This document shows positions 1 to 64,000 of a stretch of DNA of 64,000 nucleotides, one piece after another; position 1 is the first letter of the stretch; each line of letters starts with the position of its first letter. The stretch lies in NCBI GenBank assembly GCA_023667345.1, contig JAMPAF010000001.1, positions 119,873 through 183,872 on the forward strand, given 5' to 3'. A program made the translations under genes and the position numbers. This DNA comes from Clostridiales bacterium. GTDB taxonomy: Bacteria; Bacillota; Clostridia; Christensenellales; Borkfalkiaceae. The notes beneath the pieces are model-generated. The model saw only the letters and a program-made list of their open reading frames with translations. It was not told where the DNA came from and searched no databases.

Positions 1-847
1 CTATGCCCGCCGCGCCGTTGAACGCGCCGTCGGCAATTTCCGTTACGCTTCCGCTCGCGGGTATTTCGCAAGACGGGACAGCGGTTATGAGCCTGCCCGT
101 CGCTCTTTCTATTATGCAACCGCCCGCGGCATAAAAATTGCGGTTGCCGCCGTCAAGAGTAACGCTTTCCAGCAAAGGACAATAGTTGAATAGCGACGAG
201 CCTATCTCTGTAAGCGTAGCGGGAAGAGTTACGCCAGTAAGCGAAGTGCAGTTACTAAAAACATTTTCCCCGATAATTTCCACATTGCAAAGGTCAATCT
301 CTTCAAGCTGACTGCAAGCGGCAAACGCATACTTTTCCAACGTCGTTATACTTGTAAGGACAATCGATTTAATCTTACTCAGCCAGAACCCCCGCTGTTT
401 TATAACGCTTACGGAAGTAGGCAGAGTGACGTATTCGGCGGCGGAATTTACAAACGCCTCTTCGCCGATGGCGCAGACAGACGACGGGATAAGTATGTCC
501 TTTTCGTCTTTCGCAGACCCCAAATCAACAAGCACGCCGCCAACAATGTTTAAACCGGCGGTCGCGGATTTACCGCAATTTACGCACTTGTCGTTTTGCA
601 GTTCGTGTTTAAGCGCGTTCGTGTAACGGTCTTCGTAGTGCTCCCCGCATTCGCAAACGTGAGAATCGTATCCTTCGGCGCCGCACTTCGGCTCTACGGT
701 AGTTGTTACATAAGAATGTACATGCGACGGTTCGCCGAGAGTGCCGCCGCTCGGGTCGGCAGCCCTCGTTTTACAGCCCGCAAGTCCTGCCGCGCCGCAC
801 GCGGCGGCAAAGGTTAAAAGTGCTACAAGCAAAAATCTTTTTTTCAT
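1..847 (-). CDS. BspA-like leucine-rich-repeat surface lipoprotein (C-terminus outside the window)
   Basis: The reading frame is open from its start at 847 to the window edge, giving 282 N-terminal codons. The first residues form a lipoprotein signal: a basic start, a hydrophobic stretch and the lipobox LAGC, so the mature protein probably begins with a lipidated Cys on the outer face of the membrane. A short HVHSY...C..C.C linker, common in clostridial surface proteins, is followed by repeats such as IPSSVCAIGEEAF, LTSITTLEKYAF and LPATLTEIGSSLF, the Treponema/BspA-type leucine-rich repeat (LRR_5). In this family the repeats form an extracellular adhesion or recognition surface; the ligand cannot be told from sequence. 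A strong ribosome site AGGAGG (853-858 on the opposite strand) fixes the start. Transcription is likely controlled by the structured leader immediately upstream. Confidence 0.85.
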   Translation of the reverse strand, partial: MKKRFLLVALLTFAAACGAAGLAGCKTRAADPSGGTLGEPSHVHSYVTTTVEPKCGAEGYDSHVCECGEHYEDRYTNALKHELQNDKCVNCGKSATAGLNIVGGVLVDLGSAKDEKDILIPSSVCAIGEEAFVNSAAEYVTLPTSVSVIKQRGFWLSKIKSIVLTSITTLEKYAFAACSQLEEIDLCNVEIIGENVFSNCTSLTGVTLPATLTEIGSSLFNYCPLLESVTLDGGNRNFYAAGGCIIERATGRLITAVPSCEIPASGSVTEIADGAFNGAAGI

Positions 848-885
848 TAAATATCCTCCTTGGTAGTTTTTTTCGGTAAAAAAAA

Positions 886-1045
886 GATGTGCCGCAGCAA
901 CAGCCCGGCACATCGGGAATGTGCTTAACTATTGCTGCAACACAAAATTACTTTACCATAAACGTATTCAAGGCATTGTAAAAAGAAGCACAAAGTCCCC
1001 AATTAGGATATGTACTTGAATAGCGTTTATGTAATTTTGTGTTGC
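886..1045 (-). promoter_or_regulatory. Structured 5' leader of the LRR gene: long hairpin plus terminator hairpin
   Basis: Read on the minus strand, the predicted transcript starts with a 109-nt hairpin. The outer arms GCAACACAAAATTAC pair perfectly (1031-1045 with 937-951), and inner arms at 1015-1031 and 957-972 pair with one bulged base. This is followed by GATGTGCCG...CGGCACATC (906-914 with 886-894) and a run of eight U, a typical intrinsic terminator, just before the ribosome site. GCAGCAA at the base of the long stem can instead pair with TTGCTGC inside the terminator, so two exclusive folds are possible. This looks like an attenuator or riboswitch-type switch. It matches no riboswitch consensus I know, so the ligand is unknown. 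Confidence 0.6.
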
Positions 1046-1051
1046 GGGATT

Positions 1052-1080
1052 ATTTTAGCATTTAATTAATTTTAAGTCAA
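1052..1080 (-). promoter_or_regulatory. Sigma-A type promoter of the LRR gene leader
   Basis: On the minus strand TTGACT (1075-1080) is separated by 17 bases from TAAAAT (1052-1057), with an upstream TGC next to the -10. The expected start falls at about 1045, the first base of the long hairpin. The promoter of the SLOG gene at 10569-10597 has the same layout. Confidence 0.7.
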
Positions 1081-1130
1081 CTGTAATTAAAATTTTTCCG
1101 CCGCTCAATTTATTGTTCTTTAAAAGAAAG

Positions 1131-1157
1131 GCACCCTTCCCGTATAGAGAAGGGTGC
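1131..1157. terminator. Hairpin GCACCCTTC / GAAGGGTGC
   Basis: Perfect 9-bp arms around a 9-base loop. On the minus strand it is followed by CTTTCTTTT and on the plus strand by an AT-rich run, so it could end transcription from either side. It lies upstream of the LRR promoter and would insulate it. Confidence 0.45.
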
Positions 1158-1265
1158 ACTGTTGAAAAATTATTTTAAAATAATCCGACCTTATAACTTG
1201 GTGTCTTCTTTTAGAATTCCGTCAGGAATTATCAAAGAGGAAACTCCCGCGGCACGCGGGTAAAG

Positions 1266-1790
1266 GTAATTGATAAATTAAGAATTCAGAATTTAGAATT
1301 ATGCTAAGGTGAAAAGCGTCAACCTCTTCCGTCACCGCGTTAAGCGCGGCGACACCTTCCCCTTCAAAGTGGAAGGCGAGAGAGCGGTAAAAGAGCAATT
1401 AGAAAAGATTTCTCGGTTCGCTTCGCTCTCTCGAAATGACGCACCCCCACACCACCGCCGTCATTATGAGGTTTTTGCGGCATTGCGGACTTGTTTGAAA
1501 CGTTTAAGCATTTAGCCGCAAAAACCGTGCCCGCCCCGCGTAGCGGGTCGCACGTAGTATAATCTTTTTGCGCGTTCTTTCTCGCGCAAAATAAACAATT
1601 CCGCATTACGACGTTATTTAAGGCGAACACCCGCAAACTCCGTAATTCTGGATTGCCACGGTTGCTACGCTCCTACTACGCTAACGCTCCGTGCGGCTGC
1701 CTACGGCAGACGGGCGCAATGACGGTATTCGGGCAACGGATATGTGGCGAGCGAAATGACGCCTACACCACCCGCCAAATGCCAAGTTGA
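1266..1790. repeat. Intergenic block of dispersed repeats; no gene seen
   Basis: Heptad AATTCAGAATTTAGAATT at the left edge is followed by the CAACCTCTTCCGTC...CCTTCCCCTTCAAAG element. Then comes a long segment (about 1465-1680) that reappears in opposite orientation at 48770-48980, including the words GCAAAAACCTCATAATGACG and CTCCGTAATTCTGGATTGCC. Short open frames inside it are not supported by ribosome sites and fall within the repeat. Confidence 0.75.
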
Positions 1791-1793
1791 TTT

Positions 1794-3557
1794 CTACTGC
1801 CGCTCGGACTGCAAGGCGTACAGGCGCGAATAGTAACCGCCGCTTGCAACAAGGGCGTCGTGCGTGCCGCTTTCGACAATTTCGCCGTGCCGCATTACTA
1901 TTATGTTATCCGCGTTCTTTACCGTCGACAAGCGGTGCGCGCAGATGAGCATAGTGCCTATGTCGCGCATCTTTTCCAGTCCCTCTTTTATGAGGACCTC
2001 CGTCTCGGTGTCGATATTTGCCGTCGCCTCGTCCAGAATGAGTATCTGCGGCTTGTGCAGAACGGTGCGGGCGAACGAGAGAAGCTGCCTTTGCCCCTGC
2101 GAGAGATTTTCGCCCCGCTCCGATAGCTGCTGATTAAAGCCGTTCGGCTGTGCTGCGATAAAGCCGTCGGCGTTGACGTAGCGGCAGGCTTTTTCAATCT
2201 CTTCGTCGGTGAACGCGGCGTTGCCCAAAGTGAGGTTATCCTTTATCGTGCCGCCGAACAGAAAGACGTCCTGCAACATTTGCCCCACGGCGCGGCGGAG
2301 AGATTTTATCTTTATCTTTTTCACGTCCTTGCCGTCAATGAGAACGCGCCCCTTTTGCACGTCGTAGTTGCGCACAATCAGCGAGAGTATCGTGCTCTTG
2401 CCCGCGCCCGTCGCGCCCACGAACGCGCACGTATCGCCCGCGTTGACTTTAAAGGAAACGTCCTTTAATATCCAGTCCTCGCCCCCGTAGGCAAACCAGA
2501 CGCCGTCGAACTCAATTTCGCCCTTAAACTCCACAATCTCTTCCGCGTCGGGCGCGTCGCAGATTTCGGGCTCTATATCCAAAAGGCAGAACAGCCTTTC
2601 CGCCGCGGTGAACGCCTTTTGCAGGTTGTTGAGCTGGTCGGCGAGGTTTTGCACGGGATTGAAGAATTTGGAAAGGTACAGATAGAACGCGACAACCATG
2701 CCCGCATTCAGCCCGAAGCCTATGCCCAGATAGAAGGTAACCGCCACCGACAGCACGTATATAAAGGTTATAAGCGGGCGGTAAATGCCGAACGCAACGA
2801 CCACCTTATAGCGCGCTTTTCTTAAATTTTCATTCTTTAAAACAAATTCGAGTTCCTTGAACCTTTGGCGGTTGAATACGTGTATGAGCTTCATTCCCGA
2901 AAGGTTTTCGTTTAAGTAGGTGTTGAGCTCGGAGATATACTGCCGCTCTTTTCTGAACAGCGCGCCGATAATTTTGCCGAACACGAAGGATATGAGCGCG
3001 ACGACCGCGATAAAAGCGAGCATTACGAGCGAGAGCTGCCAGCTTATGTACACCATCATTCCGTACACGCCGACGACGGTAAGAAGGTTTTTTATGACTT
3101 TTACGAGCACCTCGGTAAACAGGTCGGACAAAGACGCGGTGTACGAGGCGACCCGCGTTACGAGCGAGCCGACGGGCATTTTGTCGAGCTGACCTTGCGA
3201 AAGGCTTTGGATATGGTTGTACACCTCTAAGCGGATATTGGCAACCACGCTCTGCCCCGCCTTTTGCAGGAGCATGCTTTCGATATACAGCACGACCTGA
3301 TTTACCGAGCCTATCGCTACATATCCGGCGGCGAGCCCTATTATAAAATCGAGATTGATTGCGTTCGATTGCAGATTGTCGGTTGCCGAGCTTATGAACA
3401 CGGGCAACGCCACGTCGAACGCCACGTTTAAGATTATTAATATAAACGCGATTACAAACCGCGGCAACTGTGGCTTTAAGTAGGAAAAGGTTCTTCTGAG
3501 CGTAACCTTTAAGGGCAGCTTCCTCTCGCCGGGGAAGGACTTTACTGTATCCGTCAT
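1794..3557 (-). CDS. ABC exporter half-transporter, second gene of a heterodimer
   Basis: 587 residues with a six-helix transmembrane domain (about 30-320) fused to an ATPase domain, the type IV (multidrug/peptide) exporter layout. Visible motifs are Walker A GATGAGKS near 380, a variant signature LSQGQRQ, Walker B ILILDEATANID near 502 with the catalytic Glu, and the H-loop AHRLST. The start overlaps the stop of the upstream partner by four bases, so the two are translationally coupled and probably form one heterodimer in the cytoplasmic membrane. In this class the site built from this subunit's Walker A/B has the full catalytic set, while the partner's site is degenerate, as seen here. It resembles YheI/YheH and LmrCD by layout. 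The substrate (drug, lipid or peptide) cannot be inferred. Confidence 0.9.
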   Translation of the reverse strand: MTDTVKSFPGERKLPLKVTLRRTFSYLKPQLPRFVIAFILIILNVAFDVALPVFISSATDNLQSNAINLDFIIGLAAGYVAIGSVNQVVLYIESMLLQKAGQSVVANIRLEVYNHIQSLSQGQLDKMPVGSLVTRVASYTASLSDLFTEVLVKVIKNLLTVVGVYGMMVYISWQLSLVMLAFIAVVALISFVFGKIIGALFRKERQYISELNTYLNENLSGMKLIHVFNRQRFKELEFVLKNENLRKARYKVVVAFGIYRPLITFIYVLSVAVTFYLGIGFGLNAGMVVAFYLYLSKFFNPVQNLADQLNNLQKAFTAAERLFCLLDIEPEICDAPDAEEIVEFKGEIEFDGVWFAYGGEDWILKDVSFKVNAGDTCAFVGATGAGKSTILSLIVRNYDVQKGRVLIDGKDVKKIKIKSLRRAVGQMLQDVFLFGGTIKDNLTLGNAAFTDEEIEKACRYVNADGFIAAQPNGFNQQLSERGENLSQGQRQLLSFARTVLHKPQILILDEATANIDTETEVLIKEGLEKMRDIGTMLICAHRLSTVKNADNIIVMRHGEIVESGTHDALVASGGYYSRLYALQSERQ

Positions 3558-5341
3558 ATTCCGCCCCCTTTGAGTTGGTTTTCGAGGGCTTGCAGGCGCA
3601 CCATCTTTTGGTAGGTGGGCGAAATTTTTAAAAGCTCTTCGGGGGAAGCGAACGCCTCGACGCCGCCGTCGCTTAAAACTATTATCCTGTCGAAGCGGGC
3701 GACCGTGCTTGCACGCGATGCGACGACGATTGTCGTCTTGCCCGCGCGCTCCTTATCTATCGCCGATAAAATCGCCTCTTCCGTCTTTATATCCACCGCC
3801 GAAACGCTGTCGTCCAAAACGAGCACGGGCGCGTCCTTTATGTATGCCCTCGCAATCGCCGCGCGCTGCTTCTGCCCGCCCGAAAGGGTCACACCCCGCT
3901 CGCCGCAAACCGTGTCGTAGCCGTCCTTAAACCCCTGAATATCCCCGCTCAAACACGCAAATTCCGCCGCTCGTTCAACCATATTGCGGGGGCAACCGTC
4001 CAGAGCGAAACCAATATTGTTTGCCAAAGTGTCCGAAAAGAGGAAGTTATCCTGCGGGGCGTAGGCAAGCGCATTCCGCACGCTTTCGGTGTTGCAAAGG
4101 GCTATATCCTCGCCGTCTAAAAACACCTGCCCCTCGCCCGTTTCGTATATCTTAAAGAGGCTGTTTACCAGCGTGGTTTTGCCGCTTCCCACCTTGCCTA
4201 TTATGCCTATCTTTTCGCCCGCGGCGATATCGAGCGTGATATTTTTAAGCGCGGGGGTGTCGCTTTCGGGATAGAAAAACGTGAAATTTTTAAAGGAAAT
4301 CCCGCCCTTTACGTCCTTTAAAATTACGGCGTTTCCCCTGTCCTTCACCTCTTCGGAATCCAGAAACGCCGACACCCTTTTCAAGGAAGCCTTGGCGCGG
4401 GAACGCATAGACACAATCTGCCCGAGCGCCATCATGGGCCATATCATCGTCTCGAAATAGCCCAAAAAAGTTACCAAATCGCCCGCCGTCATTTTGACCG
4501 CGTGCCCGAAAATCACCGCGGGATTGCCCGTGACCGCGCTGTACGCAAAGTAGCCGCCGACGCCCAAAATTATCGCCGTGATAACCGCGATGATAAGCGA
4601 GATAAGGCAGTCGAAAAGCACGGTTAAGCGGGCGTAAGAGACGTTCGCAGCCTTGTTCTTTTTGACTATTTTCGCAAACTCGTGCAGGCGGCGGGTCTCG
4701 GTTAAAAAGGCTTTTATGACGCGTATTCCCGTAAAGCTCTCGCGCGAAAAATCGTAGAGCTTGTCGAACTCGTTCTGCCGCTCCGTCCACTTTGCCGACT
4801 GAAATTTTTCGACCAGCGCGCCCCACACGGCAATGAGTATCAGGGGCACCGCGACGATAAGCGACAGGGCCCAGTCGAGCCGCACCATTTTTATAATTAC
4901 GAGCACGGTTAAAAAGGACGCGTCGAAGAGCATTATTGTGCCCCAGCCCAAAAATTCCTCTATCGTTTCGAGGTCGGTTGTAAACCACGCCATGACCGTG
5001 CCGACCTTGGTTTTGCCGTAGTAGGAAAGCGGGAGTTTTTCCGCCTTGATAAACATTTGGCGGCGCAAGCCCGCCTCGGTTTTCTGCGAGGCGTTGAATA
5101 TTGAAAAGCGCCACATAACTCTGCCCGTAAACAGAACGAGCGCAACAAAAATTACCCCGACGACAACTTCTTGAAGCGCCGAGGTATCTATGCTGTCGCC
5201 GCCGAACAAGTCGACGATTTGACCGAGGTATTCGGGCAGAAGCAGTTGGAACCAGTCCACCGCCACGAGCCCGACAACGCCGATTAAATACAGCCAGATA
5301 TATTTAAGATAGTACTTGTTTATATGTTTGCCGAGAAGCAT
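3554..5341 (-). CDS. ABC exporter half-transporter, first gene of a heterodimer with a degenerate ATP site
   Basis: 595 residues, transmembrane domain then ATPase. Walker A GKVGSGKTT lies near 382 and the signature LSGGQKQ is canonical. Two catalytic residues are changed: Walker B reads VLVLDDSVSAVD (Asp where the catalytic Glu normally sits) and the H-loop reads VASRAST instead of AHRLST. These are the known marks of the non-hydrolysing site in asymmetric heterodimeric exporters such as TM287/288 and LmrCD. The next gene downstream supplies the competent site and a variant signature, which fits an obligate pair. No good ribosome site is visible upstream of the chosen ATG. No regulator is adjacent, so the substrate is not indicated. 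Confidence 0.9.
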   Translation of the reverse strand: MLLGKHINKYYLKYIWLYLIGVVGLVAVDWFQLLLPEYLGQIVDLFGGDSIDTSALQEVVVGVIFVALVLFTGRVMWRFSIFNASQKTEAGLRRQMFIKAEKLPLSYYGKTKVGTVMAWFTTDLETIEEFLGWGTIMLFDASFLTVLVIIKMVRLDWALSLIVAVPLILIAVWGALVEKFQSAKWTERQNEFDKLYDFSRESFTGIRVIKAFLTETRRLHEFAKIVKKNKAANVSYARLTVLFDCLISLIIAVITAIILGVGGYFAYSAVTGNPAVIFGHAVKMTAGDLVTFLGYFETMIWPMMALGQIVSMRSRAKASLKRVSAFLDSEEVKDRGNAVILKDVKGGISFKNFTFFYPESDTPALKNITLDIAAGEKIGIIGKVGSGKTTLVNSLFKIYETGEGQVFLDGEDIALCNTESVRNALAYAPQDNFLFSDTLANNIGFALDGCPRNMVERAAEFACLSGDIQGFKDGYDTVCGERGVTLSGGQKQRAAIARAYIKDAPVLVLDDSVSAVDIKTEEAILSAIDKERAGKTTIVVASRASTVARFDRIIVLSDGGVEAFASPEELLKISPTYQKMVRLQALENQLKGGGI

Positions 5342-5636
5342 AGTTTTGTTAATGCGGAATTAGGAATTCGTGATGCGGAATTATGCTAAAGAATAATTAA
5401 AAGAACCAACCTCTATCCCCTCTTCGAGGTACTTTCCCCTTCAAAGGGGAAAGCAAGAAATTTCCGCAGACTACGTAATTCTGGATTGCCACGGGCACAA
5501 GTGCCCTCGCAATGACGACGTACCCAGCCCTCGCCTTCCACTTTGAAGGGGAAGGTGGCTGCGTAGCAGACGGAAGAGGTTGATTTAATTAAATCTTCAC
5601 CAAAATTCTGCATTCTTAATTCTTAATTCTTAATTC
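5342..5636. repeat. Dispersed repeat composite between the ABC operon and the DUF3737 gene
   Basis: It is built as an imperfect inverted repeat. CAACCTCTATCCCCTCTTCG with CTTTCCCCTTCAAAGGGG lies on the left, and CCTTCCACTTTGAAGGGGAA with GACGGAAGAGGTTG on the right. A GGATTGCC...GCAATGAC module sits between them. A short TTAATTC array (about 5609-5640) closes it. No gene is seen. Confidence 0.75.
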
Positions 5637-6476
5637 CTAATTTTTAATCACAATTTTCCCTGTCGAGGCGGGGTCGTCGCGGATAATTTCGCCAACCGCG
5701 GCAACGGTAATCGTTCCCTTGTACGGATTCTTGATACTGTCTACACGGGTGGTAATCTCCGCCTCCGCTTCCGACTTTTCGAACGCCAAATCGCACCCCT
5801 CCATGCGGCAGTTTACAAGCTTTAAGCCCGTGCAGTAGCAAAAGGGCTGCGTGCCGATTACCGTGCAGTTTATAAGCGTTAAATTATGCGAGTACCAGGC
5901 GAAATATTCCCCCTTTATCACGCTGTCTTTAACCGTAATGTTTTCGCCGTGCCAGAAGGCGTCCTTCGTATCGAAATTGCAGTTTTCGAACGTGGCGTTT
6001 TTGATATACTGAAAGGAATATTTGCCCTTGAAGGTCACGTTTTTAAAGTCGATATTCTCGGACCTCATCATAAAATATTCGCTCACCGCCGTGCAGTCGC
6101 GCATCTTTATCCCTTTAACCGACCAGCCGAATTCGGGCGAGATTATGTCGCAGTCGGAAATATCCGCGTCCGCGCACTCGCGCAGAGCCTTAATGCCGTG
6201 AAGTTTGGAATTTTTTATTAAAATACTGTCGGAATACCACAGCGCGGCGCGGCAAAACTCGGTCATTTCCGTACCCGTAATTTTAAGCCCGTGCACGTGC
6301 CAGAAGGGATAGCGAAGATTGCAAAAGCAGTTTTCCGCCTCGATATTTTCGCACTCTTTAACCGCGCTCTCGCCGTCGGCGGGACCGTCGAATTTCACGT
6401 TTTTTATTAGCAGGTCTTTACTGCCGTAAAGCGCCCTTTCCCCGTCTAACGTCACGTTTTCAACAATATTTTTCAT
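5637..6476 (-). CDS. DUF3737 family right-handed beta-helix protein
   Basis: 279 residues made of short repeating turns: IENVTLDGERALYGSKDLLI, FENCNFDTKDAFW, VKDSVIKGEYFAWYSHNLTL and similar, each about 20 residues with regularly placed Asn, Cys and aromatic residues. This is the pattern of a single-stranded right-handed beta-helix and matches the conserved DUF3737 family of Firmicutes and Bacteroidetes. No signal peptide is present, so it is probably cytoplasmic. No catalytic residues are known for the family and none stand out. A purine-rich ribosome site (AGGAC) precedes the ATG. It stands alone between repeat blocks, so context adds nothing about its role. Confidence 0.8.
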   Translation of the reverse strand: MKNIVENVTLDGERALYGSKDLLIKNVKFDGPADGESAVKECENIEAENCFCNLRYPFWHVHGLKITGTEMTEFCRAALWYSDSILIKNSKLHGIKALRECADADISDCDIISPEFGWSVKGIKMRDCTAVSEYFMMRSENIDFKNVTFKGKYSFQYIKNATFENCNFDTKDAFWHGENITVKDSVIKGEYFAWYSHNLTLINCTVIGTQPFCYCTGLKLVNCRMEGCDLAFEKSEAEAEITTRVDSIKNPYKGTITVAAVGEIIRDDPASTGKIVIKN

Positions 6477-6509
6477 ATGCTTTTTGTCCTTTTTGTTTGT
6501 AAATAATTC

Positions 6510-6720
6510 CTCAGGTAAGCCTTACCCCTTTTAAAGGGGTAAGGTGGCTTGCGTAGCAAGACGAATGGGGGTTGGTCTGTTTTAAATTATGCACCCCCAC
6601 CACCCGCAAAGCGGGAGCCTCCCCCTCGCAAGCGAAGGGGAAGCCTTGGGCTCGCACCACCCTGCCTTCCCCCCTAAGGCGAAGGTCACATTGCGGTAAA
6701 ATTATTAACATTCGGGTACA
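6510..6720. repeat. Dispersed repeats with a perfect 25-bp palindrome
   Basis: A 12-bp-arm palindrome CCTTACCCC...GGGGTAAGG occupies 6520-6544. It is followed by GTGGCTTGCGTAGCAAGACG, ACCCCCACCACCCGCAAAGC and a CCTCCCCCT...GGGGAAG segment that recurs at 60197-60330. No coding sequence is credible here. The remaining bases to 6900 are AT-rich without visible features. Confidence 0.65.
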
Positions 6721-6900
6721 ACCGACAAACACCCCTCGCCGACGGCGAGTAAATTTTTGCCATAATTTCCCCCGCGTTTTTTTAGTTGCGTTTATTTATT
6801 ATATCGAAATAACGCCGTAAGTCAATTATTTTTGCTTATTATATAGACGCGTGCGGGCGCATATTATGCGCGACCGCATTATATTATTCAAATAAATCCG

Positions 6901-6929
6901 TTGACAATCGAAAATAAAACGACTAAAAT
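6901..6929 (+). promoter_or_regulatory. Sigma-A promoter of the hybrid kinase gene
   Basis: TTGACA, a 17-base spacer and TAAAAT, ending 34 bases before the ATG at 6964. A weak ribosome site AGGG lies at 6951-6954. Confidence 0.75.
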
Positions 6930-6963
6930 AATTACGGAAAATATACTTTCAGGGTAAAAAGAT

Positions 6964-9753
6964 ATGGGTTTTAGCGAAATTGCAAAAAAATGGATGAAGC
7001 TTTCAAAGCGAATCCTCATCATCGGTATCTGTGTAGCGGTTGCAATCTGCATTGCAATGTTTACTATTTTGGGCGTTTCGATGACCAAAGAGAGCAACGC
7101 GACCATGAACGAAATGGGCGAAATGGTTATGCAGGGCGTGGGCGAACAGTCGGTTGAACGCTATAACGGCATTATAGAACAGCGTATTATGGTTGCCGAA
7201 GGTTTGCGCGATGTTTGGCTGAGAGAGGACCAGACGGAAATAGACGAAGAAGCCATGATAAGGGCGATAGGCATACACGATTACACTTTTGTGGGTTACG
7301 TAGACAATATCAGCGAGGACTGCACAAGCGGTAAGTTCGTTTTTCTCAATTATAAACATAAAGAGAAAGACGCCGACACTGAGACGGGGACAGAAACGAA
7401 GTATACGGAGTATAAAGAGGGAGAGGCAACAATCAGTCCTTATAACTCGAAAGACTTCTTCACCTCTATCAAAGAAGACACAGAACATACCGTTATCAGA
7501 GGAGACAAAGAGTATACCGTTAAAGGCGTAAGCAAAGTTGCGTTGGCGTCTATAACCGTGAACGGTGAAACTGAACCTCTCGAGGACAAACTGATGCTTA
7601 TAGGCATGCCCATCCCCCAAGAGGTAAAAGCCGCCAATCCCGCCGCGGCGCAGCACGACGCCTACCTTTTGGGCATTACGAACGACACCATCGTGGATAT
7701 GATAAGGGACGACAACGACAGCGAAACTACTACCAACGTGCAGATTTACAACACCCATATTATCAATAGCGACGGCGTTGTTATAATATGCGGCGGTGCC
7801 GAAAACGAAAAACACAAAGATTATTCGGATGTTATCGAAGAATTCGGTATGAGTTCGGGCGGCGCAACGTCTCTTTTCAATACTCTTACTACGGAAATGA
7901 AGGCAATGAACTACGCCGGGTATTACTCGGCGGTAATAAGCGGCGGAAACGCGCGCAGACATATTTACTGCCAAAAGCTTGATAAGACCGAATGGTTTTT
8001 GGTTACCGTTATGGACTACGCAAGCCTTGACGGCATAGTAAGCCATTTAAGCAGCAAATGGACGACCTTTACAATCGTATCGTGCGTGGTTATACTTGCG
8101 CTTATGGTAGCGCTCTTCGGCGTTTACGCCTTCCTGAACCGCCGCACTCTGCAACAGCTTGACGAGGCGAGAGAGATTGCCGAGGACGCAAGCAAGGCGA
8201 AGAGCGAGTTCCTCTCCAACATGAGCCACGATATCCGCACCCCCATGAACGCAATCGTGGGCATGACGGCAATCGCGACGGCAAATATCGACGACAAAGA
8301 GCAGGTTTCCGACTGCCTTAAAAAGATATCCCTCTCATCCCGCCACCTCTTGGGGCTCATAAACGACGTTTTGGATATGAGCAAGATTGAGAGCGGCAAG
8401 ATGACCTTGAATATGGAGCAGATTTCTTTAAGCGAGGTGATAGAGGGCATATCCACCATAATTCAGCCGCAGATTAAAATAAAGAAGCAGAAGTTCGATA
8501 TTTACGTACACGACATACTTGCCGAAAACGTTTACTGCGACAGCGTGCGTTTAAATCAGGTTTTATTAAACCTCGTTTCCAACGCATACAAATTCACCCC
8601 CGAAGAGGGCAAAATAGAGCTCGCTATTCATCAGGAGCAATCGCCGCTCGGCGAAGCCTACGTGCGCACCCACATAACCGTGCAGGACAACGGCATAGGC
8701 ATGAGCGAGGAGTTCCAGAAAAAGATTTTCGAATCGTTCACCCGCGAAGACAAGGCGCGCGTTAACAGAACCGAGGGCACGGGCTTGGGTATGTCGATTA
8801 CCAAATATATAATCGACTCCATGCACGGCTCGATTGACGTGAAGAGCAAGCAGGGCGAGGGCTCCACCTTCCACATTACTCTCGATTTGGAAAAGGCGGA
8901 CATTGCCGAAGTTGATATGATTCTGCCCGAATGGAAAATGCTCGTCGTCGACGACGACCAGATGCTGTGCGATACGACGGTCGCTTCGCTTGCATCTATC
9001 GGCGTTAAGGCGGAATCGGCTCTCGACGGCGAAACGGCTATTAAAATGGCGGTTAAGGCGCACTCCGAAAACAAGAGCTACGACATAATTTTGCTTGACT
9101 GGAAGCTGCCCGGCATTGACGGCATAGAAACGGCTAAACGCCTGAATAAAAAGTTCGGCAAGGATATCCCCATTCTCTTGATTTCCGCATACGACTGGAC
9201 GGAGATAGAGGAAGAGGCGCGCGCGGCGGGCATAAGCGGGTTTATCGCAAAGCCCCTCTTCAAGTCCACCCTCTTCTACGGACTGAGGCAGTTCTCCGAT
9301 ATAAATAAGGGCGAACCCGTAGAATTCGAGCAGAAGAAAAAGCCTATGGACATTACGGGCAAGCGCATACTCGTCGCCGAGGACAACGATTTGAACTGGG
9401 AGATTGCCGAGCTGCTTTTATCGAGCGCGGGGCTGGAAGTCGAGCACGCCGAAAACGGGCAGATTTGCGTTGACAAGCTGCTTGCCAACAAGCCCGGCTA
9501 TTACGACGCGATTTTAATGGATATCCGTATGCCGGTTATGAACGGCTTCGAAGCGACGACGGTTATCCGCGGGCTGAATAAAAAGGCGTACAGCAGAATT
9601 CCCATTATTGCAATGACGGCGGACGCGTTTACCGAGGATATGCAAAAGTGCCTTGAATGCGGCATGAACGCGCACATAGCAAAGCCCATCGACCTCGACG
9701 TCGTTAAGGCGACTTTGGCAAAATTCATAGCCGAAAACGAAGCAAAAAAATAA
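6964..9753 (+). CDS. Membrane hybrid sensor histidine kinase with two receiver domains
   Basis: 929 residues. A membrane segment at about 17-39 and another at about 370-392 enclose a ~330-residue extracytoplasmic sensor. Next comes a HisKA domain with the phospho-acceptor in MSHDIRTPMNA (His422), then a HATPase_c domain with N, G1 and G2 boxes (LVSNAYKFTPEEG, DNGIGMS, GTGLGMS). Two receiver domains follow: the first with LLDWKLPG (Asp712), the second with LMDIRMPV (Asp853). No histidine phosphotransfer domain or DNA-binding output is visible, and no response regulator is encoded next to it. The phosphate must therefore go to a separate phosphotransfer protein, or signalling ends in the receivers. 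The sensor matches no ligand-binding family I can name with confidence. The gene is monocistronic between a promoter and a hairpin terminator. Confidence 0.93.
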   Translation: MGFSEIAKKWMKLSKRILIIGICVAVAICIAMFTILGVSMTKESNATMNEMGEMVMQGVGEQSVERYNGIIEQRIMVAEGLRDVWLREDQTEIDEEAMIRAIGIHDYTFVGYVDNISEDCTSGKFVFLNYKHKEKDADTETGTETKYTEYKEGEATISPYNSKDFFTSIKEDTEHTVIRGDKEYTVKGVSKVALASITVNGETEPLEDKLMLIGMPIPQEVKAANPAAAQHDAYLLGITNDTIVDMIRDDNDSETTTNVQIYNTHIINSDGVVIICGGAENEKHKDYSDVIEEFGMSSGGATSLFNTLTTEMKAMNYAGYYSAVISGGNARRHIYCQKLDKTEWFLVTVMDYASLDGIVSHLSSKWTTFTIVSCVVILALMVALFGVYAFLNRRTLQQLDEAREIAEDASKAKSEFLSNMSHDIRTPMNAIVGMTAIATANIDDKEQVSDCLKKISLSSRHLLGLINDVLDMSKIESGKMTLNMEQISLSEVIEGISTIIQPQIKIKKQKFDIYVHDILAENVYCDSVRLNQVLLNLVSNAYKFTPEEGKIELAIHQEQSPLGEAYVRTHITVQDNGIGMSEEFQKKIFESFTREDKARVNRTEGTGLGMSITKYIIDSMHGSIDVKSKQGEGSTFHITLDLEKADIAEVDMILPEWKMLVVDDDQMLCDTTVASLASIGVKAESALDGETAIKMAVKAHSENKSYDIILLDWKLPGIDGIETAKRLNKKFGKDIPILLISAYDWTEIEEEARAAGISGFIAKPLFKSTLFYGLRQFSDINKGEPVEFEQKKKPMDITGKRILVAEDNDLNWEIAELLLSSAGLEVEHAENGQICVDKLLANKPGYYDAILMDIRMPVMNGFEATTVIRGLNKKAYSRIPIIAMTADAFTEDMQKCLECGMNAHIAKPIDLDVVKATLAKFIAENEAKK

Positions 9754-9770
9754 GGTTGAAAGTTGAAAAG

Positions 9771-9801
9771 AGCGGCGCGGGCATTAAATGCCCGCGCCGC
9801 T
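9771..9801. terminator. Strong hairpin after the hybrid kinase
   Basis: Perfect 14-bp arms (AGCGGCGCGGGCAT and its complement) around a three-base loop. There is no long T-run on the plus side, but the position 17 bases after the stop codon suggests a transcription stop or mRNA 3' end. An almost identical GC-rich stem occurs at 10612-10637. A second, weaker stem (ACGCGCAAA at 9840-9848 with 9866-9874) follows. Confidence 0.6.
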
Positions 9802-9922
9802 ATATCGTATAGACGCCATAAAAAATGTGACTGAGCTAAACGCGCAAACTATATGTATTCCTGATTTTGCGCGTACCTCAGAATAAATAATAAGGTCTTA
9901 TCAGGCGCCGCGATACCGTAAT

Positions 9923-10393
9923 TTATACTTCCCACCCCTCTATAACGCTTATAACCGTTTTCTTCCTTTTACAGGCGTACTCGCAAGCGGTATAAGCCCC
10001 GCCGCAATGAGTAATTACGCCCGCAACGATAAAGTCTGCTTTGTCGACAATCAGCTTGTTTGTTTCGATAATCGCAAGCTTATCCGGCACCCGCCTTTCC
10101 AGAAGATAAACGCTGTCGTCGAAATATTTCGGCAATTTAAAGGCGCGGTCGGGGTCGTCGGATATGTAGGGAATATAAGATAAAGCCATAGTGCTTTTTA
10201 TTTGCGGATAACGCACTTTAAGCCCGTGCACCAACTCACTGCAATATACGTCGAAATCGCCGCGAAAACCCGAGTAAAATTGCGTAACGCCTTTATTCTC
10301 TATAAGGTCGCAAATCACGTTTAAAAGCTTTTCTCCGTACTGTCCGACGTTCATATGACGGTGACCGAAAAAAGCGCACGATTTTGTTGACAT
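9923..10393 (-). CDS. SLOG-fold (DUF1273/YpsA-like) protein
   Basis: 156 residues from the preferred ATG at 10393. It begins STKSCAFFGHRH, followed by helical segments, a YSGFRGDFDVY loop and IVAGVITHCGGAYTACEYAC near the end. The GHR motif after the first strand and the Gly-rich turn before the last helix are features of the SLOG superfamily (DprA/YpsA-type Rossmann-like folds), which bind nucleotide-derived ligands. Some members are predicted sensors in stress or defence systems. The frame stays open further upstream, but that extra part overlaps the leader hairpins and would be an artefact. The ribosome site GGGAG is buried in the hairpin directly before the ATG, so expression is probably switched at the RNA level. 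A second, distinct SLOG protein lies at 49039. Confidence 0.75.
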   Translation of the reverse strand: MSTKSCAFFGHRHMNVGQYGEKLLNVICDLIENKGVTQFYSGFRGDFDVYCSELVHGLKVRYPQIKSTMALSYIPYISDDPDRAFKLPKYFDDSVYLLERRVPDKLAIIETNKLIVDKADFIVAGVITHCGGAYTACEYACKRKKTVISVIEGWEV

Positions 10394-10398
10394 AAAAA

Positions 10399-10562
10399 GA
10401 TGCCGCTCCCTTGCGAGAACGGCACCGTAGAATATACCGTTTCGCAGATTAGTCGCCAAACCAATTAAATACTACCATAAAGGGAATATATGCGAATATT
10501 ACGGTATAGTACTACCGAAAATATTTCCCTTTATAATAAAAAAATATTTAATTGATTTGGCG
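10399..10562 (-). promoter_or_regulatory. Structured 5' leader of the SLOG gene: 109-nt hairpin plus terminator that hides the ribosome site
   Basis: On the minus strand the RNA begins at the outer arm (10545-10562), which pairs with 10454-10471 with one mismatch (18 bp). An inner stem pairs ATATTTCCCTTTAT (10521-10534) with 10477-10489, and a small CGGTA...TACCG stem caps it. It is followed by GGTGCCGTTCTC-GCAA-GGGAGCGGCATC (10426-10399), a 12-bp stem with a GCAA tetraloop and five U directly before the ATG. GGGAG in the right arm is the only ribosome site. Such a fold could stop transcription or block translation. The layout matches the LRR gene leader at 886-1045. Confidence 0.65.
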
Positions 10563-10568
10563 ATTTTT

Positions 10569-10597
10569 ATTTTAGCAGACAATAAAAAATATGTCAA
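10569..10597 (-). promoter_or_regulatory. Sigma-A promoter of the SLOG gene
   Basis: TTGACA (10592-10597) with 17 bases to TAAAAT (10569-10574), and TGC upstream of the -10. The predicted start coincides with the first base of the 109-nt hairpin. Confidence 0.8.
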
Positions 10598-10611
10598 TAA
10601 AAAAAACGTGT

Positions 10612-10637
10612 GGCGCGGGCTTAAAAAAGCCCGCGCC
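10612..10637 (-). terminator. GC-rich hairpin with T-run, upstream of the SLOG promoter
   Basis: GGCGCGGGCTT pairs with AAGCCCGCGCC. On the minus strand eight T follow after ACACG. It would stop leftward transcription coming from the repeat region before the SLOG promoter. Confidence 0.6.
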
Positions 10638-10644
10638 GCTATTC

Positions 10645-11640
10645 ACATTATTATAACCTTCCCCTTAGGGGGAAAGCACGATTGAGGTCAACGTGTTTTT
10701 TAAATGCTCTTCGTCCTCATTATAACCTTCCCCTTAGGGGGAAGGTGGCATTTTCGAGGTACGAGAAAATGCCGAATGAGGGGTTGGCAAGTAAAAACCG
10801 ACTAACCCCTCATCCGTCACAACCTTAACGGTTGCGACACCTTCCCCCTAAGGGGAAGGTCAAATTTCGGAAGGTAATTTTCTGATAATTTTACCTCATT
10901 AACTTACCCGTATTTTTGTCATTTCGCCCCGCCTTTCGGCGGCACGTAGTAGGGATATGAGAGCCGCTGAAAGCGGGCGCCCCACCGCAGAGCGGTGGCA
11001 CGTAGTATTGACCGAGAGAATCCCCTCGTAGTAAAACGTGAAAAATTGGGAAGCGCACCATTGCAGACTACGTAATTCTGGATTGCCACAGCGCGCAGGC
11101 GCGCTTCGCAATGACGTCATACCCCAAACGGCGACAAGTAGGAAGCAGACTTCCGTCATTCTGAACGCAGTGAAGAATCTAGGCGTAAGCCGCATGAGAG
11201 TATCGCCTTAAAAAACGTCGTAATGCGGCAAAGTTAGTTTTGCGCGAAACTTTTACACATTACAATAAACACAAGATTGCGGTGCAGAGCGTCTTGCTTT
11301 CCCCTTTCGTAAAGGGACGAGTAACGCATTTCTCAAAACAACCATTGCTCTGGTTGTTTTGGCGTTGCGAGATGAGCAAACGCATATGTCCCGCGTTTGC
11401 GGTGCCCGAAACGGCTGCTTTCCTTGCAGCCGTTGAGAAGAGTACCTCGAAGGTGACGATAGAGGTTACGCCATAGGAAATGCTTCAACCTCTTCCGTCT
11501 GCTACGCAGACACCTTCCCCTTCAAAGGGGAAGGCATGATTGAGGTAAACGTGTTTTTTAAATGCTCTTCGCCCGCAATACGACCTTCCCCCTAGGGGGA
11601 AGGTCGTATTGCGGTATAATTAAAATACGAAAGTAAATTC
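10645..11640. repeat. Largest repeat cluster; about 1 kb without a credible gene
   Basis: Several dispersed modules lie in a row. A CCTTCCCCTTAGGGGGAAGG...AACCCCTCATCCGTC inverted pair (about 10730-10862) recurs at 63100-63235. A CATTTCGCCCCGCC...CACGTAGTA segment leads into a GGATTGCCACAGCGCGC...GCAATGACGTC module (11085-11120). An 11290-11480 segment is the inverted copy of 52860-52990 (words GTTTGCGGTGCCCGAAACGG and GTTGTTTTGGCGTTGCGAGA). Finally a CAACCTCTTCCGTCTGCTAC element runs to 11627. Open frames here are products of the repeats. Confidence 0.75.
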
Positions 11641-11643
11641 GGT

Positions 11644-12498
11644 TTACTGCGGTTTTTTTCCGAAAAAGGCGACGCCGATTGCGCCCGCCCCTATGTGCGT
11701 GCCGATTGTACTGCCTATCATATATGCGGGCAGAGCGTCCGTTTCGTCCGCCCAAAGCTCGCGGCTGTCCTCCACGTAACTTTTAAGCTTGCTGTCGTCC
11801 GCGCCCGACCACATTACGCCGTGCGGCATCGAAAAATCCACTCCCTTTTCCTTTATGAGTCTGGTTAAAAGATTGCCGCTCTTTTTCGCGCCGATTGCCT
11901 TGCCCAAAAGCCTGACCTCGCCCTCGATTATGCCGATAACCGGCTTTATCGAAAGCATTTCGCCCGCAAACGCCGTAAGCGGCGATATGCGCCCGCCCTT
12001 TTTTAAATACACGAGCGTATCGAGCACCGCAAGCACGTTTATTCTGCCCTTTTCGGCGTTGAGTTTTTCGGCGATTTCCCGCGCGTTTAAGCCCTCTTTT
12101 GCAAGCCGAAGAGCGTATTGACACAGAAGTTTTTCGCCCGTGCTCGCGTTTAAACTGTCAACCGCGAACACCTTGCCGCCGAACTTTTCCGCCGCGCATT
12201 CGGCGTTTTTAAACGTGCCAGAAAGCCTTGACGAGATTGTTATGCACACCACCTCGTCGCCGCTTTCCGTAAGCTTTTTAAAGACCTCTTCAAACTCCGC
12301 GGGGTTAATCTGGCTCGTTTGCGGCAGATTTTCGCATTGTGAAAGCTTTTCGAAAAACCGCTCCCGCGTGATATTTACGCCGTCCAAAAACTCCTCGTCG
12401 CCGAACCGTATTTTAATAGGAATGAGCTGCGCGCCCATCTCCGCCGCTTCCGCCGCGCTTATATCGGAAGCCGAATCGAATAAAATTTTAACCGCCAT
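11644..12498 (-). CDS. DegV family fatty-acid-binding protein
   Basis: 284 residues. It starts with VKILFDSASDIS, the conserved DegV opening. It continues with an SRLSGTFKNAECAAEKF helix around the fatty-acid carboxylate pocket, then FAVDSLNAS, VLDTLVYLKKGGRIS and KPVIGIIEGEV, and ends with IGSTIGTHIGAGAIGVAFFG. In characterised members (FakB) the protein holds a fatty acid and presents it to the kinase FakA, which makes acyl-phosphate for phospholipid synthesis. No kinase gene is adjacent. The ATG sits one base after the stop of the MarR gene, so they form one operon. That pairing suggests the MarR protein senses lipid supply, much as FabT does; this is inference. Confidence 0.9.
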   Translation of the reverse strand: MAVKILFDSASDISAAEAAEMGAQLIPIKIRFGDEEFLDGVNITRERFFEKLSQCENLPQTSQINPAEFEEVFKKLTESGDEVVCITISSRLSGTFKNAECAAEKFGGKVFAVDSLNASTGEKLLCQYALRLAKEGLNAREIAEKLNAEKGRINVLAVLDTLVYLKKGGRISPLTAFAGEMLSIKPVIGIIEGEVRLLGKAIGAKKSGNLLTRLIKEKGVDFSMPHGVMWSGADDSKLKSYVEDSRELWADETDALPAYMIGSTIGTHIGAGAIGVAFFGKKPQ

Positions 12499-12499
12499 T

Positions 12500-12943
12500 T
12501 CAGTCCTCGCCGCCGCAAATGCGTTGCAGATTGTCGGAAATGGTTTCGAGGCAGTCGTAAAATATCTCTCTTCGTTCCTCGCTCACGTCATTGCTGACCT
12601 CGCGCAGAACGTCGTCTATTTTCTCCGCAATTGCCTTGCCCGTCTCCTCGCCCTTTTCAGTGAGCGTTATGGGGCTCTTGTACTTCTTCGCCGCCGCCGT
12701 GCCGCAGGTTAAATACCCCTCGCGCGAGAGCAAATCTATCGCCCGCGAAACCGCCGCCTTGTCCTCTTCGCACACGTCGCACAGCTCGCGCGCAGTGAGC
12801 GCCTTCCCCTCTTTATACAGGTAATAAAGGCAGGATACGTGCGTGCTCATAAGCCCGAATTGCGACATTGCCTCGTGCTTTATGCGGTGAATGTTGCGCA
12901 CTATTCTGTTGATTAACACCGTAAATTTGTTATATCTGTCCAT
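12500..12943 (-). CDS. MarR family transcriptional regulator
   Basis: 147 residues from the ATG at 12943. A winged helix-turn-helix is visible: LMSTHVSCLYYLYKEGK, then LTARELCDVCEEDKAAVSRA as the recognition helix, and a beta-wing around YLTCGTAAAKKYKSPITLTE. Flanking helices would form the dimer interface. The frame is open 22 codons further upstream but those would overlap the promoter and operator, and the ATG has AAGG ten bases before it. A perfect palindrome lies between promoter and start, the expected site for self-repression. It is co-transcribed with the DegV gene. The ligand is unknown; a fatty acid or acyl-phosphate is a reasonable guess from the partner only. Confidence 0.85.
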   Translation of the reverse strand: MDRYNKFTVLINRIVRNIHRIKHEAMSQFGLMSTHVSCLYYLYKEGKALTARELCDVCEEDKAAVSRAIDLLSREGYLTCGTAAAKKYKSPITLTEKGEETGKAIAEKIDDVLREVSNDVSEERREIFYDCLETISDNLQRICGGED

Positions 12944-12952
12944 AAAAAAACA

Positions 12953-13006
12953 CCTTGTTGATTTGTCAACAAGGTATATTTTAACGGTGTTTTTTCGATT
13001 TGTCAA
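12953..13006 (-). promoter_or_regulatory. Promoter and palindromic operator of the MarR-DegV operon
   Basis: TTGACA (13001-13006), 17 bases, TAAAAT (12978-12983), then the palindrome CCTTGTTGA-CAAA-TCAACAAGG (12953-12974) at the transcription start. The half site TTGTTGAC occurs again over the -35. The palindrome followed by a run of seven T also looks like a terminator stem, and its right arm carries the ribosome site AAGG. It could therefore act as DNA operator, RNA hairpin or both. Confidence 0.75.
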
Positions 13007-13039
13007 CAAAATTGCGCCTGTAAAACGAGGTAGCGCATA

Positions 13040-13366
13040 CTAATTTGCAAAAACAATTACCTCAAAAAGGTCGATTTGGCAAATCTGACTGTAAAATATC
13101 AAATCGTCGAGCTGAGGGCGGCTTTTGCAGTTTTCCCAGTTGACAATCATACTCTCGGAAACGTTGAAAACCTTTGCAAGCTCGGCTTGCGAAATGCTCT
13201 GGTCCATATCGAATTTGCAGGCGGCGCAATCGCCGTGGCACTCCCCTTTGTCGTAGTTGAGCGCACTGCAAACGTAGCGGCGCAAATTCAGATTATTGCG
13301 GCGCAAAAGCTTTAAATTCTTTGCGGTGTTTTCCCAATCAATAATTTTACGTTCGATTTTTTCCAT
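13040..13366 (-). CDS. Small helix-turn-helix protein with a cysteine cluster
   Basis: 108 residues. The N-terminal half contains CSALNYDKGECHGDCAACKF, four cysteines with His that could hold Zn or an iron-sulfur cluster. The C-terminal half is a Cro/C1-type helix-turn-helix: SQAELAKVFNVSESMIVNWE followed by RPQLDDLIFYSQI. I do not recognise a named family. It lies downstream of parB in the same direction, but 146 bases away with DnaA-box-like sequences in between, so it probably has its own promoter. The cysteine cluster suggests response to redox state or metal, which is inference. Confidence 0.7.
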   Translation of the reverse strand: MEKIERKIIDWENTAKNLKLLRRNNLNLRRYVCSALNYDKGECHGDCAACKFDMDQSISQAELAKVFNVSESMIVNWENCKSRPQLDDLIFYSQICQIDLFEVIVFAN

Positions 13367-13382
13367 ATCTTATCTTACTTTA

Positions 13383-13443
13383 TCTACTTTTAAACAGCCC
13401 GTCGACAGCAGGTTATCAACCGTGTTGATAACTTTGTGCATAA
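13383..13443. other. Group of DnaA-box-like 9-mers next to parB
   Basis: TTATCAACC, TGTTGATAA (reverse of TTATCAACA) and TGTGCATAA (reverse of TTATGCACA, a perfect consensus DnaA box, 13435-13443) lie within 40 bases. This may bind DnaA as an auxiliary or titration site. It is too small to be the origin itself. Confidence 0.45.
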
Positions 13444-13480
13444 ATTTATGTTTTGCAATTGTTAGCCCGTTTTTCAACCT

Positions 13481-13519
13481 AAGCAATTAAAGGACCTGGC
13501 GGTGACGACACGTCACTGC
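13481..13519 (-). repeat. Stop-codon-linked hairpin element after parB
   Basis: A few bases after the parB stop the minus strand reads AGTGACG-TGT-CGTCACC followed by the conserved tail CCAGGTCCTTTAATTGC. The same arrangement of stem, TGT/ACA loop and CTTTAATTGC-like tail follows ypeB, jag and the gene at 55789. It may serve as an mRNA 3' end. Confidence 0.6.
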
Positions 13520-14445
13520 TTATCTATGATATCCAAAATTTCCGAAATGCGGTCCAAATCGTCGCGCGAGTAGTAGTCGATATAAATTCTGCCCTTCTGG
13601 TCGTTGCCGATGAGGCTGACCTTCGTGCGGAAGGCAAAGCGCATGCGCTCCACCAGATTTTTAAGCTCGATTGACGCAAGCGCACGCTTTTTCTTCTTCT
13701 TTTCTTCCAAAAGCTCGGGCGACATATTGTATGCGCGCACCTTTTTTTCAAGCTCGCGCACGGACATACCGCTCTTTAACGCGTCGGACGCGAACGTGTA
13801 CTGGTCCTCTGCGGCAAGCGGCACGAGCGTCCTTGCGTGACCCGCCGAAAGCTTGCCCTCCGCCACCATCTGCATAACGTCGGGCGTGAGCGATAACAGC
13901 CTTAATGTGTTCGCGATTGCGGGGCGCGACTTGCCGATACGCTCGGCAAGCTCGTCCTGCGTGAGCTTGTAGTCGACCATTAGCTGCTTCATTGCCGCCG
14001 CGGCTTCGATGGGGTTTAAGTCCTCTCGCTGTAAGTTTTCGATGAGCGAGATTTCCTTTATCTCCCTCTCGGTGTAATTGCGGATAATTACGGGGATTGT
14101 GGAAAGCCCCGCAAGCTTGGTCGCGCGGTAGCGGCGTTCGCCCGCGATTATCATATACCTGCCGCTACGGTCGTCGTTGACGACGATGGGCATTATAACG
14201 CCGTGTTTTTTAATGGAATCGGCAAGTTCCCTTAAAGCCTGCTCATCGAAATTTTTTCTCGGCTGATTGGGGTTGGGATAGATTTTCGAAAGCGGCATTT
14301 CCTGCGCGTTCGCCCTCTCTTCCTCGGTGTATGTAAACATTTCGCGTCTGCCGCCGGCGTAAGTCTGCTCGAACGCGTCGACGGTATCCCCCATCAGGTC
14401 GGCAAACGACTTTCCCAAACCTCTGCTCTCGTTATTCTTTGCCAT
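13513..14445 (-). CDS. parB: Chromosome partitioning protein ParB (Spo0J)
   Basis: 310 residues. The N-terminal CTP-binding ParB domain shows PLSKIYPNPNQPRKNF and YMIIAGERRYRATKLAGL (the GERRxR box needed for CTP binding and clamp formation). The central helix-turn-helix TQDELAERIGKSRPAIANTL reads parS, and the C-terminal part would dimerise. ParB loads on parS, slides as a CTP-dependent clamp and with ParA and SMC arranges the origin region; in spore formers it also acts on sporulation entry. Three parS-like sites lie 1.8-4.3 kb away. A GGAGAG ribosome site precedes the ATG. The gene ends the ftsH-parA-unknown-parB series. Confidence 0.95.
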   Translation of the reverse strand: MAKNNESRGLGKSFADLMGDTVDAFEQTYAGGRREMFTYTEEERANAQEMPLSKIYPNPNQPRKNFDEQALRELADSIKKHGVIMPIVVNDDRSGRYMIIAGERRYRATKLAGLSTIPVIIRNYTEREIKEISLIENLQREDLNPIEAAAAMKQLMVDYKLTQDELAERIGKSRPAIANTLRLLSLTPDVMQMVAEGKLSAGHARTLVPLAAEDQYTFASDALKSGMSVRELEKKVRAYNMSPELLEEKKKKKRALASIELKNLVERMRFAFRTKVSLIGNDQKGRIYIDYYSRDDLDRISEILDIIDKQ

Positions 14446-14463
14446 AATTCTCTCTCCTTAATT

Positions 14464-15456
14464 TTAGAAAGTAACGTGAAAATGCTCGTGCGTGCAGGAA
14501 GAAAAAATCAACTCCCCGCCGCTGTACAGCGCCAAATCCTCGAACCCGTCGCGTACAATATCGTAATCGTCCTTATGCGTCAACAGCCACGCCTTTGCGC
14601 CTGCCGTAAGCTTGAAGCGGAACACCTTTGCAGACGCTCCCGAGGTGGTACAATGCCACGAATAAGTTATTTTTACGGACAGTAGCGCGTCATTTAATGC
14701 GGGGTTGTTTTCAATTTCTCCCGCGAGCGGATGGCACTCCTTTTCGCTCTTATACTGATTTTGCCAAAGGCAACATTGCACGAAATCTATGTTGTGATAG
14801 ATATGCCAAAGCTCGGACGGCGCCTTATATTTAGTATTGCCGCGGTTGAATTGGTCGCAGAAGAATGCGAGACCGTTATTTTTTTCAACTGTTTCCGCGT
14901 GCTCTTTTCTGAAACGCCCGCACTCTTCCTCTATTTCGCCGTAAAGCGTGTCGAAGTCGGGGAGTTGCGCCCTCTCTTCTTCGGAAATCCGTTCGTATTG
15001 TTTAAGGCTCTGCCTGCGCATTACTTCGGAAATTTCGCCGTACATATTCTCCGCTTGCTCGTCTGTGAGTGCTCCTTCGTAATCGGGAATTACAAGCTCG
15101 AACTCGTCCGCCTGCGGATACTTTGCAAGCAAATCTTCCATAGTAATATTTTCTAATTTCAAATATTCGTCAAACTGCTCGACCGAATTATAATCGTCAC
15201 TTATTTTGACGAGCGAATAGAAGTTACCTTTCGCCCCCGAATCAGCAAGCCTTTTTACCAACGCTTCGAAATTTTCAAGCTCAACCGACTCCCCCTCGGC
15301 GGTAATAGTGTAACCCTTGGCGCACATACCGCCCGTTAAACTAAAATAAATCTTGGGGTTAATTTCTATTTTGCCGTCGCCTAAGGCAAGCGTCACGCCG
15401 AGCAGGCTCTCGTCAAGCACGGTCTTTAAACGTTCCTGCGATATTGTGCCCGCCAT
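14464..15456 (-). CDS. Unknown protein encoded between parA and parB
   Basis: 330 residues, no membrane segment or signal peptide. I do not recognise the family. The sequence is acidic. It includes SRVKISDDYNSVEQFDEY-like segments, a long central helix (about 150-200), an aromatic and cysteine-rich patch near 225-240 (LWHIYHNIDFVQCCLWQNQ) and a C-terminus rich in His (CTHEHFHVTF) that could bind metal. Its ATG lies four bases after the parA stop with a clear AGAGGT ribosome site, and parB follows 18 bases downstream, so it is part of the partition operon. parA and parB are normally adjacent, so this is an unusual insertion. A role linked to chromosome segregation or a recent insertion are both possible. 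Confidence 0.75.
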   Translation of the reverse strand: MAGTISQERLKTVLDESLLGVTLALGDGKIEINPKIYFSLTGGMCAKGYTITAEGESVELENFEALVKRLADSGAKGNFYSLVKISDDYNSVEQFDEYLKLENITMEDLLAKYPQADEFELVIPDYEGALTDEQAENMYGEISEVMRRQSLKQYERISEEERAQLPDFDTLYGEIEEECGRFRKEHAETVEKNNGLAFFCDQFNRGNTKYKAPSELWHIYHNIDFVQCCLWQNQYKSEKECHPLAGEIENNPALNDALLSVKITYSWHCTTSGASAKVFRFKLTAGAKAWLLTHKDDYDIVRDGFEDLALYSGGELIFSSCTHEHFHVTF

Positions 15457-15459
15457 TTT

Positions 15460-16224
15460 TTACCTCTGCTTGGATAAAAACTCTTCGGTTAAAGCCTTGT
15501 ACGCTCTCGCCCCCACACACTTGGGGTCGTAAATCAAAATGGGCTTGCCGTGACTGGGCGCCTCGGAAAGGCGCACGTTGCGCGGAATAATTATCTCGTA
15601 CAGCTTATTTTTGAAAAATTTCTTAATTTCGGCGGCTATCTGGCGGGAAACTATCGCCCTGCCGTCGTACATCGTAATCACAACGCCCTCAATCAAAAGC
15701 TGCGGGTTTAAGTGCTGTTTGACGAGCGCAATGGTGTTCATGAGCTGGCTCACGCCCTCCATCGCGTAATATTCGCTCTGCAACGGTATTATCACCGAGT
15801 CGGACGCCACCCAGGCGTTTATGGTTAAAAGCCCCAACGAGGGCGGGCAATCTATGAATATGTAATCGTAATTGTCCTTGACCTCTTTTAATGCTGTCTT
15901 TAAAATGCGCTCACGGTCACGCTTGTACACAAGGTCTACCTCCGCCCCCGTCAAGTCGACGTTTGCGGGCAGAATATCAAGAAGGGGCACCATAGTCGGC
16001 AGAATGTTTTGCGAAATTTTTTCGTCCTCGATAAGTACGCCGTAAACCGATTTTTTAAGCGCGCTTTTCGAAAAGCCCAAACCGGTCGTGGCGTTGCCCT
16101 GACTGTCGAGGTCAATTAAAAGGACCTTCTTGCCGTAGTCGGCACAGTACGCCGCCATATTAATAATGGTCGTCGTCTTGCCTACGCCGCCCTTTTTGTT
16201 GGTAAACGATATAACTTTACCCAT
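15460..16224 (-). CDS. parA: Chromosome partitioning ATPase ParA (Soj)
   Basis: 254 residues from the ATG at 16224, which directly precedes the conserved start GKVISFTNKKGGVGKTTT with the deviant Walker A motif KGGVGKTT. Walker A' (LLIDLDSQGNATTGLG), Walker B (YIFIDCPPSLG) and the typical C-terminal IIPRNVRLSEAPSHGKP are all present. ParA dimerises on ATP, binds DNA non-specifically and is released by ParB, which moves or separates origins. A longer frame of 22 extra codons upstream overlaps a parS-like site and lacks the family start, so it is rejected. It is followed at four bases by an unknown gene and then parB. ftsH lies upstream on the same strand. Confidence 0.95.
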   Translation of the reverse strand: MGKVISFTNKKGGVGKTTTIINMAAYCADYGKKVLLIDLDSQGNATTGLGFSKSALKKSVYGVLIEDEKISQNILPTMVPLLDILPANVDLTGAEVDLVYKRDRERILKTALKEVKDNYDYIFIDCPPSLGLLTINAWVASDSVIIPLQSEYYAMEGVSQLMNTIALVKQHLNPQLLIEGVVITMYDGRAIVSRQIAAEIKKFFKNKLYEIIIPRNVRLSEAPSHGKPILIYDPKCVGARAYKALTEEFLSKQR

Positions 16225-16247
16225 ACTTTTGCTACCCTCTCTCTCAT

Positions 16248-16263
16248 TGTTTCCCGTGAAACT
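16248..16263. other. parS-like site in front of parA
   Basis: TGTTTCCCGTGAAACT differs from the consensus TGTTNCACGTGAAACA at two positions. Its place directly upstream of parA supports a ParB binding site, possibly used for autoregulation. Confidence 0.6.
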
Positions 16264-16272
16264 TTTTAGCCC

Positions 16273-16303
16273 GCCGCCGCAAAGCCGCAAGCTTTGCGGC
16301 GGC
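16273..16303. terminator. Hairpin between ftsH and parA
   Basis: Perfect 12-bp arms GCCGCCGCAAAG / CTTTGCGGCGGC, 15 bases after the ftsH stop. No U-run follows on the minus strand, so it may be a pausing or processing site and not a full stop. Confidence 0.45.
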
Positions 16304-16317
16304 TTAAAGGCTGTAAT

Positions 16318-18450
16318 TTACTCGTTATCCGTCGTTCCCGACTTGTCGAACGGTTCGTCGCTCGAATACTTTTTGAACGCCTTTTCGGTGTGCTCGTTCT
16401 CGTGCTCTTCCATATATTGAAGAACCTCGGTGTACGACTTGCCTTCCATAAGCATCTCTACCTCTTCGGTGTAGATGGTCTCCTTTTCGATAAGCACGCG
16501 CGCCATATTGTCGAGTATGCTTCTGTTTTCGCTTAAAAGCTTGCGCGCACGCTCGTGTTGGGTGGAAACGATTTCGCGCACCTCGTCGTCAATCATTTTC
16601 GCGGTCTCTTCGGAATAGGAACTGTGCGTCGCCATATCCTTGCCGATAAACACGGGCTGCGAGTCGTCGCTGTAACTGATAAGTCCGAGCTTTTCGCTCA
16701 TGCCGAGTTCGGTGACCATAAGCCGCGCGAATTTTGTCGCCTGCTTGATATCGCCCGACGCGCCCGAAGAAATATCCTTTATGACGAGCTCTTCGGCAAC
16801 TCTGCCGCCGAGAGCCATACAGATATCGTCGAGCATATAGTTCCTCGAATAGTACGCTCTGTCGGAATCGGGTCTCATCATCGTAAAGCCGCCCGCATTG
16901 CCGCGGGGGATAATGGTTACTTCGTGCACGGGGTCGCAGTTGGGGCAAAGCTTTGCCAAAATACAGTGACCCGACTCGTGGAACGCCGTCAGCCGCTTTT
17001 CGGGCTCGGTTACCACCTTGCTCTTCTTCGCGGGTCCCATCGCTACTTTATCGAACGCCTCGTAGAGTTCCGCGTTGCCTATGAATTGCTTGTTCGCTCT
17101 CGCGGCGAGTATTGCCGCCTCGTTCAGAAGGTTTGCAAGGTCGGCGCCCGAGAAGCCCGCCGAAAGCCTTGCCACGGCTTTTAAATTCACGTCGGGGGCA
17201 AGCGGCTTATTGCGCGCGTGCACCTTTAATATCTGCTCTCTGCCCTTGACGTCGGGAAGATTTACGAACACCTGTCTGTCAAAACGTCCGGGGCGCGTCA
17301 ACGCGGGGTCGAGAATGTCCGAACGGTTTGTCGCCGCCATTACGATAACGCCCTCGTTGTTTTCGAAGCCGTCCATCTGCACTAAAATCTGGTTGAGGGT
17401 CTGCTCCCTCTCGTCGTTGCCGCCGCCGAGACCCGCGCCGCGGTGACGACCTACCGCGTCTATTTCGTCTATAAATATGATGCAAGGCTGATTTTTCTTA
17501 GCTACGTCGAACAAATCGCGCACGCGCGACGCACCCACGCCGACGTACATTTCAACGAAGTCGGAGCCGGATACCGAGAAGAACGGCACGCCCGCCTCGC
17601 CCGCGACAGCCTTTGCAAACAGCGTTTTACCCGTTCCCGGAGGACCGATAAGCAGTACGCCCTTAGGGATACGCGCACCCAAATCTGCGAATTTTTTGGG
17701 CTGTTTTAAAAATTCTACGACTTCGGCGAGCTCGACCTTTTCCTCTTCGGCGCCCGCCACGTCGGTGAAGCGCACCTTGATATTTGTCGAAACGCGGGCT
17801 TTGGTTTTGGCAAAACTCATCGCCTTGCTGCCGCCGCTTATCGTCGAGCGCATGATAAGCCAGAACACCACGCACACGAGAATAACGCCCGCAATGGGAA
17901 GAATCGACGACCAGACGCTGCCCGCGTTGGGGTCTTTGTAGCTAACGTCGATATCGAATTCCTTCATCCAGGAATTCAGCAAGCTGTTGTCGCTGGGCGA
18001 GGAATAGAACGAAGGTCCGATAGCGTAGTAGCGGGATATCGTTTTGCCGCCCTCTTTCACGCTGCCGTACATCTTGTATTCCGAGAAGTTCACTCCGACG
18101 ATTACGGGCACGCTCTCCCAGTCGCTATCCTTGTCGCCTGCAAGATAGTTCCCGTCCTTGTCCTTCTTCAACCTCTGCAATACGTGCTTCGTGTTAAATC
18201 TGTAATTGGGAACCTCTTCGTTAACGCCTTCATCATTAGGGCACAGAACTTTATAAGTTTCTTTACCTTCCGTTGCGCCCGGCATTTTGTCGCCCTCTTC
18301 GTACTTGTTGTTTTCGATATATTCAACAAAAGTATCGAAGTTGATTTGCGTTGCGCCGCCGTTGCGTAGTGTAAAATACAGAATAAGTCCCGCAGCCAAA
18401 GCCAACACAATCACAACTACAATTAAAATAATCCTGCTCTTTTTGTTCAA
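16318..18450 (-). CDS. ftsH: ATP-dependent membrane zinc protease FtsH
   Basis: 710 residues. Membrane helix 1 lies at about 7-28, followed by an extracytoplasmic region of about 150 residues (longer than usual), membrane helix 2 at about 182-200, then the AAA+ domain. Walker A GPPGTGKT lies at about 268-275, Walker [10 protein letters not shown] follows, and the second region of homology contains the arginine fingers ([19 protein letters not shown]). The zinc protease motif HESGH starts at 491. FtsH hexamers unfold and degrade membrane and short-lived cytosolic proteins. The start is TTG with GAGGT six bases upstream; no better ATG is available. A sigma-A promoter lies about 95 bases upstream. 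Its place next to parA is not the usual one near tilS/hpt. Confidence 0.96.
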
Positions 18451-18541
18451 TTTCTACCTCACTCGGCGCAAAGCCTTACGCGCCAAATTTTTGTACCTAT
18501 ATATAATATGGTATAGGCTACCATAAATTACCACAATACTA

Positions 18542-18570
18542 ATTCTACCACACCCAAAGCACTATTTCAA
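18542..18570 (-). promoter_or_regulatory. Sigma-A promoter of ftsH
   Basis: TTGAAA (18565-18570), 17 bases, TAGAAT (18542-18547) on the minus strand. Downstream the leader holds a small stem GGTAGCCTATACC (18510-18522). Confidence 0.65.
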
Positions 18571-18730
18571 GCGTTTTGCATTTCTTTCTGAACTTTATAC
18601 ACAATTTTTTCCTTAATTTCACCCTCTTGTCATACAACTATATCGAATTTTTCAACATTAAATTTATGTCAATATTAACATAAATGCAATATAATTTGTC
18701 TTGCGCTACTGCAAATTTTATCTCAAAAAA

Positions 18731-18746
18731 TGTTTCATGTGAAACT
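18731..18746. other. parS-like site
   Basis: TGTTTCATGTGAAACT matches the parS palindrome except for T in place of C at the centre and the last base. Confidence 0.7.
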
Positions 18747-18773
18747 CTCACCCAAATTTTTTGACCTTTTTAA

Positions 18774-18789
18774 TGTTCCACGTGAAACA
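18774..18789. other. parS site, perfect consensus
   Basis: TGTTCCACGTGAAACA fits TGTTNCACGTGAAACA at every defined position, 28 bases from the previous site. Confidence 0.9.
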
Positions 18790-19124
18790 TACACCGCTTA
18801 AAAACGGGTCAGTTTATCAACAACGTTGTACAAATGTCGATAACCGTGTTGATAACTATAAAAATCTTCGGAAAAGTTATAAACAATCACGCCGCGCGCC
18901 AATACGTATACGCGCCGTAAATTCCACCAAGCGCACCCACAAATTTAAGCTAAATTATCCAAAATTGCGCATTGCGCGTTACAAATTGCGGATTTTCCCA
19001 AGCATTCACGGTTAACAGTATGTGCAATGTGTTTCATAATAATATAAATATACGGCTGTAAACCTCTCCCATTGAATAATAAGGGGCAAAATTGTCAATA
19101 AACTCGGGGAATAACGAGGTAATT

Positions 19125-19712
19125 ATGGAATATTCTTTCAACGTGTATAATTCGATGGCGGCTGGCGGCGAGGTGTTGGCTCTGAAAAAAATACTGCCCG
19201 AAACGGACGGCGCGCCCGTAATCGTGTGTATCGGAAGCGACTTGTCGGTGGGCGACTCGCTCGGTCCCGTCACGGGCACTAAGCTCAAAGAAAAATTGCA
19301 GGGCTACAACGTGTACGTTTACGGCACTTTGGCAAAGCCTATCACGGCGCATGAGGTAAAATATACCAACCAGTTTATCAAAAGTACCCACCCGAACAGC
19401 ACGGTTATAGCAATCGACGCCGCGGTGGGCGCAGCGGGAGATATAGGTCTTATCAAGGTTGCAAAGCGGGGCATAAAGCCGGGGAGCGGCGCAAATAAGC
19501 GCTTATCTAAGGTGGGCGACGTGTCCGTTATGGGGATAGTGGCTGAAAAGTCTCTGTTCAATTACTCGCTGTTTTCGTCTACAAGACTTAATGTTGTGTA
19601 CAAAATGGCAGAAATTATAGCGGAAGGGGTCGCAACCTTCATAATAGAGGCGTTGCAGAACTCGAAGCTTAAAAAAGATGCCGAAAGAGCCCTCTCGCTT
19701 ACAAATTCTTAG
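19125..19712 (+). CDS. yyaC: YyaC-type spore protease-like protein (DUF1256)
   Basis: 195 residues from the ATG at 19125, which has GAGG six bases upstream; the longer frame begins at a TTG without a site. Family signatures are VIVCIGSDLSVGDSLGPVTG near the start, GTLAKPITAHEV, IAIDAAVGAAGDIG and a C-terminal GDVSVMGIV segment. The fold resembles the germination protease GPR and hydrogenase-maturation peptidases, with conserved acidic residues placed for metal or catalysis. In Bacillus subtilis yyaC is a sporulation gene next to spo0J (parB), and the same neighbourhood is kept here next to the parS sites. This is one of the markers that the organism forms spores. Confidence 0.88.
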   Translation: MEYSFNVYNSMAAGGEVLALKKILPETDGAPVIVCIGSDLSVGDSLGPVTGTKLKEKLQGYNVYVYGTLAKPITAHEVKYTNQFIKSTHPNSTVIAIDAAVGAAGDIGLIKVAKRGIKPGSGANKRLSKVGDVSVMGIVAEKSLFNYSLFSSTRLNVVYKMAEIIAEGVATFIIEALQNSKLKKDAERALSLTNS

Positions 19713-19942
19713 CGCTAAAAATCGCTTGCGTCACATATATTTTATAGCGCACAATATTCGCGCGCCCGCTAATTTTCAAAGCGCAAAAAAATTTTGCGCC
19801 CAACATTTTCAGTAGCGCATAAGAAATTTTTATCAGCTAATTTTGACTTAATAGTGGTAGCGTAAAAATCTCGCAGTTTTCATTATGCTTGCAAAGTTAT
19901 GGCTTTAACGATGTAATTCGTGCTGTAATTAACAAAAATTTA

Positions 19943-19971
19943 AAGAGGCGACGTATTACGCGTCGCCTCTT
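19943..19971 (-). terminator. Intrinsic terminator of the XRE repressor gene
   Basis: AAGAGGCGACG pairs with CGTCGCCTCTT. On the minus strand TTTAAATTTTT follows. The rest of 19713-19942 is AT-rich, with a small stem GCGCAAAA...TTTTGCGC at 19782-19800 and no gene. Confidence 0.7.
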
Positions 19972-19987
19972 CGATTTCGCAGAATAT

Positions 19988-20341
19988 TTAATTTTCGCTT
20001 AACCCGTCTATATATCCCGAAAGTTTTGCTCTGTTACGCTGGCTTAACTTTCTGTACCCGTTAATCAAGCGTTCCTCTTCACGACTCAGCGTGCCCTCGT
20101 TCCTTATGCTTTTCTCTGCACCGACGAACAAATTCCCAATATCGTCCGTCCTTCCTACTAAATAATCTATCGTACACTCGAAGAAGTCTGCGTAGGCAAT
20201 AAGGCTTGCAATTTGCGGCTCCCGCAATCCGTTTTCGTAGCAGGCAATCGACGCTTGACCTATATTCAGCTTTTCACTTAGCTCGGTTTGCGTCAGTCCG
20301 CTCTCTTTCCTCAAATTTTTCAGTATCCCCGAGATTTCCAT
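19988..20341 (-). CDS. Cro/C1-type repressor
   Basis: 117 residues. Residues 5-60 form a helix-turn-helix: LRKESGLTQTELSEKLNIGQ, then ASIACYENGLREPQIASLIA as recognition helix and closing helices, and FFECTIDYLVGRTD, the usual end of this domain in Firmicutes. The C-terminal 45 residues are helical and charged and probably mediate dimerisation. It is divergently transcribed from a two-gene membrane-protein operon. The shared 125-base gap and the start of the second gene carry three copies of ATTGC(A/G)ATCGCAAT-like sequence, the likely operators. Confidence 0.85.
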   Translation of the reverse strand: MEISGILKNLRKESGLTQTELSEKLNIGQASIACYENGLREPQIASLIAYADFFECTIDYLVGRTDDIGNLFVGAEKSIRNEGTLSREEERLINGYRKLSQRNRAKLSGYIDGLSEN

Positions 20342-20369
20342 TTTCGTTACCGCCGAAAATTATTTTATC

Positions 20370-20433
20370 ACGATTGCAATTTAATGCTTGACAATATGGC
20401 AATCGCAATATAAAATAGTATTGCAATCGCAAT
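20370..20433. promoter_or_regulatory. Divergent control region with promoter and XRE operators
   Basis: TTGACA (20388-20393), 17 bases, TAAAAT (20411-20416) drives the rightward operon. GCAATCGCAAT (20399-20409) lies inside the spacer and ATTGCAATCGCAAT (20420-20433) just after the -10. A partial copy CGATTGCAATT at about 20371-20381 lies toward the repressor gene. A bound protein would block RNA polymerase directly. Confidence 0.75.
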
Positions 20434-20466
20434 TTATTTCTATGCTGATTTTACAGGAGAAAAATT

Positions 20467-20988
20467 ATGAGAAAATATTATATAAATACAAAGGAAAAGG
20501 AATGTTTTCCTTTCGACGAATGGATTACAAAGCTTGAAATGCGCGCTTTCGGTTGGGCGGATAAAGACCACGTCATCGACTATCTTAACGAGTACGACGT
20601 GACTGTCGATTGGGAGCGCTCAACCGCAAAGGTCAATCAAAGGATGAAAAGGTATGCTGTTTTTAAGCGCGTTGAGCCGTACAGCGGAAACTTTCTTTTC
20701 AATATTTTAGAATTTTTTATGAAAATTCAGTCCTGGATACGCCGAAAATTAATCATTTTATTTTGGTTTATCGACGTTTTACTGTTCGGAATAGGTTTTA
20801 TTTATCTTTTCGGCGGAAAAGGCATGAACGAATATATTGCGCTCGGATTATATCTGTTTGCATTTATTTACGCACCGTCGCTGGTTATCTCTCTTCTGGG
20901 ATTTTTAACACGCGTTATATTCCGCATCGATGCAAAGCTGAAAGATTCATTAGAGGCAAACGGGTATATGCGGGAGCAAGATTTTTAA
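20467..20988 (+). CDS. Unknown membrane protein with two helices
   Basis: 173 residues. The first ~75 residues are soluble and charged (DEWITKLEMRAFGWADKDHV). Two or three hydrophobic segments follow (about 100-120, 125-150), with a short charged tail. I do not recognise the family. It is the first gene after the operator-bearing promoter and is followed 41 bases later by another membrane protein under its own copy of the same operator motif, so both are probably repressed by the XRE protein at 19988. No signal peptide is seen. Confidence 0.7.
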   Translation: MRKYYINTKEKECFPFDEWITKLEMRAFGWADKDHVIDYLNEYDVTVDWERSTAKVNQRMKRYAVFKRVEPYSGNFLFNILEFFMKIQSWIRRKLIILFWFIDVLLFGIGFIYLFGGKGMNEYIALGLYLFAFIYAPSLVISLLGFLTRVIFRIDAKLKDSLEANGYMREQDF

Positions 20989-20996
20989 CTGATTAA

Positions 20997-21010
20997 ATTG
21001 CGATTGCGAT
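20997..21010 (+). promoter_or_regulatory. Third operator copy, before the second membrane gene
   Basis: ATTGCGATTGCGAT lies 8 bases before the GGAGG ribosome site of the gene at 21030. It repeats the motif in the divergent control region, suggesting an internal control point. Confidence 0.6.
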
Positions 21011-21029
21011 ATTTTACGGAGGAAAAATT

Positions 21030-21848
21030 ATGGGGATTTTACGGGCGGGAGAAAAGCGATACAAGAACGTCGCCGATATTAAAGAATTGAAGGTAAGCCG
21101 CATAGGCTGGAAAAGAATTTTAAACAACACCAAGCGATTTGCCTGGGATTACATTGACGAAGAGGACGACGGCTCTATACCGCCGCCTACGAGGGTGGGT
21201 AAATTCAAGGTAAGTCTGGACTTTCTACGCATAGACAAGTTAAAAAAGATTTTGCCCCGCGCGGTTCACGTGCTTGAATTCTTTTATAACGTGGTATTCC
21301 TGCTCCGGCGGATAGCCGCTTTTCTGCTACCGATTTTTGCAGTTGCCGGAATAGTTCTAAGCATAATCAAGCCCTTGGACGGAGTTAAGACAGCCGCAAT
21401 TTTCGTATTGACGGACTTTGCGGTATGGATAGCCTGCATAATTACGGAGGGGGTACTCTCGCGCTGTGCCGCCGCCAAAATAAAAAACTCGGGTAAATCG
21501 GACGTAAAAGGCGGAAAGCCCGCACACACGCCCTCGGGCGAACTTTCCCGCACGAAAGCCGAGGACGATGACGACGACGTGGTAACGCTTACCGCAGCGA
21601 ACGGCGAAGAGATAGATTTGGTGGAGATTGCGGGTATTAATTATCGCGGAAATTTTTACGCCATTTTGCAGCCGATAGAGCTGTTGGAAGGTATGGAAGA
21701 GGACGAGGCTCTCGTTTTCAAGGTGACGAGAGGCACCGACAACGAGGATAAATTCGAGATAGTAACCGACGATAATATTATCGACGCGGTTTTTGCAGAA
21801 TATAATAAGCTATTGGACGAGGCGGAAGAAAAGGGTTGGAAGCAGTAA
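21030..21848 (+). CDS. Membrane protein with C-terminal DUF1292 domain
   Basis: 272 residues. Two hydrophobic segments at about 90-112 and 118-142 form a hairpin, preceded by a basic soluble region. A low-complexity acidic linker (AEDDDDDVVTL) leads to a DUF1292 domain (about 190-272): LTAANGEEIDLVEIAGINYR, YAILQPIELLEGMEEDEALVFKV and DNIIDAVFAEYNKLLDE. DUF1292 is a small beta-rich domain of unknown role, common in Firmicutes as a stand-alone protein; fusion to a membrane anchor is unusual. GGAGG with good spacing sets the start. It belongs to the XRE-controlled operon. Confidence 0.8.
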   Translation: MGILRAGEKRYKNVADIKELKVSRIGWKRILNNTKRFAWDYIDEEDDGSIPPPTRVGKFKVSLDFLRIDKLKKILPRAVHVLEFFYNVVFLLRRIAAFLLPIFAVAGIVLSIIKPLDGVKTAAIFVLTDFAVWIACIITEGVLSRCAAAKIKNSGKSDVKGGKPAHTPSGELSRTKAEDDDDDVVTLTAANGEEIDLVEIAGINYRGNFYAILQPIELLEGMEEDEALVFKVTRGTDNEDKFEIVTDDNIIDAVFAEYNKLLDEAEEKGWKQ

Positions 21849-21998
21849 AAAAGGCTTACTTATGCTGTTTGACAGTGAAAAACCGCAGCTGTGAATAATT
21901 TGCGTTTTCGCAATATACAATATCTTGTATGTCGTTCGTGTGCGCATACTATCGTATAAAAATTATAAGAAAATTCATAAAATTTATCAGAAAAACGC

Positions 21999-22027
21999 TT
22001 GCGTTTTGCTAAATCATTTGATATGAT
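21999..22027 (+). promoter_or_regulatory. Promoter of the tRNA cluster
   Basis: TTGCGT, 17 bases, TATGAT, 12 bases before tRNA-Val. Confidence 0.6.
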
Positions 22028-22039
22028 ATTAAAGCATTC

Positions 22040-22115
22040 GGGAGCTTAGCTCAGTTGGGAGAGCAACTGCCCTACAAGCAGTGGGTCACAGGTTCGAGCC
22101 CTGTAGCTCCCACCA
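22040..22115 (+). tRNA. tRNA-Val (TAC)
   Basis: 76 bases with encoded CCA. The acceptor arms GGGAGCT / AGCTCCC pair, the anticodon loop is CCTACAA with anticodon TAC, and the T-arm contains GGTTCGAGCCC. It is the first of three tRNAs read from one promoter. Confidence 0.95.
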
Positions 22116-22136
22116 GAACAGTGCGGAAGAATATAT

Positions 22137-22211
22137 GCGGGAGTGGCTCAGTGGTAGAGCGTCACCTTGCCAAGGTGAATGTCGCGGGTTCGAATCTCGT
22201 CTCCCGCTCCA
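22137..22211 (+). tRNA. tRNA-Gly (GCC)
   Basis: 75 bases ending in CCA. Acceptor GCGGGAG / CTCCCGC, anticodon loop TTGCCAA, T-arm GGTTCGAATC. Confidence 0.95.
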
Positions 22212-22233
22212 ATCTTTCGCACTGTTTTTTTAT

Positions 22234-22308
22234 GGCGCTATAGCCAAGTGGTAAGGCAAGGGTCTGCAAAACCCTGACTCCCCGGTTCAAATCCGGGTGG
22301 CGCCTCCA
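22234..22308 (+). tRNA. tRNA-Cys (GCA); its 3' end is the likely insertion site of the island
   Basis: 75 bases ending in CCA. Acceptor GGCGCTA / TGGCGCC, anticodon loop TCTGCAA with GCA, T-arm GGTTCAAATCC. A tyrosine recombinase gene begins 144 bases away pointing toward it, the usual arrangement for integration at a tRNA 3' end. I found no second copy of the tRNA end in the window. Confidence 0.95.
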
Positions 22309-22332
22309 AAAACACAATATTTTGTGTAAAGT

Positions 22333-22368
22333 TAGCCCTCATATCTACAAGATATGGGGGCTATTTTT
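22333..22368 (+). terminator. Intrinsic terminator after the tRNA cluster
   Basis: TAGCCCTCATATC pairs with GATATGGGGGCTA around TACAA, followed by TTTTT. Confidence 0.85.
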
Positions 22369-22451
22369 ACGTTTCTTACCCCTTTTGGGGAACAAATTGG
22401 GGAACGTTTTGGGGAATACACCGAGTGGCGTCATACGTTTTTTATGTATAT

Positions 22452-23240
22452 TTATTCCTTTGGAATAACAAAGCACACTTTATCCATTTCAGCTCTCATA
22501 AATTTATCCGAGTAGTGGACGTAAGTTTTGCCGACAAGCCTTTCGGGGCTGTCGCCCATCCAAAGCTCAACTACTTCACGTTTTGCCTTTTCGTCGCAGA
22601 TGGATGCGAACGTGTGCCGAAGCTGGTAAGGTACAACACCTTCGCCGAGTGCCTTTTTCATCATATCGAGCGTTCTATCGTAGGAAAGGGGCGATTTAAG
22701 CGGCGAATTGAAATTGAAGAATTTTTCTGCCTGACGGGGGATAGGTATCTTTTTGTATGCCTTTTTCCCGTTTTTTCTTTTTCCGTTCCTGCAAATTAAG
22801 AAGCCATTTTCAAAACGTGCTTCGTCGTCAATCTCGCAAGGGCGGAGTCCGAAGAAATACATAGCGAGAGCAAAATTCCTTATTCTGTCGTAGAACGGCT
22901 CTTTAAGGTTGGTAAGGAATTTAACAATCTGTTCGTCGCTTATTCTGTCCCTATTTTCACGCTCTGCGCGCTTGAAAGGTATCATATCAACGGGATTGAT
23001 GGTTATATTTCCGTTTGCCTTTGCGTACTTAAAAATGCCGTTAAACACCGTTCTCATATCTTCGTAACGTCTTGGGGTATCGAGTGCCTTCATAACTTCG
23101 TCGATGTCTTTCGTATGAATATCCCCGATAAGTTTGTTTTTAATTTCATCGGGAATACACCGTCTAATAAGGCTACTGTAGTCTTTCCACGTATTTTCCG
23201 CAACGGTCGTATGAAAGTTTTGGGTTAATCGGTTCGTCAA
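22452..23240 (-). CDS. Tyrosine recombinase (integrase), short at the N-terminus
   Basis: 262 residues. A core-binding domain (TTVAENTWKDYSSLIRRCIP onward, to about 90) is followed by the catalytic domain: Arg in GLRPCE (R123), YQLRHTFAS (R198, H199), the ELWMGDSP segment and the nucleophile region GKTYVHYSD (Y230 the best candidate). It would integrate and excise the island at the tRNA-Cys end. The only start available is a TTG with a stop codon two codons upstream. No arm-binding N-terminal domain is present, whereas relatives are usually 350-400 residues. A fragment related to this gene's own middle lies in another frame just upstream. The gene therefore looks rearranged and may be inactive or need another integrase. 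Confidence 0.8.
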   Translation of the reverse strand: MTNRLTQNFHTTVAENTWKDYSSLIRRCIPDEIKNKLIGDIHTKDIDEVMKALDTPRRYEDMRTVFNGIFKYAKANGNITINPVDMIPFKRAERENRDRISDEQIVKFLTNLKEPFYDRIRNFALAMYFFGLRPCEIDDEARFENGFLICRNGKRKNGKKAYKKIPIPRQAEKFFNFNSPLKSPLSYDRTLDMMKKALGEGVVPYQLRHTFASICDEKAKREVVELWMGDSPERLVGKTYVHYSDKFMRAEMDKVCFVIPKE

Positions 23241-23319
23241 AATTTATAAATTCCGTTGCCTGTTCGGGTATCTTACGTTGTTCCCGTTCTGCGCGTTTAA
23301 AGGGTAAAAGCGTAACCAG
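23203..23319 (-). pseudogene. Fragment of a second integrase copy
   Basis: In another frame of the minus strand the sequence reads LLPFKRAEREQRKIPEQATE followed by FINFDEPINPKLSYDR. These resemble two separate parts of the intact integrase (MIPFKRAERENR at about 86-97, and IPRQAEKFFNFNSPLKSPLSYDR at about 156-179), joined with the middle missing. It overlaps the first codons of the integrase gene and suggests a tandem duplication followed by deletion. Confidence 0.6.
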
Positions 23320-23418
23320 ATTATGGGAAATGACGAAATTCGCCGCGCCGCTGCGCTTTCGTTTATTTGGCGCTTCCGAAACTTATTTTGCCGCGGCGAA
23401 ATCATTCGCCGTTAAACG

Positions 23419-23510
23419 TTGACGCAATATGCCGTTTTATGGTATGATTTTTTATGAAAGCGATAGCTTTCCACGAGACAAAATGTAAAAATTGTCGAAA
23501 AACTGCGTAA
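23419..23510 (+). promoter_or_regulatory. Promoter and conserved leader of the nuclease-helicase operon
   Basis: TTGACG (23419-23424), 18 bases, TATGAT (23443-23448). An 18-codon frame MKAIAFHETKCKNCRKTA starts five bases after the -10 (23454-23510), so it could only be translated leaderless. The whole stretch to about 23512 aligns without net gaps to 27978-28071 in front of the type I restriction operon. Confidence 0.6.
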
Positions 23511-23553
23511 AAAGTTGAAAGAAAAGCGTCTCAGATATAAAAGGAGTATGCTA

Positions 23554-25056
23554 ATGAAGCCTGTTAATTTATTTGAATTTTCAAAATCGTTCTTTTTGCC
23601 TGAAAAACCGTTAGGGGCTTATGAACAATTCAATTCCCGACGGGACAAAAAAATTCAGATAAAAAGCCGCGAAATAGAAACTATTCAAAAATGTATTTCT
23701 ATTCTCTGCAGTTTTGTCGATTTGGAAAACTGGGACGGGTTTTATTACTCATTCTCTATTCCGCAAATATCAAAGGAATTCGACCTGCTTAAATTGGGTG
23801 ATGAAAAAATCCTGAATTTAGAGCTGAAAAGCGAGTATACTTCGGATGAAAAATTATTAAAACAGCTACTGCGCAATAATTATTATTTATCTCACTTGAA
23901 CAAAGAAATAACAGAAATCGTTTATGTGGCAGACAGAAACATATTTTATATTCTTCAAGACAAACAGCTTATCGAAACAGACGCTGAAACAGTCGGCGAA
24001 ATCATTAAAGGAATTAATAATTTTTATCCTGACGATATCGAAGTTCTGTTCAGACCTTCGCAATTTTTAGTGTCACCCATAAATACGCCCGAAAAATTTA
24101 TCAGCGGCAATTATTTCTTAACCGACCATCAGGAAGCAATAAAGAACGAGATAATGGCGGACAGAAAAAGCAACAGCGGCGCTTATGCCTTTTATCAGGT
24201 TACGGGCGGCGCGGGCACGGGAAAAACTCTTTTAATTTACGATATTGCCAAAAGCCTTGCACAGAAAGAGAAGATTTGCGTAATTCACTGTGCGTATTTA
24301 GCGGAAGGGCATAACTATCTGAACAGGCATTTGAGAAACGTTTCCATTATTTCGATAAAGGATATGTACGGAATAAAATACGAGGATTTTGACGGAATTG
24401 TGGTAGACGAATCGCACCGTCTGCACGATGACCAACTGACTTTCGTTTGCGAAAAAATAAAAACATTGAATAAATTTTGCGTGTTCGGGTCGGACGGAGA
24501 ACAGTACTTGACAAAAACCGAACAAAAAGACGGGATTTGCGATAAAATTTATAATTTAGAGGGCTGTAAACACTTTCAGTTGACAAATAAGATACGTACA
24601 AATCCGGAGCTGGCTGATTTTATCCACCTGCTCAGAAAAATTAACGAGCCCGTCAGGACAAAGTCGTTCCCGAACGTAAAAATAATGTACGCCGATTCTT
24701 ATGAATATGCAAACGTATTGATAGAAAAATACAGTAAGTGCGGCTATAAATACATAAGCTTTACACCGTCATCGTATTGCAGTCATAACATAGACAAATT
24801 ATTAAAAAGTGAAAATACGCACAAAGTTATCGGACAGGAATTCGATAACGTATTAATGGTTATAAACGAGAGCTTCGAATATAAGGAGGACGGTAGACTG
24901 GCTGCTTACGAACACCCAGTTCCCGATTACCTTTTTGCCCAACTGCTTTATCAGGGCTTAACACGCGTGAGAGAAAAGCTGCTTTTAATAATTTTAAATA
25001 ATGAAACGCTATTTGAGAAGCTGATGGGGGCAATAAAAAATGCCACGAAAGCCTGA
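23554..25056 (+). CDS. Nuclease-like domain fused to a DUF2075-type helicase/ATPase (putative defence protein)
   Basis: 500 residues from the ATG at 23554, which has AGGAG seven bases upstream. The N-terminal ~180 residues contain FDLLKLGDEKILNLELKSE: Asp77, then Glu90-x-Lys92, the pattern of a PD-(D/E)xK nuclease core. The rest is a superfamily 1 helicase-like ATPase of the DUF2075 type: Walker A GGAGTGKT (from 218), Walker B IVVDESHR (Asp285), LTNKIRTNPELADF, IGQEFDNVLMV and YQGLTRVREKLLLI near the end. Such fusions are widespread in defence islands and could cut or unwind foreign DNA or RNA; the actual substrate is unknown. The stop overlaps the Nudix gene start. Base composition is more AT-rich than the core genes. 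Confidence 0.75.
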   Translation: MKPVNLFEFSKSFFLPEKPLGAYEQFNSRRDKKIQIKSREIETIQKCISILCSFVDLENWDGFYYSFSIPQISKEFDLLKLGDEKILNLELKSEYTSDEKLLKQLLRNNYYLSHLNKEITEIVYVADRNIFYILQDKQLIETDAETVGEIIKGINNFYPDDIEVLFRPSQFLVSPINTPEKFISGNYFLTDHQEAIKNEIMADRKSNSGAYAFYQVTGGAGTGKTLLIYDIAKSLAQKEKICVIHCAYLAEGHNYLNRHLRNVSIISIKDMYGIKYEDFDGIVVDESHRLHDDQLTFVCEKIKTLNKFCVFGSDGEQYLTKTEQKDGICDKIYNLEGCKHFQLTNKIRTNPELADFIHLLRKINEPVRTKSFPNVKIMYADSYEYANVLIEKYSKCGYKYISFTPSSYCSHNIDKLLKSENTHKVIGQEFDNVLMVINESFEYKEDGRLAAYEHPVPDYLFAQLLYQGLTRVREKLLLIILNNETLFEKLMGAIKNATKA

Positions 25057-25444
25057 TACAAATGTAATCAAAGTCGTTGCGGCGTTGATTTGGCGCGGAG
25101 ATAAATTCTTGATTTGCCAAAGACCTGCAAACAAGGCGAGAGGGCTGTTGTGGGAATTTGTAGGCGGCAAGGTTGAAGAGGGCGAAACGCGGGAGCAGGC
25201 GCTTTGCCGCGAGTGCGGGGAAGAGCTTGCAATCACGGTTGAGCCGCACAGTATTTTTACCGAGATTATGCACGAATATCCCGACATAACCATTCATTTA
25301 ACATTGTTTAACTGCACCATATTACGGGGTCAACCGCAACTTTTAGAGCATAACGCTATGAAATGGATAACAAAAGCCGAGATATCAAACTATGAATTTT
25401 GCCCCGCCGACGCGGAGATTTTGAAGAAGATTAATGAAAAGTAA
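25040..25444 (+). CDS. Nudix hydrolase, MutT/8-oxo-dGTPase-like
   Basis: 134 residues. The Nudix box is GGKVEEGETREQALCRECGE followed by EL, with all metal-binding Glu present and only the late Gly changed to Ala. It begins with IKVVAALIWRGDKFLICQRP, typical of CTP pyrophosphohydrolase/MutT types that clean damaged or unusual nucleoside triphosphates. Its start overlaps the helicase gene by 17 bases and its end overlaps the propeller gene by 11 bases, so the three are translated as one unit. In this context it might act on nucleotides made or changed during infection instead of simple housekeeping; that is inference. Confidence 0.85.
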   Translation: MPRKPDTNVIKVVAALIWRGDKFLICQRPANKARGLLWEFVGGKVEEGETREQALCRECGEELAITVEPHSIFTEIMHEYPDITIHLTLFNCTILRGQPQLLEHNAMKWITKAEISNYEFCPADAEILKKINEK

Positions 25445-27950
25445 ACCCACGCGGACATTAACCGCAATATTAATATCGCTTATATGCGTTCTGTTGCTTG
25501 CCGTCACGGGCGTATTTTGCGGGGAAAACGCCGCATATGCGGCGGGCGAGAGCAACTTTAAGCTGACCGAAACGGTGCTCGGGATAGGCGGAGGCGGCGC
25601 CGTCTTTACGCCGAAGATAAGTCCTTTCAACGCAAACGATATGGCGGTGAGCGTCGATATGGGCGGCGTTTATATTTCCCGTAACGCGGGCAGTGAGTGG
25701 CGCAGAAAGAATTTAAACGGACAGGTATTGACCGCGTATTACGACCCCACGCAGGAAAACGTTGTCTATGCGGGCGGTTCGGGGCTGTATAAAAGCGTGG
25801 ACGGCGGCGATAATTTCGAGCTGTTTTTCCCGAATAAGGACGACTTGACGGCAAGCCTTAACAACGCGGAAAACAATCTGCGCTATCTCTATACCCGCTC
25901 GGGAATTTACCCGACGGAGAAAGCGGTAAAGGACGTGCTGGTCAATCCGAACGACCGCGACAACGTTTTCATACTCATGTTTTCCGCCTCGTCGGCGGGG
26001 CTTGACGGCGCGATATTCGAGACCGCAGACGGCGGAGTGACCTTCGAAAAAATAATTTCCTATACTCTTGCGAAGAGGTTTAACTCAAATATTTTGTTCG
26101 AGCTGAATAAACTCCTTTATCAGAAAGAGAGCAATACGCTGTATTTTGCGACGGGCGAGGGGGTATATAAATACGACAGCGCCGCAAAAACGGCGGGAAA
26201 AGTATATTCTTCGCAAAAGGGTATCGTCGATATAGTTACGGTGTTTGAAGACGGCGCGACGCGCTTTATCGCCGTTGAAAACGGAAGCGCAACCGAAGGC
26301 TGCAAAACGAGGGTGTTCGTCACGGATAATTTTACGGATATCGACGATATAACGCAGAAAATCACAGCGGGCTTGCCCCGCACGATAACGAACGGGGATA
26401 AACAAACCTCGTATAACTGGTCGTTCAGCTATTTAGACGCAACCTCGACCGAAAATATATATCTGTCGCAGGCGAGCTATGCGGAGGATACAAGTATTTA
26501 CGTCTACGGCATAGAAGGCATACTGCATTACGACGGCAACGGCGGCGAATGGCTTTACGGCAACAACCCCGCGATAGATAACAACGCCAAAAACCAGATG
26601 AGCCTTAAAAACCGCGGGTGGAGCGACGGAAATTATAAATCCTACGGCATTGCGGTAAGCAAGCAGCAGGGCTACGAAAACACTATTCTATATACAACCA
26701 TAACGGGCGTCTACTATTCGCCCGACGGCACAGACTTTTACCAGCGCTACTGTGACGTAACCAAGGACGGCAACACCGTCTGCTATTCCACAACGGGCTT
26801 GAACGAGCAGACTACGTACGGCATTGTTACAGACCCTTTCAATAAAGATAACGTGTTTATCTTGAACACCGATTTGGGGCTTATCCGCAGCGAGGACGGC
26901 GGCAGGTCGTGGCAAAGGGCGATAGGCGGCGTGCCCTTCGGCGGCAGTCTCAATTCTTACGACATGGTGTTCGACCCGAGATTTGCGGGCGTTGCGTATT
27001 CGCTTTGGTCGAACAGGCACGACGTGCCCTATTCCCCCGCGAACGAAGCGGGAAAGGCAGGCGCGTTTTTATATTCGTCCGACGGCGGCAAGAGCTGGAA
27101 CGACGGTTATTCTTCGGGTATTCCCGCCGACGCCACGCCAGTTAAAATGAGCGTCATATTCCCGAACGATAAAAACGCCGACGCCGTTATTTACGTCGCT
27201 ACTTTCAACAAAGGCTTTTTTGTCAGTTATAATTCGGGCAAAACGTTTACGGAGTTAAACGACGGCATTGCGCCCGTAGAATATAATTCCGCAAACAGCT
27301 TTATTTTGGGCTGCGATATCGAGGCAAAGGACGGCAGAGTGTTCGCCATGACGGCGAAAAGCACATACGGCGGCGGGGTTCAGTCGGGCGAGGTATTTGA
27401 ACTTATAGACGGCGTTTGGCAGAAAATTGCGTTGCCAGACGGCGCAGACAACCCGAGGGATATCTATTATAGCGGCGGCACGCTGTATATCTCATGCACG
27501 ACCAACAGAAAGAATTTCACCGCAAGCGGGTTTACAAACTTCGCGGGCGGCGTTTACGCCTGTAAAGACGGACAGACGGACTTGATTTTCGACGACAGTA
27601 TCTCCGCCACGGGCGTGCAGATTGATTCGAAAGGAACGCTGTTTATATCCGATATTAACGGGAATATCTACCGCAAAGAGGCGGGCGGGGAATACGAAAA
27701 GATTTACGATAATTTTCATACCCTCAGCAAGGGCTTACAGTTGACGGACGACGATGAACTGTATCTTCCGACTTTGGGCGGCGGACTGTTAAAACTGAAA
27801 GGGCTGAGCGGACTGTATTCGCGTTCCGCGGCGAAAAATAAGGGAGGCAACCTTGCGCTATGTATAGGTTTGCCCGTTGCCGCCGTAGCGGTTGCCGCGA
27901 TTATAACCGTCGTCCTTATCCGCCTCCGCCCGCGCAGGCAAAAGCGGTGA
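25434..27950 (+). CDS. Secreted, membrane-anchored beta-propeller (BNR/sortilin-like) protein
   Basis: 838 residues. A signal peptide (basic start, hydrophobic core 10-30, AYAAGESN cleavage region) and a C-terminal membrane helix (about 805-828) with a basic tail place the body outside the cell. At least six Asp-box motifs appear: SRNAGSEWR, SVDGGDNFE, TADGGVTFE, SEDGGRSWQ, SSDGGKSWN and SYNSGKTFT, the mark of BNR/GH74/VPS10-type propellers, which bind or cleave polysaccharides or proteins. No catalytic Asp pair can be assigned. It overlaps the Nudix gene by 11 bases, yet its GC content is nearer to core genes, so its functional link with the helicase and Nudix proteins is uncertain. Confidence 0.8.
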   Translation: MKSKPTRTLTAILISLICVLLLAVTGVFCGENAAYAAGESNFKLTETVLGIGGGGAVFTPKISPFNANDMAVSVDMGGVYISRNAGSEWRRKNLNGQVLTAYYDPTQENVVYAGGSGLYKSVDGGDNFELFFPNKDDLTASLNNAENNLRYLYTRSGIYPTEKAVKDVLVNPNDRDNVFILMFSASSAGLDGAIFETADGGVTFEKIISYTLAKRFNSNILFELNKLLYQKESNTLYFATGEGVYKYDSAAKTAGKVYSSQKGIVDIVTVFEDGATRFIAVENGSATEGCKTRVFVTDNFTDIDDITQKITAGLPRTITNGDKQTSYNWSFSYLDATSTENIYLSQASYAEDTSIYVYGIEGILHYDGNGGEWLYGNNPAIDNNAKNQMSLKNRGWSDGNYKSYGIAVSKQQGYENTILYTTITGVYYSPDGTDFYQRYCDVTKDGNTVCYSTTGLNEQTTYGIVTDPFNKDNVFILNTDLGLIRSEDGGRSWQRAIGGVPFGGSLNSYDMVFDPRFAGVAYSLWSNRHDVPYSPANEAGKAGAFLYSSDGGKSWNDGYSSGIPADATPVKMSVIFPNDKNADAVIYVATFNKGFFVSYNSGKTFTELNDGIAPVEYNSANSFILGCDIEAKDGRVFAMTAKSTYGGGVQSGEVFELIDGVWQKIALPDGADNPRDIYYSGGTLYISCTTNRKNFTASGFTNFAGGVYACKDGQTDLIFDDSISATGVQIDSKGTLFISDINGNIYRKEAGGEYEKIYDNFHTLSKGLQLTDDDELYLPTLGGGLLKLKGLSGLYSRSAAKNKGGNLALCIGLPVAAVAVAAIITVVLIRLRPRRQKR

Positions 27951-27977
27951 AAACAATACCGTTCACAAAATCCGGCA

Positions 27978-28071
27978 TTGACGAAATATACCGTTTTATG
28001 GTAAAATTCTTTTTATGGTAATAGTGGTTTATTCCGAAACAAAAGGGAAGAATTGTTGAAAAATTGCGTAA
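27978..28071 (+). promoter_or_regulatory. Promoter and conserved leader of the type I restriction operon
   Basis: TTGACG (27978-27983), 18 bases, TAAAAT (28002-28007). The 57-base frame from 28015 aligns codon for codon with the leader peptide at 23454 (ETK-KNC core) but has TGA where the other has CGA at codon 15; the final TAA is at the same place. A TACC-N7-GGTA symmetry straddles the spacer in both. The rest up to 28145 is AT-rich leader. Confidence 0.6.
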
Positions 28072-28162
28072 AAAATCTAATGTAATTGCGTCTTATATAT
28101 GATTCGGGATATAGTCACGCGTAATAAAGCGGTGATTTTAGCAACAAAAGGAGCGTGCAAAA

Positions 28163-30253
28163 ATGACAAACAAGATTTTAGATACGATGTGGGACGATAA
28201 TCCCATAGACATAACGCAGGAGGCGAATTTTATTTGGTCGATTGCCAACAAATTGCGCGGCTCGTATATGCCCGACCACTACGGCGACGTTATTATTCCC
28301 ATGACGATTTTGCGCCGCTTTGAATGTGCGCTCGAAAATAAAAAGAAAGCGGTAACGGTTGCCTTCAAAGCTGACCCCTCTCTTCCGTATAAAAAACTCT
28401 GCAAAATTTCGGGCTATCAATTTTACAACACAAGCGAATATAACCTTGCAGAACTTTGCAACGACTCCAAAAGCATTGCGGCAAACTTTAAGAATTACAT
28501 CAAAGGTTTTTCGCCTAACGTGCAAGAGATTTTCGGACAGCTCGAAATGGACAAGCACATTGACAAAATGGATAAGGACGGCTGTCTTTATACCGTAGTG
28601 CAAGCCTTTTCCACTCTTGACCTGTCTATCCAAACCTACGACAGCATTAAAATGGGGTATATATTTGAAAATCTTATCGGCAGGTTCTATCAGAACGTTG
28701 ACGCAGGACAGTATTACACGGGCAGAGATATAATCAAACTTCTTGTAGAGATTTTAATGGCGGAGGGGTGCGACGATATTTTTGACAGTCACAAGGTCAT
28801 CACCGTTCTCGACCAAGCCTGCGGAACGGGCGGTATGCTTTCAACCGCGTATTCATACATAATGCACTACAATCCCACTGCGGACGTAAAACTTTTCGGG
28901 CAGGAATTTATGGGGCAAACCTATGCCATAGGTCTTGCCGAAATGCTCATTAAAAATCAGGACGCGTCGAATTTCCGCCACGTCGATACCTTCAAAGAAG
29001 ATTGCTTTAAAGATACGAAAATGCGTTTTGTTATCGAAAACCCGCCGTTCGGCACGCCATGGTCGGGTAAGGACGCAAAGGCGGGGCAGGAAGAAGCCGT
29101 GCGTACCGAATTTAAAAAAGGCGAGTTCGAGAGCCGTTGGGGGCACGGACTTCCGAGCGGCGGCGACTCGCAAATGATTTTCTTACAATCCGCCGTGGAT
29201 AAAATGGACGATAAGTGCGGACGTGCCGCCATTATCGAGAACGGCTCGCCGCTGTTTAACGGCGATACCGCTTCGGGCGAAAGTCAAATCCGCCGTTGGC
29301 TGTTGCAAAAAGATTTAATCGAGGCGATTATCGCCTTGCCGACCGACTTATTTTACAACACGGGTATTCAGACCTATGTATGGATACTTTCCAAAAACAA
29401 GCGAAAAGAGCGCAAGGGCAAAATTCAGCTTATAAACGCCGCCGACATTTACCATAAACTGCGCAAGGCGGTAGGCAACAAAAAGAACGAAATTACCAAA
29501 GAGGACAGAAAGGTTATCACGCATTTGTATGCCGACTTTGTCCCCACCGACACCTGCAAAATTTTTGATAATACGGAGTTTTTGTACAGAGAGTATGCAG
29601 TAATGCAACCCCTGCAAAGAAGCTATGCCATCACCGAAGACCGCATAGAGCAAATGCTCGTTAAAGGTTCGCTTTCGGCTGTTTACGACGAAGCAAAGGT
29701 TGCGGAATATGAAAATATGGGCGTTGCTATCGAAGAGAAAGACAGAAAAAAGCATGAAAGTATGCTTGCAAACAAGCCGCTTTTCGATAGCGTTATACAA
29801 ATACTTAAAGCTAACGTTTCGGACAAGATTTATAAGGACCCGAAAGCGTTTATCGAATTGCTTACTTCGATATTGCCGATAGATAAAAAGCTGATTGAAA
29901 AAATTGCCGCGGGGCTTTCCGCCATGGATAAAACTGCGGAAATTCAGCGCGATAAAAAGGGCAATATTCTTTACGATAAGGAAACTTACGATAAGGAAAT
30001 AGTGAAATACACGGAAAGCGTAGAGGATTATATGGCGCGTGAGGTTTTGCCTTACGTACCCGACGCTCAGTGGTTTTGGGAAGAAAATTTGGGCGCAAAG
30101 AAGCCCGTTATAAAAATCGGTGCGGAAATACCTTTTACAAGGTATTTCTATAAATACAGTCAGCCGCAACCGAGCGACGAGCTCGCCGTAAAATTTATGG
30201 ACTTGGAATTAAGCGTAAGCGAAAGAATCGACAAACTGTTCGGGGATAAGTAA
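28163..30253 (+). CDS. hsdM: Type I restriction-modification DNA methyltransferase, M subunit
   Basis: 696 residues. An N-terminal helical HsdM_N domain (to about 150) is followed by the N6-adenine methyltransferase: motif I LDQACGTGGMLS (about 216-227) for S-adenosylmethionine, and motif IV NPPF (about 293-296) at the catalytic site. A long C-terminal helical part contacts the specificity subunit. The M2S complex methylates one adenine in each half of a split target and, with HsdR, restricts unmodified DNA. AAAGGAG lies just before the ATG. It is first in the operon hsdM, AbiJ-like pseudogene, hsdS, zinc-ribbon gene, hsdR. Confidence 0.95.
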   Translation: MTNKILDTMWDDNPIDITQEANFIWSIANKLRGSYMPDHYGDVIIPMTILRRFECALENKKKAVTVAFKADPSLPYKKLCKISGYQFYNTSEYNLAELCNDSKSIAANFKNYIKGFSPNVQEIFGQLEMDKHIDKMDKDGCLYTVVQAFSTLDLSIQTYDSIKMGYIFENLIGRFYQNVDAGQYYTGRDIIKLLVEILMAEGCDDIFDSHKVITVLDQACGTGGMLSTAYSYIMHYNPTADVKLFGQEFMGQTYAIGLAEMLIKNQDASNFRHVDTFKEDCFKDTKMRFVIENPPFGTPWSGKDAKAGQEEAVRTEFKKGEFESRWGHGLPSGGDSQMIFLQSAVDKMDDKCGRAAIIENGSPLFNGDTASGESQIRRWLLQKDLIEAIIALPTDLFYNTGIQTYVWILSKNKRKERKGKIQLINAADIYHKLRKAVGNKKNEITKEDRKVITHLYADFVPTDTCKIFDNTEFLYREYAVMQPLQRSYAITEDRIEQMLVKGSLSAVYDEAKVAEYENMGVAIEEKDRKKHESMLANKPLFDSVIQILKANVSDKIYKDPKAFIELLTSILPIDKKLIEKIAAGLSAMDKTAEIQRDKKGNILYDKETYDKEIVKYTESVEDYMAREVLPYVPDAQWFWEENLGAKKPVIKIGAEIPFTRYFYKYSQPQPSDELAVKFMDLELSVSERIDKLFGDK

Positions 30254-30254
30254 G

Positions 30255-31183
30255 ATGGAAAGAGGTTCTAAATCATTAAAAAAAGTGCAAATAAGAGGTG
30301 GGTTTAGTGATAGAAACCATATAAATGAAATTAGCACTGTTATTCAAATAAATGAATTTAGTGAACGCGTGAGAACTCAATTATATAATGGGTTAATATC
30401 ATTCTGACTAAAGATAGTGAATTACTTAATATTGATAATTTATATGTAAATATATTAGATAATGTTTATTGCGAAGTTATAGATAGTTTTGATAGGTATG
30501 CTGTTATTGTTTACGTGGAAAGATGCAAAAAATACATAAAAGGTACTTTTATGCAAGATACCTATGATGCAATTTTATCGTTAATTGAGTATATTGTTAA
30601 TTTTTTAACTTCTTCAATAAACAATCAATATCGGCAACCTGATTTCAATAATCAGGGTTATCCGATTTATTTTAATGAATATCAATATATGAATACACTA
30701 TTTGAAGTAGAATGCGTGGGGTATCGTTTTGTGGGCGACCAAATTGTTGCCATTACGGAGCAAACGGAGATAGAAGAAATAGAGCAGACTTTAAATAATT
30801 CAATAGGTGGTTGCAGAACACATATAGAAAAAGCAGTAGGTTTTTTAGCCGATAGAGAAAAGAAAGATTATAAAAATTGTATAAAAGAAAGCATTAGTGC
30901 TGTAGAGTCAATTTGTCAATTAATAACTGGAAATGATAAAGCAACATTGGGACAAGCATTAAAATTATTAAAAGACAAAGGAGTAAAAATTCATTCGGCA
31001 TTAGAGTCAGCTTTTTCAAAATTATATGGATATACTTCTGACGAGGGTGGAATACGCCATTGCGAGGGAATGTTTGAAAGTAACGTAACTTTTGAAGAAG
31101 CAAAGTTTATGCTTGTTAGTTGTAGTGCATTCGTTAATTATTTGATAGCGGAATATGGCAAATTGGGTGGTAAAGATGACTGA
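30255..31183 (+). pseudogene. AbiJ_NTD4-like abortive-infection gene, interrupted by a frameshift
   Basis: The ATG at 30255 follows the hsdM stop by one base and gives SLKKVQIRGGFSDRNHINEI...FSERVRTQLYNGLISF, then a stop at 30404-30406. In the +2 frame the sequence continues from 30389 as WVNIILTKDSELLNIDNLYV, and runs to 31183. Joining RTQLYN to WVNIIL restores the expected pattern of the AbiJ_NTD4 family, so one base (a T near 30389) seems lost. The C-terminal half is intact and typical: RTHIEKAVGFLADREKKDYK, SISAVESICQLI, LYGYTSDEGGIRH and FMLVSCSAFVNYL. A downstream GTG at 30515 could express a 222-residue fragment. Strongly AT-rich, unlike hsdM and hsdR, so probably a separate arrival in the operon. 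A sequencing error is the other explanation. Confidence 0.75.
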
Positions 31184-32453
31184 ACGGCAAATGAAAGATA
31201 GCGGAATTGCTTGGGTCGGCGAAATCCCGCAAGATTGGGAAACAAGACGAATTAAAAGCATTTTTTATATTATTGGTGGTAATGGATTCAATATAGAATT
31301 GCAAGGTAATGAAAGTGGGGATTACCCTTTTTGTAAGGCAAGCGATATTAGCAATGCAGGCAAATTTATAAATAAAGCCGCTAATTATGTTACAAAACAA
31401 ATTGCTATTGAAAACCATTATAATATTGTGCCTGTAAAGTCGATTGTTTTAGCGAAAATTGGTGAAGCGATGAAAAAGAACAACCGCTCAATTTCGTTGA
31501 AAGAGTGCTGTTTAGATAATAATTGTCAAGCTCTTGTTGCGCACCGCGATATAAACTACATTTTTTCATATTATTTATTGATGTGTATTGATATGAGGTG
31601 GTTTGATAATGCTGGGACGATTCCTTGCGTAAATAATAGAAAATTACTTGACTGTAAAATTCCATTCCCCCCTATTGCTGAGCAACAACAAATCGCAGAT
31701 TTTTTGGATAGAGAATGTGAAAAAATTGACGGTTTGAAAGCTGATATACAAACTCAAATAGATACCTTGGAACAATATAAACGTTCTATAATAACCGAAG
31801 CCGTAACGCACGGTCTTAATCCCGACGCCCCCATGAAAGACAGCGGCATTGCGTGGGTTGGCAATCTTCCACTTGAATGGAAAATTGGACGCATAGGCGG
31901 TCTGTATGAATTGCGAAATGAGAAAGTAAGCGATAAAGACTTTATGCCGTTATCTGTTACAATGAAAGGTATTTTACCACAGCTTGAAACAGCGGCAAAA
32001 ACAAACGACGGAGATAATAGAAAACTTGTCCGCAAGGGCGACTTTGCTATAAATAGCCGTTCAGATAGGCGCGGTTCTTGCGGCATTTCCGATTACGACG
32101 GCTCTGTTTCGTTAATCAATACAATTTTGAAACCGCGCAAGAAAATGAATGCAAGATATTATAACTGGCTTTTTCATACGCCTATATTTGCCGACGAATT
32201 TTATAAATGGGGACACGGAATAGTAGACGATTTATGGACTACGGGTTGGCAGGAAATGAAGCGTATTCAAATTCCCGTTCCGCCGCTTGACGAGCAACAG
32301 GCAATAGCCGAATATCTCGACAATAAATGCGCCGAAATCGAACAAGCAATAGCCGATAAAAAAGCGCAGCTCGATACTCTTGACGAATACAAACAATCGC
32401 TTATCTATGAATATATTACAGGGAAGAAAGAGGTGATAGATTATGAGTTATGA
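31176..32453 (+). CDS. hsdS: Type I restriction specificity subunit
   Basis: 425 residues from the ATG at 31176. Two target recognition domains: the first opens with MKDSGIAWVGEIPQDWETRR and ends with ADFLDRECEKIDGLKADIQT; the second opens with MKDSGIAWVGNLPLEWKIGR and ends with AEYLDNKCAEIEQAIADKKA. The coiled-coil spacers (IDTLEQYKRSIITEA and LDTLDEYKQSLIYEY) set the distance between the two half sites. The near-identical openings of the two halves are also similar at DNA level (about 30 bases), which can recombine to swap domains. The start overlaps the end of the AbiJ-like frame. No second hsdS or invertase is adjacent. Confidence 0.92.
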   Translation: MTERQMKDSGIAWVGEIPQDWETRRIKSIFYIIGGNGFNIELQGNESGDYPFCKASDISNAGKFINKAANYVTKQIAIENHYNIVPVKSIVLAKIGEAMKKNNRSISLKECCLDNNCQALVAHRDINYIFSYYLLMCIDMRWFDNAGTIPCVNNRKLLDCKIPFPPIAEQQQIADFLDRECEKIDGLKADIQTQIDTLEQYKRSIITEAVTHGLNPDAPMKDSGIAWVGNLPLEWKIGRIGGLYELRNEKVSDKDFMPLSVTMKGILPQLETAAKTNDGDNRKLVRKGDFAINSRSDRRGSCGISDYDGSVSLINTILKPRKKMNARYYNWLFHTPIFADEFYKWGHGIVDDLWTTGWQEMKRIQIPVPPLDEQQAIAEYLDNKCAEIEQAIADKKAQLDTLDEYKQSLIYEYITGKKEVIDYEL

Positions 32454-32697
32454 TATTGTAAAAGAGGAAAATCAACCCTGTCCTTGCGGTAAAGGTTTTG
32501 TTAATTATATTCTTGAGGAAAATGATTGGGGGCAATTCAGAGAAAACGTTTTTATTCAATGTGATAATTGCCAAACTAAATATACAGTTCAATCAAAATA
32601 TTTTTGTCCAAAGCCTAAACACGATTATACACTTTATTTTTTGGTAAAAAACGGGCAATCAATAGATTCTCCTGAAACAATAAAATTAGATTTTTAA
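32443..32697 (+). CDS. Small zinc-ribbon-like protein inside the restriction operon
   Basis: 84 residues overlapping the hsdS end by 11 bases and followed 10 bases later by hsdR. Two cysteine pairs, CPCGKG near residue 13 and CDNCQTKY near 46, are spaced for a zinc ribbon; another Cys lies in YFCPKPKHD. I do not recognise a named family. Tight coupling between hsdS and hsdR suggests it is made with the complex and may modulate it, for example as an anti-restriction or assembly factor; this is inference. Confidence 0.7.
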   Translation: MSYDIVKEENQPCPCGKGFVNYILEENDWGQFRENVFIQCDNCQTKYTVQSKYFCPKPKHDYTLYFLVKNGQSIDSPETIKLDF

Positions 32698-32707
32698 GGA
32701 ATACAAA

Positions 32708-35700
32708 ATGAACGATATACTTTCCGAAAAAGATTATCAGAATTACATAATGAACGTTCTCGAAAAGCAAAACGGCTACGTTATTCGCCCCGACACGAAG
32801 TACGACCGTAATTTTGCCATCGACAGAGAGCTTTTAATAAAGTTTTTGGACGATACCCAGCCCGAAACAATGTACGCTTTGCATAAAATTTTTAAAGATG
32901 CCACAGAAGAAACTGTCGTCAACTTTATCAATGCCGAAATCACCAAACCGAAAAGCAGCTTGCTGTATGTTCTCAAACACGGCGTTACGCTTTCCGGCTA
33001 TAAACTTGATTTAATGTACATAAAACCCGCCACCTCGTATAACGCCGATTTAATCAAATTGTACGAAAAGAATATCTTTTCCGTGATGAAAGAGGTATGG
33101 GCGAGCGACAAGGAACGCGTTGACCTTGTTATATTTCTGAACGGCTTTGCGGTTATGTCGTTCGAACTGAAATGTAATTTTGCGGGGCAGTCGTATCACG
33201 ACGCTATTGAGCAGTTTAAAAAGGACAGAAGTCCCAAAACGCGCCTATTCCTTTTTAAAGCCGGTTGCCTTGTAAACTTCGCCATGGATTTGCAGGAAGT
33301 TTATATGTGTACCCGCCTTTCCGGCGAAAGCTCTTACTTTCTGCCTTTCAATACGGGAAGCGGAAGCGGCGTGAACGCGGGCAAAGGCAACCCCGTTTAC
33401 GAGGACAAGTATTCCGTCTATTATATGTGGGACGATATTTTGCGGAAGGATACGGTTATCGACCTTATATCCGAATATATCTTTATCGACCGCAAGGAAG
33501 ATACGGACGAGGTTACGGGCAAGAAAACCGTCAAAGAGAAGCTGATATTCCCCCGCTATCACCAGTTGGACGTTATCCGTAAGACGGTTGCCGACGTAAA
33601 AGTGAACCGTTCGGAGCAAAACTATTTAATTCAGCACAGTGCGGGCTCGGGCAAGACAAATTCCATTGCATGGCTTGCGCACAGGCTTTCGTCTTTGCAC
33701 GATATGCACGACAAAATGATATTCGACAATATCATAATCTGCACGGACAGAGTCGTCGTCGACAGGCAGTTGCAAGCCGCTATTTTGGGGATAGAGCACG
33801 TTACGGGGCTTATTCGTGTTATGGGCGATAAGTGCACGGCGGCAGATTTGGCGGCGGCATTGCTCGGTTATATTACGGCAGACGGCAAAAGGAAATCTAT
33901 CGGCAGTCCGAAGATTATTGCAACCACCATACAAAAATTTCCGTTTATCGTCGATTCCGTAAAAAATTTAAAGGACAAGCGTTTCGCGGTGATTATCGAC
34001 GAAGCCCATTCTTCCACCGCGGGCAAGGATATGGCGGCGGTTACAAAGTCGCTCGGGTCGGATATCCTTGACGGGGAAGTTGACGCGCAGGATATAATTG
34101 TAAGCGAACTAAAGCGCACGGGCAAACAGGCAAACGTCGCCATGTTTGCGTTCACGGCAACACCGAAGCCGACAACTCTCGATTTGTTCGGCAGAGTAAA
34201 CGCAAAAGGGCAAAAGGAAGCTTTCCATCTGTATTCTATGAAGCAGGCAATTGAGGAGGGCTTTATTTTGGACGTGCTTGCGAACTTCACCGAATACGAC
34301 ACATATTACCGCTTGAACAAAGAAATTTCCGAGGACCCGCAATACAAGACGGTTGAAGCAAAGCGCCAGATTGCCCGCTTTGTGGAACTGCACGAAACGA
34401 ATATCGCGCAACGCGTTGAAGTGATTATCGAGCACTTCCGCACGACTGTTATAAATGAACTCGGCGGCATGGCAAAGGCTATGGTCATAACGGCTTCAAG
34501 GCTGAGCGCCGTAAAATACAGGCAGGCGTTTGAAGATTACGTTGCGAAAAAGGGCTATACCGATATTCACGCGCTTGTGGCGTTTTCGGGCAAAGTAAAG
34601 CTCGACGGCGACGAAACGGAATACACCGAAAGGCTTTTAAACGGCTTTTCGGAAGACAGATTGCCGAAAATGTTCGACGGCGACGATTACAACGTTTTGC
34701 TTGTGGCTAATAAATACCAGACGGGATTCGACCAACCCAAACTTTGCTCCATGTACGTTTTGAAGAAGTTACGGGGCGTGAACGCCGTGCAGACGTTATC
34801 CCGCCTAAACAGGACTTGTCCGCCGTGGGATAAAAAGACTTTCATTCTCGATTTCGTAAATAAGTATGAGGACATTATCAAGGCGTTCGAGCCGTATTAT
34901 ACGACGACGCTTCTTGCAAACTCGGTTACGCCTTCCGCCGTGTATGATTTGGAAGCCAAGCTCGACGGCTATTTGATTATTGACCCGTACGATATTCAAA
35001 TGGCGGCGGAAATCGTCTGTAAAAAGATTATCGAAGCAAAGGACAAAAACCGGCTTCGGTTTTATCTGCAACGCGCCGAAAAGAAGATTAAGGAATATGA
35101 ACCGGAGAAGCAACGCGAAATTGTTGCGACGATAAGGCACTTTATAAGGTTCTATGAGTTTTTAATTCAGGTATCGTGTTTTGAGGACGCGGAACTTCAT
35201 AAAAAGTATTTATTTTTAACGTATTTGACAGTGTTTATCAACATACGCAATGCGGGCGGCGGCTTCGATTTGAGCGACAAGATTCGGGCGGATAACTTCG
35301 TGCAGAAAAAGGGCGCACAGCATACCGAAACAAAGATTGTTTCCAACCCCGTTATCAAACTTCCTTCTGTCGAGCAGTTTAATCTTACAGAGGACGCAGT
35401 AAAACGTTTGTCGGAAATTATAGACGAAATTAACAGCCGCACAGGCAAGCAATACGATAACGATATCGTTATAAAAGCTATGCTTCAAATTAAGGACCTG
35501 CTTAAAAAATCTCCTACCCTCCGCGAAAGCGCGAAGGCAAATACGGAGCAAGACTTTGCATTCCCGTATTACGAAAGCGCCGACGAGGTTTTAATAGAAG
35601 GCTTGTCGCAGAATCAGGATTTCTTTACGTTGCTTTTGAACAACGACGATATAAAGAAAGAGATGCTCGGCATATTCCTTTCGGAAATTTACAAAGAGTT

Positions 35701-35713
35701 TAGAAACAGTTAA
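32708..35713 (+). CDS. hsdR: Type I restriction endonuclease, R subunit
   Basis: 1001 residues. The N-terminal PD-(D/E)xK nuclease is visible in RVDLVIFLNGFAVMSFELK (Asp, then Glu153-x-Lys155). The translocase follows: Walker A AGSGKTNS (from 312), DEAH at 431-434 in VIIDEAHSS, MFAFTATPK as motif III, NVLLVANKYQTGFDQP and LNRTCPP as later helicase motifs. The C-terminal helical region docks on the M2S core. It pumps DNA and cuts at a distance from unmethylated targets. It is last in the operon, followed by a strong terminator. Confidence 0.95.
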   Translation: MNDILSEKDYQNYIMNVLEKQNGYVIRPDTKYDRNFAIDRELLIKFLDDTQPETMYALHKIFKDATEETVVNFINAEITKPKSSLLYVLKHGVTLSGYKLDLMYIKPATSYNADLIKLYEKNIFSVMKEVWASDKERVDLVIFLNGFAVMSFELKCNFAGQSYHDAIEQFKKDRSPKTRLFLFKAGCLVNFAMDLQEVYMCTRLSGESSYFLPFNTGSGSGVNAGKGNPVYEDKYSVYYMWDDILRKDTVIDLISEYIFIDRKEDTDEVTGKKTVKEKLIFPRYHQLDVIRKTVADVKVNRSEQNYLIQHSAGSGKTNSIAWLAHRLSSLHDMHDKMIFDNIIICTDRVVVDRQLQAAILGIEHVTGLIRVMGDKCTAADLAAALLGYITADGKRKSIGSPKIIATTIQKFPFIVDSVKNLKDKRFAVIIDEAHSSTAGKDMAAVTKSLGSDILDGEVDAQDIIVSELKRTGKQANVAMFAFTATPKPTTLDLFGRVNAKGQKEAFHLYSMKQAIEEGFILDVLANFTEYDTYYRLNKEISEDPQYKTVEAKRQIARFVELHETNIAQRVEVIIEHFRTTVINELGGMAKAMVITASRLSAVKYRQAFEDYVAKKGYTDIHALVAFSGKVKLDGDETEYTERLLNGFSEDRLPKMFDGDDYNVLLVANKYQTGFDQPKLCSMYVLKKLRGVNAVQTLSRLNRTCPPWDKKTFILDFVNKYEDIIKAFEPYYTTTLLANSVTPSAVYDLEAKLDGYLIIDPYDIQMAAEIVCKKIIEAKDKNRLRFYLQRAEKKIKEYEPEKQREIVATIRHFIRFYEFLIQVSCFEDAELHKKYLFLTYLTVFINIRNAGGGFDLSDKIRADNFVQKKGAQHTETKIVSNPVIKLPSVEQFNLTEDAVKRLSEIIDEINSRTGKQYDNDIVIKAMLQIKDLLKKSPTLRESAKANTEQDFAFPYYESADEVLIEGLSQNQDFFTLLLNNDDIKKEMLGIFLSEIYKEFRNS

Positions 35714-35808
35714 AACATTTTGCGGAAAATTTGTCGGAAATTTGAGCAACAAATCGAATGTGAAAGTGTCCTTAAAAGGAATAGTTTATGAAATAAAAAA
35801 AAGGAAAA

Positions 35809-35848
35809 GGGCATCACTCGGAAAGCGAGTGATGCCCTTTGTTGTTTT
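35809..35848 (+). terminator. Terminator of the type I restriction operon
   Basis: GGGCATCACTCG pairs with CGAGTGATGCCC, followed by TTTGTTGTTTT. The remaining gap to 36008 shows no other feature. Confidence 0.85.
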
Positions 35849-36008
35849 AAGGTTGCAAATCGGTGATTTTAGGTTGCGGGAACCAAAAAAATCTTTGCAA
35901 TCTTAAAAAATGCAAAACGGCGGATATATAGGATAAAGCCCTATAAATACGCGTTTTACGGGGTAAATTGCCGCCGATGTAGCAAGAATACAGAGCTTAC
36001 ACTTTGCC

Positions 36009-36335
36009 TCATTTTATGTACTCTATAAATTTCGCTAACATTTTTTGTCCGTTTTTAGAAACGTTTTTCATTCCCAAAACAACCTGTTCCATTTCAACCG
36101 TGCGCTTGTCGTCTGAGTCAAAGAATTGCCACAGCTCAATATTGAGCGCGTCACAGACGGCGCAGAGCGTTTGAAAATTAGGCAATGCTTTCCGCCTGCG
36201 GATTTGGTAGATGGAAGAAATGCTCGTTTCGGAAAGCCGGCTCAACTGAATAAACGATAATCCGCTTTTTTTCAGGAAAAAATCAAGCCGCTTAAAGAAT
36301 CGTTCAGACGTCCAATACTCAATGTTTCTCTTCAT
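36009..36335 (-). CDS. Cro/C1-type regulator divergent from the serine recombinase
   Basis: 108 residues. Helix-turn-helix at about 12-70: FLKKSGLSFIQLSRLSETSI, SSIYQIRRRKALPNFQTLCA, ALNIELWQFFDS. The C-terminal 35 residues are helical (VLGMKNVSKNGQKMLAKFIE) and probably mediate dimerisation. The ribosome site AAAAGGAGG precedes the ATG. It faces away from the recombinase gene across a gap that carries a 14-bp inverted repeat. It most likely controls that gene and itself, thus timing excision of the element. Confidence 0.8.
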   Translation of the reverse strand: MKRNIEYWTSERFFKRLDFFLKKSGLSFIQLSRLSETSISSIYQIRRRKALPNFQTLCAVCDALNIELWQFFDSDDKRTVEMEQVVLGMKNVSKNGQKMLAKFIEYIK

Positions 36336-36442
36336 GTTTTAACCTCCTTTTAAAACTTGCGCTAACGGGGAGAGCGCTCCTTCTTTTGTAAAACAAAAGC
36401 GGTCATTATCAAAGCTCTATCGTGTTGTTTTGCGGAAAAATT

Positions 36443-36495
36443 ATACATTTGTCAAATACAAAGAAAGAATTCACGAGAGCTTTTGACAAATGTAT
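36443..36495. promoter_or_regulatory. Inverted-repeat operator between the regulator and the recombinase
   Basis: ATACATTTGTCAAA (36443-36456) is repeated inverted as TTTGACAAATGTAT (36482-36495) with 25 bases between, and each arm contains a TTGACA-like word. On the minus strand the left arm leads directly into TATAAT. A dimer bound to both arms would cover both promoters. Confidence 0.6.
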
Positions 36496-36617
36496 TCACG
36501 GAGATAATCAATTAGATGTTAAAATATATAGAGGTTGAAATTCGGAGAAGATTTAGTTAGCGGAATATGACCGTATAAAGACAGGGATACGGAAGATAAA
36601 CATTAACGGAGGCACTT

Positions 36618-38450
36618 ATGGCGGATAATCGGGAGCGTGAACAGATAAGACAAGCCTATGCTATTAAAGATACGGATACACCGACAAGAACAATTCCGGC
36701 GACTAGAAAAATCACCATTAACGAAGATGACCGTCCGCTGAACGTATGCGCTTATTGCCGCGTATCGACGGGAAACGACGAACAACTGTCGTCATTTGTT
36801 TTACAGCAGGAACATTATAATCAGCTTGCAAAGTCACATAAAAGCTGGAACTTAAAGCATGTGTATGCCGACGAGGGTATATCGGGAACGTCGCTAAAAC
36901 ATAGGAACAGCTTCAATGAAATGATAGCGGCTTGCCGCCGCGGAGAATATGACTTAATAGTTACCAAAAGCGTTTCAAGATTTGCGAGAAACGTAGTCGA
37001 CTGCGTCTCGCTTGTCCGTGAACTGAAACATCTGAATCCGCCTGTGGGAGTATTTTTCGAGACGGACTCTATTTATACATTATCGGAAGAATCCGAACTG
37101 AAATTAAATCTTTTTGCCAGTGTAGCGCAAGCTGAATCGGAGAAGAAGAGCGAAAGTATGAATTGGTCGCTGAACGAGAGGTTCAAGCATAATAAGCTCT
37201 TAACACCGGAATTATACGGATATAGGCGACCGAGAGATTTGTCGGGGCATTATGTCAAGTACGGTATATTGGAAATCAAGGAATCGGAAGCGGTAATTGT
37301 TCGTTTCATATTCAATGCGTTTTTGGCAGGCTTTACATTAGAACGTATAGCCGAGTTATTAACCGAGATGAAAGTTAAAACCAAGCTCGGCAATACGAAT
37401 TGGAATGTCGGGTCGCTGGCATATATTATCCGCAACGAAAGATATTGCGGTAGCGTTCTTACCTGGAAAACGTTTACCGCAGATATATTCGAGCATAAAA
37501 AGAGAAAGAACCGCCATAACCGTGACCAATGTTATTACTCAGACCATCACCCCGCAATAGTATCGGTTGAAACGTTCGAGGCGGCGCAATCTTTGATTTA
37601 TAACAGACGCCGCGGAATGAGGGGCGGATTGCATATTATGCAAGTAATTGACGACGGGGTATTTCAAGGATATGTGCCTATTAATCACCGTTGGGCTAAT
37701 GATGACCCGAATGAATATTACAACGCTTCCGAAAGTGTAGAAGAACGGAAAAATGACCGCAAAATACGGCGTTCGGCGTTTAGCGCGTTTGACTTGACCG
37801 GATATCAGGTGGTGCGAGGGCAGTTCCTGACAGCGAGAACGGAATTGCCCTGCATGACGGTTTCAAGCGGGAAAATAATGTTTAATACCGCTTGCGGAAA
37901 GAAATTGCAGGACTATCCGCACATACAGTTATTGTTGCATCCTAATGAAAGAAAAATGGCTATTCGTCCGTGCGGGAGAGATGACGCTTTCAGTATACCC
38001 TGGCGCAAACAAAACTCGGAGCAGCCGATTATGATTAAAACGTTGTCGTGTCCGTTCTTCATTAAAGCGCTTATGCAGATAATGGACTGGAATCCCGATT
38101 TCAGTTATAGAATTTCAGGCACGTGGATAGAGAAGGGCACGGATTGCATAATAGTATTTAATCTAACGAAAGCAATGCCGATTGCCGAAGTGGTAAACGA
38201 AGAGGAACGAAAATCTATATGCAAAAGGCGAATGGCAGTCTGCCCCGAAGAGTGGGAAGATTCGTTCGGCGATGAATTTTATGAATTCAGTATGGATAAC
38301 GAATTATATTATCTAAAATCTGTTCCGAATTTGAATAGCGACGTGAAGTGCAGAAACGTCGACGGGCAACAACTTTCTCTGTTGACATATGCGGAAGTTT
38401 TGGAAAGTGCTGAAAAAATAAAGACGGGAGTAATAGACGCTGATGAGTAA
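36618..38450 (+). CDS. Large serine recombinase with an extra C-terminal domain of unknown function
   Basis: 610 residues. The resolvase domain has CAYCRVSTG with the nucleophile Ser50, YADEGISGTS and SVSRFARNVVDCVSLVREL. A recombinase DNA-binding domain (about 210-320, LYGYRRP...ERIAELLTEMKVKTKLGNTN) follows. The zinc-ribbon/coiled-coil end of standard large integrases is absent. Instead residues about 390-600 form another domain: GYQVVRGQFLTARTELPCMT, KIMFNTACGKKLQDYPHIQL, LLHPNERKMAIRPCGRDD and FSYRISGTWI. The same domain makes up the next three small genes. The gene presumably integrates and excises the surrounding element. The ribosome site AACGGAGGCAC precedes the ATG; the stop overlaps the next start by 8 bases. 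Confidence 0.85.
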   Translation: MADNREREQIRQAYAIKDTDTPTRTIPATRKITINEDDRPLNVCAYCRVSTGNDEQLSSFVLQQEHYNQLAKSHKSWNLKHVYADEGISGTSLKHRNSFNEMIAACRRGEYDLIVTKSVSRFARNVVDCVSLVRELKHLNPPVGVFFETDSIYTLSEESELKLNLFASVAQAESEKKSESMNWSLNERFKHNKLLTPELYGYRRPRDLSGHYVKYGILEIKESEAVIVRFIFNAFLAGFTLERIAELLTEMKVKTKLGNTNWNVGSLAYIIRNERYCGSVLTWKTFTADIFEHKKRKNRHNRDQCYYSDHHPAIVSVETFEAAQSLIYNRRRGMRGGLHIMQVIDDGVFQGYVPINHRWANDDPNEYYNASESVEERKNDRKIRRSAFSAFDLTGYQVVRGQFLTARTELPCMTVSSGKIMFNTACGKKLQDYPHIQLLLHPNERKMAIRPCGRDDAFSIPWRKQNSEQPIMIKTLSCPFFIKALMQIMDWNPDFSYRISGTWIEKGTDCIIVFNLTKAMPIAEVVNEEERKSICKRRMAVCPEEWEDSFGDEFYEFSMDNELYYLKSVPNLNSDVKCRNVDGQQLSLLTYAEVLESAEKIKTGVIDADE

Positions 38451-39039
38451 AAACGAGTACTTCGAAGAGCTGACGGAAGGCGAAGAAACCGAAACCGTCG
38501 ACCTTGCAGGATTTCAGGTTGCGAAGGCAGAGCTGTTTGCACATACGAGAGAACCTGCCATAACGGTATGGGATGATAAAATTAAGTTCAATATGGCTTG
38601 CCTTCGGCGTTTCCCCGGCGTAACACATATCCAGCTTTTAATTCATCCCGATGAAAAACGGCTTATTGTGCGCCCGTGCAATGCCGATGCGCCCGATTCG
38701 CTTAGGTGGGCAAGCGGCGGTGGGGAAAAAGAAATCAAAGCGCGGGATATGCTTTGCCGGATATTCGCCGCCAAATTATTCGAGCTTATGAACTGGGATA
38801 AGCAGTACAGATATAAAATGTTGGGCAAACCTGCCGTTTGCAACAACGAAGCTCTGTATCTGTTCAAACTGACGGATTTTGAATTGTTCGTCGGAACGGG
38901 TACAAAACGGAAGCGGTCATACTTGCCTGCGGATTGGCGTGAATACTTCGGCGTACCCGTGGAACTGCACGAGGAGCAGTATAAAATAAATTTAGCCGAA
39001 GGATATATTTCAACTAATAAAGTAGGAGAGATAAAATGA
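38443..39039 (+). CDS. Second copy of the recombinase C-terminal domain, stand-alone
   Basis: 198 residues with no catalytic recombinase part. Matches to the end of the preceding protein are clear: GFQVAKAELFAHTREPAITV, KIKFNMACLRRFPGVTHIQL, LIHPDEKRLIVRPCNADAPD, LFELMNWDKQYRYKMLG, and a final LPADWREYFGVPVELHE like CPEEWEDSFGDEFYEF. Overlap of 8 bases upstream and four bases (ATGA) downstream makes it part of a translationally coupled set. Function unknown. It could partner the recombinase on DNA or set the direction of the reaction. Confidence 0.75.
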   Translation: MSKNEYFEELTEGEETETVDLAGFQVAKAELFAHTREPAITVWDDKIKFNMACLRRFPGVTHIQLLIHPDEKRLIVRPCNADAPDSLRWASGGGEKEIKARDMLCRIFAAKLFELMNWDKQYRYKMLGKPAVCNNEALYLFKLTDFELFVGTGTKRKRSYLPADWREYFGVPVELHEEQYKINLAEGYISTNKVGEIK

Positions 39040-39473
39040 CAGACGATATGATTATGACAGAAGTTGATTTAAGCGGCTTTCAAGTTGTAAACAGTCAATA
39101 TTTTAGCAGCCTGACTGCCCCGTCTATGACGATATGGCCCGATTCGATTTCATTTAGCGGAGCAACGTTTGCAACACTGAATAATTACGACGCTATCTCT
39201 ATATTGTTAAGCGCAAATGAGAAAAAAATACTGATTACGGCTACTTCGTCACATGACCCTAACGCAATCGAATGGAGAAAAAACAGCAGCACACAAAAAT
39301 ATTGCAAATTAAGCTGTGCCACATTCGCGCGTAAACTTTTCGAGCGATGGAAATTAGATGAAAAATGCAGATATCGCACTCTCGGCAGATTGGTACGGGC
39401 AAATAAAAAGATAATGATATTATTTGATTTTTCACAATGCGAAATTTGGCGTGAAGGGAAAGCGGTAAAGTAA
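39036..39473 (+). CDS. Third copy of the recombinase-associated domain
   Basis: 145 residues: GFQVVNSQYFSSLTAPSMTI, SISFSGATFATLNNYDAISI, LLSANEKKILITATSSHDPN, then FARKLFERWKLDEKCRYRTL and IMILFDFSQCEIW. It lines up over its whole length with the two preceding copies but is shorter and lacks the last EEW..FG motif. It starts in an ATGA overlap. No other domain is visible and the role is unknown. Confidence 0.7.
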   Translation: MTDDMIMTEVDLSGFQVVNSQYFSSLTAPSMTIWPDSISFSGATFATLNNYDAISILLSANEKKILITATSSHDPNAIEWRKNSSTQKYCKLSCATFARKLFERWKLDEKCRYRTLGRLVRANKKIMILFDFSQCEIWREGKAVK

Positions 39474-39474
39474 C

Positions 39475-39837
39475 TTGTCTAAAATAACTTTTATATCGTT
39501 TTATTGTAAAACGGGCTGCATACACATTTTTAAGGAGGCGGTAAAAGCGATAGGTCTGCCGAAGTTTATCCGCTTCCGAATAAACGTAAACACCTCGTCG
39601 CTTATTTTAGAACCGTTTGACCGTTTGTCGATGACCTCTTTTCGCGTGCCGAATAATTTAAATGATGAGGACGGCAATATGGAAGTTCATAGCAAGGGCT
39701 TTACTTACGGTCTTTCGCAACGGTTCGGTTGGACGAATGGGCGCTCCTACCGCGTCCCCGGCAAAATACTTACTAAACAAAGAATAGTATTGTATGATTT
39801 GTCGGAAGCGCAAGAAATACGAAACTCAAAAAGATAA
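39475..39837 (+). CDS. Fourth, diverged copy of the recombinase-associated domain
   Basis: 120 residues from a TTG one base after the preceding stop. The first strand part differs (ITFISFYCKTGCIHIF), but KFIRFRINVNTSSLILEPFD corresponds to the HIQLLIHPDEKRLIVRP region and FGWTNGRSYRVPGKILTKQR followed by IVLYDLSEAQEI corresponds to MNWDKQYRYKMLG...YLFKLTDFEL. The order of blocks is the same as in the other copies. TTG starts are rare, so the start is less certain. It ends the operon. Confidence 0.6.
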   Translation: MSKITFISFYCKTGCIHIFKEAVKAIGLPKFIRFRINVNTSSLILEPFDRLSMTSFRVPNNLNDEDGNMEVHSKGFTYGLSQRFGWTNGRSYRVPGKILTKQRIVLYDLSEAQEIRNSKR

Positions 39838-39962
39838 TTTTACTCCGCTGACATAGCGATTTTAAAGCTTAACGGTAAAGCGCATATTGACATTGCGTTT
39901 GTATGATAAACTTTGCAAAATATAAATTAACCTGCACAATAAAGTATATGAATAAAGTTAAA

Positions 39963-39998
39963 AAGCGGCGGAAATGTTTTCGTCGCTTATTGCTTTTA
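39963..39998 (+). terminator. Probable terminator of the recombinase operon
   Basis: AAGCGGCGGAAA can pair with TTTTCGTCGCTT with G-T wobbles, followed by ATTGCTTTT. The rest of 39838-40133 is AT-rich, with a TATAAT at about 40098-40103 that may be the -10 of the next operon. Confidence 0.5.
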
Positions 39999-40133
39999 AA
40001 AAGATAGCATGCTATAATTCTACCGTCACTTAACGCGAATTCACAATTAAATGATTGTTGTTAAAAAGGCAGTAGAACACAAGGCAAGTTTCCTATGTTA
40101 TAATAAAATCAACAAATAACAAAGGAGAATGCT

Positions 40134-40529
40134 ATGAACTATTTCAAAGTTAAAGCTAAGTGCGGGCATGTCGGACGAGGGCGCTACATAATTAAAGACT
40201 TTTTCATAAAAGCCGAAAGCGGAAAAGACGCGGCGCGAATAGCTCGCTTTCTTCCAAGAGTTAAGCACGATTGGAAGGACGCAATTATTTCCGTTACGGC
40301 AGTAAGCAAAAACGAATATGATTTAGGACAGGAACTTCACAGTCGGGATTTGTATTTCAATATGACAAACTCTTCCGAACAGCGAATATACGGCGCGGTA
40401 GATTATGAACAGGTTTTCGACCGTGAAAAACCTGAAAGAAAGAAAAAAGATAAAGACACCTCGTATTATTGCAAATTAGCAAGAATACAGCAAAAAGATT
40501 TTAAAACACGTCTTGCGGAGGCTATTTAA
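40134..40529 (+). CDS. Small conserved protein of unknown function (KCGHVGRGRY family)
   Basis: 131 residues. The N-terminus MNYFKVKAKCGHVGRGRYII followed by KAESGKDAARIARFLPRVKH and DWKDAI is familiar from Firmicutes mobile-element proteins, but I know no function for it. CGH near the start could be part of a metal site. The C-terminal 40 residues are rich in Lys and Arg. AAAGGAG seven bases before the ATG. Its stop is directly followed by the ATG of the next gene, so it opens a three-gene operon with two large helix-turn-helix proteins. Confidence 0.7.
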   Translation: MNYFKVKAKCGHVGRGRYIIKDFFIKAESGKDAARIARFLPRVKHDWKDAIISVTAVSKNEYDLGQELHSRDLYFNMTNSSEQRIYGAVDYEQVFDREKPERKKKDKDTSYYCKLARIQQKDFKTRLAEAI

Positions 40530-41954
40530 ATGGATAAAAAGAAGATAGGTAAATTTTTAAAAATGTTGCGTGAGGAAAAGGATTTAACTCAAATCCGATT
40601 ATCAACTAAATTTGACGGCGTCTATTCCGATGCGTTAATAAGCAAGTGGGAAAGAGGCGAATCCGTTCCGAATATTGACGATTTGAAAGTGTTGGCAGAG
40701 TATTTCAACGTTACCGTCGATGAAATTTTAAACGGCGCAAGGTATGAAGAAATCAATTTTGAAGAGAAATATTTCATCTATAATAACGAGTGGTGCTCCC
40801 GTTACAACCCCGACGATTTGTACAATGTAAGAGAAGAACAGGAACTCTTGATAGAAACACGCTTCAAAAAGCTTTTAAGAAAAATGGTTGGTGATGGATT
40901 ATCGTTATCCGAAGATAAAGAATTTGATTTCATAGTTAATCATTTCTATCAAATTTTTATTCCCGCAATTGAAAGTATCGACAAAGACGCTTACGAAAAT
41001 TGTGGACTTAGCGAGTGTGTATGGGTTGAGGATATAAAAAGTTATGCTCACGATATGTTGCCCGAAGGTTTAGCAGATATAAAATTTGAAATTTATAAGC
41101 AAGCCTCTTTAATGCATAATTGTACTATCGACGAGAAGTTTTGGGAAGCAAACAAGAAATTTGTATTTATTGCACGGCAAAATATTTGGGATGATATAAG
41201 CGACGTTATCGACGATGATGAAGAAGAGGTTCGTAGCAGAATATTAAACATAGAAGATTACGAAAAGGATATTTTATTGGCGGCGCTTCAGACAATAAAC
41301 GTAACGCATAGATATGGCAAATTTAAAGAATACGAAAAGCGTTACGGACGCAAATACGATGAAGAGCAATTGACTATACGTGCGATAAAACTTTTAATTG
41401 AATGTGGAGCGAAATTGAATAAAGCGTTGCTCGGTTATTGGCAAGTTATAACACTTAAATACTCTATTATAGATAAGTTACTTGACATACATAAAAAGTA
41501 TAAAGCGCCGTTGCTTGTGCCTGTCTGTGAACACGGACATTACCAATATTTTACTGTGGACAATACAGCAAACAACAGAGCAAAATTGGGCATTAGATAT
41601 GAAAACGAAGATTTTGACGAAAGCGATTATCAAGAATTAGAGAAGAGATTATATGCGGGAGAAAGGACTATTTTAAAGCCGTATAAAGATTGGATTTGCG
41701 GTTCTGATGAACGGGGCGCTTTTCTCCATGCTCGTAAGCAAATGTTGAATATGTCGTTAGAAGCGTATTACGAAAGTCGGGATGAAAAAATGACAGAAAA
41801 ACTATTGAACGATTTAAATAGGCTGTCTTTAAAGGATATCAGAGAAAAATATTTCCCGACGGAATACAGAGGTGAATATATGGATGACGCGAATTCTATG
41901 AGCCCCGAAGAATTTAAGAAAAAGTATTATATAAAGGAAATCCCAAATGAATAG
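40530..41954 (+). CDS. Helix-turn-helix protein with a large unknown C-terminal region
   Basis: 474 residues. Residues 5-68 are a Cro/C1 domain: KFLKMLREEKDLTQIRLSTK, SDALISKWERGESVPNIDDL, LAEYFNVTVDEILNG. The remaining 400 residues are acidic, mostly helical, with no recognised motif; LLVPVCEHGHYQYFTVDNTA near residue 330 is a possible metal or ligand patch. The start is one base after the preceding stop and the end overlaps the next gene by 8 bases. The large domain is far longer than in simple repressors, so it may sense a ligand or partner. I do not recognise the family. Confidence 0.7.
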   Translation: MDKKKIGKFLKMLREEKDLTQIRLSTKFDGVYSDALISKWERGESVPNIDDLKVLAEYFNVTVDEILNGARYEEINFEEKYFIYNNEWCSRYNPDDLYNVREEQELLIETRFKKLLRKMVGDGLSLSEDKEFDFIVNHFYQIFIPAIESIDKDAYENCGLSECVWVEDIKSYAHDMLPEGLADIKFEIYKQASLMHNCTIDEKFWEANKKFVFIARQNIWDDISDVIDDDEEEVRSRILNIEDYEKDILLAALQTINVTHRYGKFKEYEKRYGRKYDEEQLTIRAIKLLIECGAKLNKALLGYWQVITLKYSIIDKLLDIHKKYKAPLLVPVCEHGHYQYFTVDNTANNRAKLGIRYENEDFDESDYQELEKRLYAGERTILKPYKDWICGSDERGAFLHARKQMLNMSLEAYYESRDEKMTEKLLNDLNRLSLKDIREKYFPTEYRGEYMDDANSMSPEEFKKKYYIKEIPNE

Positions 41955-43008
41955 TTTTATAAAAAGTTTAATGGAAGAAAGAAATTTAAAACAAAAAGAT
42001 TTAGCGGTAATATTAGGGATAAGTTCTGCTGCCATAAGTCAATGGGCCGAGGAAGCAACAAAGATGAATGTAGAACATTTATATGCCTTATCAAAACTTT
42101 TTCACGTTACCATGGACGAGCTTCTTGAAGGAAAAAGAACGAAAGAGTCGCTTGAAGATAAGTGGAGTAGAGAATACGATATTAACGAGGATGCGGCAAA
42201 AACCGCGTTTATTGACGGCGAAAAAGAAGTGGTATTAAAATATTTAGCAGCAATACGGAAAGCCGACGATAGATTTTTTGTACTATTTGAGAAAAAAATA
42301 ATAGGCAAAATATCGGAAAACGAATTAAAAGAGTGGGAATATCTAAAACAGTTTTATGACAGAAATATACGCAGGTGTCATTTGCTTGATGATATCCGTA
42401 TTGGTTGGAGTGATGATGGCGACGCCATTGTATTGAATGCCTTAACAGACAAGATAGGAATAAATAGCCCCAAAGCTATAATTTGGGAACTCCGAAAAGT
42501 TTATAATATAACAAATTTCGGTGTGGGGATAACAGCGAATATAGAGGTCGTACCGATAGATAATTACTATAATAATTATGATAACGATTTATCGTACGTT
42601 GAAGACGATAAAGATATATTTTTTGCGGTATATTATGCTCTTCCGCCTATTGAAAAAGATAGATTTCTGACTTCGGAGTATCAAAACGGAAACAAGGCAG
42701 AATTTCTGTTTGAGTTAATAAAACGCGGCGGCAATATACTTTATACCCCGAGAGACTTAAAAATCACTAATTACAATTATAAAGATTTTGATGGAGTGGA
42801 AGGTGAAATGAAATCCGTGTCCGAACTCAATAAAGCACACGCGGTAATTTTTGAAATATTCAGCAATTATTCTTTTGCAACCTACGAACAATATTGTGCG
42901 CTCATAAATGTTCCTCGGATGAGCCAAATTGCAATGGAAGCAAAGGATAAAGAAAAAAATCCTATTAAATATTGGAAATTTATAAAGAATAGCCAAGTAT
43001 TGATTTGA
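41947..43008 (+). CDS. Second helix-turn-helix protein with a large unknown C-terminal region
   Basis: 353 residues. Cro/C1 domain at 3-62: SLMEERNLKQKDLAVILGIS, AAISQWAEEATKMNVEHLYA, LFHVTMDELLEGKRT. The following ~290 residues are helical at first (SREYDINEDAAKTAFIDGEK, FFVLFEKKIIGK) and then mixed. The layout parallels the preceding gene (helix-turn-helix, EGKRTKESLEDKW-like linker, long domain), so the two may be distant relatives that act together. It overlaps the preceding gene by 8 bases. Function unknown; a mobile-element control or defence role fits the place but is not shown. Confidence 0.7.
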   Translation: MNSFIKSLMEERNLKQKDLAVILGISSAAISQWAEEATKMNVEHLYALSKLFHVTMDELLEGKRTKESLEDKWSREYDINEDAAKTAFIDGEKEVVLKYLAAIRKADDRFFVLFEKKIIGKISENELKEWEYLKQFYDRNIRRCHLLDDIRIGWSDDGDAIVLNALTDKIGINSPKAIIWELRKVYNITNFGVGITANIEVVPIDNYYNNYDNDLSYVEDDKDIFFAVYYALPPIEKDRFLTSEYQNGNKAEFLFELIKRGGNILYTPRDLKITNYNYKDFDGVEGEMKSVSELNKAHAVIFEIFSNYSFATYEQYCALINVPRMSQIAMEAKDKEKNPIKYWKFIKNSQVLI

Positions 43009-43174
43009 TAAATTTTAAAAACTATCCCGAATTTTGCCTTCGTCTTAAAATTTTTGACGGAAAGATATTAACGATTCCAAAACCTTGTTTTTAACTACAA
43101 AACTTGCTATACTTGAATTATAATAATCAGAAGTAATCGGCAACAAGCCGATAACCGTTAAAGAATGGGTTAAA

Positions 43175-43324
43175 ATGCGATATGCGTCTGTCGGCAAAGC
43201 CCCGACTTTTGTAAACTGTACCGACGAAACCGAGCAACGCAATTACTTTCCCTTTTATGTAACGGGAATAAACTTGCCGAAACTTTACAAAAAAAATTAT
43301 CGAACACAAAGGAGAACACAATGA
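43175..43324 (+). CDS. Possible micro-protein coupled to the next gene
   Basis: 49 codons starting MRYASVGKAPTFVNC and ending in TGA that overlaps the ATG of the gene at 43321 (ATGA). The frame stays open upstream to about 43133 (ITVKEWVKMRYASVGKAP) without a better start. The composition looks protein-like, and it could be a small partner or the tail of a decayed gene. No clear ribosome site. Confidence 0.3.
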   Translation: MRYASVGKAPTFVNCTDETEQRNYFPFYVTGINLPKLYKKNYRTQRRTQ

Positions 43325-44058
43325 CCGAAATCGAAGAGCTGAGATATGCTAAGGCGTTGGTTGAAAATCTTGCGCGGGGCGTAAACCCTTTAAGCGGCGA
43401 GGCGGTATCGGACACCGACGTTATAAACAACGTAAAAATATCGAGATGCCTTTTTTATGTCGCAAACATGTTGGAAAAGTTATGTCAAGGCGAGTACGTT
43501 AAAAAGGAAAATAAAGGCAAAACGCCCTTTTTTATTAAAGAAGGGGAGCTTGAAAATTTTGATTACAGCGACGGCGGAATTGCAATTTCGGAAATCATTA
43601 AAAGAATTAACGACATTGTGGGTTATGACGGAAGAAAAATCAAGCGGTCTTTGATAGTAGACTGGCTGATTGAAAGCGGTTTGATTGCAGAAAGCGAAAC
43701 TAACGGGCGCAAATATAAATTACCCACGGACAAAGGCATTGAGGCGGGCATATACACCGAGGAAAGATTCGGCTATAACGGCAGTTACAGGGTCGTGCTG
43801 TACAACGAAAAAGCGCAAAGAATGATAATAGAGCACCTTAAAGAAACCGCCGAAAGCGATATTACAATCGTACAACAGACGGCGGACGTTGAGCCGAGCG
43901 GCTCAAATAAGGGAAAAGCCTGGGACGGTAAGCAGGAAGCGGAGCTGACCGAAATGTTTAAAGACGGTTTGACGGTAAAGGCTATCGCCGACGCCATGAA
44001 AAGGTCGCGCGGAGCGATTAAAGCAAGGCTTATAAAATTAGGGCTGATAAAGGTGTAA
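43321..44058 (+). CDS. Unknown protein with a C-terminal homeodomain-like helix-turn-helix
   Basis: 245 residues. The first 150 residues are helical and charged (EELRYAKALVENLARGVNPL, a family seen in mobile elements, role unknown). They contain an SLIVDWLIESGLIAESE segment that resembles a winged helix. The last 50 residues, AWDGKQEAELTEMFKDGLTV followed by KAIADAMKRSRGAIKARLIK, form a small helix-turn-helix of the kind found at the ends of helicases and other DNA-binding proteins. AAAGGAG precedes the ATG. No partner enzyme is adjacent, apart from the possible micro-protein upstream. Confidence 0.65.
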   Translation: MTEIEELRYAKALVENLARGVNPLSGEAVSDTDVINNVKISRCLFYVANMLEKLCQGEYVKKENKGKTPFFIKEGELENFDYSDGGIAISEIIKRINDIVGYDGRKIKRSLIVDWLIESGLIAESETNGRKYKLPTDKGIEAGIYTEERFGYNGSYRVVLYNEKAQRMIIEHLKETAESDITIVQQTADVEPSGSNKGKAWDGKQEAELTEMFKDGLTVKAIADAMKRSRGAIKARLIKLGLIKV

Positions 44059-44138
44059 CTGGTACTCAACTTTCGCCAGCCGACTTTACAAAAACTTTTA
44101 AATTTTTCCGCGGTGAAACGCAGAGAAAGAGTGCGACA

Positions 44139-44171
44139 GGCGGACTTTGGGCGGACTTTGGGCGGACTTTG
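44139..44171 (+). repeat. Three perfect tandem copies of GGCGGACTTTG
   Basis: The 11-bp unit repeats three times without change. It is followed by shorter imperfect words (CTTTGAACA, AACAAGC, AAACAAGC) to about 44225. This resembles a small iteron or protein-binding array. The rest of 44059-44349 contains a promoter and no gene. Confidence 0.7.
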
Positions 44172-44260
44172 AACATTCTTTGAACAATCTTATAACAAGC
44201 TATAAACAAGCTTTGGGCAAACATTGTGCAAAAAAAGATAACTCAATCGCGTTTTGACGC

Positions 44261-44288
44261 TTGCTATCTGCAAAAAATGTGTTATAAT
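44261..44288 (+). promoter_or_regulatory. Promoter of the gene at 44350
   Basis: TTGCTA, 16 bases, perfect TATAAT, 61 bases before the ATG. Confidence 0.6.
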
Positions 44289-44349
44289 ACTGTATGTAAA
44301 AGCGCCAAAAAGCGTAAAATTAACAATTGATAAAGAGGAAGGAACAATA

Positions 44350-44685
44350 ATGACTATTACTCAACTTACCGAAATTGTATCTACGGGCGACAAAAACCAC
44401 ATTCAGGAACAGTTAAAGCAACAAGGGTATATCAGTTGTTTTAAGCGTAAATACAACCAGCCCGTCGACAAGGCGACTCTGTTTTTGGGCGATTTGTACG
44501 AGACGGAGCTTTTCGCCGACGAGCCCAACAACCTCACCTATCAGGGCGGCATATATATGAACGTGCAGAATCACGAGAATTTCGAGTTCATAAATATATG
44601 CGTGGGCAACTTAGCCGACGGCGTACCCGTGGAAATTACCACCTGGGCAAAGCAGATTTCGGGTCGTCCCGAGTCGGTAAAATAA
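44350..44685 (+). CDS. Small unknown protein
   Basis: 111 residues from the ATG at 44350, preceded by GAGGAAGGAAC. A longer frame lacks a ribosome site and covers the promoter region. The sequence (TITQLTEIVSTGDKNHIQEQ, FLGDLYETELFADEPNNLTY) is acidic and soluble, with no motif I recognise. It has its own promoter and a strong terminator. Its GC content (about 48%) is close to core genes, so it probably belongs to the chromosome and not the island, which would put the right island edge between about 44060 and 44250. Confidence 0.6.
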   Translation: MTITQLTEIVSTGDKNHIQEQLKQQGYISCFKRKYNQPVDKATLFLGDLYETELFADEPNNLTYQGGIYMNVQNHENFEFINICVGNLADGVPVEITTWAKQISGRPESVK

Positions 44686-44718
44686 TTTGCCGTTGAAAAA
44701 TTCTTAACCGAAGTCAGA

Positions 44719-44752
44719 CCCCCGCGCGGCATATCGCCGCGCGGGGGTTTTG
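44719..44752 (+). terminator. Intrinsic terminator
   Basis: CCCCCGCGCGGC pairs with GCCGCGCGGGGG around ATATC, followed by TTTT. Confidence 0.9.
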
Positions 44753-44774
44753 ACAATTTTCAATGCGCAATTTC

Positions 44775-44890
44775 GAGGTGAAGAGCGTCAACCTCTTCCG
44801 TACTACGTGCGACCGCTACGCGGGCGGGCACCGCCTAAAAGTCGGCGACACCTTCCCCCTAAGGGGAAGGTCATATTGCGGTAAAATTAA
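44775..44890. repeat. Dispersed repeat, first one to the right of the island
   Basis: GGTGAAGAGCGTCAACCTCT...CCTTCCCCCTAAGGGGAAGG followed by TCATATTGCGG, the same family as at 1300, 11490 and 63900. No repeat of this family is seen between about 11.64 and 44.77 kb. Confidence 0.7.
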
Positions 44891-44912
44891 GCCGCGGCGA
44901 ACGCCGCGGCTT
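44891..44912 (-). terminator. Hairpin ending the sleB-ypeB transcript
   Basis: GCCGCGGCG / CGCCGCGGC around AA, followed on the minus strand by TTAATTTTA and on the plus strand by TTT. Confidence 0.6.
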
Positions 44913-44943
44913 TCATTTTGCAGTTGACAGTCCGACCTCTAAT

Positions 44944-45006
44944 CAAGCAATTAAAGGTTTTGGCAGCGGCGACACGCCGCAGGTCTTGGCAGCGGCGACA
45001 CGCCGC
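44944..45006 (-). repeat. Two tandem stop-codon-linked hairpins after ypeB
   Basis: GCGGCGTGTCGCCGC (minus strand) occurs at 44992-45006, directly after the ypeB stop, and again at 44966-44980. It is followed by the conserved tail CCAAAACCTTTAATTGCTTG. Confidence 0.7.
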
Positions 45007-46977
45007 TTACATCAATGCTCTGCCTTGCTTGGTGCCGATAACGGTTAAAACCTCTATCTCTTCGCCGGTAGCCGCGTCCACGTAAACGTAGTATTCGTTG
45101 CCGCCCAAAGTTCCTACGAACTCATAGCACAGCACTTCACCGCCGTCGAAGGGAATCAAAGCGGTGCGCGACGCGCTTATCTCCATATTTCCGTTGACGT
45201 TCGCCTTAGCCGTCGCCTCGCTGATTGCAGGCTTTGCAAGCTTTCTTTCGCCGTGGTTCAAAACGTAGCTTATCGCCTCGACGCCGGTCACTATGCCGCG
45301 CTCTTCGCACACCTTAACCTTTACAAGGTCGGGGTAGAGGATAGCGCCGCCCTGCACGGGCGCAAAGTTAAGATTGCACGTCGTGCCGTTTTCGCTCGTC
45401 CATACGGGCTTCAAGCCGTCGTAACCTATGGAAGAGAGGAAGTCCTCAGCAATGTCGATACATCTTTCCACCGAGAAATTGTGCTTGGAGCAGTCCTTGT
45501 AGCTGTCGAACGCCACAACCTTGCCGCCGAGCTTGGAAATCTGCACGAACATATCCCCGCTGTCGGTCTTTAAATTGACGTTGTAGAGGGTGAGGGCATC
45601 CGCGGTAGCCTCGCCGGTGCAGTCGGCTTTTTGCACTTTGTAGTCCGCAAAATAGCGCATTGCAAGGTTTTCCGCTTCCTGCGCGGTAATCTCTTCCGCG
45701 CCTTTAAGCGCCTTCGCGTTGGTCTTTTTAACGCTGTCGGAAAAAGGTCCGTCCTGAATACCCGTCGGCTCTTCGAAGGTGTTGTTCTGAATGTTCTTAA
45801 AGCCGCCGACGAGGTTGCTCGACTTGCCGCGCAACGCATTCAGTAAATCCTTGTCGTCGCACGTTGATACAAGGCGGTTAATTTCTTCCTTGACCTTGGC
45901 GTTCGTCTCGTACATATATTCGAGCGAAGCTATCTGCGAAGAGGTGAGCTCGCCGCCGTTAGCCACGGTGTAAAGCATCTGCTTCGCGCTGTCGCCCATC
46001 TTGTTTATAAACGATGAGAACTGTTCGGTCATCTGCATATCGACGGGGAATCTTTCCAAAATGGTCTCCGCCGTCTGGCTCTCGATGGCGATATCCGAAA
46101 GTACGCGCACTCTGTCCTGCGAGGACGAGGAAACTCTCGCTCTCGAAAGGTCTGCGTCGAGGTTGTCGATAACCGAGTTGAGCTCGTACAGCGATTCGGT
46201 GTAGCCCGTAGCCATCTGCGCCTGCATTTGGTTCATATTCAGCCAGCCGAAAGTCAGAACAGTGCCGAGGGCGAGGGTGGTTACGCCCAAAGATATTACC
46301 GCGGCAAGCCAGCCGCCGAAGCCGGGGGTGCGCCTCTTTGCCTTGTCGTTCCTCTCGGCGCGGCGTTCCGCACGCACCTTTAACGCGTGCTCGCGCTTAG
46401 CCTTTCTTTCGGCAAGATACGCCTCGTGTTTGGCTTTTTTAGCCTCGCGCTTTGCCTCTCTTTCCTCGGCAATTCTCTCGCGGCGCGCCTCTTTGCTCTC
46501 GCTCTTAATCATATCCCTGCGCTCTTTGCGCGCTTCTTTGCGCTCGGCGCGATGCTCTTTCAAGGCGGCGATACGCTCTTCGCGGGCTTCCTTGTGGGCA
46601 AGCTTGCGCTCCAAACGCTTCTGTTTTCTCTCGGCGTTAATCTTCGCCCTTTCAAGGTTCTTTTCCTCGCGCTGCTTTATTTTAGCGGCGCGCTTTTCGC
46701 TCACGGGCTTTTTCGCCTTAACCTTCTTAGCCTTCTTTACGCCCTTATCCTTTTTCGCGGACTTAACGTTCTTTTTCGAAACCTTATCCGCCTTTTCGGG
46801 CTTTTCGCTCTTAACCGACTTTTTAACGCCGCTCTTTTTTGCGGGCTTTTCGCTCTTTGCGGACTTAACCTGCTTTTTTGCAGTCTTTTTGCCGCTTGCC
46901 GCGCCGTCGTCGTTGGACGCAAGGGCAAGCTTTTCAGCCTTTTCGGCTCCGCTCGAAATATTCTTTTTCACAGCCAT
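45007..46977 (-). CDS. ypeB: Germination protein YpeB with a long lysine-rich N-terminal extension
   Basis: 656 residues; typical YpeB is about 450. Residues about 230-252 (LAAVISLGVTTLALGTVLTF) are the membrane anchor. The following YpeB domain is clear (ATGYTESLYELNSVIDNLDA, DLSRARVSSSSQDRVRVLSD) and is followed by PepSY repeats (ITAQEAENLAMRYFADYKVQ; DATTGEEIEVLTVIG near the end). In spores YpeB sits on the inner membrane side, and YpeB and the cortex-lytic enzyme SleB need each other for stability. The first ~225 residues are extraordinarily rich in Lys, Arg, Ala and Glu in short repeats (KSEKPAKKSGVKKSVKSEKP; REARKERRDMIKSESKEAR) and would be cytoplasmic and helical. It follows sleB by 10 bases. 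Confidence 0.9.
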   Translation of the reverse strand: MAVKKNISSGAEKAEKLALASNDDGAASGKKTAKKQVKSAKSEKPAKKSGVKKSVKSEKPEKADKVSKKNVKSAKKDKGVKKAKKVKAKKPVSEKRAAKIKQREEKNLERAKINAERKQKRLERKLAHKEAREERIAALKEHRAERKEARKERRDMIKSESKEARRERIAEEREAKREAKKAKHEAYLAERKAKREHALKVRAERRAERNDKAKRRTPGFGGWLAAVISLGVTTLALGTVLTFGWLNMNQMQAQMATGYTESLYELNSVIDNLDADLSRARVSSSSQDRVRVLSDIAIESQTAETILERFPVDMQMTEQFSSFINKMGDSAKQMLYTVANGGELTSSQIASLEYMYETNAKVKEEINRLVSTCDDKDLLNALRGKSSNLVGGFKNIQNNTFEEPTGIQDGPFSDSVKKTNAKALKGAEEITAQEAENLAMRYFADYKVQKADCTGEATADALTLYNVNLKTDSGDMFVQISKLGGKVVAFDSYKDCSKHNFSVERCIDIAEDFLSSIGYDGLKPVWTSENGTTCNLNFAPVQGGAILYPDLVKVKVCEERGIVTGVEAISYVLNHGERKLAKPAISEATAKANVNGNMEISASRTALIPFDGGEVLCYEFVGTLGGNEYYVYVDAATGEEIEVLTVIGTKQGRALM

Positions 46978-46987
46978 ATTCTACCTC

Positions 46988-47749
46988 CTATATGGCAAAG
47001 ACGTGTTTACCTATCGTGGTAACAGTCTTTCTGCCGAAAATCCAACTGCTGGTGGCAACCGCGGGGTTGTAGTAATAAAGGCAACCGTAGGTCGGGTCCC
47101 AGCCGTTAAGCGCGTCGCTCGCCGCGTTCATAGCCGTCTTGTCGGGCTCTAAATTAATCTGCCCGTCGGATACCGCGGTAAACGCGTGCTGCTGATATAT
47201 AACGCCCGCAACGGTGTTGGGGAATGCGGAAGAGCGCACACGGTTCAATATAACCGCGCCCACCGCAACCTGACCTGTGTAACTTTCGCCGCGCGCTTCT
47301 GCGTAAATACATTTAGCCAAAAGGTACAAATCCGAATTGGTGTAGTTTGACGAACCTGCCGAAGAACTTGAACCGCTCTGGCTCGTGCCGCTGCCGCTCT
47401 TGTCCAAAGCGTTTACGCTGTCGTTCATACCGAGAGCGACGTAGGTAGCTCTGCCGACAATACCGTCGGCGGTCAAGCCGTTCTTTCTCTGAAACCTTTT
47501 AACCGCTTCTATGGTCTTTGCTCCGTAGATGCCGTCGACGGGGCCGTCGAAGTAGCCCCATTGCTTTAAGCGGCGCTGAACTTCCGTTACCTCGCCGCCC
47601 TTTGAGCCTTGCCTTAAAATCGCCGTCTGAACGGCAGGGGAGGAGGCGTAATCGTTCGCCGCCCAACCTTTCGTTCCGATTACGGCGCCCGCCCCGGCCG
47701 CGGTTGCGATAAAGGCGGCAGCTATGCCCGTAATAAGTGCTTTTTTCAT
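46988..47749 (-). CDS. sleB: Spore cortex-lytic enzyme SleB
   Basis: 253 residues from the ATG at 47749, which has AAGGAGG four bases upstream; an upstream in-frame start would add 11 residues that cover the ribosome site. A signal peptide (ALITGIAAAFIATAAGAGAV) leads to a peptidoglycan-binding domain (GSKGGEVTEVQRRLKQWGYF, GPVDGIYGAKTIEAVKRFQ), a Ser-rich linker and a C-terminal hydrolase domain (LLAKCIYAEARGESYTGQVA, AVGAVILNRV) with the catalytic Glu in YAEARGE. It cleaves muramic-lactam cortex during germination. The sleB-ypeB order is conserved in spore formers. Confidence 0.93.
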   Translation of the reverse strand: MKKALITGIAAAFIATAAGAGAVIGTKGWAANDYASSPAVQTAILRQGSKGGEVTEVQRRLKQWGYFDGPVDGIYGAKTIEAVKRFQRKNGLTADGIVGRATYVALGMNDSVNALDKSGSGTSQSGSSSSAGSSNYTNSDLYLLAKCIYAEARGESYTGQVAVGAVILNRVRSSAFPNTVAGVIYQQHAFTAVSDGQINLEPDKTAMNAASDALNGWDPTYGCLYYYNPAVATSSWIFGRKTVTTIGKHVFAI

Positions 47750-47819
47750 TTTACCTCCTTGCCCCTTTTTCGGGAGCATCACTTTTCACTCGTTGCAATT
47801 ATTATGAATAATTAAAAAA

Positions 47820-48100
47820 ATGTTATGCGTGGGGAATTAAGAATGCAGAATTAAAACAAATGCGTAATGCGCAATTAAGGTAAAGATTTAATTGAACCAA
47901 CCTCTTTCGTCTGCTTACGCAGCCACCTTCCCCTTCAAAGTGGAAGGCGAGAGGTTGCGCGGAATTCTTGCTTTCCCCTTTGAAGGGGAAAGTGTCACGC
48001 AGTGACGATAGAGGTTGATTTAATTCTTAATTCTTAATTCTTAATTCTTAATTCTTAATTCTTAATTCTGCATTCTCTAAGTATAAATTTTTTCACAACC
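47820..48100. repeat. Dispersed repeats and a 7-copy TTAATTC array
   Basis: CAACCTCTTTCGTCTGCTTA and CCTTCCCCTTCAAAG elements are followed by seven perfect tandem copies of TTAATTC (48020-48068), then TGCATTC. No gene is seen. Confidence 0.8.
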
Positions 48101-48138
48101 GTCAATACATTGTCTGTAACAATTAAGAGGTGAAAGAT

Positions 48139-48669
48139 ATGAAAAAGGTTTTGATTGTTTTTGCTTTAATTATCGCGGTTGCCGCGACGGTTTTCGCGGT
48201 GAATTTCAAAGGGGCGCAAAGCGTAGAGGCGTACGCCGACTATCTCAGAATTCACGTTCGCGCAAATTCAAATTCGGATAAGGACCAAAGCGTTAAATAC
48301 GAGGTTAAGGACGAGGTCGTAAAATTCATTACGCCGTACGTTAAGGAGTGCGTGGACAAGGAGAGCGCGATGGACGTTATGCGCGGGATATTGCCCCAGA
48401 TAGAAGAGGTCTGCGACAAAGCTTTAAAGGAGCGCGGTTTTACATACGGGGCGCGGGCGAACATACGCGAAGAGAAGTTTCCGACAAGGATATACGGGGA
48501 TTTAACGCTCGAAGAGGGAGTGTACGACGCGTTGATTGTGGAGCTCGGCACGGGCACGGGCGACAACTGGTGGTGCGTGATTTACCCGCCGTTATGCTTT
48601 ACCTCGGCAAGCGCGGACGTGGAGTACCGCTCGATTATCTGGGACATTATTAATAAATTTAAGAATTGA
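48139..48669 (+). CDS. spoIIR: Stage II sporulation protein R
   Basis: 176 residues from the ATG at 48139, with AGAGGTG upstream. A signal anchor (VLIVFALIIAVAATVFAV) is followed by the family core: YLRIHVRANSNSDKDQSVKY, ANIREEKFPTRIYGDLTLEE, GVYDALIVELGTGTGDNWWC, VIYPPLCF. In Bacillus subtilis SpoIIR is made in the forespore under sigma-F, crosses the membrane and activates SpoIIGA, which processes pro-sigma-E in the mother cell. Family members keep the NxxWWCV(I/V)(Y/F)PPLC signature seen here. It stands alone between repeat blocks. Confidence 0.93.
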   Translation: MKKVLIVFALIIAVAATVFAVNFKGAQSVEAYADYLRIHVRANSNSDKDQSVKYEVKDEVVKFITPYVKECVDKESAMDVMRGILPQIEEVCDKALKERGFTYGARANIREEKFPTRIYGDLTLEEGVYDALIVELGTGTGDNWWCVIYPPLCFTSASADVEYRSIIWDIINKFKN

Positions 48670-48689
48670 GTATTAAAAAAATACGCAAT

Positions 48690-49015
48690 GTGCAATGCAC
48701 AGCGCGGAATAGTGGAAAGTGGTATAACATAAGCCATTTCGCCCCGTTGCAAGACGGTTGTTTGGTTACCGTCATTGCGAGGGCTTGCAAAGCCCGCGGC
48801 AATCCAGAATTACGGAGTTTGCGGGTGTTCACCTTAAATAACATTGTAATGCGGAATTGTTTATTTTGCGCGGGAATACCTCTTCGAGGCGCGCAAAAAG
48901 ATTATCACGGTTTTTACGGCTAAATACTTTAACGTTTCAAACAAGTCCGCAATGCCGCAAAAACCTCATAATGACGCCCTGCCTATGTTACATTCTTAAT
49001 TCTTAATTCTACATT
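48690..49015. repeat. Dispersed repeat, inverted copy of the block at 1465-1680
   Basis: The segment GTCATTGCGAGG...GGCAATCCAGAATTACGGAG through GCGCAAAAAGATTATCACGG to GCCGCAAAAACCTCATAATG matches the left repeat block in opposite orientation over roughly 210 bases. It ends in AATTCTTAATTCT words. No gene. Confidence 0.8.
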
Positions 49016-49038
49016 CTTAATTTTCAACGTGCTCTTTC

Positions 49039-49497
49039 TCATAAAAGGCAAATTTTTTTATTTTCCGACAGAGCATATTTGAGCGTGTAAAACGTGCCGC
49101 CCTCGTTTACCCTTTTATATGCAATCAGAACACTGCTGTTATCCACCATATATCTGTCGCGTAACTGCATGCAACCTTTAAAATAATGCGGGTTTAAAAT
49201 TCTAACGTCGTCGCAGGACTGTAATATTTTTTTATACCTCGCTTTTTGTTCAGCGGGAAAATACTTGCTCTGTTCCTCGCAAGGAACGCATGCTACAAGC
49301 TTAATTTCGGGATAATTTTCTTTCAGCTTTAAAACGTGTTCGGCGGCAAGCATATCGAAGCCCATCGCCATGCCGCACAAAAACGCGTTATAGCCGTCCT
49401 CTATAAAAGATATCAACACCTCTTTAAAATGCGTGTCGTCAAAATCTTCTTCAAGCTGTCTGTGTCCCGTAAAGGCGCACGTCTTTTCAATTTCCAT
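49039..49497 (-). CDS. Second SLOG-fold (DUF1273-like) protein
   Basis: 152 residues. It starts IEKTCAFTGHRQ, continues with GYNAFLCGMAMGFDMLAAEH, a Gly-rich ligand loop, then IKLVACVPCEEQSKYF, and ends with RYMVDNSSVLIAYKRVNEGG TFYTLKYAL, the hallmarks of the DUF1273/YpsA branch of the SLOG superfamily. Ligands in this branch are thought to be nucleotide derivatives; no enzyme activity is established. It is only distantly similar to the SLOG protein at 9923. Its ATG is three bases after the rsmG stop, so it is co-transcribed as the second gene after rsmG. Confidence 0.8.
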   Translation of the reverse strand: MEIEKTCAFTGHRQLEEDFDDTHFKEVLISFIEDGYNAFLCGMAMGFDMLAAEHVLKLKENYPEIKLVACVPCEEQSKYFPAEQKARYKKILQSCDDVRILNPHYFKGCMQLRDRYMVDNSSVLIAYKRVNEGGTFYTLKYALSENKKICLL

Positions 49498-49499
49498 AA

Positions 49500-50183
49500 T
49501 TATATAATGGGGGACTTTCTCTCTTTGCCCTGCCCCCTCGGATATTTTTCGGGCGTGTGTTTTACCTTTTTAACGACTACCAAAGTTCGCGTTTCGCCGT
49601 TCGGCAGCCCGTACTTTTCAATTATCTCGGGTTCGCCGCCCAAAACTTCAAACGCCTTTAATGCCTCTTTGAATTCTTCGTCGCAATTTCCTTTATATGC
49701 TATAAATCTTCCGCCGACTTTAACAAAAGGCAGGCAGTATTCGGCGAGAGTATTGAGTTTGGCAACCGCTCTTGCAGTGCACACGTCGAATTTTTCACGG
49801 TATTTTTTATCCCTCGAAAGCTCTTCCGCGCGGGCGTTGATAACTTGTACACAAGATAAATTCAACTTATCCACAACCGCCTTTAAATAGTCGCACTTTT
49901 TGCCCGTGCTTTCCACCAAAGTGAACTGCAAATCGTCGCGGATAAGCTTTAACGGAACAGAGGGAAAGCCTCCGCCCGAGCCTATTTCCACAACCGAAAC
50001 ACCTTCTTCAAAGAACATATCACCCGCGGCGCAGTCGAGAAAATGTTTTATATAAATATCCTTTTCGTCGGTTATCGCGGTCAAATTAAACTTATTATTA
50101 TAAAAAAGGAGCAAATTTTTAAAGCTTTCGAAGCTCTCTTTCTTTTCTCCGTTTATTATATCTTCGTATTTTTGCAAATCCAT
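49500..50183 (-). CDS. rsmG: 16S rRNA (guanine527-N7)-methyltransferase RsmG
   Basis: 227 residues. FKNLLLFYNNKFNLTAITDE is followed by IKHFLDCAAGDMFFEEGVSV, the S-adenosylmethionine loop VEIGSGGGFPSVPLKLIRDD, FTLVESTGKKCDYLKAVVDK, VINARAEELSRD and CTARAVAKLNTLAEYCLPFV, all standard for GidB/RsmG. It methylates G527 of 16S rRNA near the decoding site. It normally lies beside mnmG and parA near the origin. Here it is separated from parA by about 33 kb and faces the dnaN gene across an AT-rich gap. Confidence 0.95.
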   Translation of the reverse strand: MDLQKYEDIINGEKKESFESFKNLLLFYNNKFNLTAITDEKDIYIKHFLDCAAGDMFFEEGVSVVEIGSGGGFPSVPLKLIRDDLQFTLVESTGKKCDYLKAVVDKLNLSCVQVINARAEELSRDKKYREKFDVCTARAVAKLNTLAEYCLPFVKVGGRFIAYKGNCDEEFKEALKAFEVLGGEPEIIEKYGLPNGETRTLVVVKKVKHTPEKYPRGQGKERKSPII

Positions 50184-50600
50184 ATCAAATTTATTGTAGC
50201 ATAAAATAGAGCGCGTTACAAGTTTTTTTTCCGCGGCGGTTTAATTGTACAAAAAGTTATTAACTTTTACACAATTTGCGGTTGATAATTTATTTTTCTC
50301 TTAAATTTCGCCAAAATAATTTTTTTTACACCCTTTCAAAGTTTTTATTTATCAACTTATCAACCGTTTATCAACTTAAAACTCAACAAAAACTTTTAAA
50401 ATAAAGTGCCCGCAAAACCGCTTAAAACAAGCTTATTTTGTTGCATTTTTCCGCGATTTTTGTTATCATAGTCAAGGAATAGTTCATTTTGCGGAAAGTT
50501 ATCTACAATTCCGCAAGACCTACTAATAATACTAACAATATAAATAATTATAATAAATTAAATTTTTTATTAAATTTACTACGCGGGGAGAACTAAAAAA
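50184..50600. other. AT-rich gap between rsmG and dnaN: candidate replication origin
   Basis: DnaA-box-like words occur in both orientations: TTTTACACA (in ATTAACTTTTACACAATTTG), a reversed TTATCAACC, then TTATCAACT, TTATCAACC and TTATCAACT within 30 bases at about 50345-50380, and TTATCTACA near 50500. The right end (about 50518-50580) is a nearly pure AT stretch beginning CTACTAATAATACTAAC, similar to the triplet array next to the unwinding element in Bacillus. The gap is flanked by divergent genes and lies directly upstream of dnaN. No gene is present in it. Confidence 0.6.
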
Positions 50601-51707
50601 ATGAAAATTATCTGTGAAGGCATTGATTTATCGGAAGCGGTTTTAAAGGTTATAAAGGCGTGCGCGTCGAGGACTACCGTGCCCGTAATGGAATGTATTA
50701 AAATATCGGCTAAAAACGACGGCATAACTTTAACCGCCACTGACGGCGAGATAGCTATTCAGAAAAAGATTAAGGCGGAGGTGTGCGAGGAAGGCGACGT
50801 GTGCGTTCCCGGAAAGTTCTTCGCCGACTTTATAAAAAAGCTCGAAGGCGTGCAGATTACACTTTCGGCAAACGGCGGCAAGATGGACATAATTTATGCC
50901 GACAGCCAGACCTGCATGCAGGTATTATCCGCCGACGATTTTCCGAAAGTGGATACGGACGTCAACGAAAATTCGGTCGTTTTAAAGACGGACGAGCTTA
51001 AAAAACTCATTTCTTCCACTTCCTTTTGCTGCGCCACCGACGATTCGCGCCCCATATTGAAGGGCTGTCAGATAATAGTTACGGGCAACGATATCTGCGT
51101 GACCGCTCTCGACGGGTTCCGCCTTGCCACGGCTAAGGGAAAGGTTATATCCTCGACGGGCGATATCGAAATTATCTGCCCTGCAAGGACTTTGAACGAG
51201 ATTGAAAAGATGCTGCCCGCGGGCGAGGGCGAGACCGAGCTCAAATTAAAGAGGGGTGTGCTCTTAATCTGCGTTGACGACACAGTTTTAACGTCCAGTC
51301 TCTATAACGGCGACTTTATCAAAAAGGACAACATTATCCCCAAAACCTATCTCACCGCGGTTACTGTAAATAAGGAACTTTTAAAGGCGTCTATCGAGCG
51401 TGCGGCGATTTTGGTGCGCGGGGACAGAAACAGCCTGATAATTATGGACGTCGGTCAAAGCAAAATCGAGATTTCGTCCAATTCCGAGATAGGCAACGTA
51501 AACGAGCCGGTCAAAGCAGAGGTTGAGGGCAAGGATTTGAAGATTGCAATGAATTCAAAATTCATATCCGACGCCATAAACGCGATAGAAGAGGAAGAGC
51601 TTGTTTTGTCGTTTAACAATTCGGTACAGCCCTTTATTTGTGAAAATAAACAAAGCAAAGACGTATTATATTTAATTTTACCCGTAAGGACGACCAATAA
51701 CGCTTGA
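50601..51707 (+). CDS. dnaN: DNA polymerase III beta subunit (sliding clamp)
   Basis: 368 residues in three repeated clamp domains. Recognisable parts are VPVMECIKISAKNDGITLTA, VCVPGKFFADFIKKLEG, TSFCCATDDSRPILKGCQII, VTALDGFRLATAKGKV, and the C-terminus with LPVRTTNNA, equal to the LPVR motif next to the hydrophobic cleft that binds polymerase and other partners. The dimeric ring tethers polymerase III to DNA. GGGGAGAAC precedes the ATG. dnaA, which normally lies just upstream, is absent, and rpmH follows instead in the same direction. Confidence 0.97.
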   Translation: MKIICEGIDLSEAVLKVIKACASRTTVPVMECIKISAKNDGITLTATDGEIAIQKKIKAEVCEEGDVCVPGKFFADFIKKLEGVQITLSANGGKMDIIYADSQTCMQVLSADDFPKVDTDVNENSVVLKTDELKKLISSTSFCCATDDSRPILKGCQIIVTGNDICVTALDGFRLATAKGKVISSTGDIEIICPARTLNEIEKMLPAGEGETELKLKRGVLLICVDDTVLTSSLYNGDFIKKDNIIPKTYLTAVTVNKELLKASIERAAILVRGDRNSLIIMDVGQSKIEISSNSEIGNVNEPVKAEVEGKDLKIAMNSKFISDAINAIEEEELVLSFNNSVQPFICENKQSKDVLYLILPVRTTNNA

Positions 51708-51714
51708 CTTAAAG

Positions 51715-51838
51715 CAATAAAAAAAGATAGAATTAATGATAGCTAATTCGGAATTAGGAATGCGTAATTCGTAATTAAAATAGCAATATACAATTCCGCA
51801 TTACGAATTATGAATTCTTAATTGATAAAAAGGAGTTA
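51715..51838. repeat. Short AATTC-type repeats between dnaN and rpmH
   Basis: Heptad-like words GGAATTAGGAATGCGTAATT and a reverse copy (ATTCCGCATTACGAATTATG) form a loose inverted repeat. The block ends directly before the rpmH ribosome site AAGGAG. Confidence 0.6.
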
Positions 51839-51841
51839 TAT

Positions 51842-51976
51842 ATGAAAAGAACTTATCAACCCAAAAAGAGACAGAGAAGCAAGGTTCACGGTTTCAGAAA
51901 GCGCATGGCTACAACCGCCGGCAGAAAGGTTTTAAAGAGAAGAAGAAACAAGGGCAGAAAAAAGCTCAGCGCTTAA
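51842..51976 (+). CDS. rpmH: Ribosomal protein bL34
   Basis: 44 residues starting [20 protein letters not shown] and ending with [12 protein letters not shown], the standard bL34 sequence. Very basic; part of the 50S subunit. AAGGAG lies eight bases before the ATG. It opens the conserved rpmH-rnpA-yidD-yidC-jag order. Confidence 0.98.
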
Positions 51977-51979
51977 ATT

Positions 51980-52165
51980 AATTCGGAATTAGGAATTCAA
52001 TTCAATTCAGAATTCAGAATTACTGCGCTACGCTCCGTGCCGCGCAAGCGCGGGGAAGAATGCAGAATGAAAACTAAGGAATAATTATTTAAATAATACG
52101 ACCACTATTCTTAATTCTGCATTCTACATTAAAATTACCACCATTCCGCATTACGAATTCATAAT
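51980..52165. repeat. AATTC-type repeats between rpmH and rnpA
   Basis: GGAATTAGGAATTCAATTCAATTCAGAATTCAGAATT and, further on, ATTCTTAATTCTGCATTCTAC-type words. A short GC piece (ACTGCGCTACGCTCCGTGCC) lies in the middle. No gene. The insertion splits an operon that is usually tightly spaced. Confidence 0.6.
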
Positions 52166-52170
52166 TCTCT

Positions 52171-52497
52171 ATGAAATATCAACGGCTCAAAAAGAACGCC
52201 GACTTTCAGCGGCTGTTCAAAAGCGGTAAAAAGGCGTATTCCAAGGACTTGACCGTAATCTACACCCCGTGCAAGGGTAAAACGGTTATGGGCATAGCCC
52301 TTTCCAAAAAGCACGGTAAAGCGGTTGTACGCAACCGCATAAAAAGGCTTATAAGGGCGGCTTTTTCAAATAATTTCGAAAAGCTTTGCGGCAACTATTC
52401 GCTTGTCGTTCTTCCCAAGGTGAGGGAAGAATATTCCTACGCCGAAATAGAAAAATCGCTTTTATACTGCTTTAAGGCAATGGAAATAAAAAAATGA
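52171..52497 (+). CDS. rnpA: Ribonuclease P protein component
   Basis: 108 residues: LKKNADFQRLFKSGKKAYSK, GIALSKKHGKAVVRNRIKRL and IRAAF, the RNR motif typical of the family, in a small basic protein. It binds the RNase P RNA and helps remove 5' leaders from precursor tRNAs. The stop overlaps the yidD start by four bases. A repeat block directly abuts the ATG, leaving no good ribosome site. Confidence 0.96.
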   Translation: MKYQRLKKNADFQRLFKSGKKAYSKDLTVIYTPCKGKTVMGIALSKKHGKAVVRNRIKRLIRAAFSNNFEKLCGNYSLVVLPKVREEYSYAEIEKSLLYCFKAMEIKK

Positions 52498-52778
52498 GCC
52501 GTCTGTTTTCATATACTCGGCGGGCTGTTTTCAAGCCCTGGCTGTGGCTGAAAATTATCGGCATGCACCTTATCGTTTTTTACCAAAGGCATTTTTCCCG
52601 CCACACCTGTCTGTACGAGCCGACCTGTTCGGAGTATACGAAGCGTTGTATAAACAATCACGGCTTTATAATAGGGGTAATTTTGGGCGTTTGGCGGATA
52701 TTGAGGTGCAATCCCTTTTCGAAGGGCGGTTTCGACCCCGCTCCCGAAAATCATTTCAGAGTACGCTGGGTGTATTGA
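52494..52778 (+). CDS. yidD: Membrane protein insertion efficiency factor YidD
   Basis: 94 residues with the conserved cysteine motif in HTCLYEPTCSEYTKRCINNH and the C-terminal RILRCNPFSKGGFDP. It supports YidC-dependent membrane insertion at the cytoplasmic membrane. Its start overlaps rnpA by four bases. Confidence 0.95.
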   Translation: MSRLFSYTRRAVFKPWLWLKIIGMHLIVFYQRHFSRHTCLYEPTCSEYTKRCINNHGFIIGVILGVWRILRCNPFSKGGFDPAPENHFRVRWVY

Positions 52779-52784
52779 GATAAT

Positions 52785-53110
52785 TAAGAATTCAGAATTA
52801 AGAATTAAGAATTATGTTAAGGAATAATTAATAGAACCAACCTCTTTCGTCTGCTACGCAGCCACCCTTCTCAACGGCTGTAAGGAAAGCAGCCGTTTCG
52901 GGCACCGCAAACGCGGGACGTATGCGTTTGCTCATCTCGCAACGCCAAAACAGCGCACAGTGCTGTTTTGAGAAATGCGTTGCTCGTCCTTCAAAGTGGA
53001 AGGCGAGGGCTTGGTACCCGTCATTGCGAGGAGCGTAGCGACGTGGCAATCCAGAATTACGTAGTCTGCGAAAAGTACCTCGTAGAGGGGATAGAGGTTG
53101 ATTATTCCGA
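52785..53110. repeat. Dispersed repeat composite between yidD and yidC
   Basis: It opens with an AATTCAGAATTAAGAATTAA array, then CAACCTCTTTCGTCTGCTAC and the ~125-base insert (52865-52990, words CAACGGCTGTAAGGAAAGCA and CTCGCAACGCCAAAACAGCG) that recurs at 58830-58960 and, inverted, at 11290-11470. A GGCAATCCAGAATTACGTAG module follows. No gene. Confidence 0.75.
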
Positions 53111-53172
53111 CCGCAATTCATTAATTTAAAAAAAGTAACAACACGCAAAAATTTTTGCAAAAACGAGTTTTA

Positions 53173-54564
53173 ATGTTTAATTTATTGGCAGAAAGCGGAA
53201 CCTTGGGCTACGGCATCAAGGCAATAGGCGATGTAGGGCTGAACTGGATAGGTCAGCTTATTCGCATACTTATCGAGGGCATAGGTATAGTCGGTTTGGG
53301 CATAATCGTGTTTACGCTCATTTTAAAGACTATCGTGTTGCCGCTCGATATTTATTCGCGCATAAAGGGCAAAAAGCAGGCTCTCATTATGGAGCGCATG
53401 CGCCCTCAGATGGAAAAACTCCAAAAGCAGTACGCCAACGACAAGAATATGTATCAGCAAAAGGTGATGGAGCTGCAAAAGAAGAGCGGTTACTCCATGT
53501 TCGGCGCGTGCCTTCCCATGATAGTTTCGCTGGTAATATTCATTATCGTATTCAACGCGTTTTCAACCTATTCGCAGTACGCAAACCTCCGCAATTACAA
53601 CGATATGGTCGACGTGTACAACGGCGTCGTGCAAACATACGTTATTCCCGAAGATACGCCCTCGGCGCAGGAAGAGAGCAACATCGTTGCGTTTTTGGAA
53701 CCCGTAAAGGACGAAAAGGGCAATGTTTACGACTATTCCGTGCACTACGAACTGTTCGCCGAAAACTACGTCAAAGAGCTCGGTGAAGCGTACGAGGGAG
53801 GCACTTCCGTAGACGAAGTGTTCACCCACCTTGCAACCGTGTACAAGAAGTCGCACACGGGCTACGACGGCAGTTTCGATATTTCGATGGTCAACGACAC
53901 AGACGCCGGCAGCGAGCTTTCCGAGACGGCGGTAGCCATACGAAACACTCTCGTCAGCTACTATTTAGAAGAGCCCGCCGCGCGCGAGGTCAAATCTTAC
54001 TACGAGGACGGACACAACAACAGCTTTTTGTGGGTGCATAACCTCTGGTACCCCGACAGCACTTTAAATAAGGAAATACCCGACTTTTCTAAATTCAAAT
54101 CGACGATAACAAAGGCGTCGATAGGCGACGACTACGCCGTAAGCTACAACAAGGTAACGGCGGCTCTGGGCACGCAGAAGGGGCGGTATAACGGCTATTT
54201 CATTTTAATTATACTCTCTATCGGCTTAATGCTTTTGCAGCAGTGGATATCCATGCGCGCAAACAAGTCGGTAAACGAGCTTTCCACCGTCGACGGTTCG
54301 GGCGCAAAGACCAACAAGTGGATGATGATAATGATGCCCATAATCTACGGCTTCTTCTCGTTCTTCTACTCGGCGTCCTTCTCGCTGTACATGATAACCA
54401 ATACCGTATACAGCTTAGTCACCATGCTCATCATAAATAAGTGCGTGGACGTGTGGTTCAAAAAGAAGGAAGAAAAGGGCGAGCTTGACGCGTATTTAAC
54501 CAAAAAACAGAAAAAGAGCAAGGGTAGCGGCGTCAAGAGCAGAAACGTAAAAAAAGTAAGATAA
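53173..54564 (+). CDS. yidC: Membrane protein insertase YidC with a large outside insertion
   Basis: 463 residues from the ATG at 53173. The insertase core is clear: a first membrane segment (IGIVGLGIIVFTLILKTIVL), the cytoplasmic hairpin KKQALIMERMRPQMEKLQKQ, SMFGACLPMIVSLVIFIIVF, later FILIILSIGLMLLQQW and IMMPIIYGFFSFFYSASFSL with YMITNTVYSL. Between the second and third core helices (residues about 130-330) lies an extracytoplasmic insert of about 190 residues that ordinary YidC/SpoIIIJ (about 260 residues) lacks. No lipobox is visible. The protein inserts membrane proteins alone or with SecYEG. The ribosome site is weak; a TTG six codons upstream is the alternative start. Confidence 0.93.
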   Translation: MFNLLAESGTLGYGIKAIGDVGLNWIGQLIRILIEGIGIVGLGIIVFTLILKTIVLPLDIYSRIKGKKQALIMERMRPQMEKLQKQYANDKNMYQQKVMELQKKSGYSMFGACLPMIVSLVIFIIVFNAFSTYSQYANLRNYNDMVDVYNGVVQTYVIPEDTPSAQEESNIVAFLEPVKDEKGNVYDYSVHYELFAENYVKELGEAYEGGTSVDEVFTHLATVYKKSHTGYDGSFDISMVNDTDAGSELSETAVAIRNTLVSYYLEEPAAREVKSYYEDGHNNSFLWVHNLWYPDSTLNKEIPDFSKFKSTITKASIGDDYAVSYNKVTAALGTQKGRYNGYFILIILSIGLMLLQQWISMRANKSVNELSTVDGSGAKTNKWMMIMMPIIYGFFSFFYSASFSLYMITNTVYSLVTMLIINKCVDVWFKKKEEKGELDAYLTKKQKKSKGSGVKSRNVKKVR

Positions 54565-54576
54565 CAGGAGCAGGAA

Positions 54577-55401
54577 ATGGACGAAAAGAACGTTTACAGC
54601 GGCAAGACCGTTGAAGAAGCCATTCAAATCGGTCTTAAAACGCTGGACGCGATCGAGGAGCAGGTAGAGATTATCGTACTCGACGAGGGCAAAAAGAAGC
54701 TTATCGGCGGCACTAAGGCGCGCGTTAAGGTGGTTAAAAAGGTATCCGACGGCGTGAGAGCCGTGGAATTTTTAGAGGGGCTTTTGGAAATTTTAAAGCT
54801 CAACGCGGTTTGCGAGCTTGTTTCCGACGGCGACAAGGTTGAAATCAACATCACGTCGACCGAGAGCAGTCATATCATAGGCCGTCACGGCGAGGTACTC
54901 GATTCCTTGCAGTCGCTTGCGGGCGCAGTTGCCAATATCGGCAGGGACGATTACAAGCGCGTTGTCGTCGACTGCGAAAATTACAGGGCGGGCAGGGAAA
55001 AGACGCTCACCGAGCTTGCGGAAAGGCTTGCAAAGAAGGCGGTTGAAAGGCAGCGCAGAGTTACGTTAGAGCCCATGAACCCCTACGAAAGGCGGGTTAT
55101 ACACTCGGCGCTTTCGGGCAACGAAGAGGTTAAAACCATCTCAAGCGGCAAGGAACCCGCAAGGTTTGTCGTAATTATTCCCAATAACGAAAAGCCGTAC
55201 GACGGCAGACGGGAGCGCGGCTTTGGCGACAGAGACCGCAGAGACCGTTTCGGCAGAGGCGACAGACGCGACGGCAGAGGCGACAGACGTGACCGCGGAG
55301 AAAGGCGCGGCGGTGCGCCCCGCTCATCGGGTGGCGGCAAGGCAAAGCGCGAAATTCATTTCGGCACGTTCCTCGGCAACAGCGGCAAGACCGAGGAGTA
55401 A
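54577..55401 (+). CDS. jag: RNA-binding protein Jag (KhpB)
   Basis: 274 residues. Jag_N domain (1-52, YSGKTVEEAIQIGLKTLDAI), a KH domain (about 85-150 with IIGRHGEVLDSLQSLAGAV), an R3H domain (about 155-215, LTELAERLAKKAVERQRRVT and MNPYERRVIHSALSG), and an unusual C-terminal tail rich in Arg, Gly and Asp (RRERGFGDRDRRDRFGRGDR and on), which should add non-specific RNA binding. Jag/KhpB binds RNA with KhpA and affects cell elongation in streptococci. It starts 13 bases after yidC with CAGGAGCAGG as ribosome site. Confidence 0.93.
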   Translation: MDEKNVYSGKTVEEAIQIGLKTLDAIEEQVEIIVLDEGKKKLIGGTKARVKVVKKVSDGVRAVEFLEGLLEILKLNAVCELVSDGDKVEINITSTESSHIIGRHGEVLDSLQSLAGAVANIGRDDYKRVVVDCENYRAGREKTLTELAERLAKKAVERQRRVTLEPMNPYERRVIHSALSGNEEVKTISSGKEPARFVVIIPNNEKPYDGRRERGFGDRDRRDRFGRGDRRDGRGDRRDRGERRGGAPRSSGGGKAKREIHFGTFLGNSGKTEE

Positions 55402-55455
55402 GCGGCGTGTCGCCGCCCCCAAGTCCTGCGGCGTGTCGCCGCAGCCAAGTCCTTT
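55402..55455 (+). repeat. Two tandem stop-codon-linked hairpins after jag
   Basis: GCGGCGTGTCGCCGC occurs at 55402-55416, directly after the TAA, and again at 55428-55442. Each is followed by CCAAGTCC, the second with the CTTTA tail. Confidence 0.75.
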
Positions 55456-55550
55456 ATGAATTTGGTTGATAGACGGGCTAACGCACTGCAAACAAAAAAT
55501 TTAATTCAGAATGTAGAATTAAGAATTAAGAATTGAGGTGAATATCATAG

Positions 55551-55583
55551 AGCCGCGCGGCGAATTTTCGCCGTGCGGCTTTT
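55551..55583 (+). terminator. Intrinsic terminator
   Basis: AGCCGCGCGGCGAA pairs with TTCGCCGTGCGGCT (one G-T) followed by TTT. Nearby 55500-55540 has heptad repeats and 55590-55640 a CCTTCCCCCTAAGGGGAAGG palindrome. No gene in 55402-55788. Confidence 0.75.
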
Positions 55584-55726
55584 ACCTTATTGTAACCTTC
55601 CCCCTAAGGGGAAGGTTATATTGCGGTCGGAATTAATATCCGCGACCGTCGCCACTCCACACCGAAAATTTTCGTGCAAAGTTCACTAAATTTGAAAAAA
55701 TTTCACAAAAATTTACAAAAAAGCCC

Positions 55727-55754
55727 TTGATTAATTTTTTGTTTTTGCTATAAT
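55727..55754 (+). promoter_or_regulatory. Promoter of the small XRE gene
   Basis: TTGATT, 16 bases, perfect TATAAT, 34 bases before the ATG; ribosome site GGAGA at about 55778. Confidence 0.7.
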
Positions 55755-55788
55755 AGGGATAAGGAAAAACGTTTATCGGAGAAAAATT

Positions 55789-56031
55789 ATGACTATTACC
55801 GAAGCTGTAGCGTCCCGATTGGGCGGCATTTTAAAAGAACGCGGAATGAAGAAAAAGACTTTGGGCAAGCTCCCCGGGGTCAAGGCGCAGAGCATCAGCA
55901 ACATTTTCAGAAGCAAGAGCGTCGCGGGCATAAGCATGACGACCTTGTACCGCATTTGCAACGCTTTGGGTATGAGTATGTCGGAGTTTTTGAACGACCC
56001 CGTATTCGATAATCTCGAACTCCCCGAATAG
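55789..56031 (+). CDS. Small Cro/C1-type DNA-binding protein
   Basis: 80 residues that are almost entirely a helix-turn-helix: VASRLGGILKERGMKKKTLG, KLPGVKAQSISNIFRSKSVA, ISMTTLYRICNALGMSMSEF. A three-residue insertion in the recognition helix turn (KSVAGIS) is seen in some clostridial stand-alone members. It has its own promoter and no partner gene, so targets are unknown. Confidence 0.8.
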   Translation: MTITEAVASRLGGILKERGMKKKTLGKLPGVKAQSISNIFRSKSVAGISMTTLYRICNALGMSMSEFLNDPVFDNLELPE

Positions 56032-56070
56032 ACCGCGTGTCGCGGTAGCCGAGTCCTTTAATTGCTCGGC
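56032..56070 (+). repeat. Stop-codon-linked hairpin after the small XRE gene
   Basis: Directly after TAG the sequence is ACCGCG-TGT-CGCGGT followed by AGCCGAGTCCTTTAATTGCT, the same plan as after parB, ypeB and jag. Confidence 0.7.
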
Positions 56071-56100
56071 AAAAAACGAACTAACACACTGCAAAACGAA

Positions 56101-56128
56101 AAGAGTTCCGTAACCGCGGAACTCTTTT
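56101..56128 (+). terminator. Intrinsic terminator of the small XRE gene
   Basis: AAGAGTTCCG pairs with CGGAACTCTT, followed by TTGT with four T in a row. Confidence 0.7.
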
Positions 56129-56129
56129 G

Positions 56130-56680
56130 TCATTCTGTGCCGCGTTTGCGCGACAAGCAATAGCAGAAAGCGGTACCCAGTCCCACCCGTCATTCTACCC
56201 CCTCCAAAGGCGGCACGCAGTAGCGGAAAGCCGTACTACCGCCAACTGTCATTCTGAGCGGAAAGCGGTACAGAGAAGTAAGTTGAAACAGTAAAGCATT
56301 CCCGCTTGAAGTCGAAGAATCTTTTTGCGCGCCTCGAAGAGGTATTCCCGCGCAAAACTAACCTTGCCACATTACAACGCTATTTAAGGCGAACGAGCAA
56401 CAATTCCCCTCATCCGCCCTACGGGCACCTTCCCCACCAAGGGGAAGGCTTTATTGCGGGCGAATTTACACATCCCTCATCCGTCTGCTACGCATCCACC
56501 TTCCCCCTTTATTAAGGTGGAAGGCAAGGGGGGTGAAAGAGTATCAGAAAAGATTTCTCGACTACGCTCGAAATGACGCTTCCCAATTTTTCACGTATTA
56601 CCACGAGGGGATTCTCTCACTTAATCGCCCGCTAACGCGGGTCTCATAGCGTTCGAAATGACACGCTCCTATTTGCTTGT
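56130..56680. repeat. Dispersed repeats; no gene in about 550 bases
   Basis: Contains GTCATTCTG...GGCACGCAGTAG words and a stretch CTTTTTGCGCGCCTCGAAGA to ACAACGCTATTTAAGGCGAA shared with the blocks at 1580 and 48840. It also has CCTCATCCGCCCTACGGGCA with CCTTCCCCACCAAGGGGAAG, and AAAGATTTCTCGACTACGCT shared with 1405. Confidence 0.7.
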
Positions 56681-56687
56681 AAATAAT

Positions 56688-56716
56688 AAGCCGCGCGATT
56701 TTAAATTGCGCGGCTT
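56688..56716 (-). terminator. Terminator of the PEP carboxykinase gene
   Basis: AAGCCGCGCGATTT / AAATTGCGCGGCTT with one wobble, followed on the minus strand by ATTATTTA. Confidence 0.65.
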
Positions 56717-56774
56717 TAATAATATTTACCTTAATTCTTAATTCTACATTCTACATTCTGAATTCTGCATTAAC

Positions 56775-58589
56775 TCACTGTGCTTTGCAGTTCTTCTTTA
56801 AGGTTTCGAGGCACTCCAAAAGCTCGGCGGGGATACGGTCTTTAATCGTGCCCGTGTAGTAGCCCTCGATTTCCTCGGCTTCTTTCGCCCACTTTTCTTT
56901 GTCGACGACGAGAATCTCTTTCAGCTCCTCTAAGCCGAACTTTTTGCCCTCGCAAATCTCGTAGTCGAGGTCGGTCAAATCAATATCCTCAGCCTTGGGC
57001 ACGTAGCCGATAGCCGTTTCGTCCGCGTCGACGGTGCCGTCGCAGCGCTTTAAAATCCACTCCAAAACGCGCATATTGTCGCCGAAGCCGGGCCACATAA
57101 AGTTGCCGTCCTTGTCGGTTCTGAACCAGTTTACGTTGAAAATCTTCGGGGGGTTCTTTACGACCTTGCCCATCTCTATCCAGTGTGCGAAGTAGTCGCC
57201 CATATGATAGCCCGTGAAAGGCTTCATTGCCATGGGGTCGTGGCGAAGAACGCCTACGGCTCCCGCCGCCGCCGCCGTCGTTTCGGACGACATAGCCGAG
57301 CCTACGAACACGCCGTGGTTCCAGTCCCTCGACTGATAAACGAGGGGGGTGGTGGAAGCGCGTCTGCCGCCGAAGATAATCGCGGAAAGGGGCACGCCTT
57401 CCTTGGAATCGAAGTCGGGCGAAACGCAGGGGCAGTTCTGTGCGGGCGCGGTGAAGCGGCTGTTGGGGTGCGCCGCATAGGTCGACTTGTCTTTCTTGTC
57501 GAATTTAGAAGGGGACCAGGGCTTGCCCGTCCAGTCGATGCAGTGCTCGGGCAAATTCTTGTTCAAGCCTTCCCACCAAACGGTCATATCGTCGGTGTTG
57601 AGGGCAACGTTGGTGAAGATGGTGCCGCGCTTGGTTGCCGCCAAAGCGTTGGGGTTGGAGTGTTCGTTCGTGCCGGGGGCAACGCCGAAGAAGCCGTTTT
57701 CGGGGTTCACAGCCCAAAGTCTGCCGTCCTTGCCCACGCGTATCCAGGCGATATCGTCGCCCACGCACTCAATCTTGTAGCCCTTTTCCAAATAGTGTTT
57801 GGGGGGAATGAGCATTGCAAGGTTGGTCTTGCCGCAAGCCGAGGGGAACGCCGCCGCCACGTACTTTTTCTCGCCGTCGGGGCAGGTCACGCCCAAAATA
57901 AGCATATGCTCAGCCATCCAGCCCTCGTATTTGCCGAGGTAGGAAGCTATGCGGAGCGCAAAGCACTTTTTGCCTAAGAGCACGTTGCCGCCGTAAGCGG
58001 AGTTGACCGAAATAATCGCGTTGTCCTCGGGGAAGTGCATAATGTATCTGTTTTCAGCCTCTACGTTGCATTTTGCGTGGAAGCCCTTAATAAAGTTGCC
58101 GTCCTTGCCGAGAGCGTTTAAAACGTCCTTGCCGACCCTCGTCATAATGCACATATTCAAAACTACGTAAATGCTGTCGGTAACCTCGATGCCGTACTTT
58201 GCAAAGTCGCTGCCGACAACGCCCATCGAATAGGGAATGACGTACATCGTTCTGCCCTTCATGGAGCCGCGTGCAATCTCGGCGCACAGCTCGTATGCCT
58301 GCTTGGGGTCCATCCAGTAGTTGATGGGACCGGCGTCCTCCTTGTTTTTGGTGCAGATAAAGGTTCTGTCCTCGACGCGCGCAACGTCGTTGACCTTGGT
58401 CCTGTGAAGGTAGCAGTCGGGAAGAAGCGACTGGTTGAGCTTGATAAGCTCGCCGCTTGCGACGGCTTGTTTTCTCAGCTCGTCAATCTGCGCCTGCGAA
58501 CCGTCTACCCAGACGATATTGTCGGGGCAACCGAGTTCCGCGCTCTCTTTAACGAAATCCAAAATTTTCTGATTTTTAGTGAGTGCCAT
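56775..58589 (-). CDS. pckG: Phosphoenolpyruvate carboxykinase, GTP type
   Basis: 604 residues, the length of the GTP-dependent family. Visible sites: RTMYVIPYSMGVVGSDFAKY (substrate region), CFALRIASYLGKYEGWMAEH with the metal-binding His, the P-loop FPSACGKTNLAMLIPP with the reactive Cys, ECVGDDIAWIRVG, and GVPLSAIIFGGRRASTTPLV. It interconverts oxaloacetate plus GTP with PEP, CO2 and GDP. In fermenting anaerobes it often runs toward oxaloacetate. A ribosome site (AAGGAG) and a promoter are visible upstream. It is a single gene between repeat blocks. Confidence 0.97.
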   Translation of the reverse strand: MALTKNQKILDFVKESAELGCPDNIVWVDGSQAQIDELRKQAVASGELIKLNQSLLPDCYLHRTKVNDVARVEDRTFICTKNKEDAGPINYWMDPKQAYELCAEIARGSMKGRTMYVIPYSMGVVGSDFAKYGIEVTDSIYVVLNMCIMTRVGKDVLNALGKDGNFIKGFHAKCNVEAENRYIMHFPEDNAIISVNSAYGGNVLLGKKCFALRIASYLGKYEGWMAEHMLILGVTCPDGEKKYVAAAFPSACGKTNLAMLIPPKHYLEKGYKIECVGDDIAWIRVGKDGRLWAVNPENGFFGVAPGTNEHSNPNALAATKRGTIFTNVALNTDDMTVWWEGLNKNLPEHCIDWTGKPWSPSKFDKKDKSTYAAHPNSRFTAPAQNCPCVSPDFDSKEGVPLSAIIFGGRRASTTPLVYQSRDWNHGVFVGSAMSSETTAAAAGAVGVLRHDPMAMKPFTGYHMGDYFAHWIEMGKVVKNPPKIFNVNWFRTDKDGNFMWPGFGDNMRVLEWILKRCDGTVDADETAIGYVPKAEDIDLTDLDYEICEGKKFGLEELKEILVVDKEKWAKEAEEIEGYYTGTIKDRIPAELLECLETLKKNCKAQ

Positions 58590-58659
58590 AATTATCTCCT
58601 TAAAAAATACACTTAAACAAAATAAAAATTAGTGCGTGGCAAAAATTTCCACATATACG

Positions 58660-58688
58660 ATTATATCAAAATTTGAAAGCAAAAGCAA
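58660..58688 (-). promoter_or_regulatory. Promoter of pckG
   Basis: TTGCTT (58683-58688), 17 bases, perfect TATAAT (58660-58665) on the minus strand. Confidence 0.65.
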
Positions 58689-58739
58689 ATATTTTAATGT
58701 AAATTTCGCGTGAAAAAAAGCTGATATAATTCGGTGCGG

Positions 58740-59100
58740 GGTTAGGGCAAATTCATAATTCGGAATGCGGAATTCGGAATTAGGAATTAAGGTCGGAGTA
58801 GTCAACCTCTATCCCCTCTACGAGGTACTCTTCGCACCCGCCGTAAGGGAAACGGCGGGTTTGGTCGCCGTTCGCGCGGGACATATGCGCTCACTGCTCT
58901 CGCAACGCCAAAACAGCGCACAGCGCTGTTTTGAGAAATGCGTTGCTCGTCCTTCAAAGGGGAAAGCAAGGGGTTTGCGCGTTATTCTCGCCTTCCACTT
59001 TGAAGGGGAAGGTGGCTGCGTAGCAGACGAAAGAGGTTGGTTCAATTAATTGTTCCTTAGCACAATTACGCATTCCGCATTCCGCATTCCGAATTAATCT
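58740..59100. repeat. Dispersed repeat composite
   Basis: Heptad words (AATTCGGAATGCGGAATTCG) flank a full composite: CAACCTCTATCCCCTCTACG, the insert GTAAGGGAAACGGCGGGTTT to CTCGCAACGCCAAAACAGCG (also at 52865 and 63960), CCTTCAAAGGGGAAAGC, CCTTCCACTTTGAAGGGGAA, GACGAAAGAGGTTG, then CGCATTCCGCATTCCGAATT. The two ends form a long inverted repeat. No gene. Confidence 0.8.
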
Positions 59101-59199
59101 TGCTTTGCGACAAAATACGCCGCGGTTTTACATTATTAGTATATATTTTCTCACCCGTTAATATTATCATAGTATAAAGAAATAAGGCGGGGGAATGTT

Positions 59200-60135
59200 G
59201 TGAGCGCATACGTCAAAAAAATTGCCGTTATAAAGCAGGTGAAGGGCGGCTTTTCCGCCGACGGCGGCGCGGTTTCGGGGCTCGTCAAGTGCGAAACGTA
59301 CGCGGGCTTTTTAAAGGTCGAGGCGTCGCTCATAAACTTTGCGCCGCTCACCGAGGGGCGGTACGTGCTCGGCGTCACCGACGGACTTAAAACGGTCACC
59401 TTCGAGGGCACGAGTTACGAGGGCGAGGGCGACTTTAATTTGAGCCTCGGGTTTGCTTTTTTGGTGTGCTTTTGCCACAACACGGTTGCGCCGATAGCGA
59501 GTGCGGCGTGCGGGCAGATGGCGTGCGCTCTGCCAGATTTGAAAGAGGAAATGACGCGGCTCGAAAATATCCGCCCGCCAAAGGGCGGAGCGGCTTACGA
59601 CGACGAGGCGATAGCGGAGGTGAATTATTATGAAAGTACTTTTGAAGGCGGTGCCGCTGTATGCGAGGCTGAAACGCAAGAAGAGGGCGGGCGTTCAGGC
59701 GGCGAAAATGAAGAGGATACTCGCGCTGTCGAAAGCGAAGAAAAGGGCGGCGTAGAAGAGGTCGCGGCGGTTGAAAACGCGGGCGGGGAGCGCATAGTCG
59801 GCGGACTTGCGGGCGGCGATTTTTACTCGCGCATGGAGGGGGATATAAAGCGGATATTTGCAAACTATCCCGCCGAACCCGCGCTCGAAAGCGCGATGGA
59901 AGGGAGCAGATTTGCAAGGATAAGCTACGGCGAAAACAAGTTTTATGTGTTCGGGGTGTTGCGGGTTGAGGGAAAGCCGCGCTACATTTGTTACGGCGTG
60001 CCCGCGCAGAACGGCGAAACGCCGCCGCCCAGCCTAAAGGCTATGGCAAGCTATGTACCGACCGAAAGCGGCGGATATTGGCTGACCTATCAGGACGCGG
60101 CAACCGGCGTAAGCATTAAGATAATGCAGAGTTAA
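59200..60135 (+). CDS. Unknown protein, two-domain clostridial type
   Basis: 311 residues from a GTG preceded by a G-rich stretch. The N-terminal ~110 residues are beta-rich (AVIKQVKGGFSADGGAVSGL, YVLGVTDGLKTVTFEGTSYE). A low-complexity acidic linker follows (about 135-200, Glu/Gly/Ala-rich). The C-terminal ~100 residues (FYSRMEGDIKRIFANYPAEP, FYVFGVLRVEGKPRYICYGV, YWLTYQDAATGVSIKI) resemble conserved clostridial proteins of the DUF6128 kind by overall pattern. I cannot assign a function. No signal peptide. Confidence 0.7.
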   Translation: MSAYVKKIAVIKQVKGGFSADGGAVSGLVKCETYAGFLKVEASLINFAPLTEGRYVLGVTDGLKTVTFEGTSYEGEGDFNLSLGFAFLVCFCHNTVAPIASAACGQMACALPDLKEEMTRLENIRPPKGGAAYDDEAIAEVNYYESTFEGGAAVCEAETQEEGGRSGGENEEDTRAVESEEKGGVEEVAAVENAGGERIVGGLAGGDFYSRMEGDIKRIFANYPAEPALESAMEGSRFARISYGENKFYVFGVLRVEGKPRYICYGVPAQNGETPPPSLKAMASYVPTESGGYWLTYQDAATGVSIKIMQS

Positions 60136-60345
60136 GAATGTAGAATTTAGAATTAAGAATTAAGAATTAAGAATTAAGAATTAAGAATTAAGAATGATAA
60201 CCCCCATCACCCGCAAAGCGGGAGCTTCCCCCTTAAAAAGGGGTAAGCCTCGGGTTGCGGCAGACAGGGCTCACCCTTCTTTAAAGAGGGGGGAGCTGTC
60301 ACCTACGGTGACTGAGGGGGGTAATTCTGCACTCTACATTCTGAA
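60136..60345. repeat. Six-copy GAATTAA array and dispersed repeat
   Basis: Six perfect copies of GAATTAA (60150-60191) start 15 bases after a stop codon. They are followed by ACCCCCATCACCCGCAAAGC, CTTCCCCCTTAAAAAGGGGT and GAGCTGTCACCTACGGTGAC, related to the block at 6590-6680. Confidence 0.8.
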
Positions 60346-60346
60346 T

Positions 60347-60556
60347 TTATTTAAGTCCTTTATACGGTTTGAAAATCAGCAGAGAGTATATTACAAACAG
60401 CGCCGAAATGAAATCTACGGCAAGCAGACATCGCATTGCGGTGACGTTATAAAAGCACATAAACAGCAGAAGATTAAAGCCAGAAAATGCGAATACACCC
60501 CCGCATATGCCCAAGATAATTAAATTTAACGTGCAAATTAAACAAGTAAGGCGCAT
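60347..60556 (-). CDS. Possible small membrane protein
   Basis: 69 residues from an ATG at 60556 with two hydrophobic segments (CLICTLNLIILGICGGVFAF and LLAVDFISALFVIYSLLIF). No ribosome site is obvious, and the start lies in a GGCGCATAC / GTATGCGCC hairpin (60550-60572). It follows the small gene at 60658 in the same direction. The hydrophobic pattern is coding-like, but support is weak. Confidence 0.35.
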   Translation of the reverse strand: MRLTCLICTLNLIILGICGGVFAFSGFNLLLFMCFYNVTAMRCLLAVDFISALFVIYSLLIFKPYKGLK

Positions 60557-60657
60557 ACAGAAAGTATGCGCCGAAACTTTAATTTTATTTATTTTACCTC
60601 TATTGCGTCCAACGCTTGCGCGGCACGGGGCAAAGCGCAGTAATTGCGCATTCCGCA

Positions 60658-60918
60658 TTAAATGACAATGTTGTCCAAAACAAGTTTGTCGAAGTCTACG
60701 CTTTCCGCAAAGTCGCGGGGAAGAAAACGCACCGTGTTGAACTTGGCATAATTGAATATGTGAGTTTTCATAAGCACGGGCGTGGCGATATCCAACCCCT
60801 CGCAGATATCCGCAAGATAGTTGAAAAACTCGCCGTAAGCGAACTTATCCTCGCGCGAGTAGGTGAGCTGTCGTTCAATTTTTCCGTCCTTGATAATTTT
60901 CGCCCAAATCTTAAACAT
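60658..60918 (-). CDS. Small conserved clostridial protein
   Basis: 86 residues beginning MFKIWAKIIKDGKIERQLTY. The MFKIWAK opening is common to a family of small proteins in Clostridia with no known function. The body is mixed alpha/beta (FAYGEFFNYLADICEGLDIA, MKTHIFNYAKFNTVRFLPRD). No membrane segment or motif. It is soluble, and context gives no role. Confidence 0.65.
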   Translation of the reverse strand: MFKIWAKIIKDGKIERQLTYSREDKFAYGEFFNYLADICEGLDIATPVLMKTHIFNYAKFNTVRFLPRDFAESVDFDKLVLDNIVI

Positions 60919-61009
60919 AAAATACCTTATACCCTATCACTTGCCGTTTACCTTGCTTTTAAGGGTGGGATAGAGGGATATAATTTTGACTTTATTATAA
61001 TGCGGTCGT

Positions 61010-61090
61010 ATAATATCCCTCATCCGTCGCGTTCCGCGCCACCTTCCCCCTTTCAAGGGGGAAGGCAAGAGGGGGAGGATAATTTCGCAT
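61010..61090. repeat. Short dispersed repeat
   Basis: CCCTCATCCGTCGCGTTCCG and CCTTCCCCCTTTCAAGGGGG followed by AAGGCAAGAGGG, the core of the inverted-repeat family. Confidence 0.6.
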
Positions 61091-61137
61091 TATATATTTT
61101 ATTTTACTAAATTTCCCGCCCGATGTAAACCGATAAA

Positions 61138-61166
61138 TTGACATATGTCGCAAAAAAAGTTAAAAT
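61138..61166 (+). promoter_or_regulatory. Promoter of the Lrp/AsnC gene
   Basis: TTGACA, 17 bases, TAAAAT. A small stem GCCGCAA...TTTGCGGC at about 61172-61190 lies between promoter and start. Confidence 0.7.
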
Positions 61167-61207
61167 GTAATTGCCGCAACGCATTTGCGGCGAAGAGGTG
61201 CTTTTTT

Positions 61208-61696
61208 ATGGAAGGATTGGAAAAGGATATTTTAGCAATTCTCGAAGCCGATTCCCGCGTGAGTGCGGATAGGCTTGCCGCAATGCTTGGCATATCCTGC
61301 GAGCAGGCGAGAGAAGAGGTGAAAAAGCTCGAAGAGGCGGGCGTAATCGTCAAGTATACGGCAATAATCAACGCCGACAACGTGGACGAAAACACCGTCG
61401 AGGCGCTTATCGAGGTAAAGGTCACCCCGCAAAAGGGCGAGGGCTTCGACGCAATCGCGCGCGAAATCGCCGAGCACGCCGAGGTGAAAAACCTGTATTT
61501 AATGAGCGGCGGCTACGACTTGGCGGTAATCGTCGAGGGCAAGTCGCTTAAAAGCGTTTCGCGCTTCGTATCCGAGCGCATATCCACTTACGACAGCGTG
61601 CTTTCTACCGCCACCCACTTTATTTTAAAGAAGTATAAGGTAGAGGGGGCATTGATGAAGAAGAGCGAAGAGGGGCGGCTGTCGGTACAACCGTAA
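61208..61696 (+). CDS. Lrp/AsnC family transcriptional regulator
   Basis: 162 residues from the ATG at 61208, with GAGGTG upstream. The helix-turn-helix is ILAILEADSRVSADRLAAML followed by GISCEQAREEVKKLEEAGVI. The ligand-binding RAM domain (about 65-140) shows EALIEVKVTPQKGEGFDAIA, NLYLMSGGYDLAVIVEGKSL and VLSTATHFILKKYK. Such proteins form octamers and respond to amino acids. The next gene in the same direction is an aminotransferase, a frequent pairing, so amino acid metabolism is the likely target. Confidence 0.88.
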   Translation: MEGLEKDILAILEADSRVSADRLAAMLGISCEQAREEVKKLEEAGVIVKYTAIINADNVDENTVEALIEVKVTPQKGEGFDAIAREIAEHAEVKNLYLMSGGYDLAVIVEGKSLKSVSRFVSERISTYDSVLSTATHFILKKYKVEGALMKKSEEGRLSVQP

Positions 61697-61905
61697 AGTG
61701 AATGCAGAATGTAGAATGTAGAATTAAGAATGGCGGTCGGAGTAATCAACCTCTATCCCCTCTTCGAGGTACTCTTCGCACACGCCGTTTCCCTTACGGC
61801 TTGTGCGAAGGGTGGCTGCGCAAGCAGACGGAAGAGGTTGGTTCTTTTAATTATTCCTTAGCAAAATTCTTAATTCTTAATTCATAATTCTTAATTGGAC
61901 AAATT
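61697..61905. repeat. Dispersed repeat between the regulator and the aminotransferase
   Basis: GAATGTAGAATGTAGAATTA heptads, CAACCTCTATCCCCTCTTCG, a hairpin CTTCGCACACGCCGT...ACGGCTTGTGCGAAG, CAGACGGAAGAGGTTG, and TTCTTAATTCTTAATTCATA. The ends are inverted copies of each other. Confidence 0.75.
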
Positions 61906-63078
61906 ATGCGAAGTTTTGTAAATTCACGCGCGGCAAGCTTAAAGCCGAGCGGCATAAGAAAATTTTTTGACATAGTGCAGAATATGGAGGGCGCTATTTC
62001 GTTAGGTGTGGGCGAGCCCGATTTCGTCACGCCCTGGTACATACGCGACGCCGCCGTGCGCTCTATAAAAAGGGGCTTGACCCAGTACACGGGCAACCGC
62101 GGTTTGCCCGAGCTGCGCGAAAATATCTGCCGCTATATGCGCGAGCGGTTCAGCGTAAACTGCGACCCCGCGCACACCCTCGTCACGGTGGGCGCAAGCG
62201 AGGCTATCGACTTGACGCTCAGGGCGGTATGCGATACGGGCGACGGGATTTTGGTGCCAGAGCCCTGCTACGTTTCCTACGCGCCCACGGTTACTTTGGC
62301 GGGCGGCACGCCCGTACGCGTTGCGTGTACGGCGGACGACGGTTTCATTTTGACGCCCGAAAAGTTAGAGGCGGCAATAACGCCCAAAACCAAGGCGTTA
62401 ATTCTCGCCTATCCCAACAATCCCACGGGCGCGATTATGACAAAAGAGCAGTTGCGGGCGATAATTCCCGTGATAGAAAAGCACGATTTACTCGTCATTT
62501 CCGACGAAATTTATGCCGAGCTCACGTACGTAGGCAAGCACGTCTCGATAGCTTCGTTGGGCAATATGTCCGCACGAACGGTGATTATAAGCGGATTTTC
62601 AAAGGCTTTTGCAATGACGGGCTGGCGTATAGGCTTCGTCTGCGCGCCCGCAGAGATTGACGAGGCGATTTTCAAAATTCACCAGTACGGCATTATGTGC
62701 GCGCCGAGGGTCTCGCAGCACGCCGCGGTCGCCGCTTTGAGCGAGGGCTTCACCGACGGCTTTTCGGTCGTAGAGGAAATGCGGGAAGAGTACGCCCGCC
62801 GCGGCAGGTTTTTGGTGAACGCGTTCAACTCGCTTGGGCTCAAATGTTTTCAGCCGCGCGGCGCGTTTTACGTGTTCCCCTCGATAGAGGTCACGGGGCT
62901 TGACGGCGAGGAATTTGCAAACCGTCTTTTGCGCGAACAGAAGGTTGCGGTGGTGCCCGGCACGGCGTTCGGCGAGGCGGGCAAAATGCACGTGCGTTGT
63001 TCGTATGCCACCTCGCAGGAAAATTTAAGCGAGGCGATAGAGAGAATTACGAGGTTCGTCAATTCAATTAAGAATTAA
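61906..63078 (+). CDS. PLP-dependent class I/II aminotransferase
   Basis: 390 residues of fold type I. Key points: ISLGVGEPDFVTPWYIRDAA, GLTQYTGNRGLPELRENICR, VTVGASEAIDLTLRAVCDTG, LAYPNNPTGAIMTKEQL with the cofactor Asn, VISDEIYAELTY with Asp and Tyr, the Schiff-base Lys in ISGFSKAFAMTGWRIGF, and the substrate Arg in MHVRCSYATS near the end. It belongs to the aspartate/aromatic or N-acetyl-diaminopimelate (PatA-like) branch. The exact substrate cannot be told. It lies downstream of an Lrp/AsnC gene with a repeat inserted between. Confidence 0.93.
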   Translation: MRSFVNSRAASLKPSGIRKFFDIVQNMEGAISLGVGEPDFVTPWYIRDAAVRSIKRGLTQYTGNRGLPELRENICRYMRERFSVNCDPAHTLVTVGASEAIDLTLRAVCDTGDGILVPEPCYVSYAPTVTLAGGTPVRVACTADDGFILTPEKLEAAITPKTKALILAYPNNPTGAIMTKEQLRAIIPVIEKHDLLVISDEIYAELTYVGKHVSIASLGNMSARTVIISGFSKAFAMTGWRIGFVCAPAEIDEAIFKIHQYGIMCAPRVSQHAAVAALSEGFTDGFSVVEEMREEYARRGRFLVNAFNSLGLKCFQPRGAFYVFPSIEVTGLDGEEFANRLLREQKVAVVPGTAFGEAGKMHVRCSYATSQENLSEAIERITRFVNSIKN

Positions 63079-63300
63079 GAATTAAGAATTATTCCTTAAT
63101 ATAGCTTCCCCTTAGGGGGAGGCTCCGCGAAGCTTGCGTAGCGGTGGTGAGGGGTTGGCTCATTCAAACCTACTAACCCCTCATTCGTCTTAACCTTAAC
63201 GGTTAAGCCACCTTCCCCCCTAAGGGGAAGGTCATAATGCGGAAAAATTATTTTAAAATAATTAAACCTCAATTCTGCATTCTGCATTCTACATTCTGCA
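63079..63300. repeat. Dispersed inverted-repeat element
   Basis: CTTCCCCTTAGGGGGAGGCT...GTGAGGGGTTGG and CTAACCCCTCATTCGTC...CCTTCCCCCCTAAGGGGAAG, closely matching 10730-10862. GAATTAA words lie on the left and AATTCTGCATTCTGCATTCT on the right. Confidence 0.75.
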
Positions 63301-63307
63301 TTATTGT

Positions 63308-63336
63308 TTGACAAACAAAGCGAAAAACTATATAAT
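63308..63336 (+). promoter_or_regulatory. Promoter of greA
   Basis: TTGACA, 17 bases, perfect TATAAT, 86 bases before the ATG. Confidence 0.85.
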
Positions 63337-63422
63337 AGTGTCTATGGTGTGCGATTCCGTTGCTTCGGGGTCGCTATCTTGTTCAAAAAGACGGTAAAAA
63401 TCCCAAAAAGAGGTAAAAATAT

Positions 63423-63896
63423 ATGGCAGACCAACAATTTGTAATGACCAAAAAGAATTACGACGCACTCGTTGCGGAGCTCGATAACCTTGTAAAGGTT
63501 AAGCGTCCCGAAATTATCGAAAGAATTGCCGAGGCGCGTTCGCACGGCGACCTTTCCGAAAACGCCGAGTACGACGCCGCGCGCGAGGAACAGCGTTCCA
63601 ACGAGGGCAAGATTGCCGAGCTCGAATATCAGATTAAAAATGCGGTCATTCAGGAAGAAATTAATGACAATTCCTACGTGCACCTCGATTCGGTTGTAAC
63701 CGTTTACGACGAAGAGATGGGCGAGCAGGAAGTTTACACGATAACCTCGGTTACCGACGTCGACGTTATGAACAACAAAATCTCGTCCGAGTCCCCCGTA
63801 GGCAGCGCGCTTATGAGAAAGAAGAAGGGCGACGTGGTTACGGTCGTCTGCCCCGACGGCAGTTCGTACAAGTTGAAGATTAAGGATATTAAGTAA
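63423..63896 (+). CDS. greA: Transcription elongation factor GreA
   Basis: 157 residues. The N-terminal coiled-coil carries the acidic tip in RSHGDLSENAEYDAAREEQR, the residues inserted into the RNA polymerase secondary channel to trigger cleavage of backtracked RNA. The C-terminal globular domain includes YDEEMGEQEVYTITSVTDVD and the conserved SPVGSALMRKKKGDVVTV. AGAGGTAAAAAT precedes the ATG. The length and order match the family fully. Confidence 0.96.
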   Translation: MADQQFVMTKKNYDALVAELDNLVKVKRPEIIERIAEARSHGDLSENAEYDAAREEQRSNEGKIAELEYQIKNAVIQEEINDNSYVHLDSVVTVYDEEMGEQEVYTITSVTDVDVMNNKISSESPVGSALMRKKKGDVVTVVCPDGSSYKLKIKDIK

Positions 63897-64000
63897 ATTT
63901 AGAATTAAGTTAAGGTGAAGAGCGTCAACCTCTTTCGTCTGCTTGCGCAGCCACCCTTCGCACACGCCGTAAGGGAAACGGCGTGTTTGGTCGCCGTTCG
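63897..64000. repeat. Dispersed repeat running off the window
   Basis: GGTGAAGAGCGTCAACCTCT, TTCGTCTGCTTGCGCAGCCA and CACACGCCGTAAGGGAAACG, the left part of the composite seen complete at 58790-59050. Confidence 0.7.

Follow-up and report, generated by a model that had tools for sequence, protein, structure and literature searches.

In the window, a stretch of 64,000 nucleotides of DNA, four genes follow one another on the plus strand. The first, R (36618-38450, 610 aa), codes for a serine recombinase with a resolvase catalytic domain (residues 44-191) and a recombinase DNA-binding domain (residues 223-327). Fused to these is a further domain (37788..38207, plus strand) with a core of R residues ~391-530, which recurs in the next three genes. 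B (38443-39039, 198 aa) overlaps R by 8 bases and consists of a free copy of this domain and a C-terminal extension; beyond the domain core, R likewise aligns with B up to about residue 583. The second free copy, C (39036-39473, 145 aa), overlaps B by 4 bases, and a third and diverged copy, D (39475-39837, 120 aa), begins with a TTG start codon after a gap of 1 base. The gene coordinates and the three junctions given in the initial annotation were correct on recheck.

The left edge of the transcription unit is marked by a strong terminator-like hairpin (35806..35840, plus strand) downstream of type I restriction genes, the 15-pair stem of which is the longest in the region. 3' of D a terminator-like hairpin of 11 pairs is followed by a T-rich tail (39963..39988, plus strand) and is the probable end of the operon. 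As 4.8 of the 11 terminator-like sites found in the region were already expected from shuffling, we attach little weight to weak single sites. A divergent gene (36009..36335, minus strand) also belongs to the module and codes for a Cro/C1-type HTH regulator of 108 aa (Pfam HTH_26, E 2.9e-5). Its relatives occupy the equivalent position upstream of related modules, with 66% (L020), 57% (L101-L103), and 44% (L021) identity.

The initial annotation had claimed that the same domain is present in four consecutive genes and had named fold and profile comparisons as a check. For the R tail, B, and C the claim held in pairwise Smith-Waterman comparisons, in which each score was set against 1000 shuffles per pair. 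The z values were 42.8 for R tail/B, 35.0 for B/C, and 26.5 for R tail/C, and in each of these pairs the score was reached by 0 of 1000 shuffles. The pairwise signal of D was weak (R tail/D z=4.6, 3/1000 shuffles; C/D z=3.5, 8/1000; B/D z=1.9, 56/1000). Since this signal was doubtful, the homology of D was settled by profile-profile comparison of the family alignments, which gave 98.7% for B/D (E 1.9e-16), 98.4% for C/D (E 5.7e-15), and 98.6% for R/D (E 5.2e-16); R/B reached 100% (E 2.5e-46) and B/C 99.9%. On these sequence comparisons the R tail, B, and C are clearly homologous, and D is homologous by profile comparison. The R tail and B, the two of the four regions that were modelled, also agree in predicted secondary structure, namely at 122 of 151 aligned residues, compared with a mean of 50 and a maximum of 70 in shifted controls. 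An assignment of B to DUF6128 (PF19623; 17.4 bits, E 0.0045) was rejected, as it lies below the Pfam gathering cut-off of 27. Neither Pfam, at its cut-off, nor the PDB, at E up to 1, gave a sequence match to B, and nothing on DUF6128 was found in the open-licence literature.

Serine recombinases are recognized by a catalytic serine in the motif RVS[TS] and by arginines in SRxxR. Both motifs are present in the window R; among the matches listed, RVS[TS] was found in 146 of 148 R proteins and an SRxxR-like motif in 142 of 148 (91 of the 148 remained after removal of close copies). The window R matches PF00239 (Resolvase N-terminal, E 1.1e-24) and, following the catalytic domain, PF07508 (Recombinase, E 1.6e-22), as do all 47 aligned relatives. 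The zinc ribbon PF13408 was detected neither in the window R nor in any of the 47 aligned R proteins, and a CxxC between residues 300 and 450 is present in 2 of the 148 R proteins among the matches listed. In contrast, three other recombinases tested from the same phages do match PF13408. Models of R (mcc03e6fecc5c) and B (m6c033fc6fb7e) were of middling confidence (pLDDT 72.5 and 74.0, respectively). Serine integrases align with the R model chiefly as far as residue ~336, and at this middling confidence none of its helices beyond residue 330 exceeds 18 residues. An MraZ/AbrB-like DNA-binding fold was considered; the structural similarity to a DNA-binding protein was weak and came from these same models. 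Judged from sequence and model, R is a serine recombinase with intact catalytic motifs, without a detectable zinc ribbon or a predicted long coiled coil. According to excerpts of PMC3783163, att-site discrimination and the control of synapsis reside, in canonical integrases, in the zinc ribbon and its inserted coiled coil.

Relatives of the module were collected in a genome scan (best 80 of 125 relatives), a first viral-contig scan (best 80 of 101), and a second viral scan (best 80 of 128, 79 of them new). The short loci L001-L011 of the window's own genome and of G017 and G022 were excluded beforehand, as were a more distant gene pair (L015) and the remainder of a phage (L019). Of the 167 loci examined 165 contain B. 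Of the two without it, L039 has a broken-up B frame, and L098 is cut at the contig start and shows a single domain copy beside ParB1 and DUF6551. All counts refer to loci and not to independent events, the L-numbers including near-identical contigs.

The initial annotation had also pointed to the gene neighbourhood of related recombinases, and the small genes adjoin these almost always. Among the matches listed with at least 1.2 kb of upstream DNA, B has an R-type recombinase upstream at 151 of 153 loci, the exceptions being L089 and L090. R and B overlap or are at most 50 bases apart at 142 of the 153 listed loci, and at nine the gap is 393-792 bases; the commonest junction is the 8-base overlap (46 of 151 among the matches listed). 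Scanning from the recombinase side, we found the start of B less than 1 kb from the end of R at 53 of 53 listed loci, this set comprising the loci whose R carries the scan pattern and is followed by at least 500 bp. Identity to the window proteins falls to 29% for R, 22% for B, 33% for C, and 16% for D, with frames, order, and motifs kept. The module goes beyond a duplication in one window: the family is old and has at least two fixed layouts.

In the branch of the window the order is R-B-C-D, and the relatives looked at have a gene for an AAA_25-type ATPase before R; C is confined to this branch (25 of 165 loci among the matches listed). In the larger branch two further genes come after R-B-D, and the latter of them contains DUF6551, a relative of the ParB-CTPase fold. 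Both extra genes were present at 120 of the 165 listed loci and DUF6551 at 122, and PF20188 (DUF6551) was matched in both larger-branch proteins tested. Excerpts of PMC12704722 report CTP or ATP binding in vitro by phage DUF6551 fusions; its main text contains no occurrence of recombinase or integrase. At 26 loci among the matches listed a resolvase-fold open reading frame is situated just upstream of R, in which the catalytic motifs are absent (RVS[TS] 0/26, SRxxR-like 0/26).

The window module has lost the upstream ATPase gene, and its surroundings form a mosaic island. Among the window open reading frames scanned around the module, no DUF6551 or AAA partner lies beside it, no ParB or ParA match as in a ParABS partition system was found, and three tyrosine recombinases in a row, as in Tn554-like elements, are absent; the tyrosine integrase found there is a short fragment only (22452-23240). 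The window copy is a reduced example of the module family.

The module is located on mobile elements of gut bacteria (Clostridia) and their viruses. In several genomes its ends adjoin ordinary chromosomal genes. A module-holding segment of G073, at most 8.26 kb long, is missing from the relative G107, and one of G081, at most 5.85 kb long, is missing from the relative G194. The latter site is a hot spot and not a clean empty site, because the junction holds apparent tails of other recombinases. Ten contigs were looked at for further recombinases: in five (L026, L031, L040, L041, and L074) PF07508 is matched by R alone and no PF00589 is present, and the remaining five carry other recombinases. 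Contigs without other recombinases may hold less than the whole element. Within the fetched DNA another open reading frame with a recombinase profile was found at 89 of 165 listed loci, and one of at least 400 aa at 84 of 165. Two cpaF elements were opened (G066 and G068), both with three large open reading frames in a row at the far end, which are tyrosine recombinases by Pfam in G066 and similar-looking in G068; cpaF elements may be moved by these other enzymes. In G062 another serine recombinase pair is found about 54 kb from the module, where the module's own prophage probably ends. Since many carriers also encode ordinary recombinases, R may not always be the integrase. One module copy is found on a 247-kb circular record, about 2.5 kb from a gene resembling ParA by eye.

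On balance, we favour the explanation that the module encodes a serine recombinase that is heteromeric and belongs to mobile elements, the domain present both in cis and in trans taking the place of zinc ribbon and coiled coil. The proposal is based on the homology, the gene order, the coupling, the near-obligate linkage, the catalytic motifs, the lack of a detectable zinc ribbon, and the mobile-element location. The module would be the site-specific recombination unit of integrative elements in Clostridia and their phages. R would be the active recombinase, with a catalytic domain, a recombinase domain for the att arm, and then a predicted beta-rich domain. B, C, and D, as free copies of the R tail domain, would be translated together with R and would assemble with it into a complex bound to the attachment sites. 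There they could act in trans in discriminating attP from attB, in admitting only the right synapse, and in setting the direction. As the companion proteins are free copies of the recombinase's own tail, a multi-subunit machine is suggested, and since they are encoded with R in a single coupled operon, they resemble structural subunits more closely than a classical directionality factor. This case is strengthened by the catalytically dead resolvase-fold partner at 26 loci. It counts against it that an integrase role leaves the DUF6551 and AAA partners unexplained. Neither of the two outcomes that the initial annotation had named as refuting was obtained. Of the initial proposal of a hetero-oligomeric machine or of several directionality subunits, the functional unit is supported by homology and near-invariable linkage, whereas a subunit rather than a directionality role of B, C, and D is something that we infer.

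More tentatively, the module could be a split machine, in which one active catalytic subunit, a dead catalytic twin in some lineages, and two or three free tail copies are assembled on the attachment sites under a nucleotide-binding gate. The gate would be the DUF6551 ParB-CTPase-fold protein in one branch and the AAA_25 ATPase in the other, and the choice of site and the direction would depend on how the paralogous subunits are distributed over the half-sites. For serine integrases we found no description of such a half-site logic in the open-licence literature.

A rather unlikely alternative is that the module is a second recombination system beside an ordinary integrase, which would resolve dimers of circular phage or plasmid DNA or maintain such DNA in a partition-like way, with the help of the ParB-fold or AAA proteins. 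The other serine or tyrosine recombinases in many carriers would fit such a role, as would the DUF6551 gene that ends the larger-branch layout, the ATPase gene before R in the window-branch relatives, and the copy near a ParA-like gene on the circular record. However, there are chromosomal modules beside ordinary genes and no other recombinase on contigs of 43-76 kb, modules are missing at the equivalent place in G107 and G194, and the window copy has neither partner adjacent to it.

A role of B, C, and D as directionality factors, or as regulators binding to the R tail, with several copies giving several switch states, is improbable. Directionality factors are normally made apart from the integrase, and to our knowledge none has been described as a copy of a domain of its integrase; in both respects B, C, and D differ, B being so closely coupled to R at 142 of the 153 listed loci. 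In favour of such factors, binding of a directionality factor to the phiC31 integrase is reported to take place via the zinc domain (title of a reference in PMC10083194), the coiled coil governs synapsis (excerpts of PMC3783163) and the repeated domain occupies its place, and solved integrase-factor complexes exist (9dxf and 9tep). That the small genes are functionless by-products of an unequal duplication of the recombinase tail would agree with the lost ATPase gene and the mosaic island of the window copy but is highly improbable, being contradicted by the conservation of frames, order, and motifs in both deep branches (at identities as low as 29% in R and 16% in D).

For the heteromeric recombinase favoured here we found no precedent: excerpts of a survey of large serine recombinases (PMC10083194) describe no such arrangement, the main text on the Heliusviridae (PMC9226167) contains no occurrence of recombinase or integrase, and the open-licence literature yielded nothing on heteromeric, paralogous, or catalytically inactive large serine recombinases. 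attP/attB discrimination and the one-way reaction are usually ascribed to the zinc ribbon and the coiled coil, and a widespread lineage without both parts and with several copies of another domain would be a natural test of this explanation. The module is also a possible source of recombinases with direction and target settable by separate subunits. It gives a likely role to genes that occur in many clostridial genomic islands and that, in gut phages (Ca. Heliusvirales records), carry the annotation hypothetical.

Among known systems, the phage DUF6551 proteins of the ParB-CTPase fold have a counterpart in the larger branch and none in the branch of the window. The paired serine recombinases of clostridial elements are frequent neighbours of the module; the two members of the single pair tested are complete enzymes with zinc ribbons, whereas the partners in the module are single domains. 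R is similar to CcrA/CcrB of SCCmec over the catalytic and recombinase domains (CcrB 77 bits, cut-off 900). With the integrases of phiC31, Bxb1, A118, and SPbeta R shares the resolvase catalytic domain (RVST, SRxxR) followed by PF07508, and its model aligns to their structures over residues ~32-336. In contrast to these, the R family has no detectable zinc ribbon (0/47) and, in the model, no long helices after residue 330, and it carries another domain, of which two or three free copies are also encoded. An integrase with a small partner protein is also known from the directionality factors of SPbeta and phiC31 (gp3), whereas the two or three partners of R are paralogs of its own tail, encoded with it in one coupled operon.

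The recombinase gene R (36618-38450) and the three genes that follow it, B (38443-39039), C (39036-39473) and D (39475-39837), lie exactly where the initial annotation had placed them, and all junctions between them were confirmed. Pfam assigns a Resolvase domain (residues 44-191) and a Recombinase domain (223-327) to R. It had been proposed that the C-terminal tail of R and the three small proteins are copies of one domain. In pairwise alignments with 1000 shuffles per pair, the homology among B, C and the tail of R is unmistakable (z 26-43). The pairwise similarity of D to the other copies is doubtful (z 1.9-4.6), but profile comparison makes its membership secure (98.4-98.7%, E 6e-15 or better). 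In the AlphaFold models (mean pLDDT 74.0 for R and 72.5 for B), strands and helices follow the same order in both proteins. Their state agrees at 122 of 151 aligned residues, whereas shifted controls average 50 and reach 70 at most. Within the window's own assembly (83% complete) the four copies are the only matches, and a relative of B is present in 3 of the 61 genomes searched, its own included.

Scans based on B covered the best 80 of 125 loci in genomes and the best 80 of 101 in viral contigs; protein searches found relatives in 23 phage records and one plasmid record. All four phage records opened that carry an annotated taxonomy belong to Ca. Heliusvirales. B is present in 165 of the 167 loci examined. 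The suggested neighbourhood search bore out the linkage, as an R-type recombinase is encoded upstream of B in 151 of 153 loci with at least 1.2 kb of upstream DNA. The two genes overlap or are separated by up to 50 bases in 142 of these 151; wider gaps amount to 393 bases in locus L051 and 709-792 bases in eight others. Among the 165 loci, D was recognised in 148, C in 25, and the ParB1 and DUF6551 genes together in 120; C and the ParB1/DUF6551 genes never occur together. A tree built from 88 R proteins sets the window's branch (15 rows) apart by a single branch with 100% support. Scanning viral contigs with the R tail (best 80 of 128 loci) yielded 79 new loci. B starts less than 1 kb after R in 73 of them, the contig ends in four, and two have no callable two-domain R because the contig starts inside R. 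Because B fits the scan pattern as well, we restricted the recount to loci in which R carries the pattern itself. Of these 57 loci, 53 extend at least 500 bp downstream, and B is found in all 53.

In 26 of the 165 loci, 23 of these being viral contigs, an open reading frame of about 190-250 residues either adjoins the start of R or overlaps with it (e.g., L143, 1079-1735; L147, 1072-1698; L178, 1264-1875). Its product is picked up by the recombinase catalytic profile; with Pfam Resolvase, three of four proteins tested score just below the cut-off and that of L077 above it. None of the 26 contains RVS[TS] or SRxxR, and in 25 of them IR[YF]FN occupies the catalytic position. In R proteins, RVS[TS] is kept in 146 and an SRxxR-like motif in 142 of 148. 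Given these dead resolvase-fold proteins and the free tail copies, both halves of the enzyme therefore have non-catalytic free paralogs in some parts of the family. Smaller proteins of this kind also seem, by eye, to precede R in L016 and to follow DUF6551 in L060.

In the window the module is bracketed by a strong hairpin terminator on the left (35806-35840) and another on the right (39963-39988). A divergent HTH gene (36009-36335) precedes R, and relatives carry one at the same place. An AAA-ATPase-like gene (326-350 residues) lies directly 5' of R in L020, L021, L100-L103 and the genomes of L026 and L031; the one tested, from L020, is AAA_25 by Pfam. The window has no such gene, the homology to L020 skipping from 36532 into R.

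The module sits in a variable stretch reaching from tRNA-Cys (end 22308) to a gene at 43321 that the relative G012 shares. Type I restriction genes and a fragment of a tyrosine integrase lie in the same stretch of the window. The island (22309-43320) follows a tRNA Val-Gly-Cys cluster, and G012 has other DNA there, with a tRNA-Leu. The restriction-modification genes hsdM, hsdS and hsdR occupy 28163-35713, a gene for an AbiJ_NTD4-domain protein (30515-31183) lying between hsdM and hsdS. Right after tRNA-Cys, a short minus-strand frame (22452-23240) that weakly matches N-terminal domains of tyrosine integrases is probably a decayed integrase. To the right of the module, 40134-43008 encodes a 131-residue protein without Pfam match and two large proteins (474 and 353 residues) with N-terminal HTH domains; apart from the window itself, none of the three had a match at E 1e-5 among the fetched loci searched. 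Comparison of part of the window with the whole window and its genome revealed dispersed repeats of about 100-250 bases at 47837-48080, 58951-59081, 5525-5642 and other places.

Carriers of the module include phages and elements that split cpaF, the T2SSE profile being cut at position 230-231 of 370 (L052, L054); by eye the split looks alike in L053 and L058. In genome G062 a comEC-type gene is cut at one edge and retains the Competence domain together with the initial third of Lactamase_B; Pfam gave no match for the small remaining piece, which was identified by eye. Further copies adjoin ftsH, T2SSF genes (L067, L074) and an spmA-like gene (Gate profile below cut-off). Competence- or pilus-type genes (T2SSE, T2SSF, Competence domains) host or adjoin such elements in L052, L054, L043, L067 and L074, and by eye in L053 and L058, so that several hosts are represented. 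A segment of at most 8.26 kb holding the module in the genome of L040 is missing from its relative G107, as is one of at most 5.85 kb in the genome of L031, of the window's own branch, from the relative G194. The near-identical viral contigs L102 and L103 differ by about 3.9 kb cutting into an ordinary serine recombinase gene.

R could simply be the integrase of these elements. It is the sole PF07508 match, with no PF00589 match, on five of ten contigs examined (L026, L031, L040, L041, L074), where the whole element may exceed the contig. Counting against this reading, the other five contigs encode other recombinases, a further frame matching the recombinase profile is found in the fetched DNA of 89 of the 165 loci (at least 400 residues in 84), and three tyrosine recombinases lie at the far end of the cpaF element of G066.

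No description of the R-B-C-D plan was found in the open-licence literature searched. The catalytic half of R is of an already known kind, and the model of R aligns with the solved serine integrases SPbeta, Bxb1, phiC31 and A118 up to about residue 336. The few integrase rows with longer ranges have an rmsd near 18 and therefore show no match to the tail. The PF13408 zinc ribbon was found in none of 47 aligned R proteins, which sets R apart from canonical large serine integrases; all three other recombinases tested from the same phages match it. In an A118-type integrase the zinc ribbon touches the att half-site and a coiled coil inserted in it governs which synapses form (PMC3783163). At the place of this zinc ribbon and coiled coil, the R lineage has another domain.
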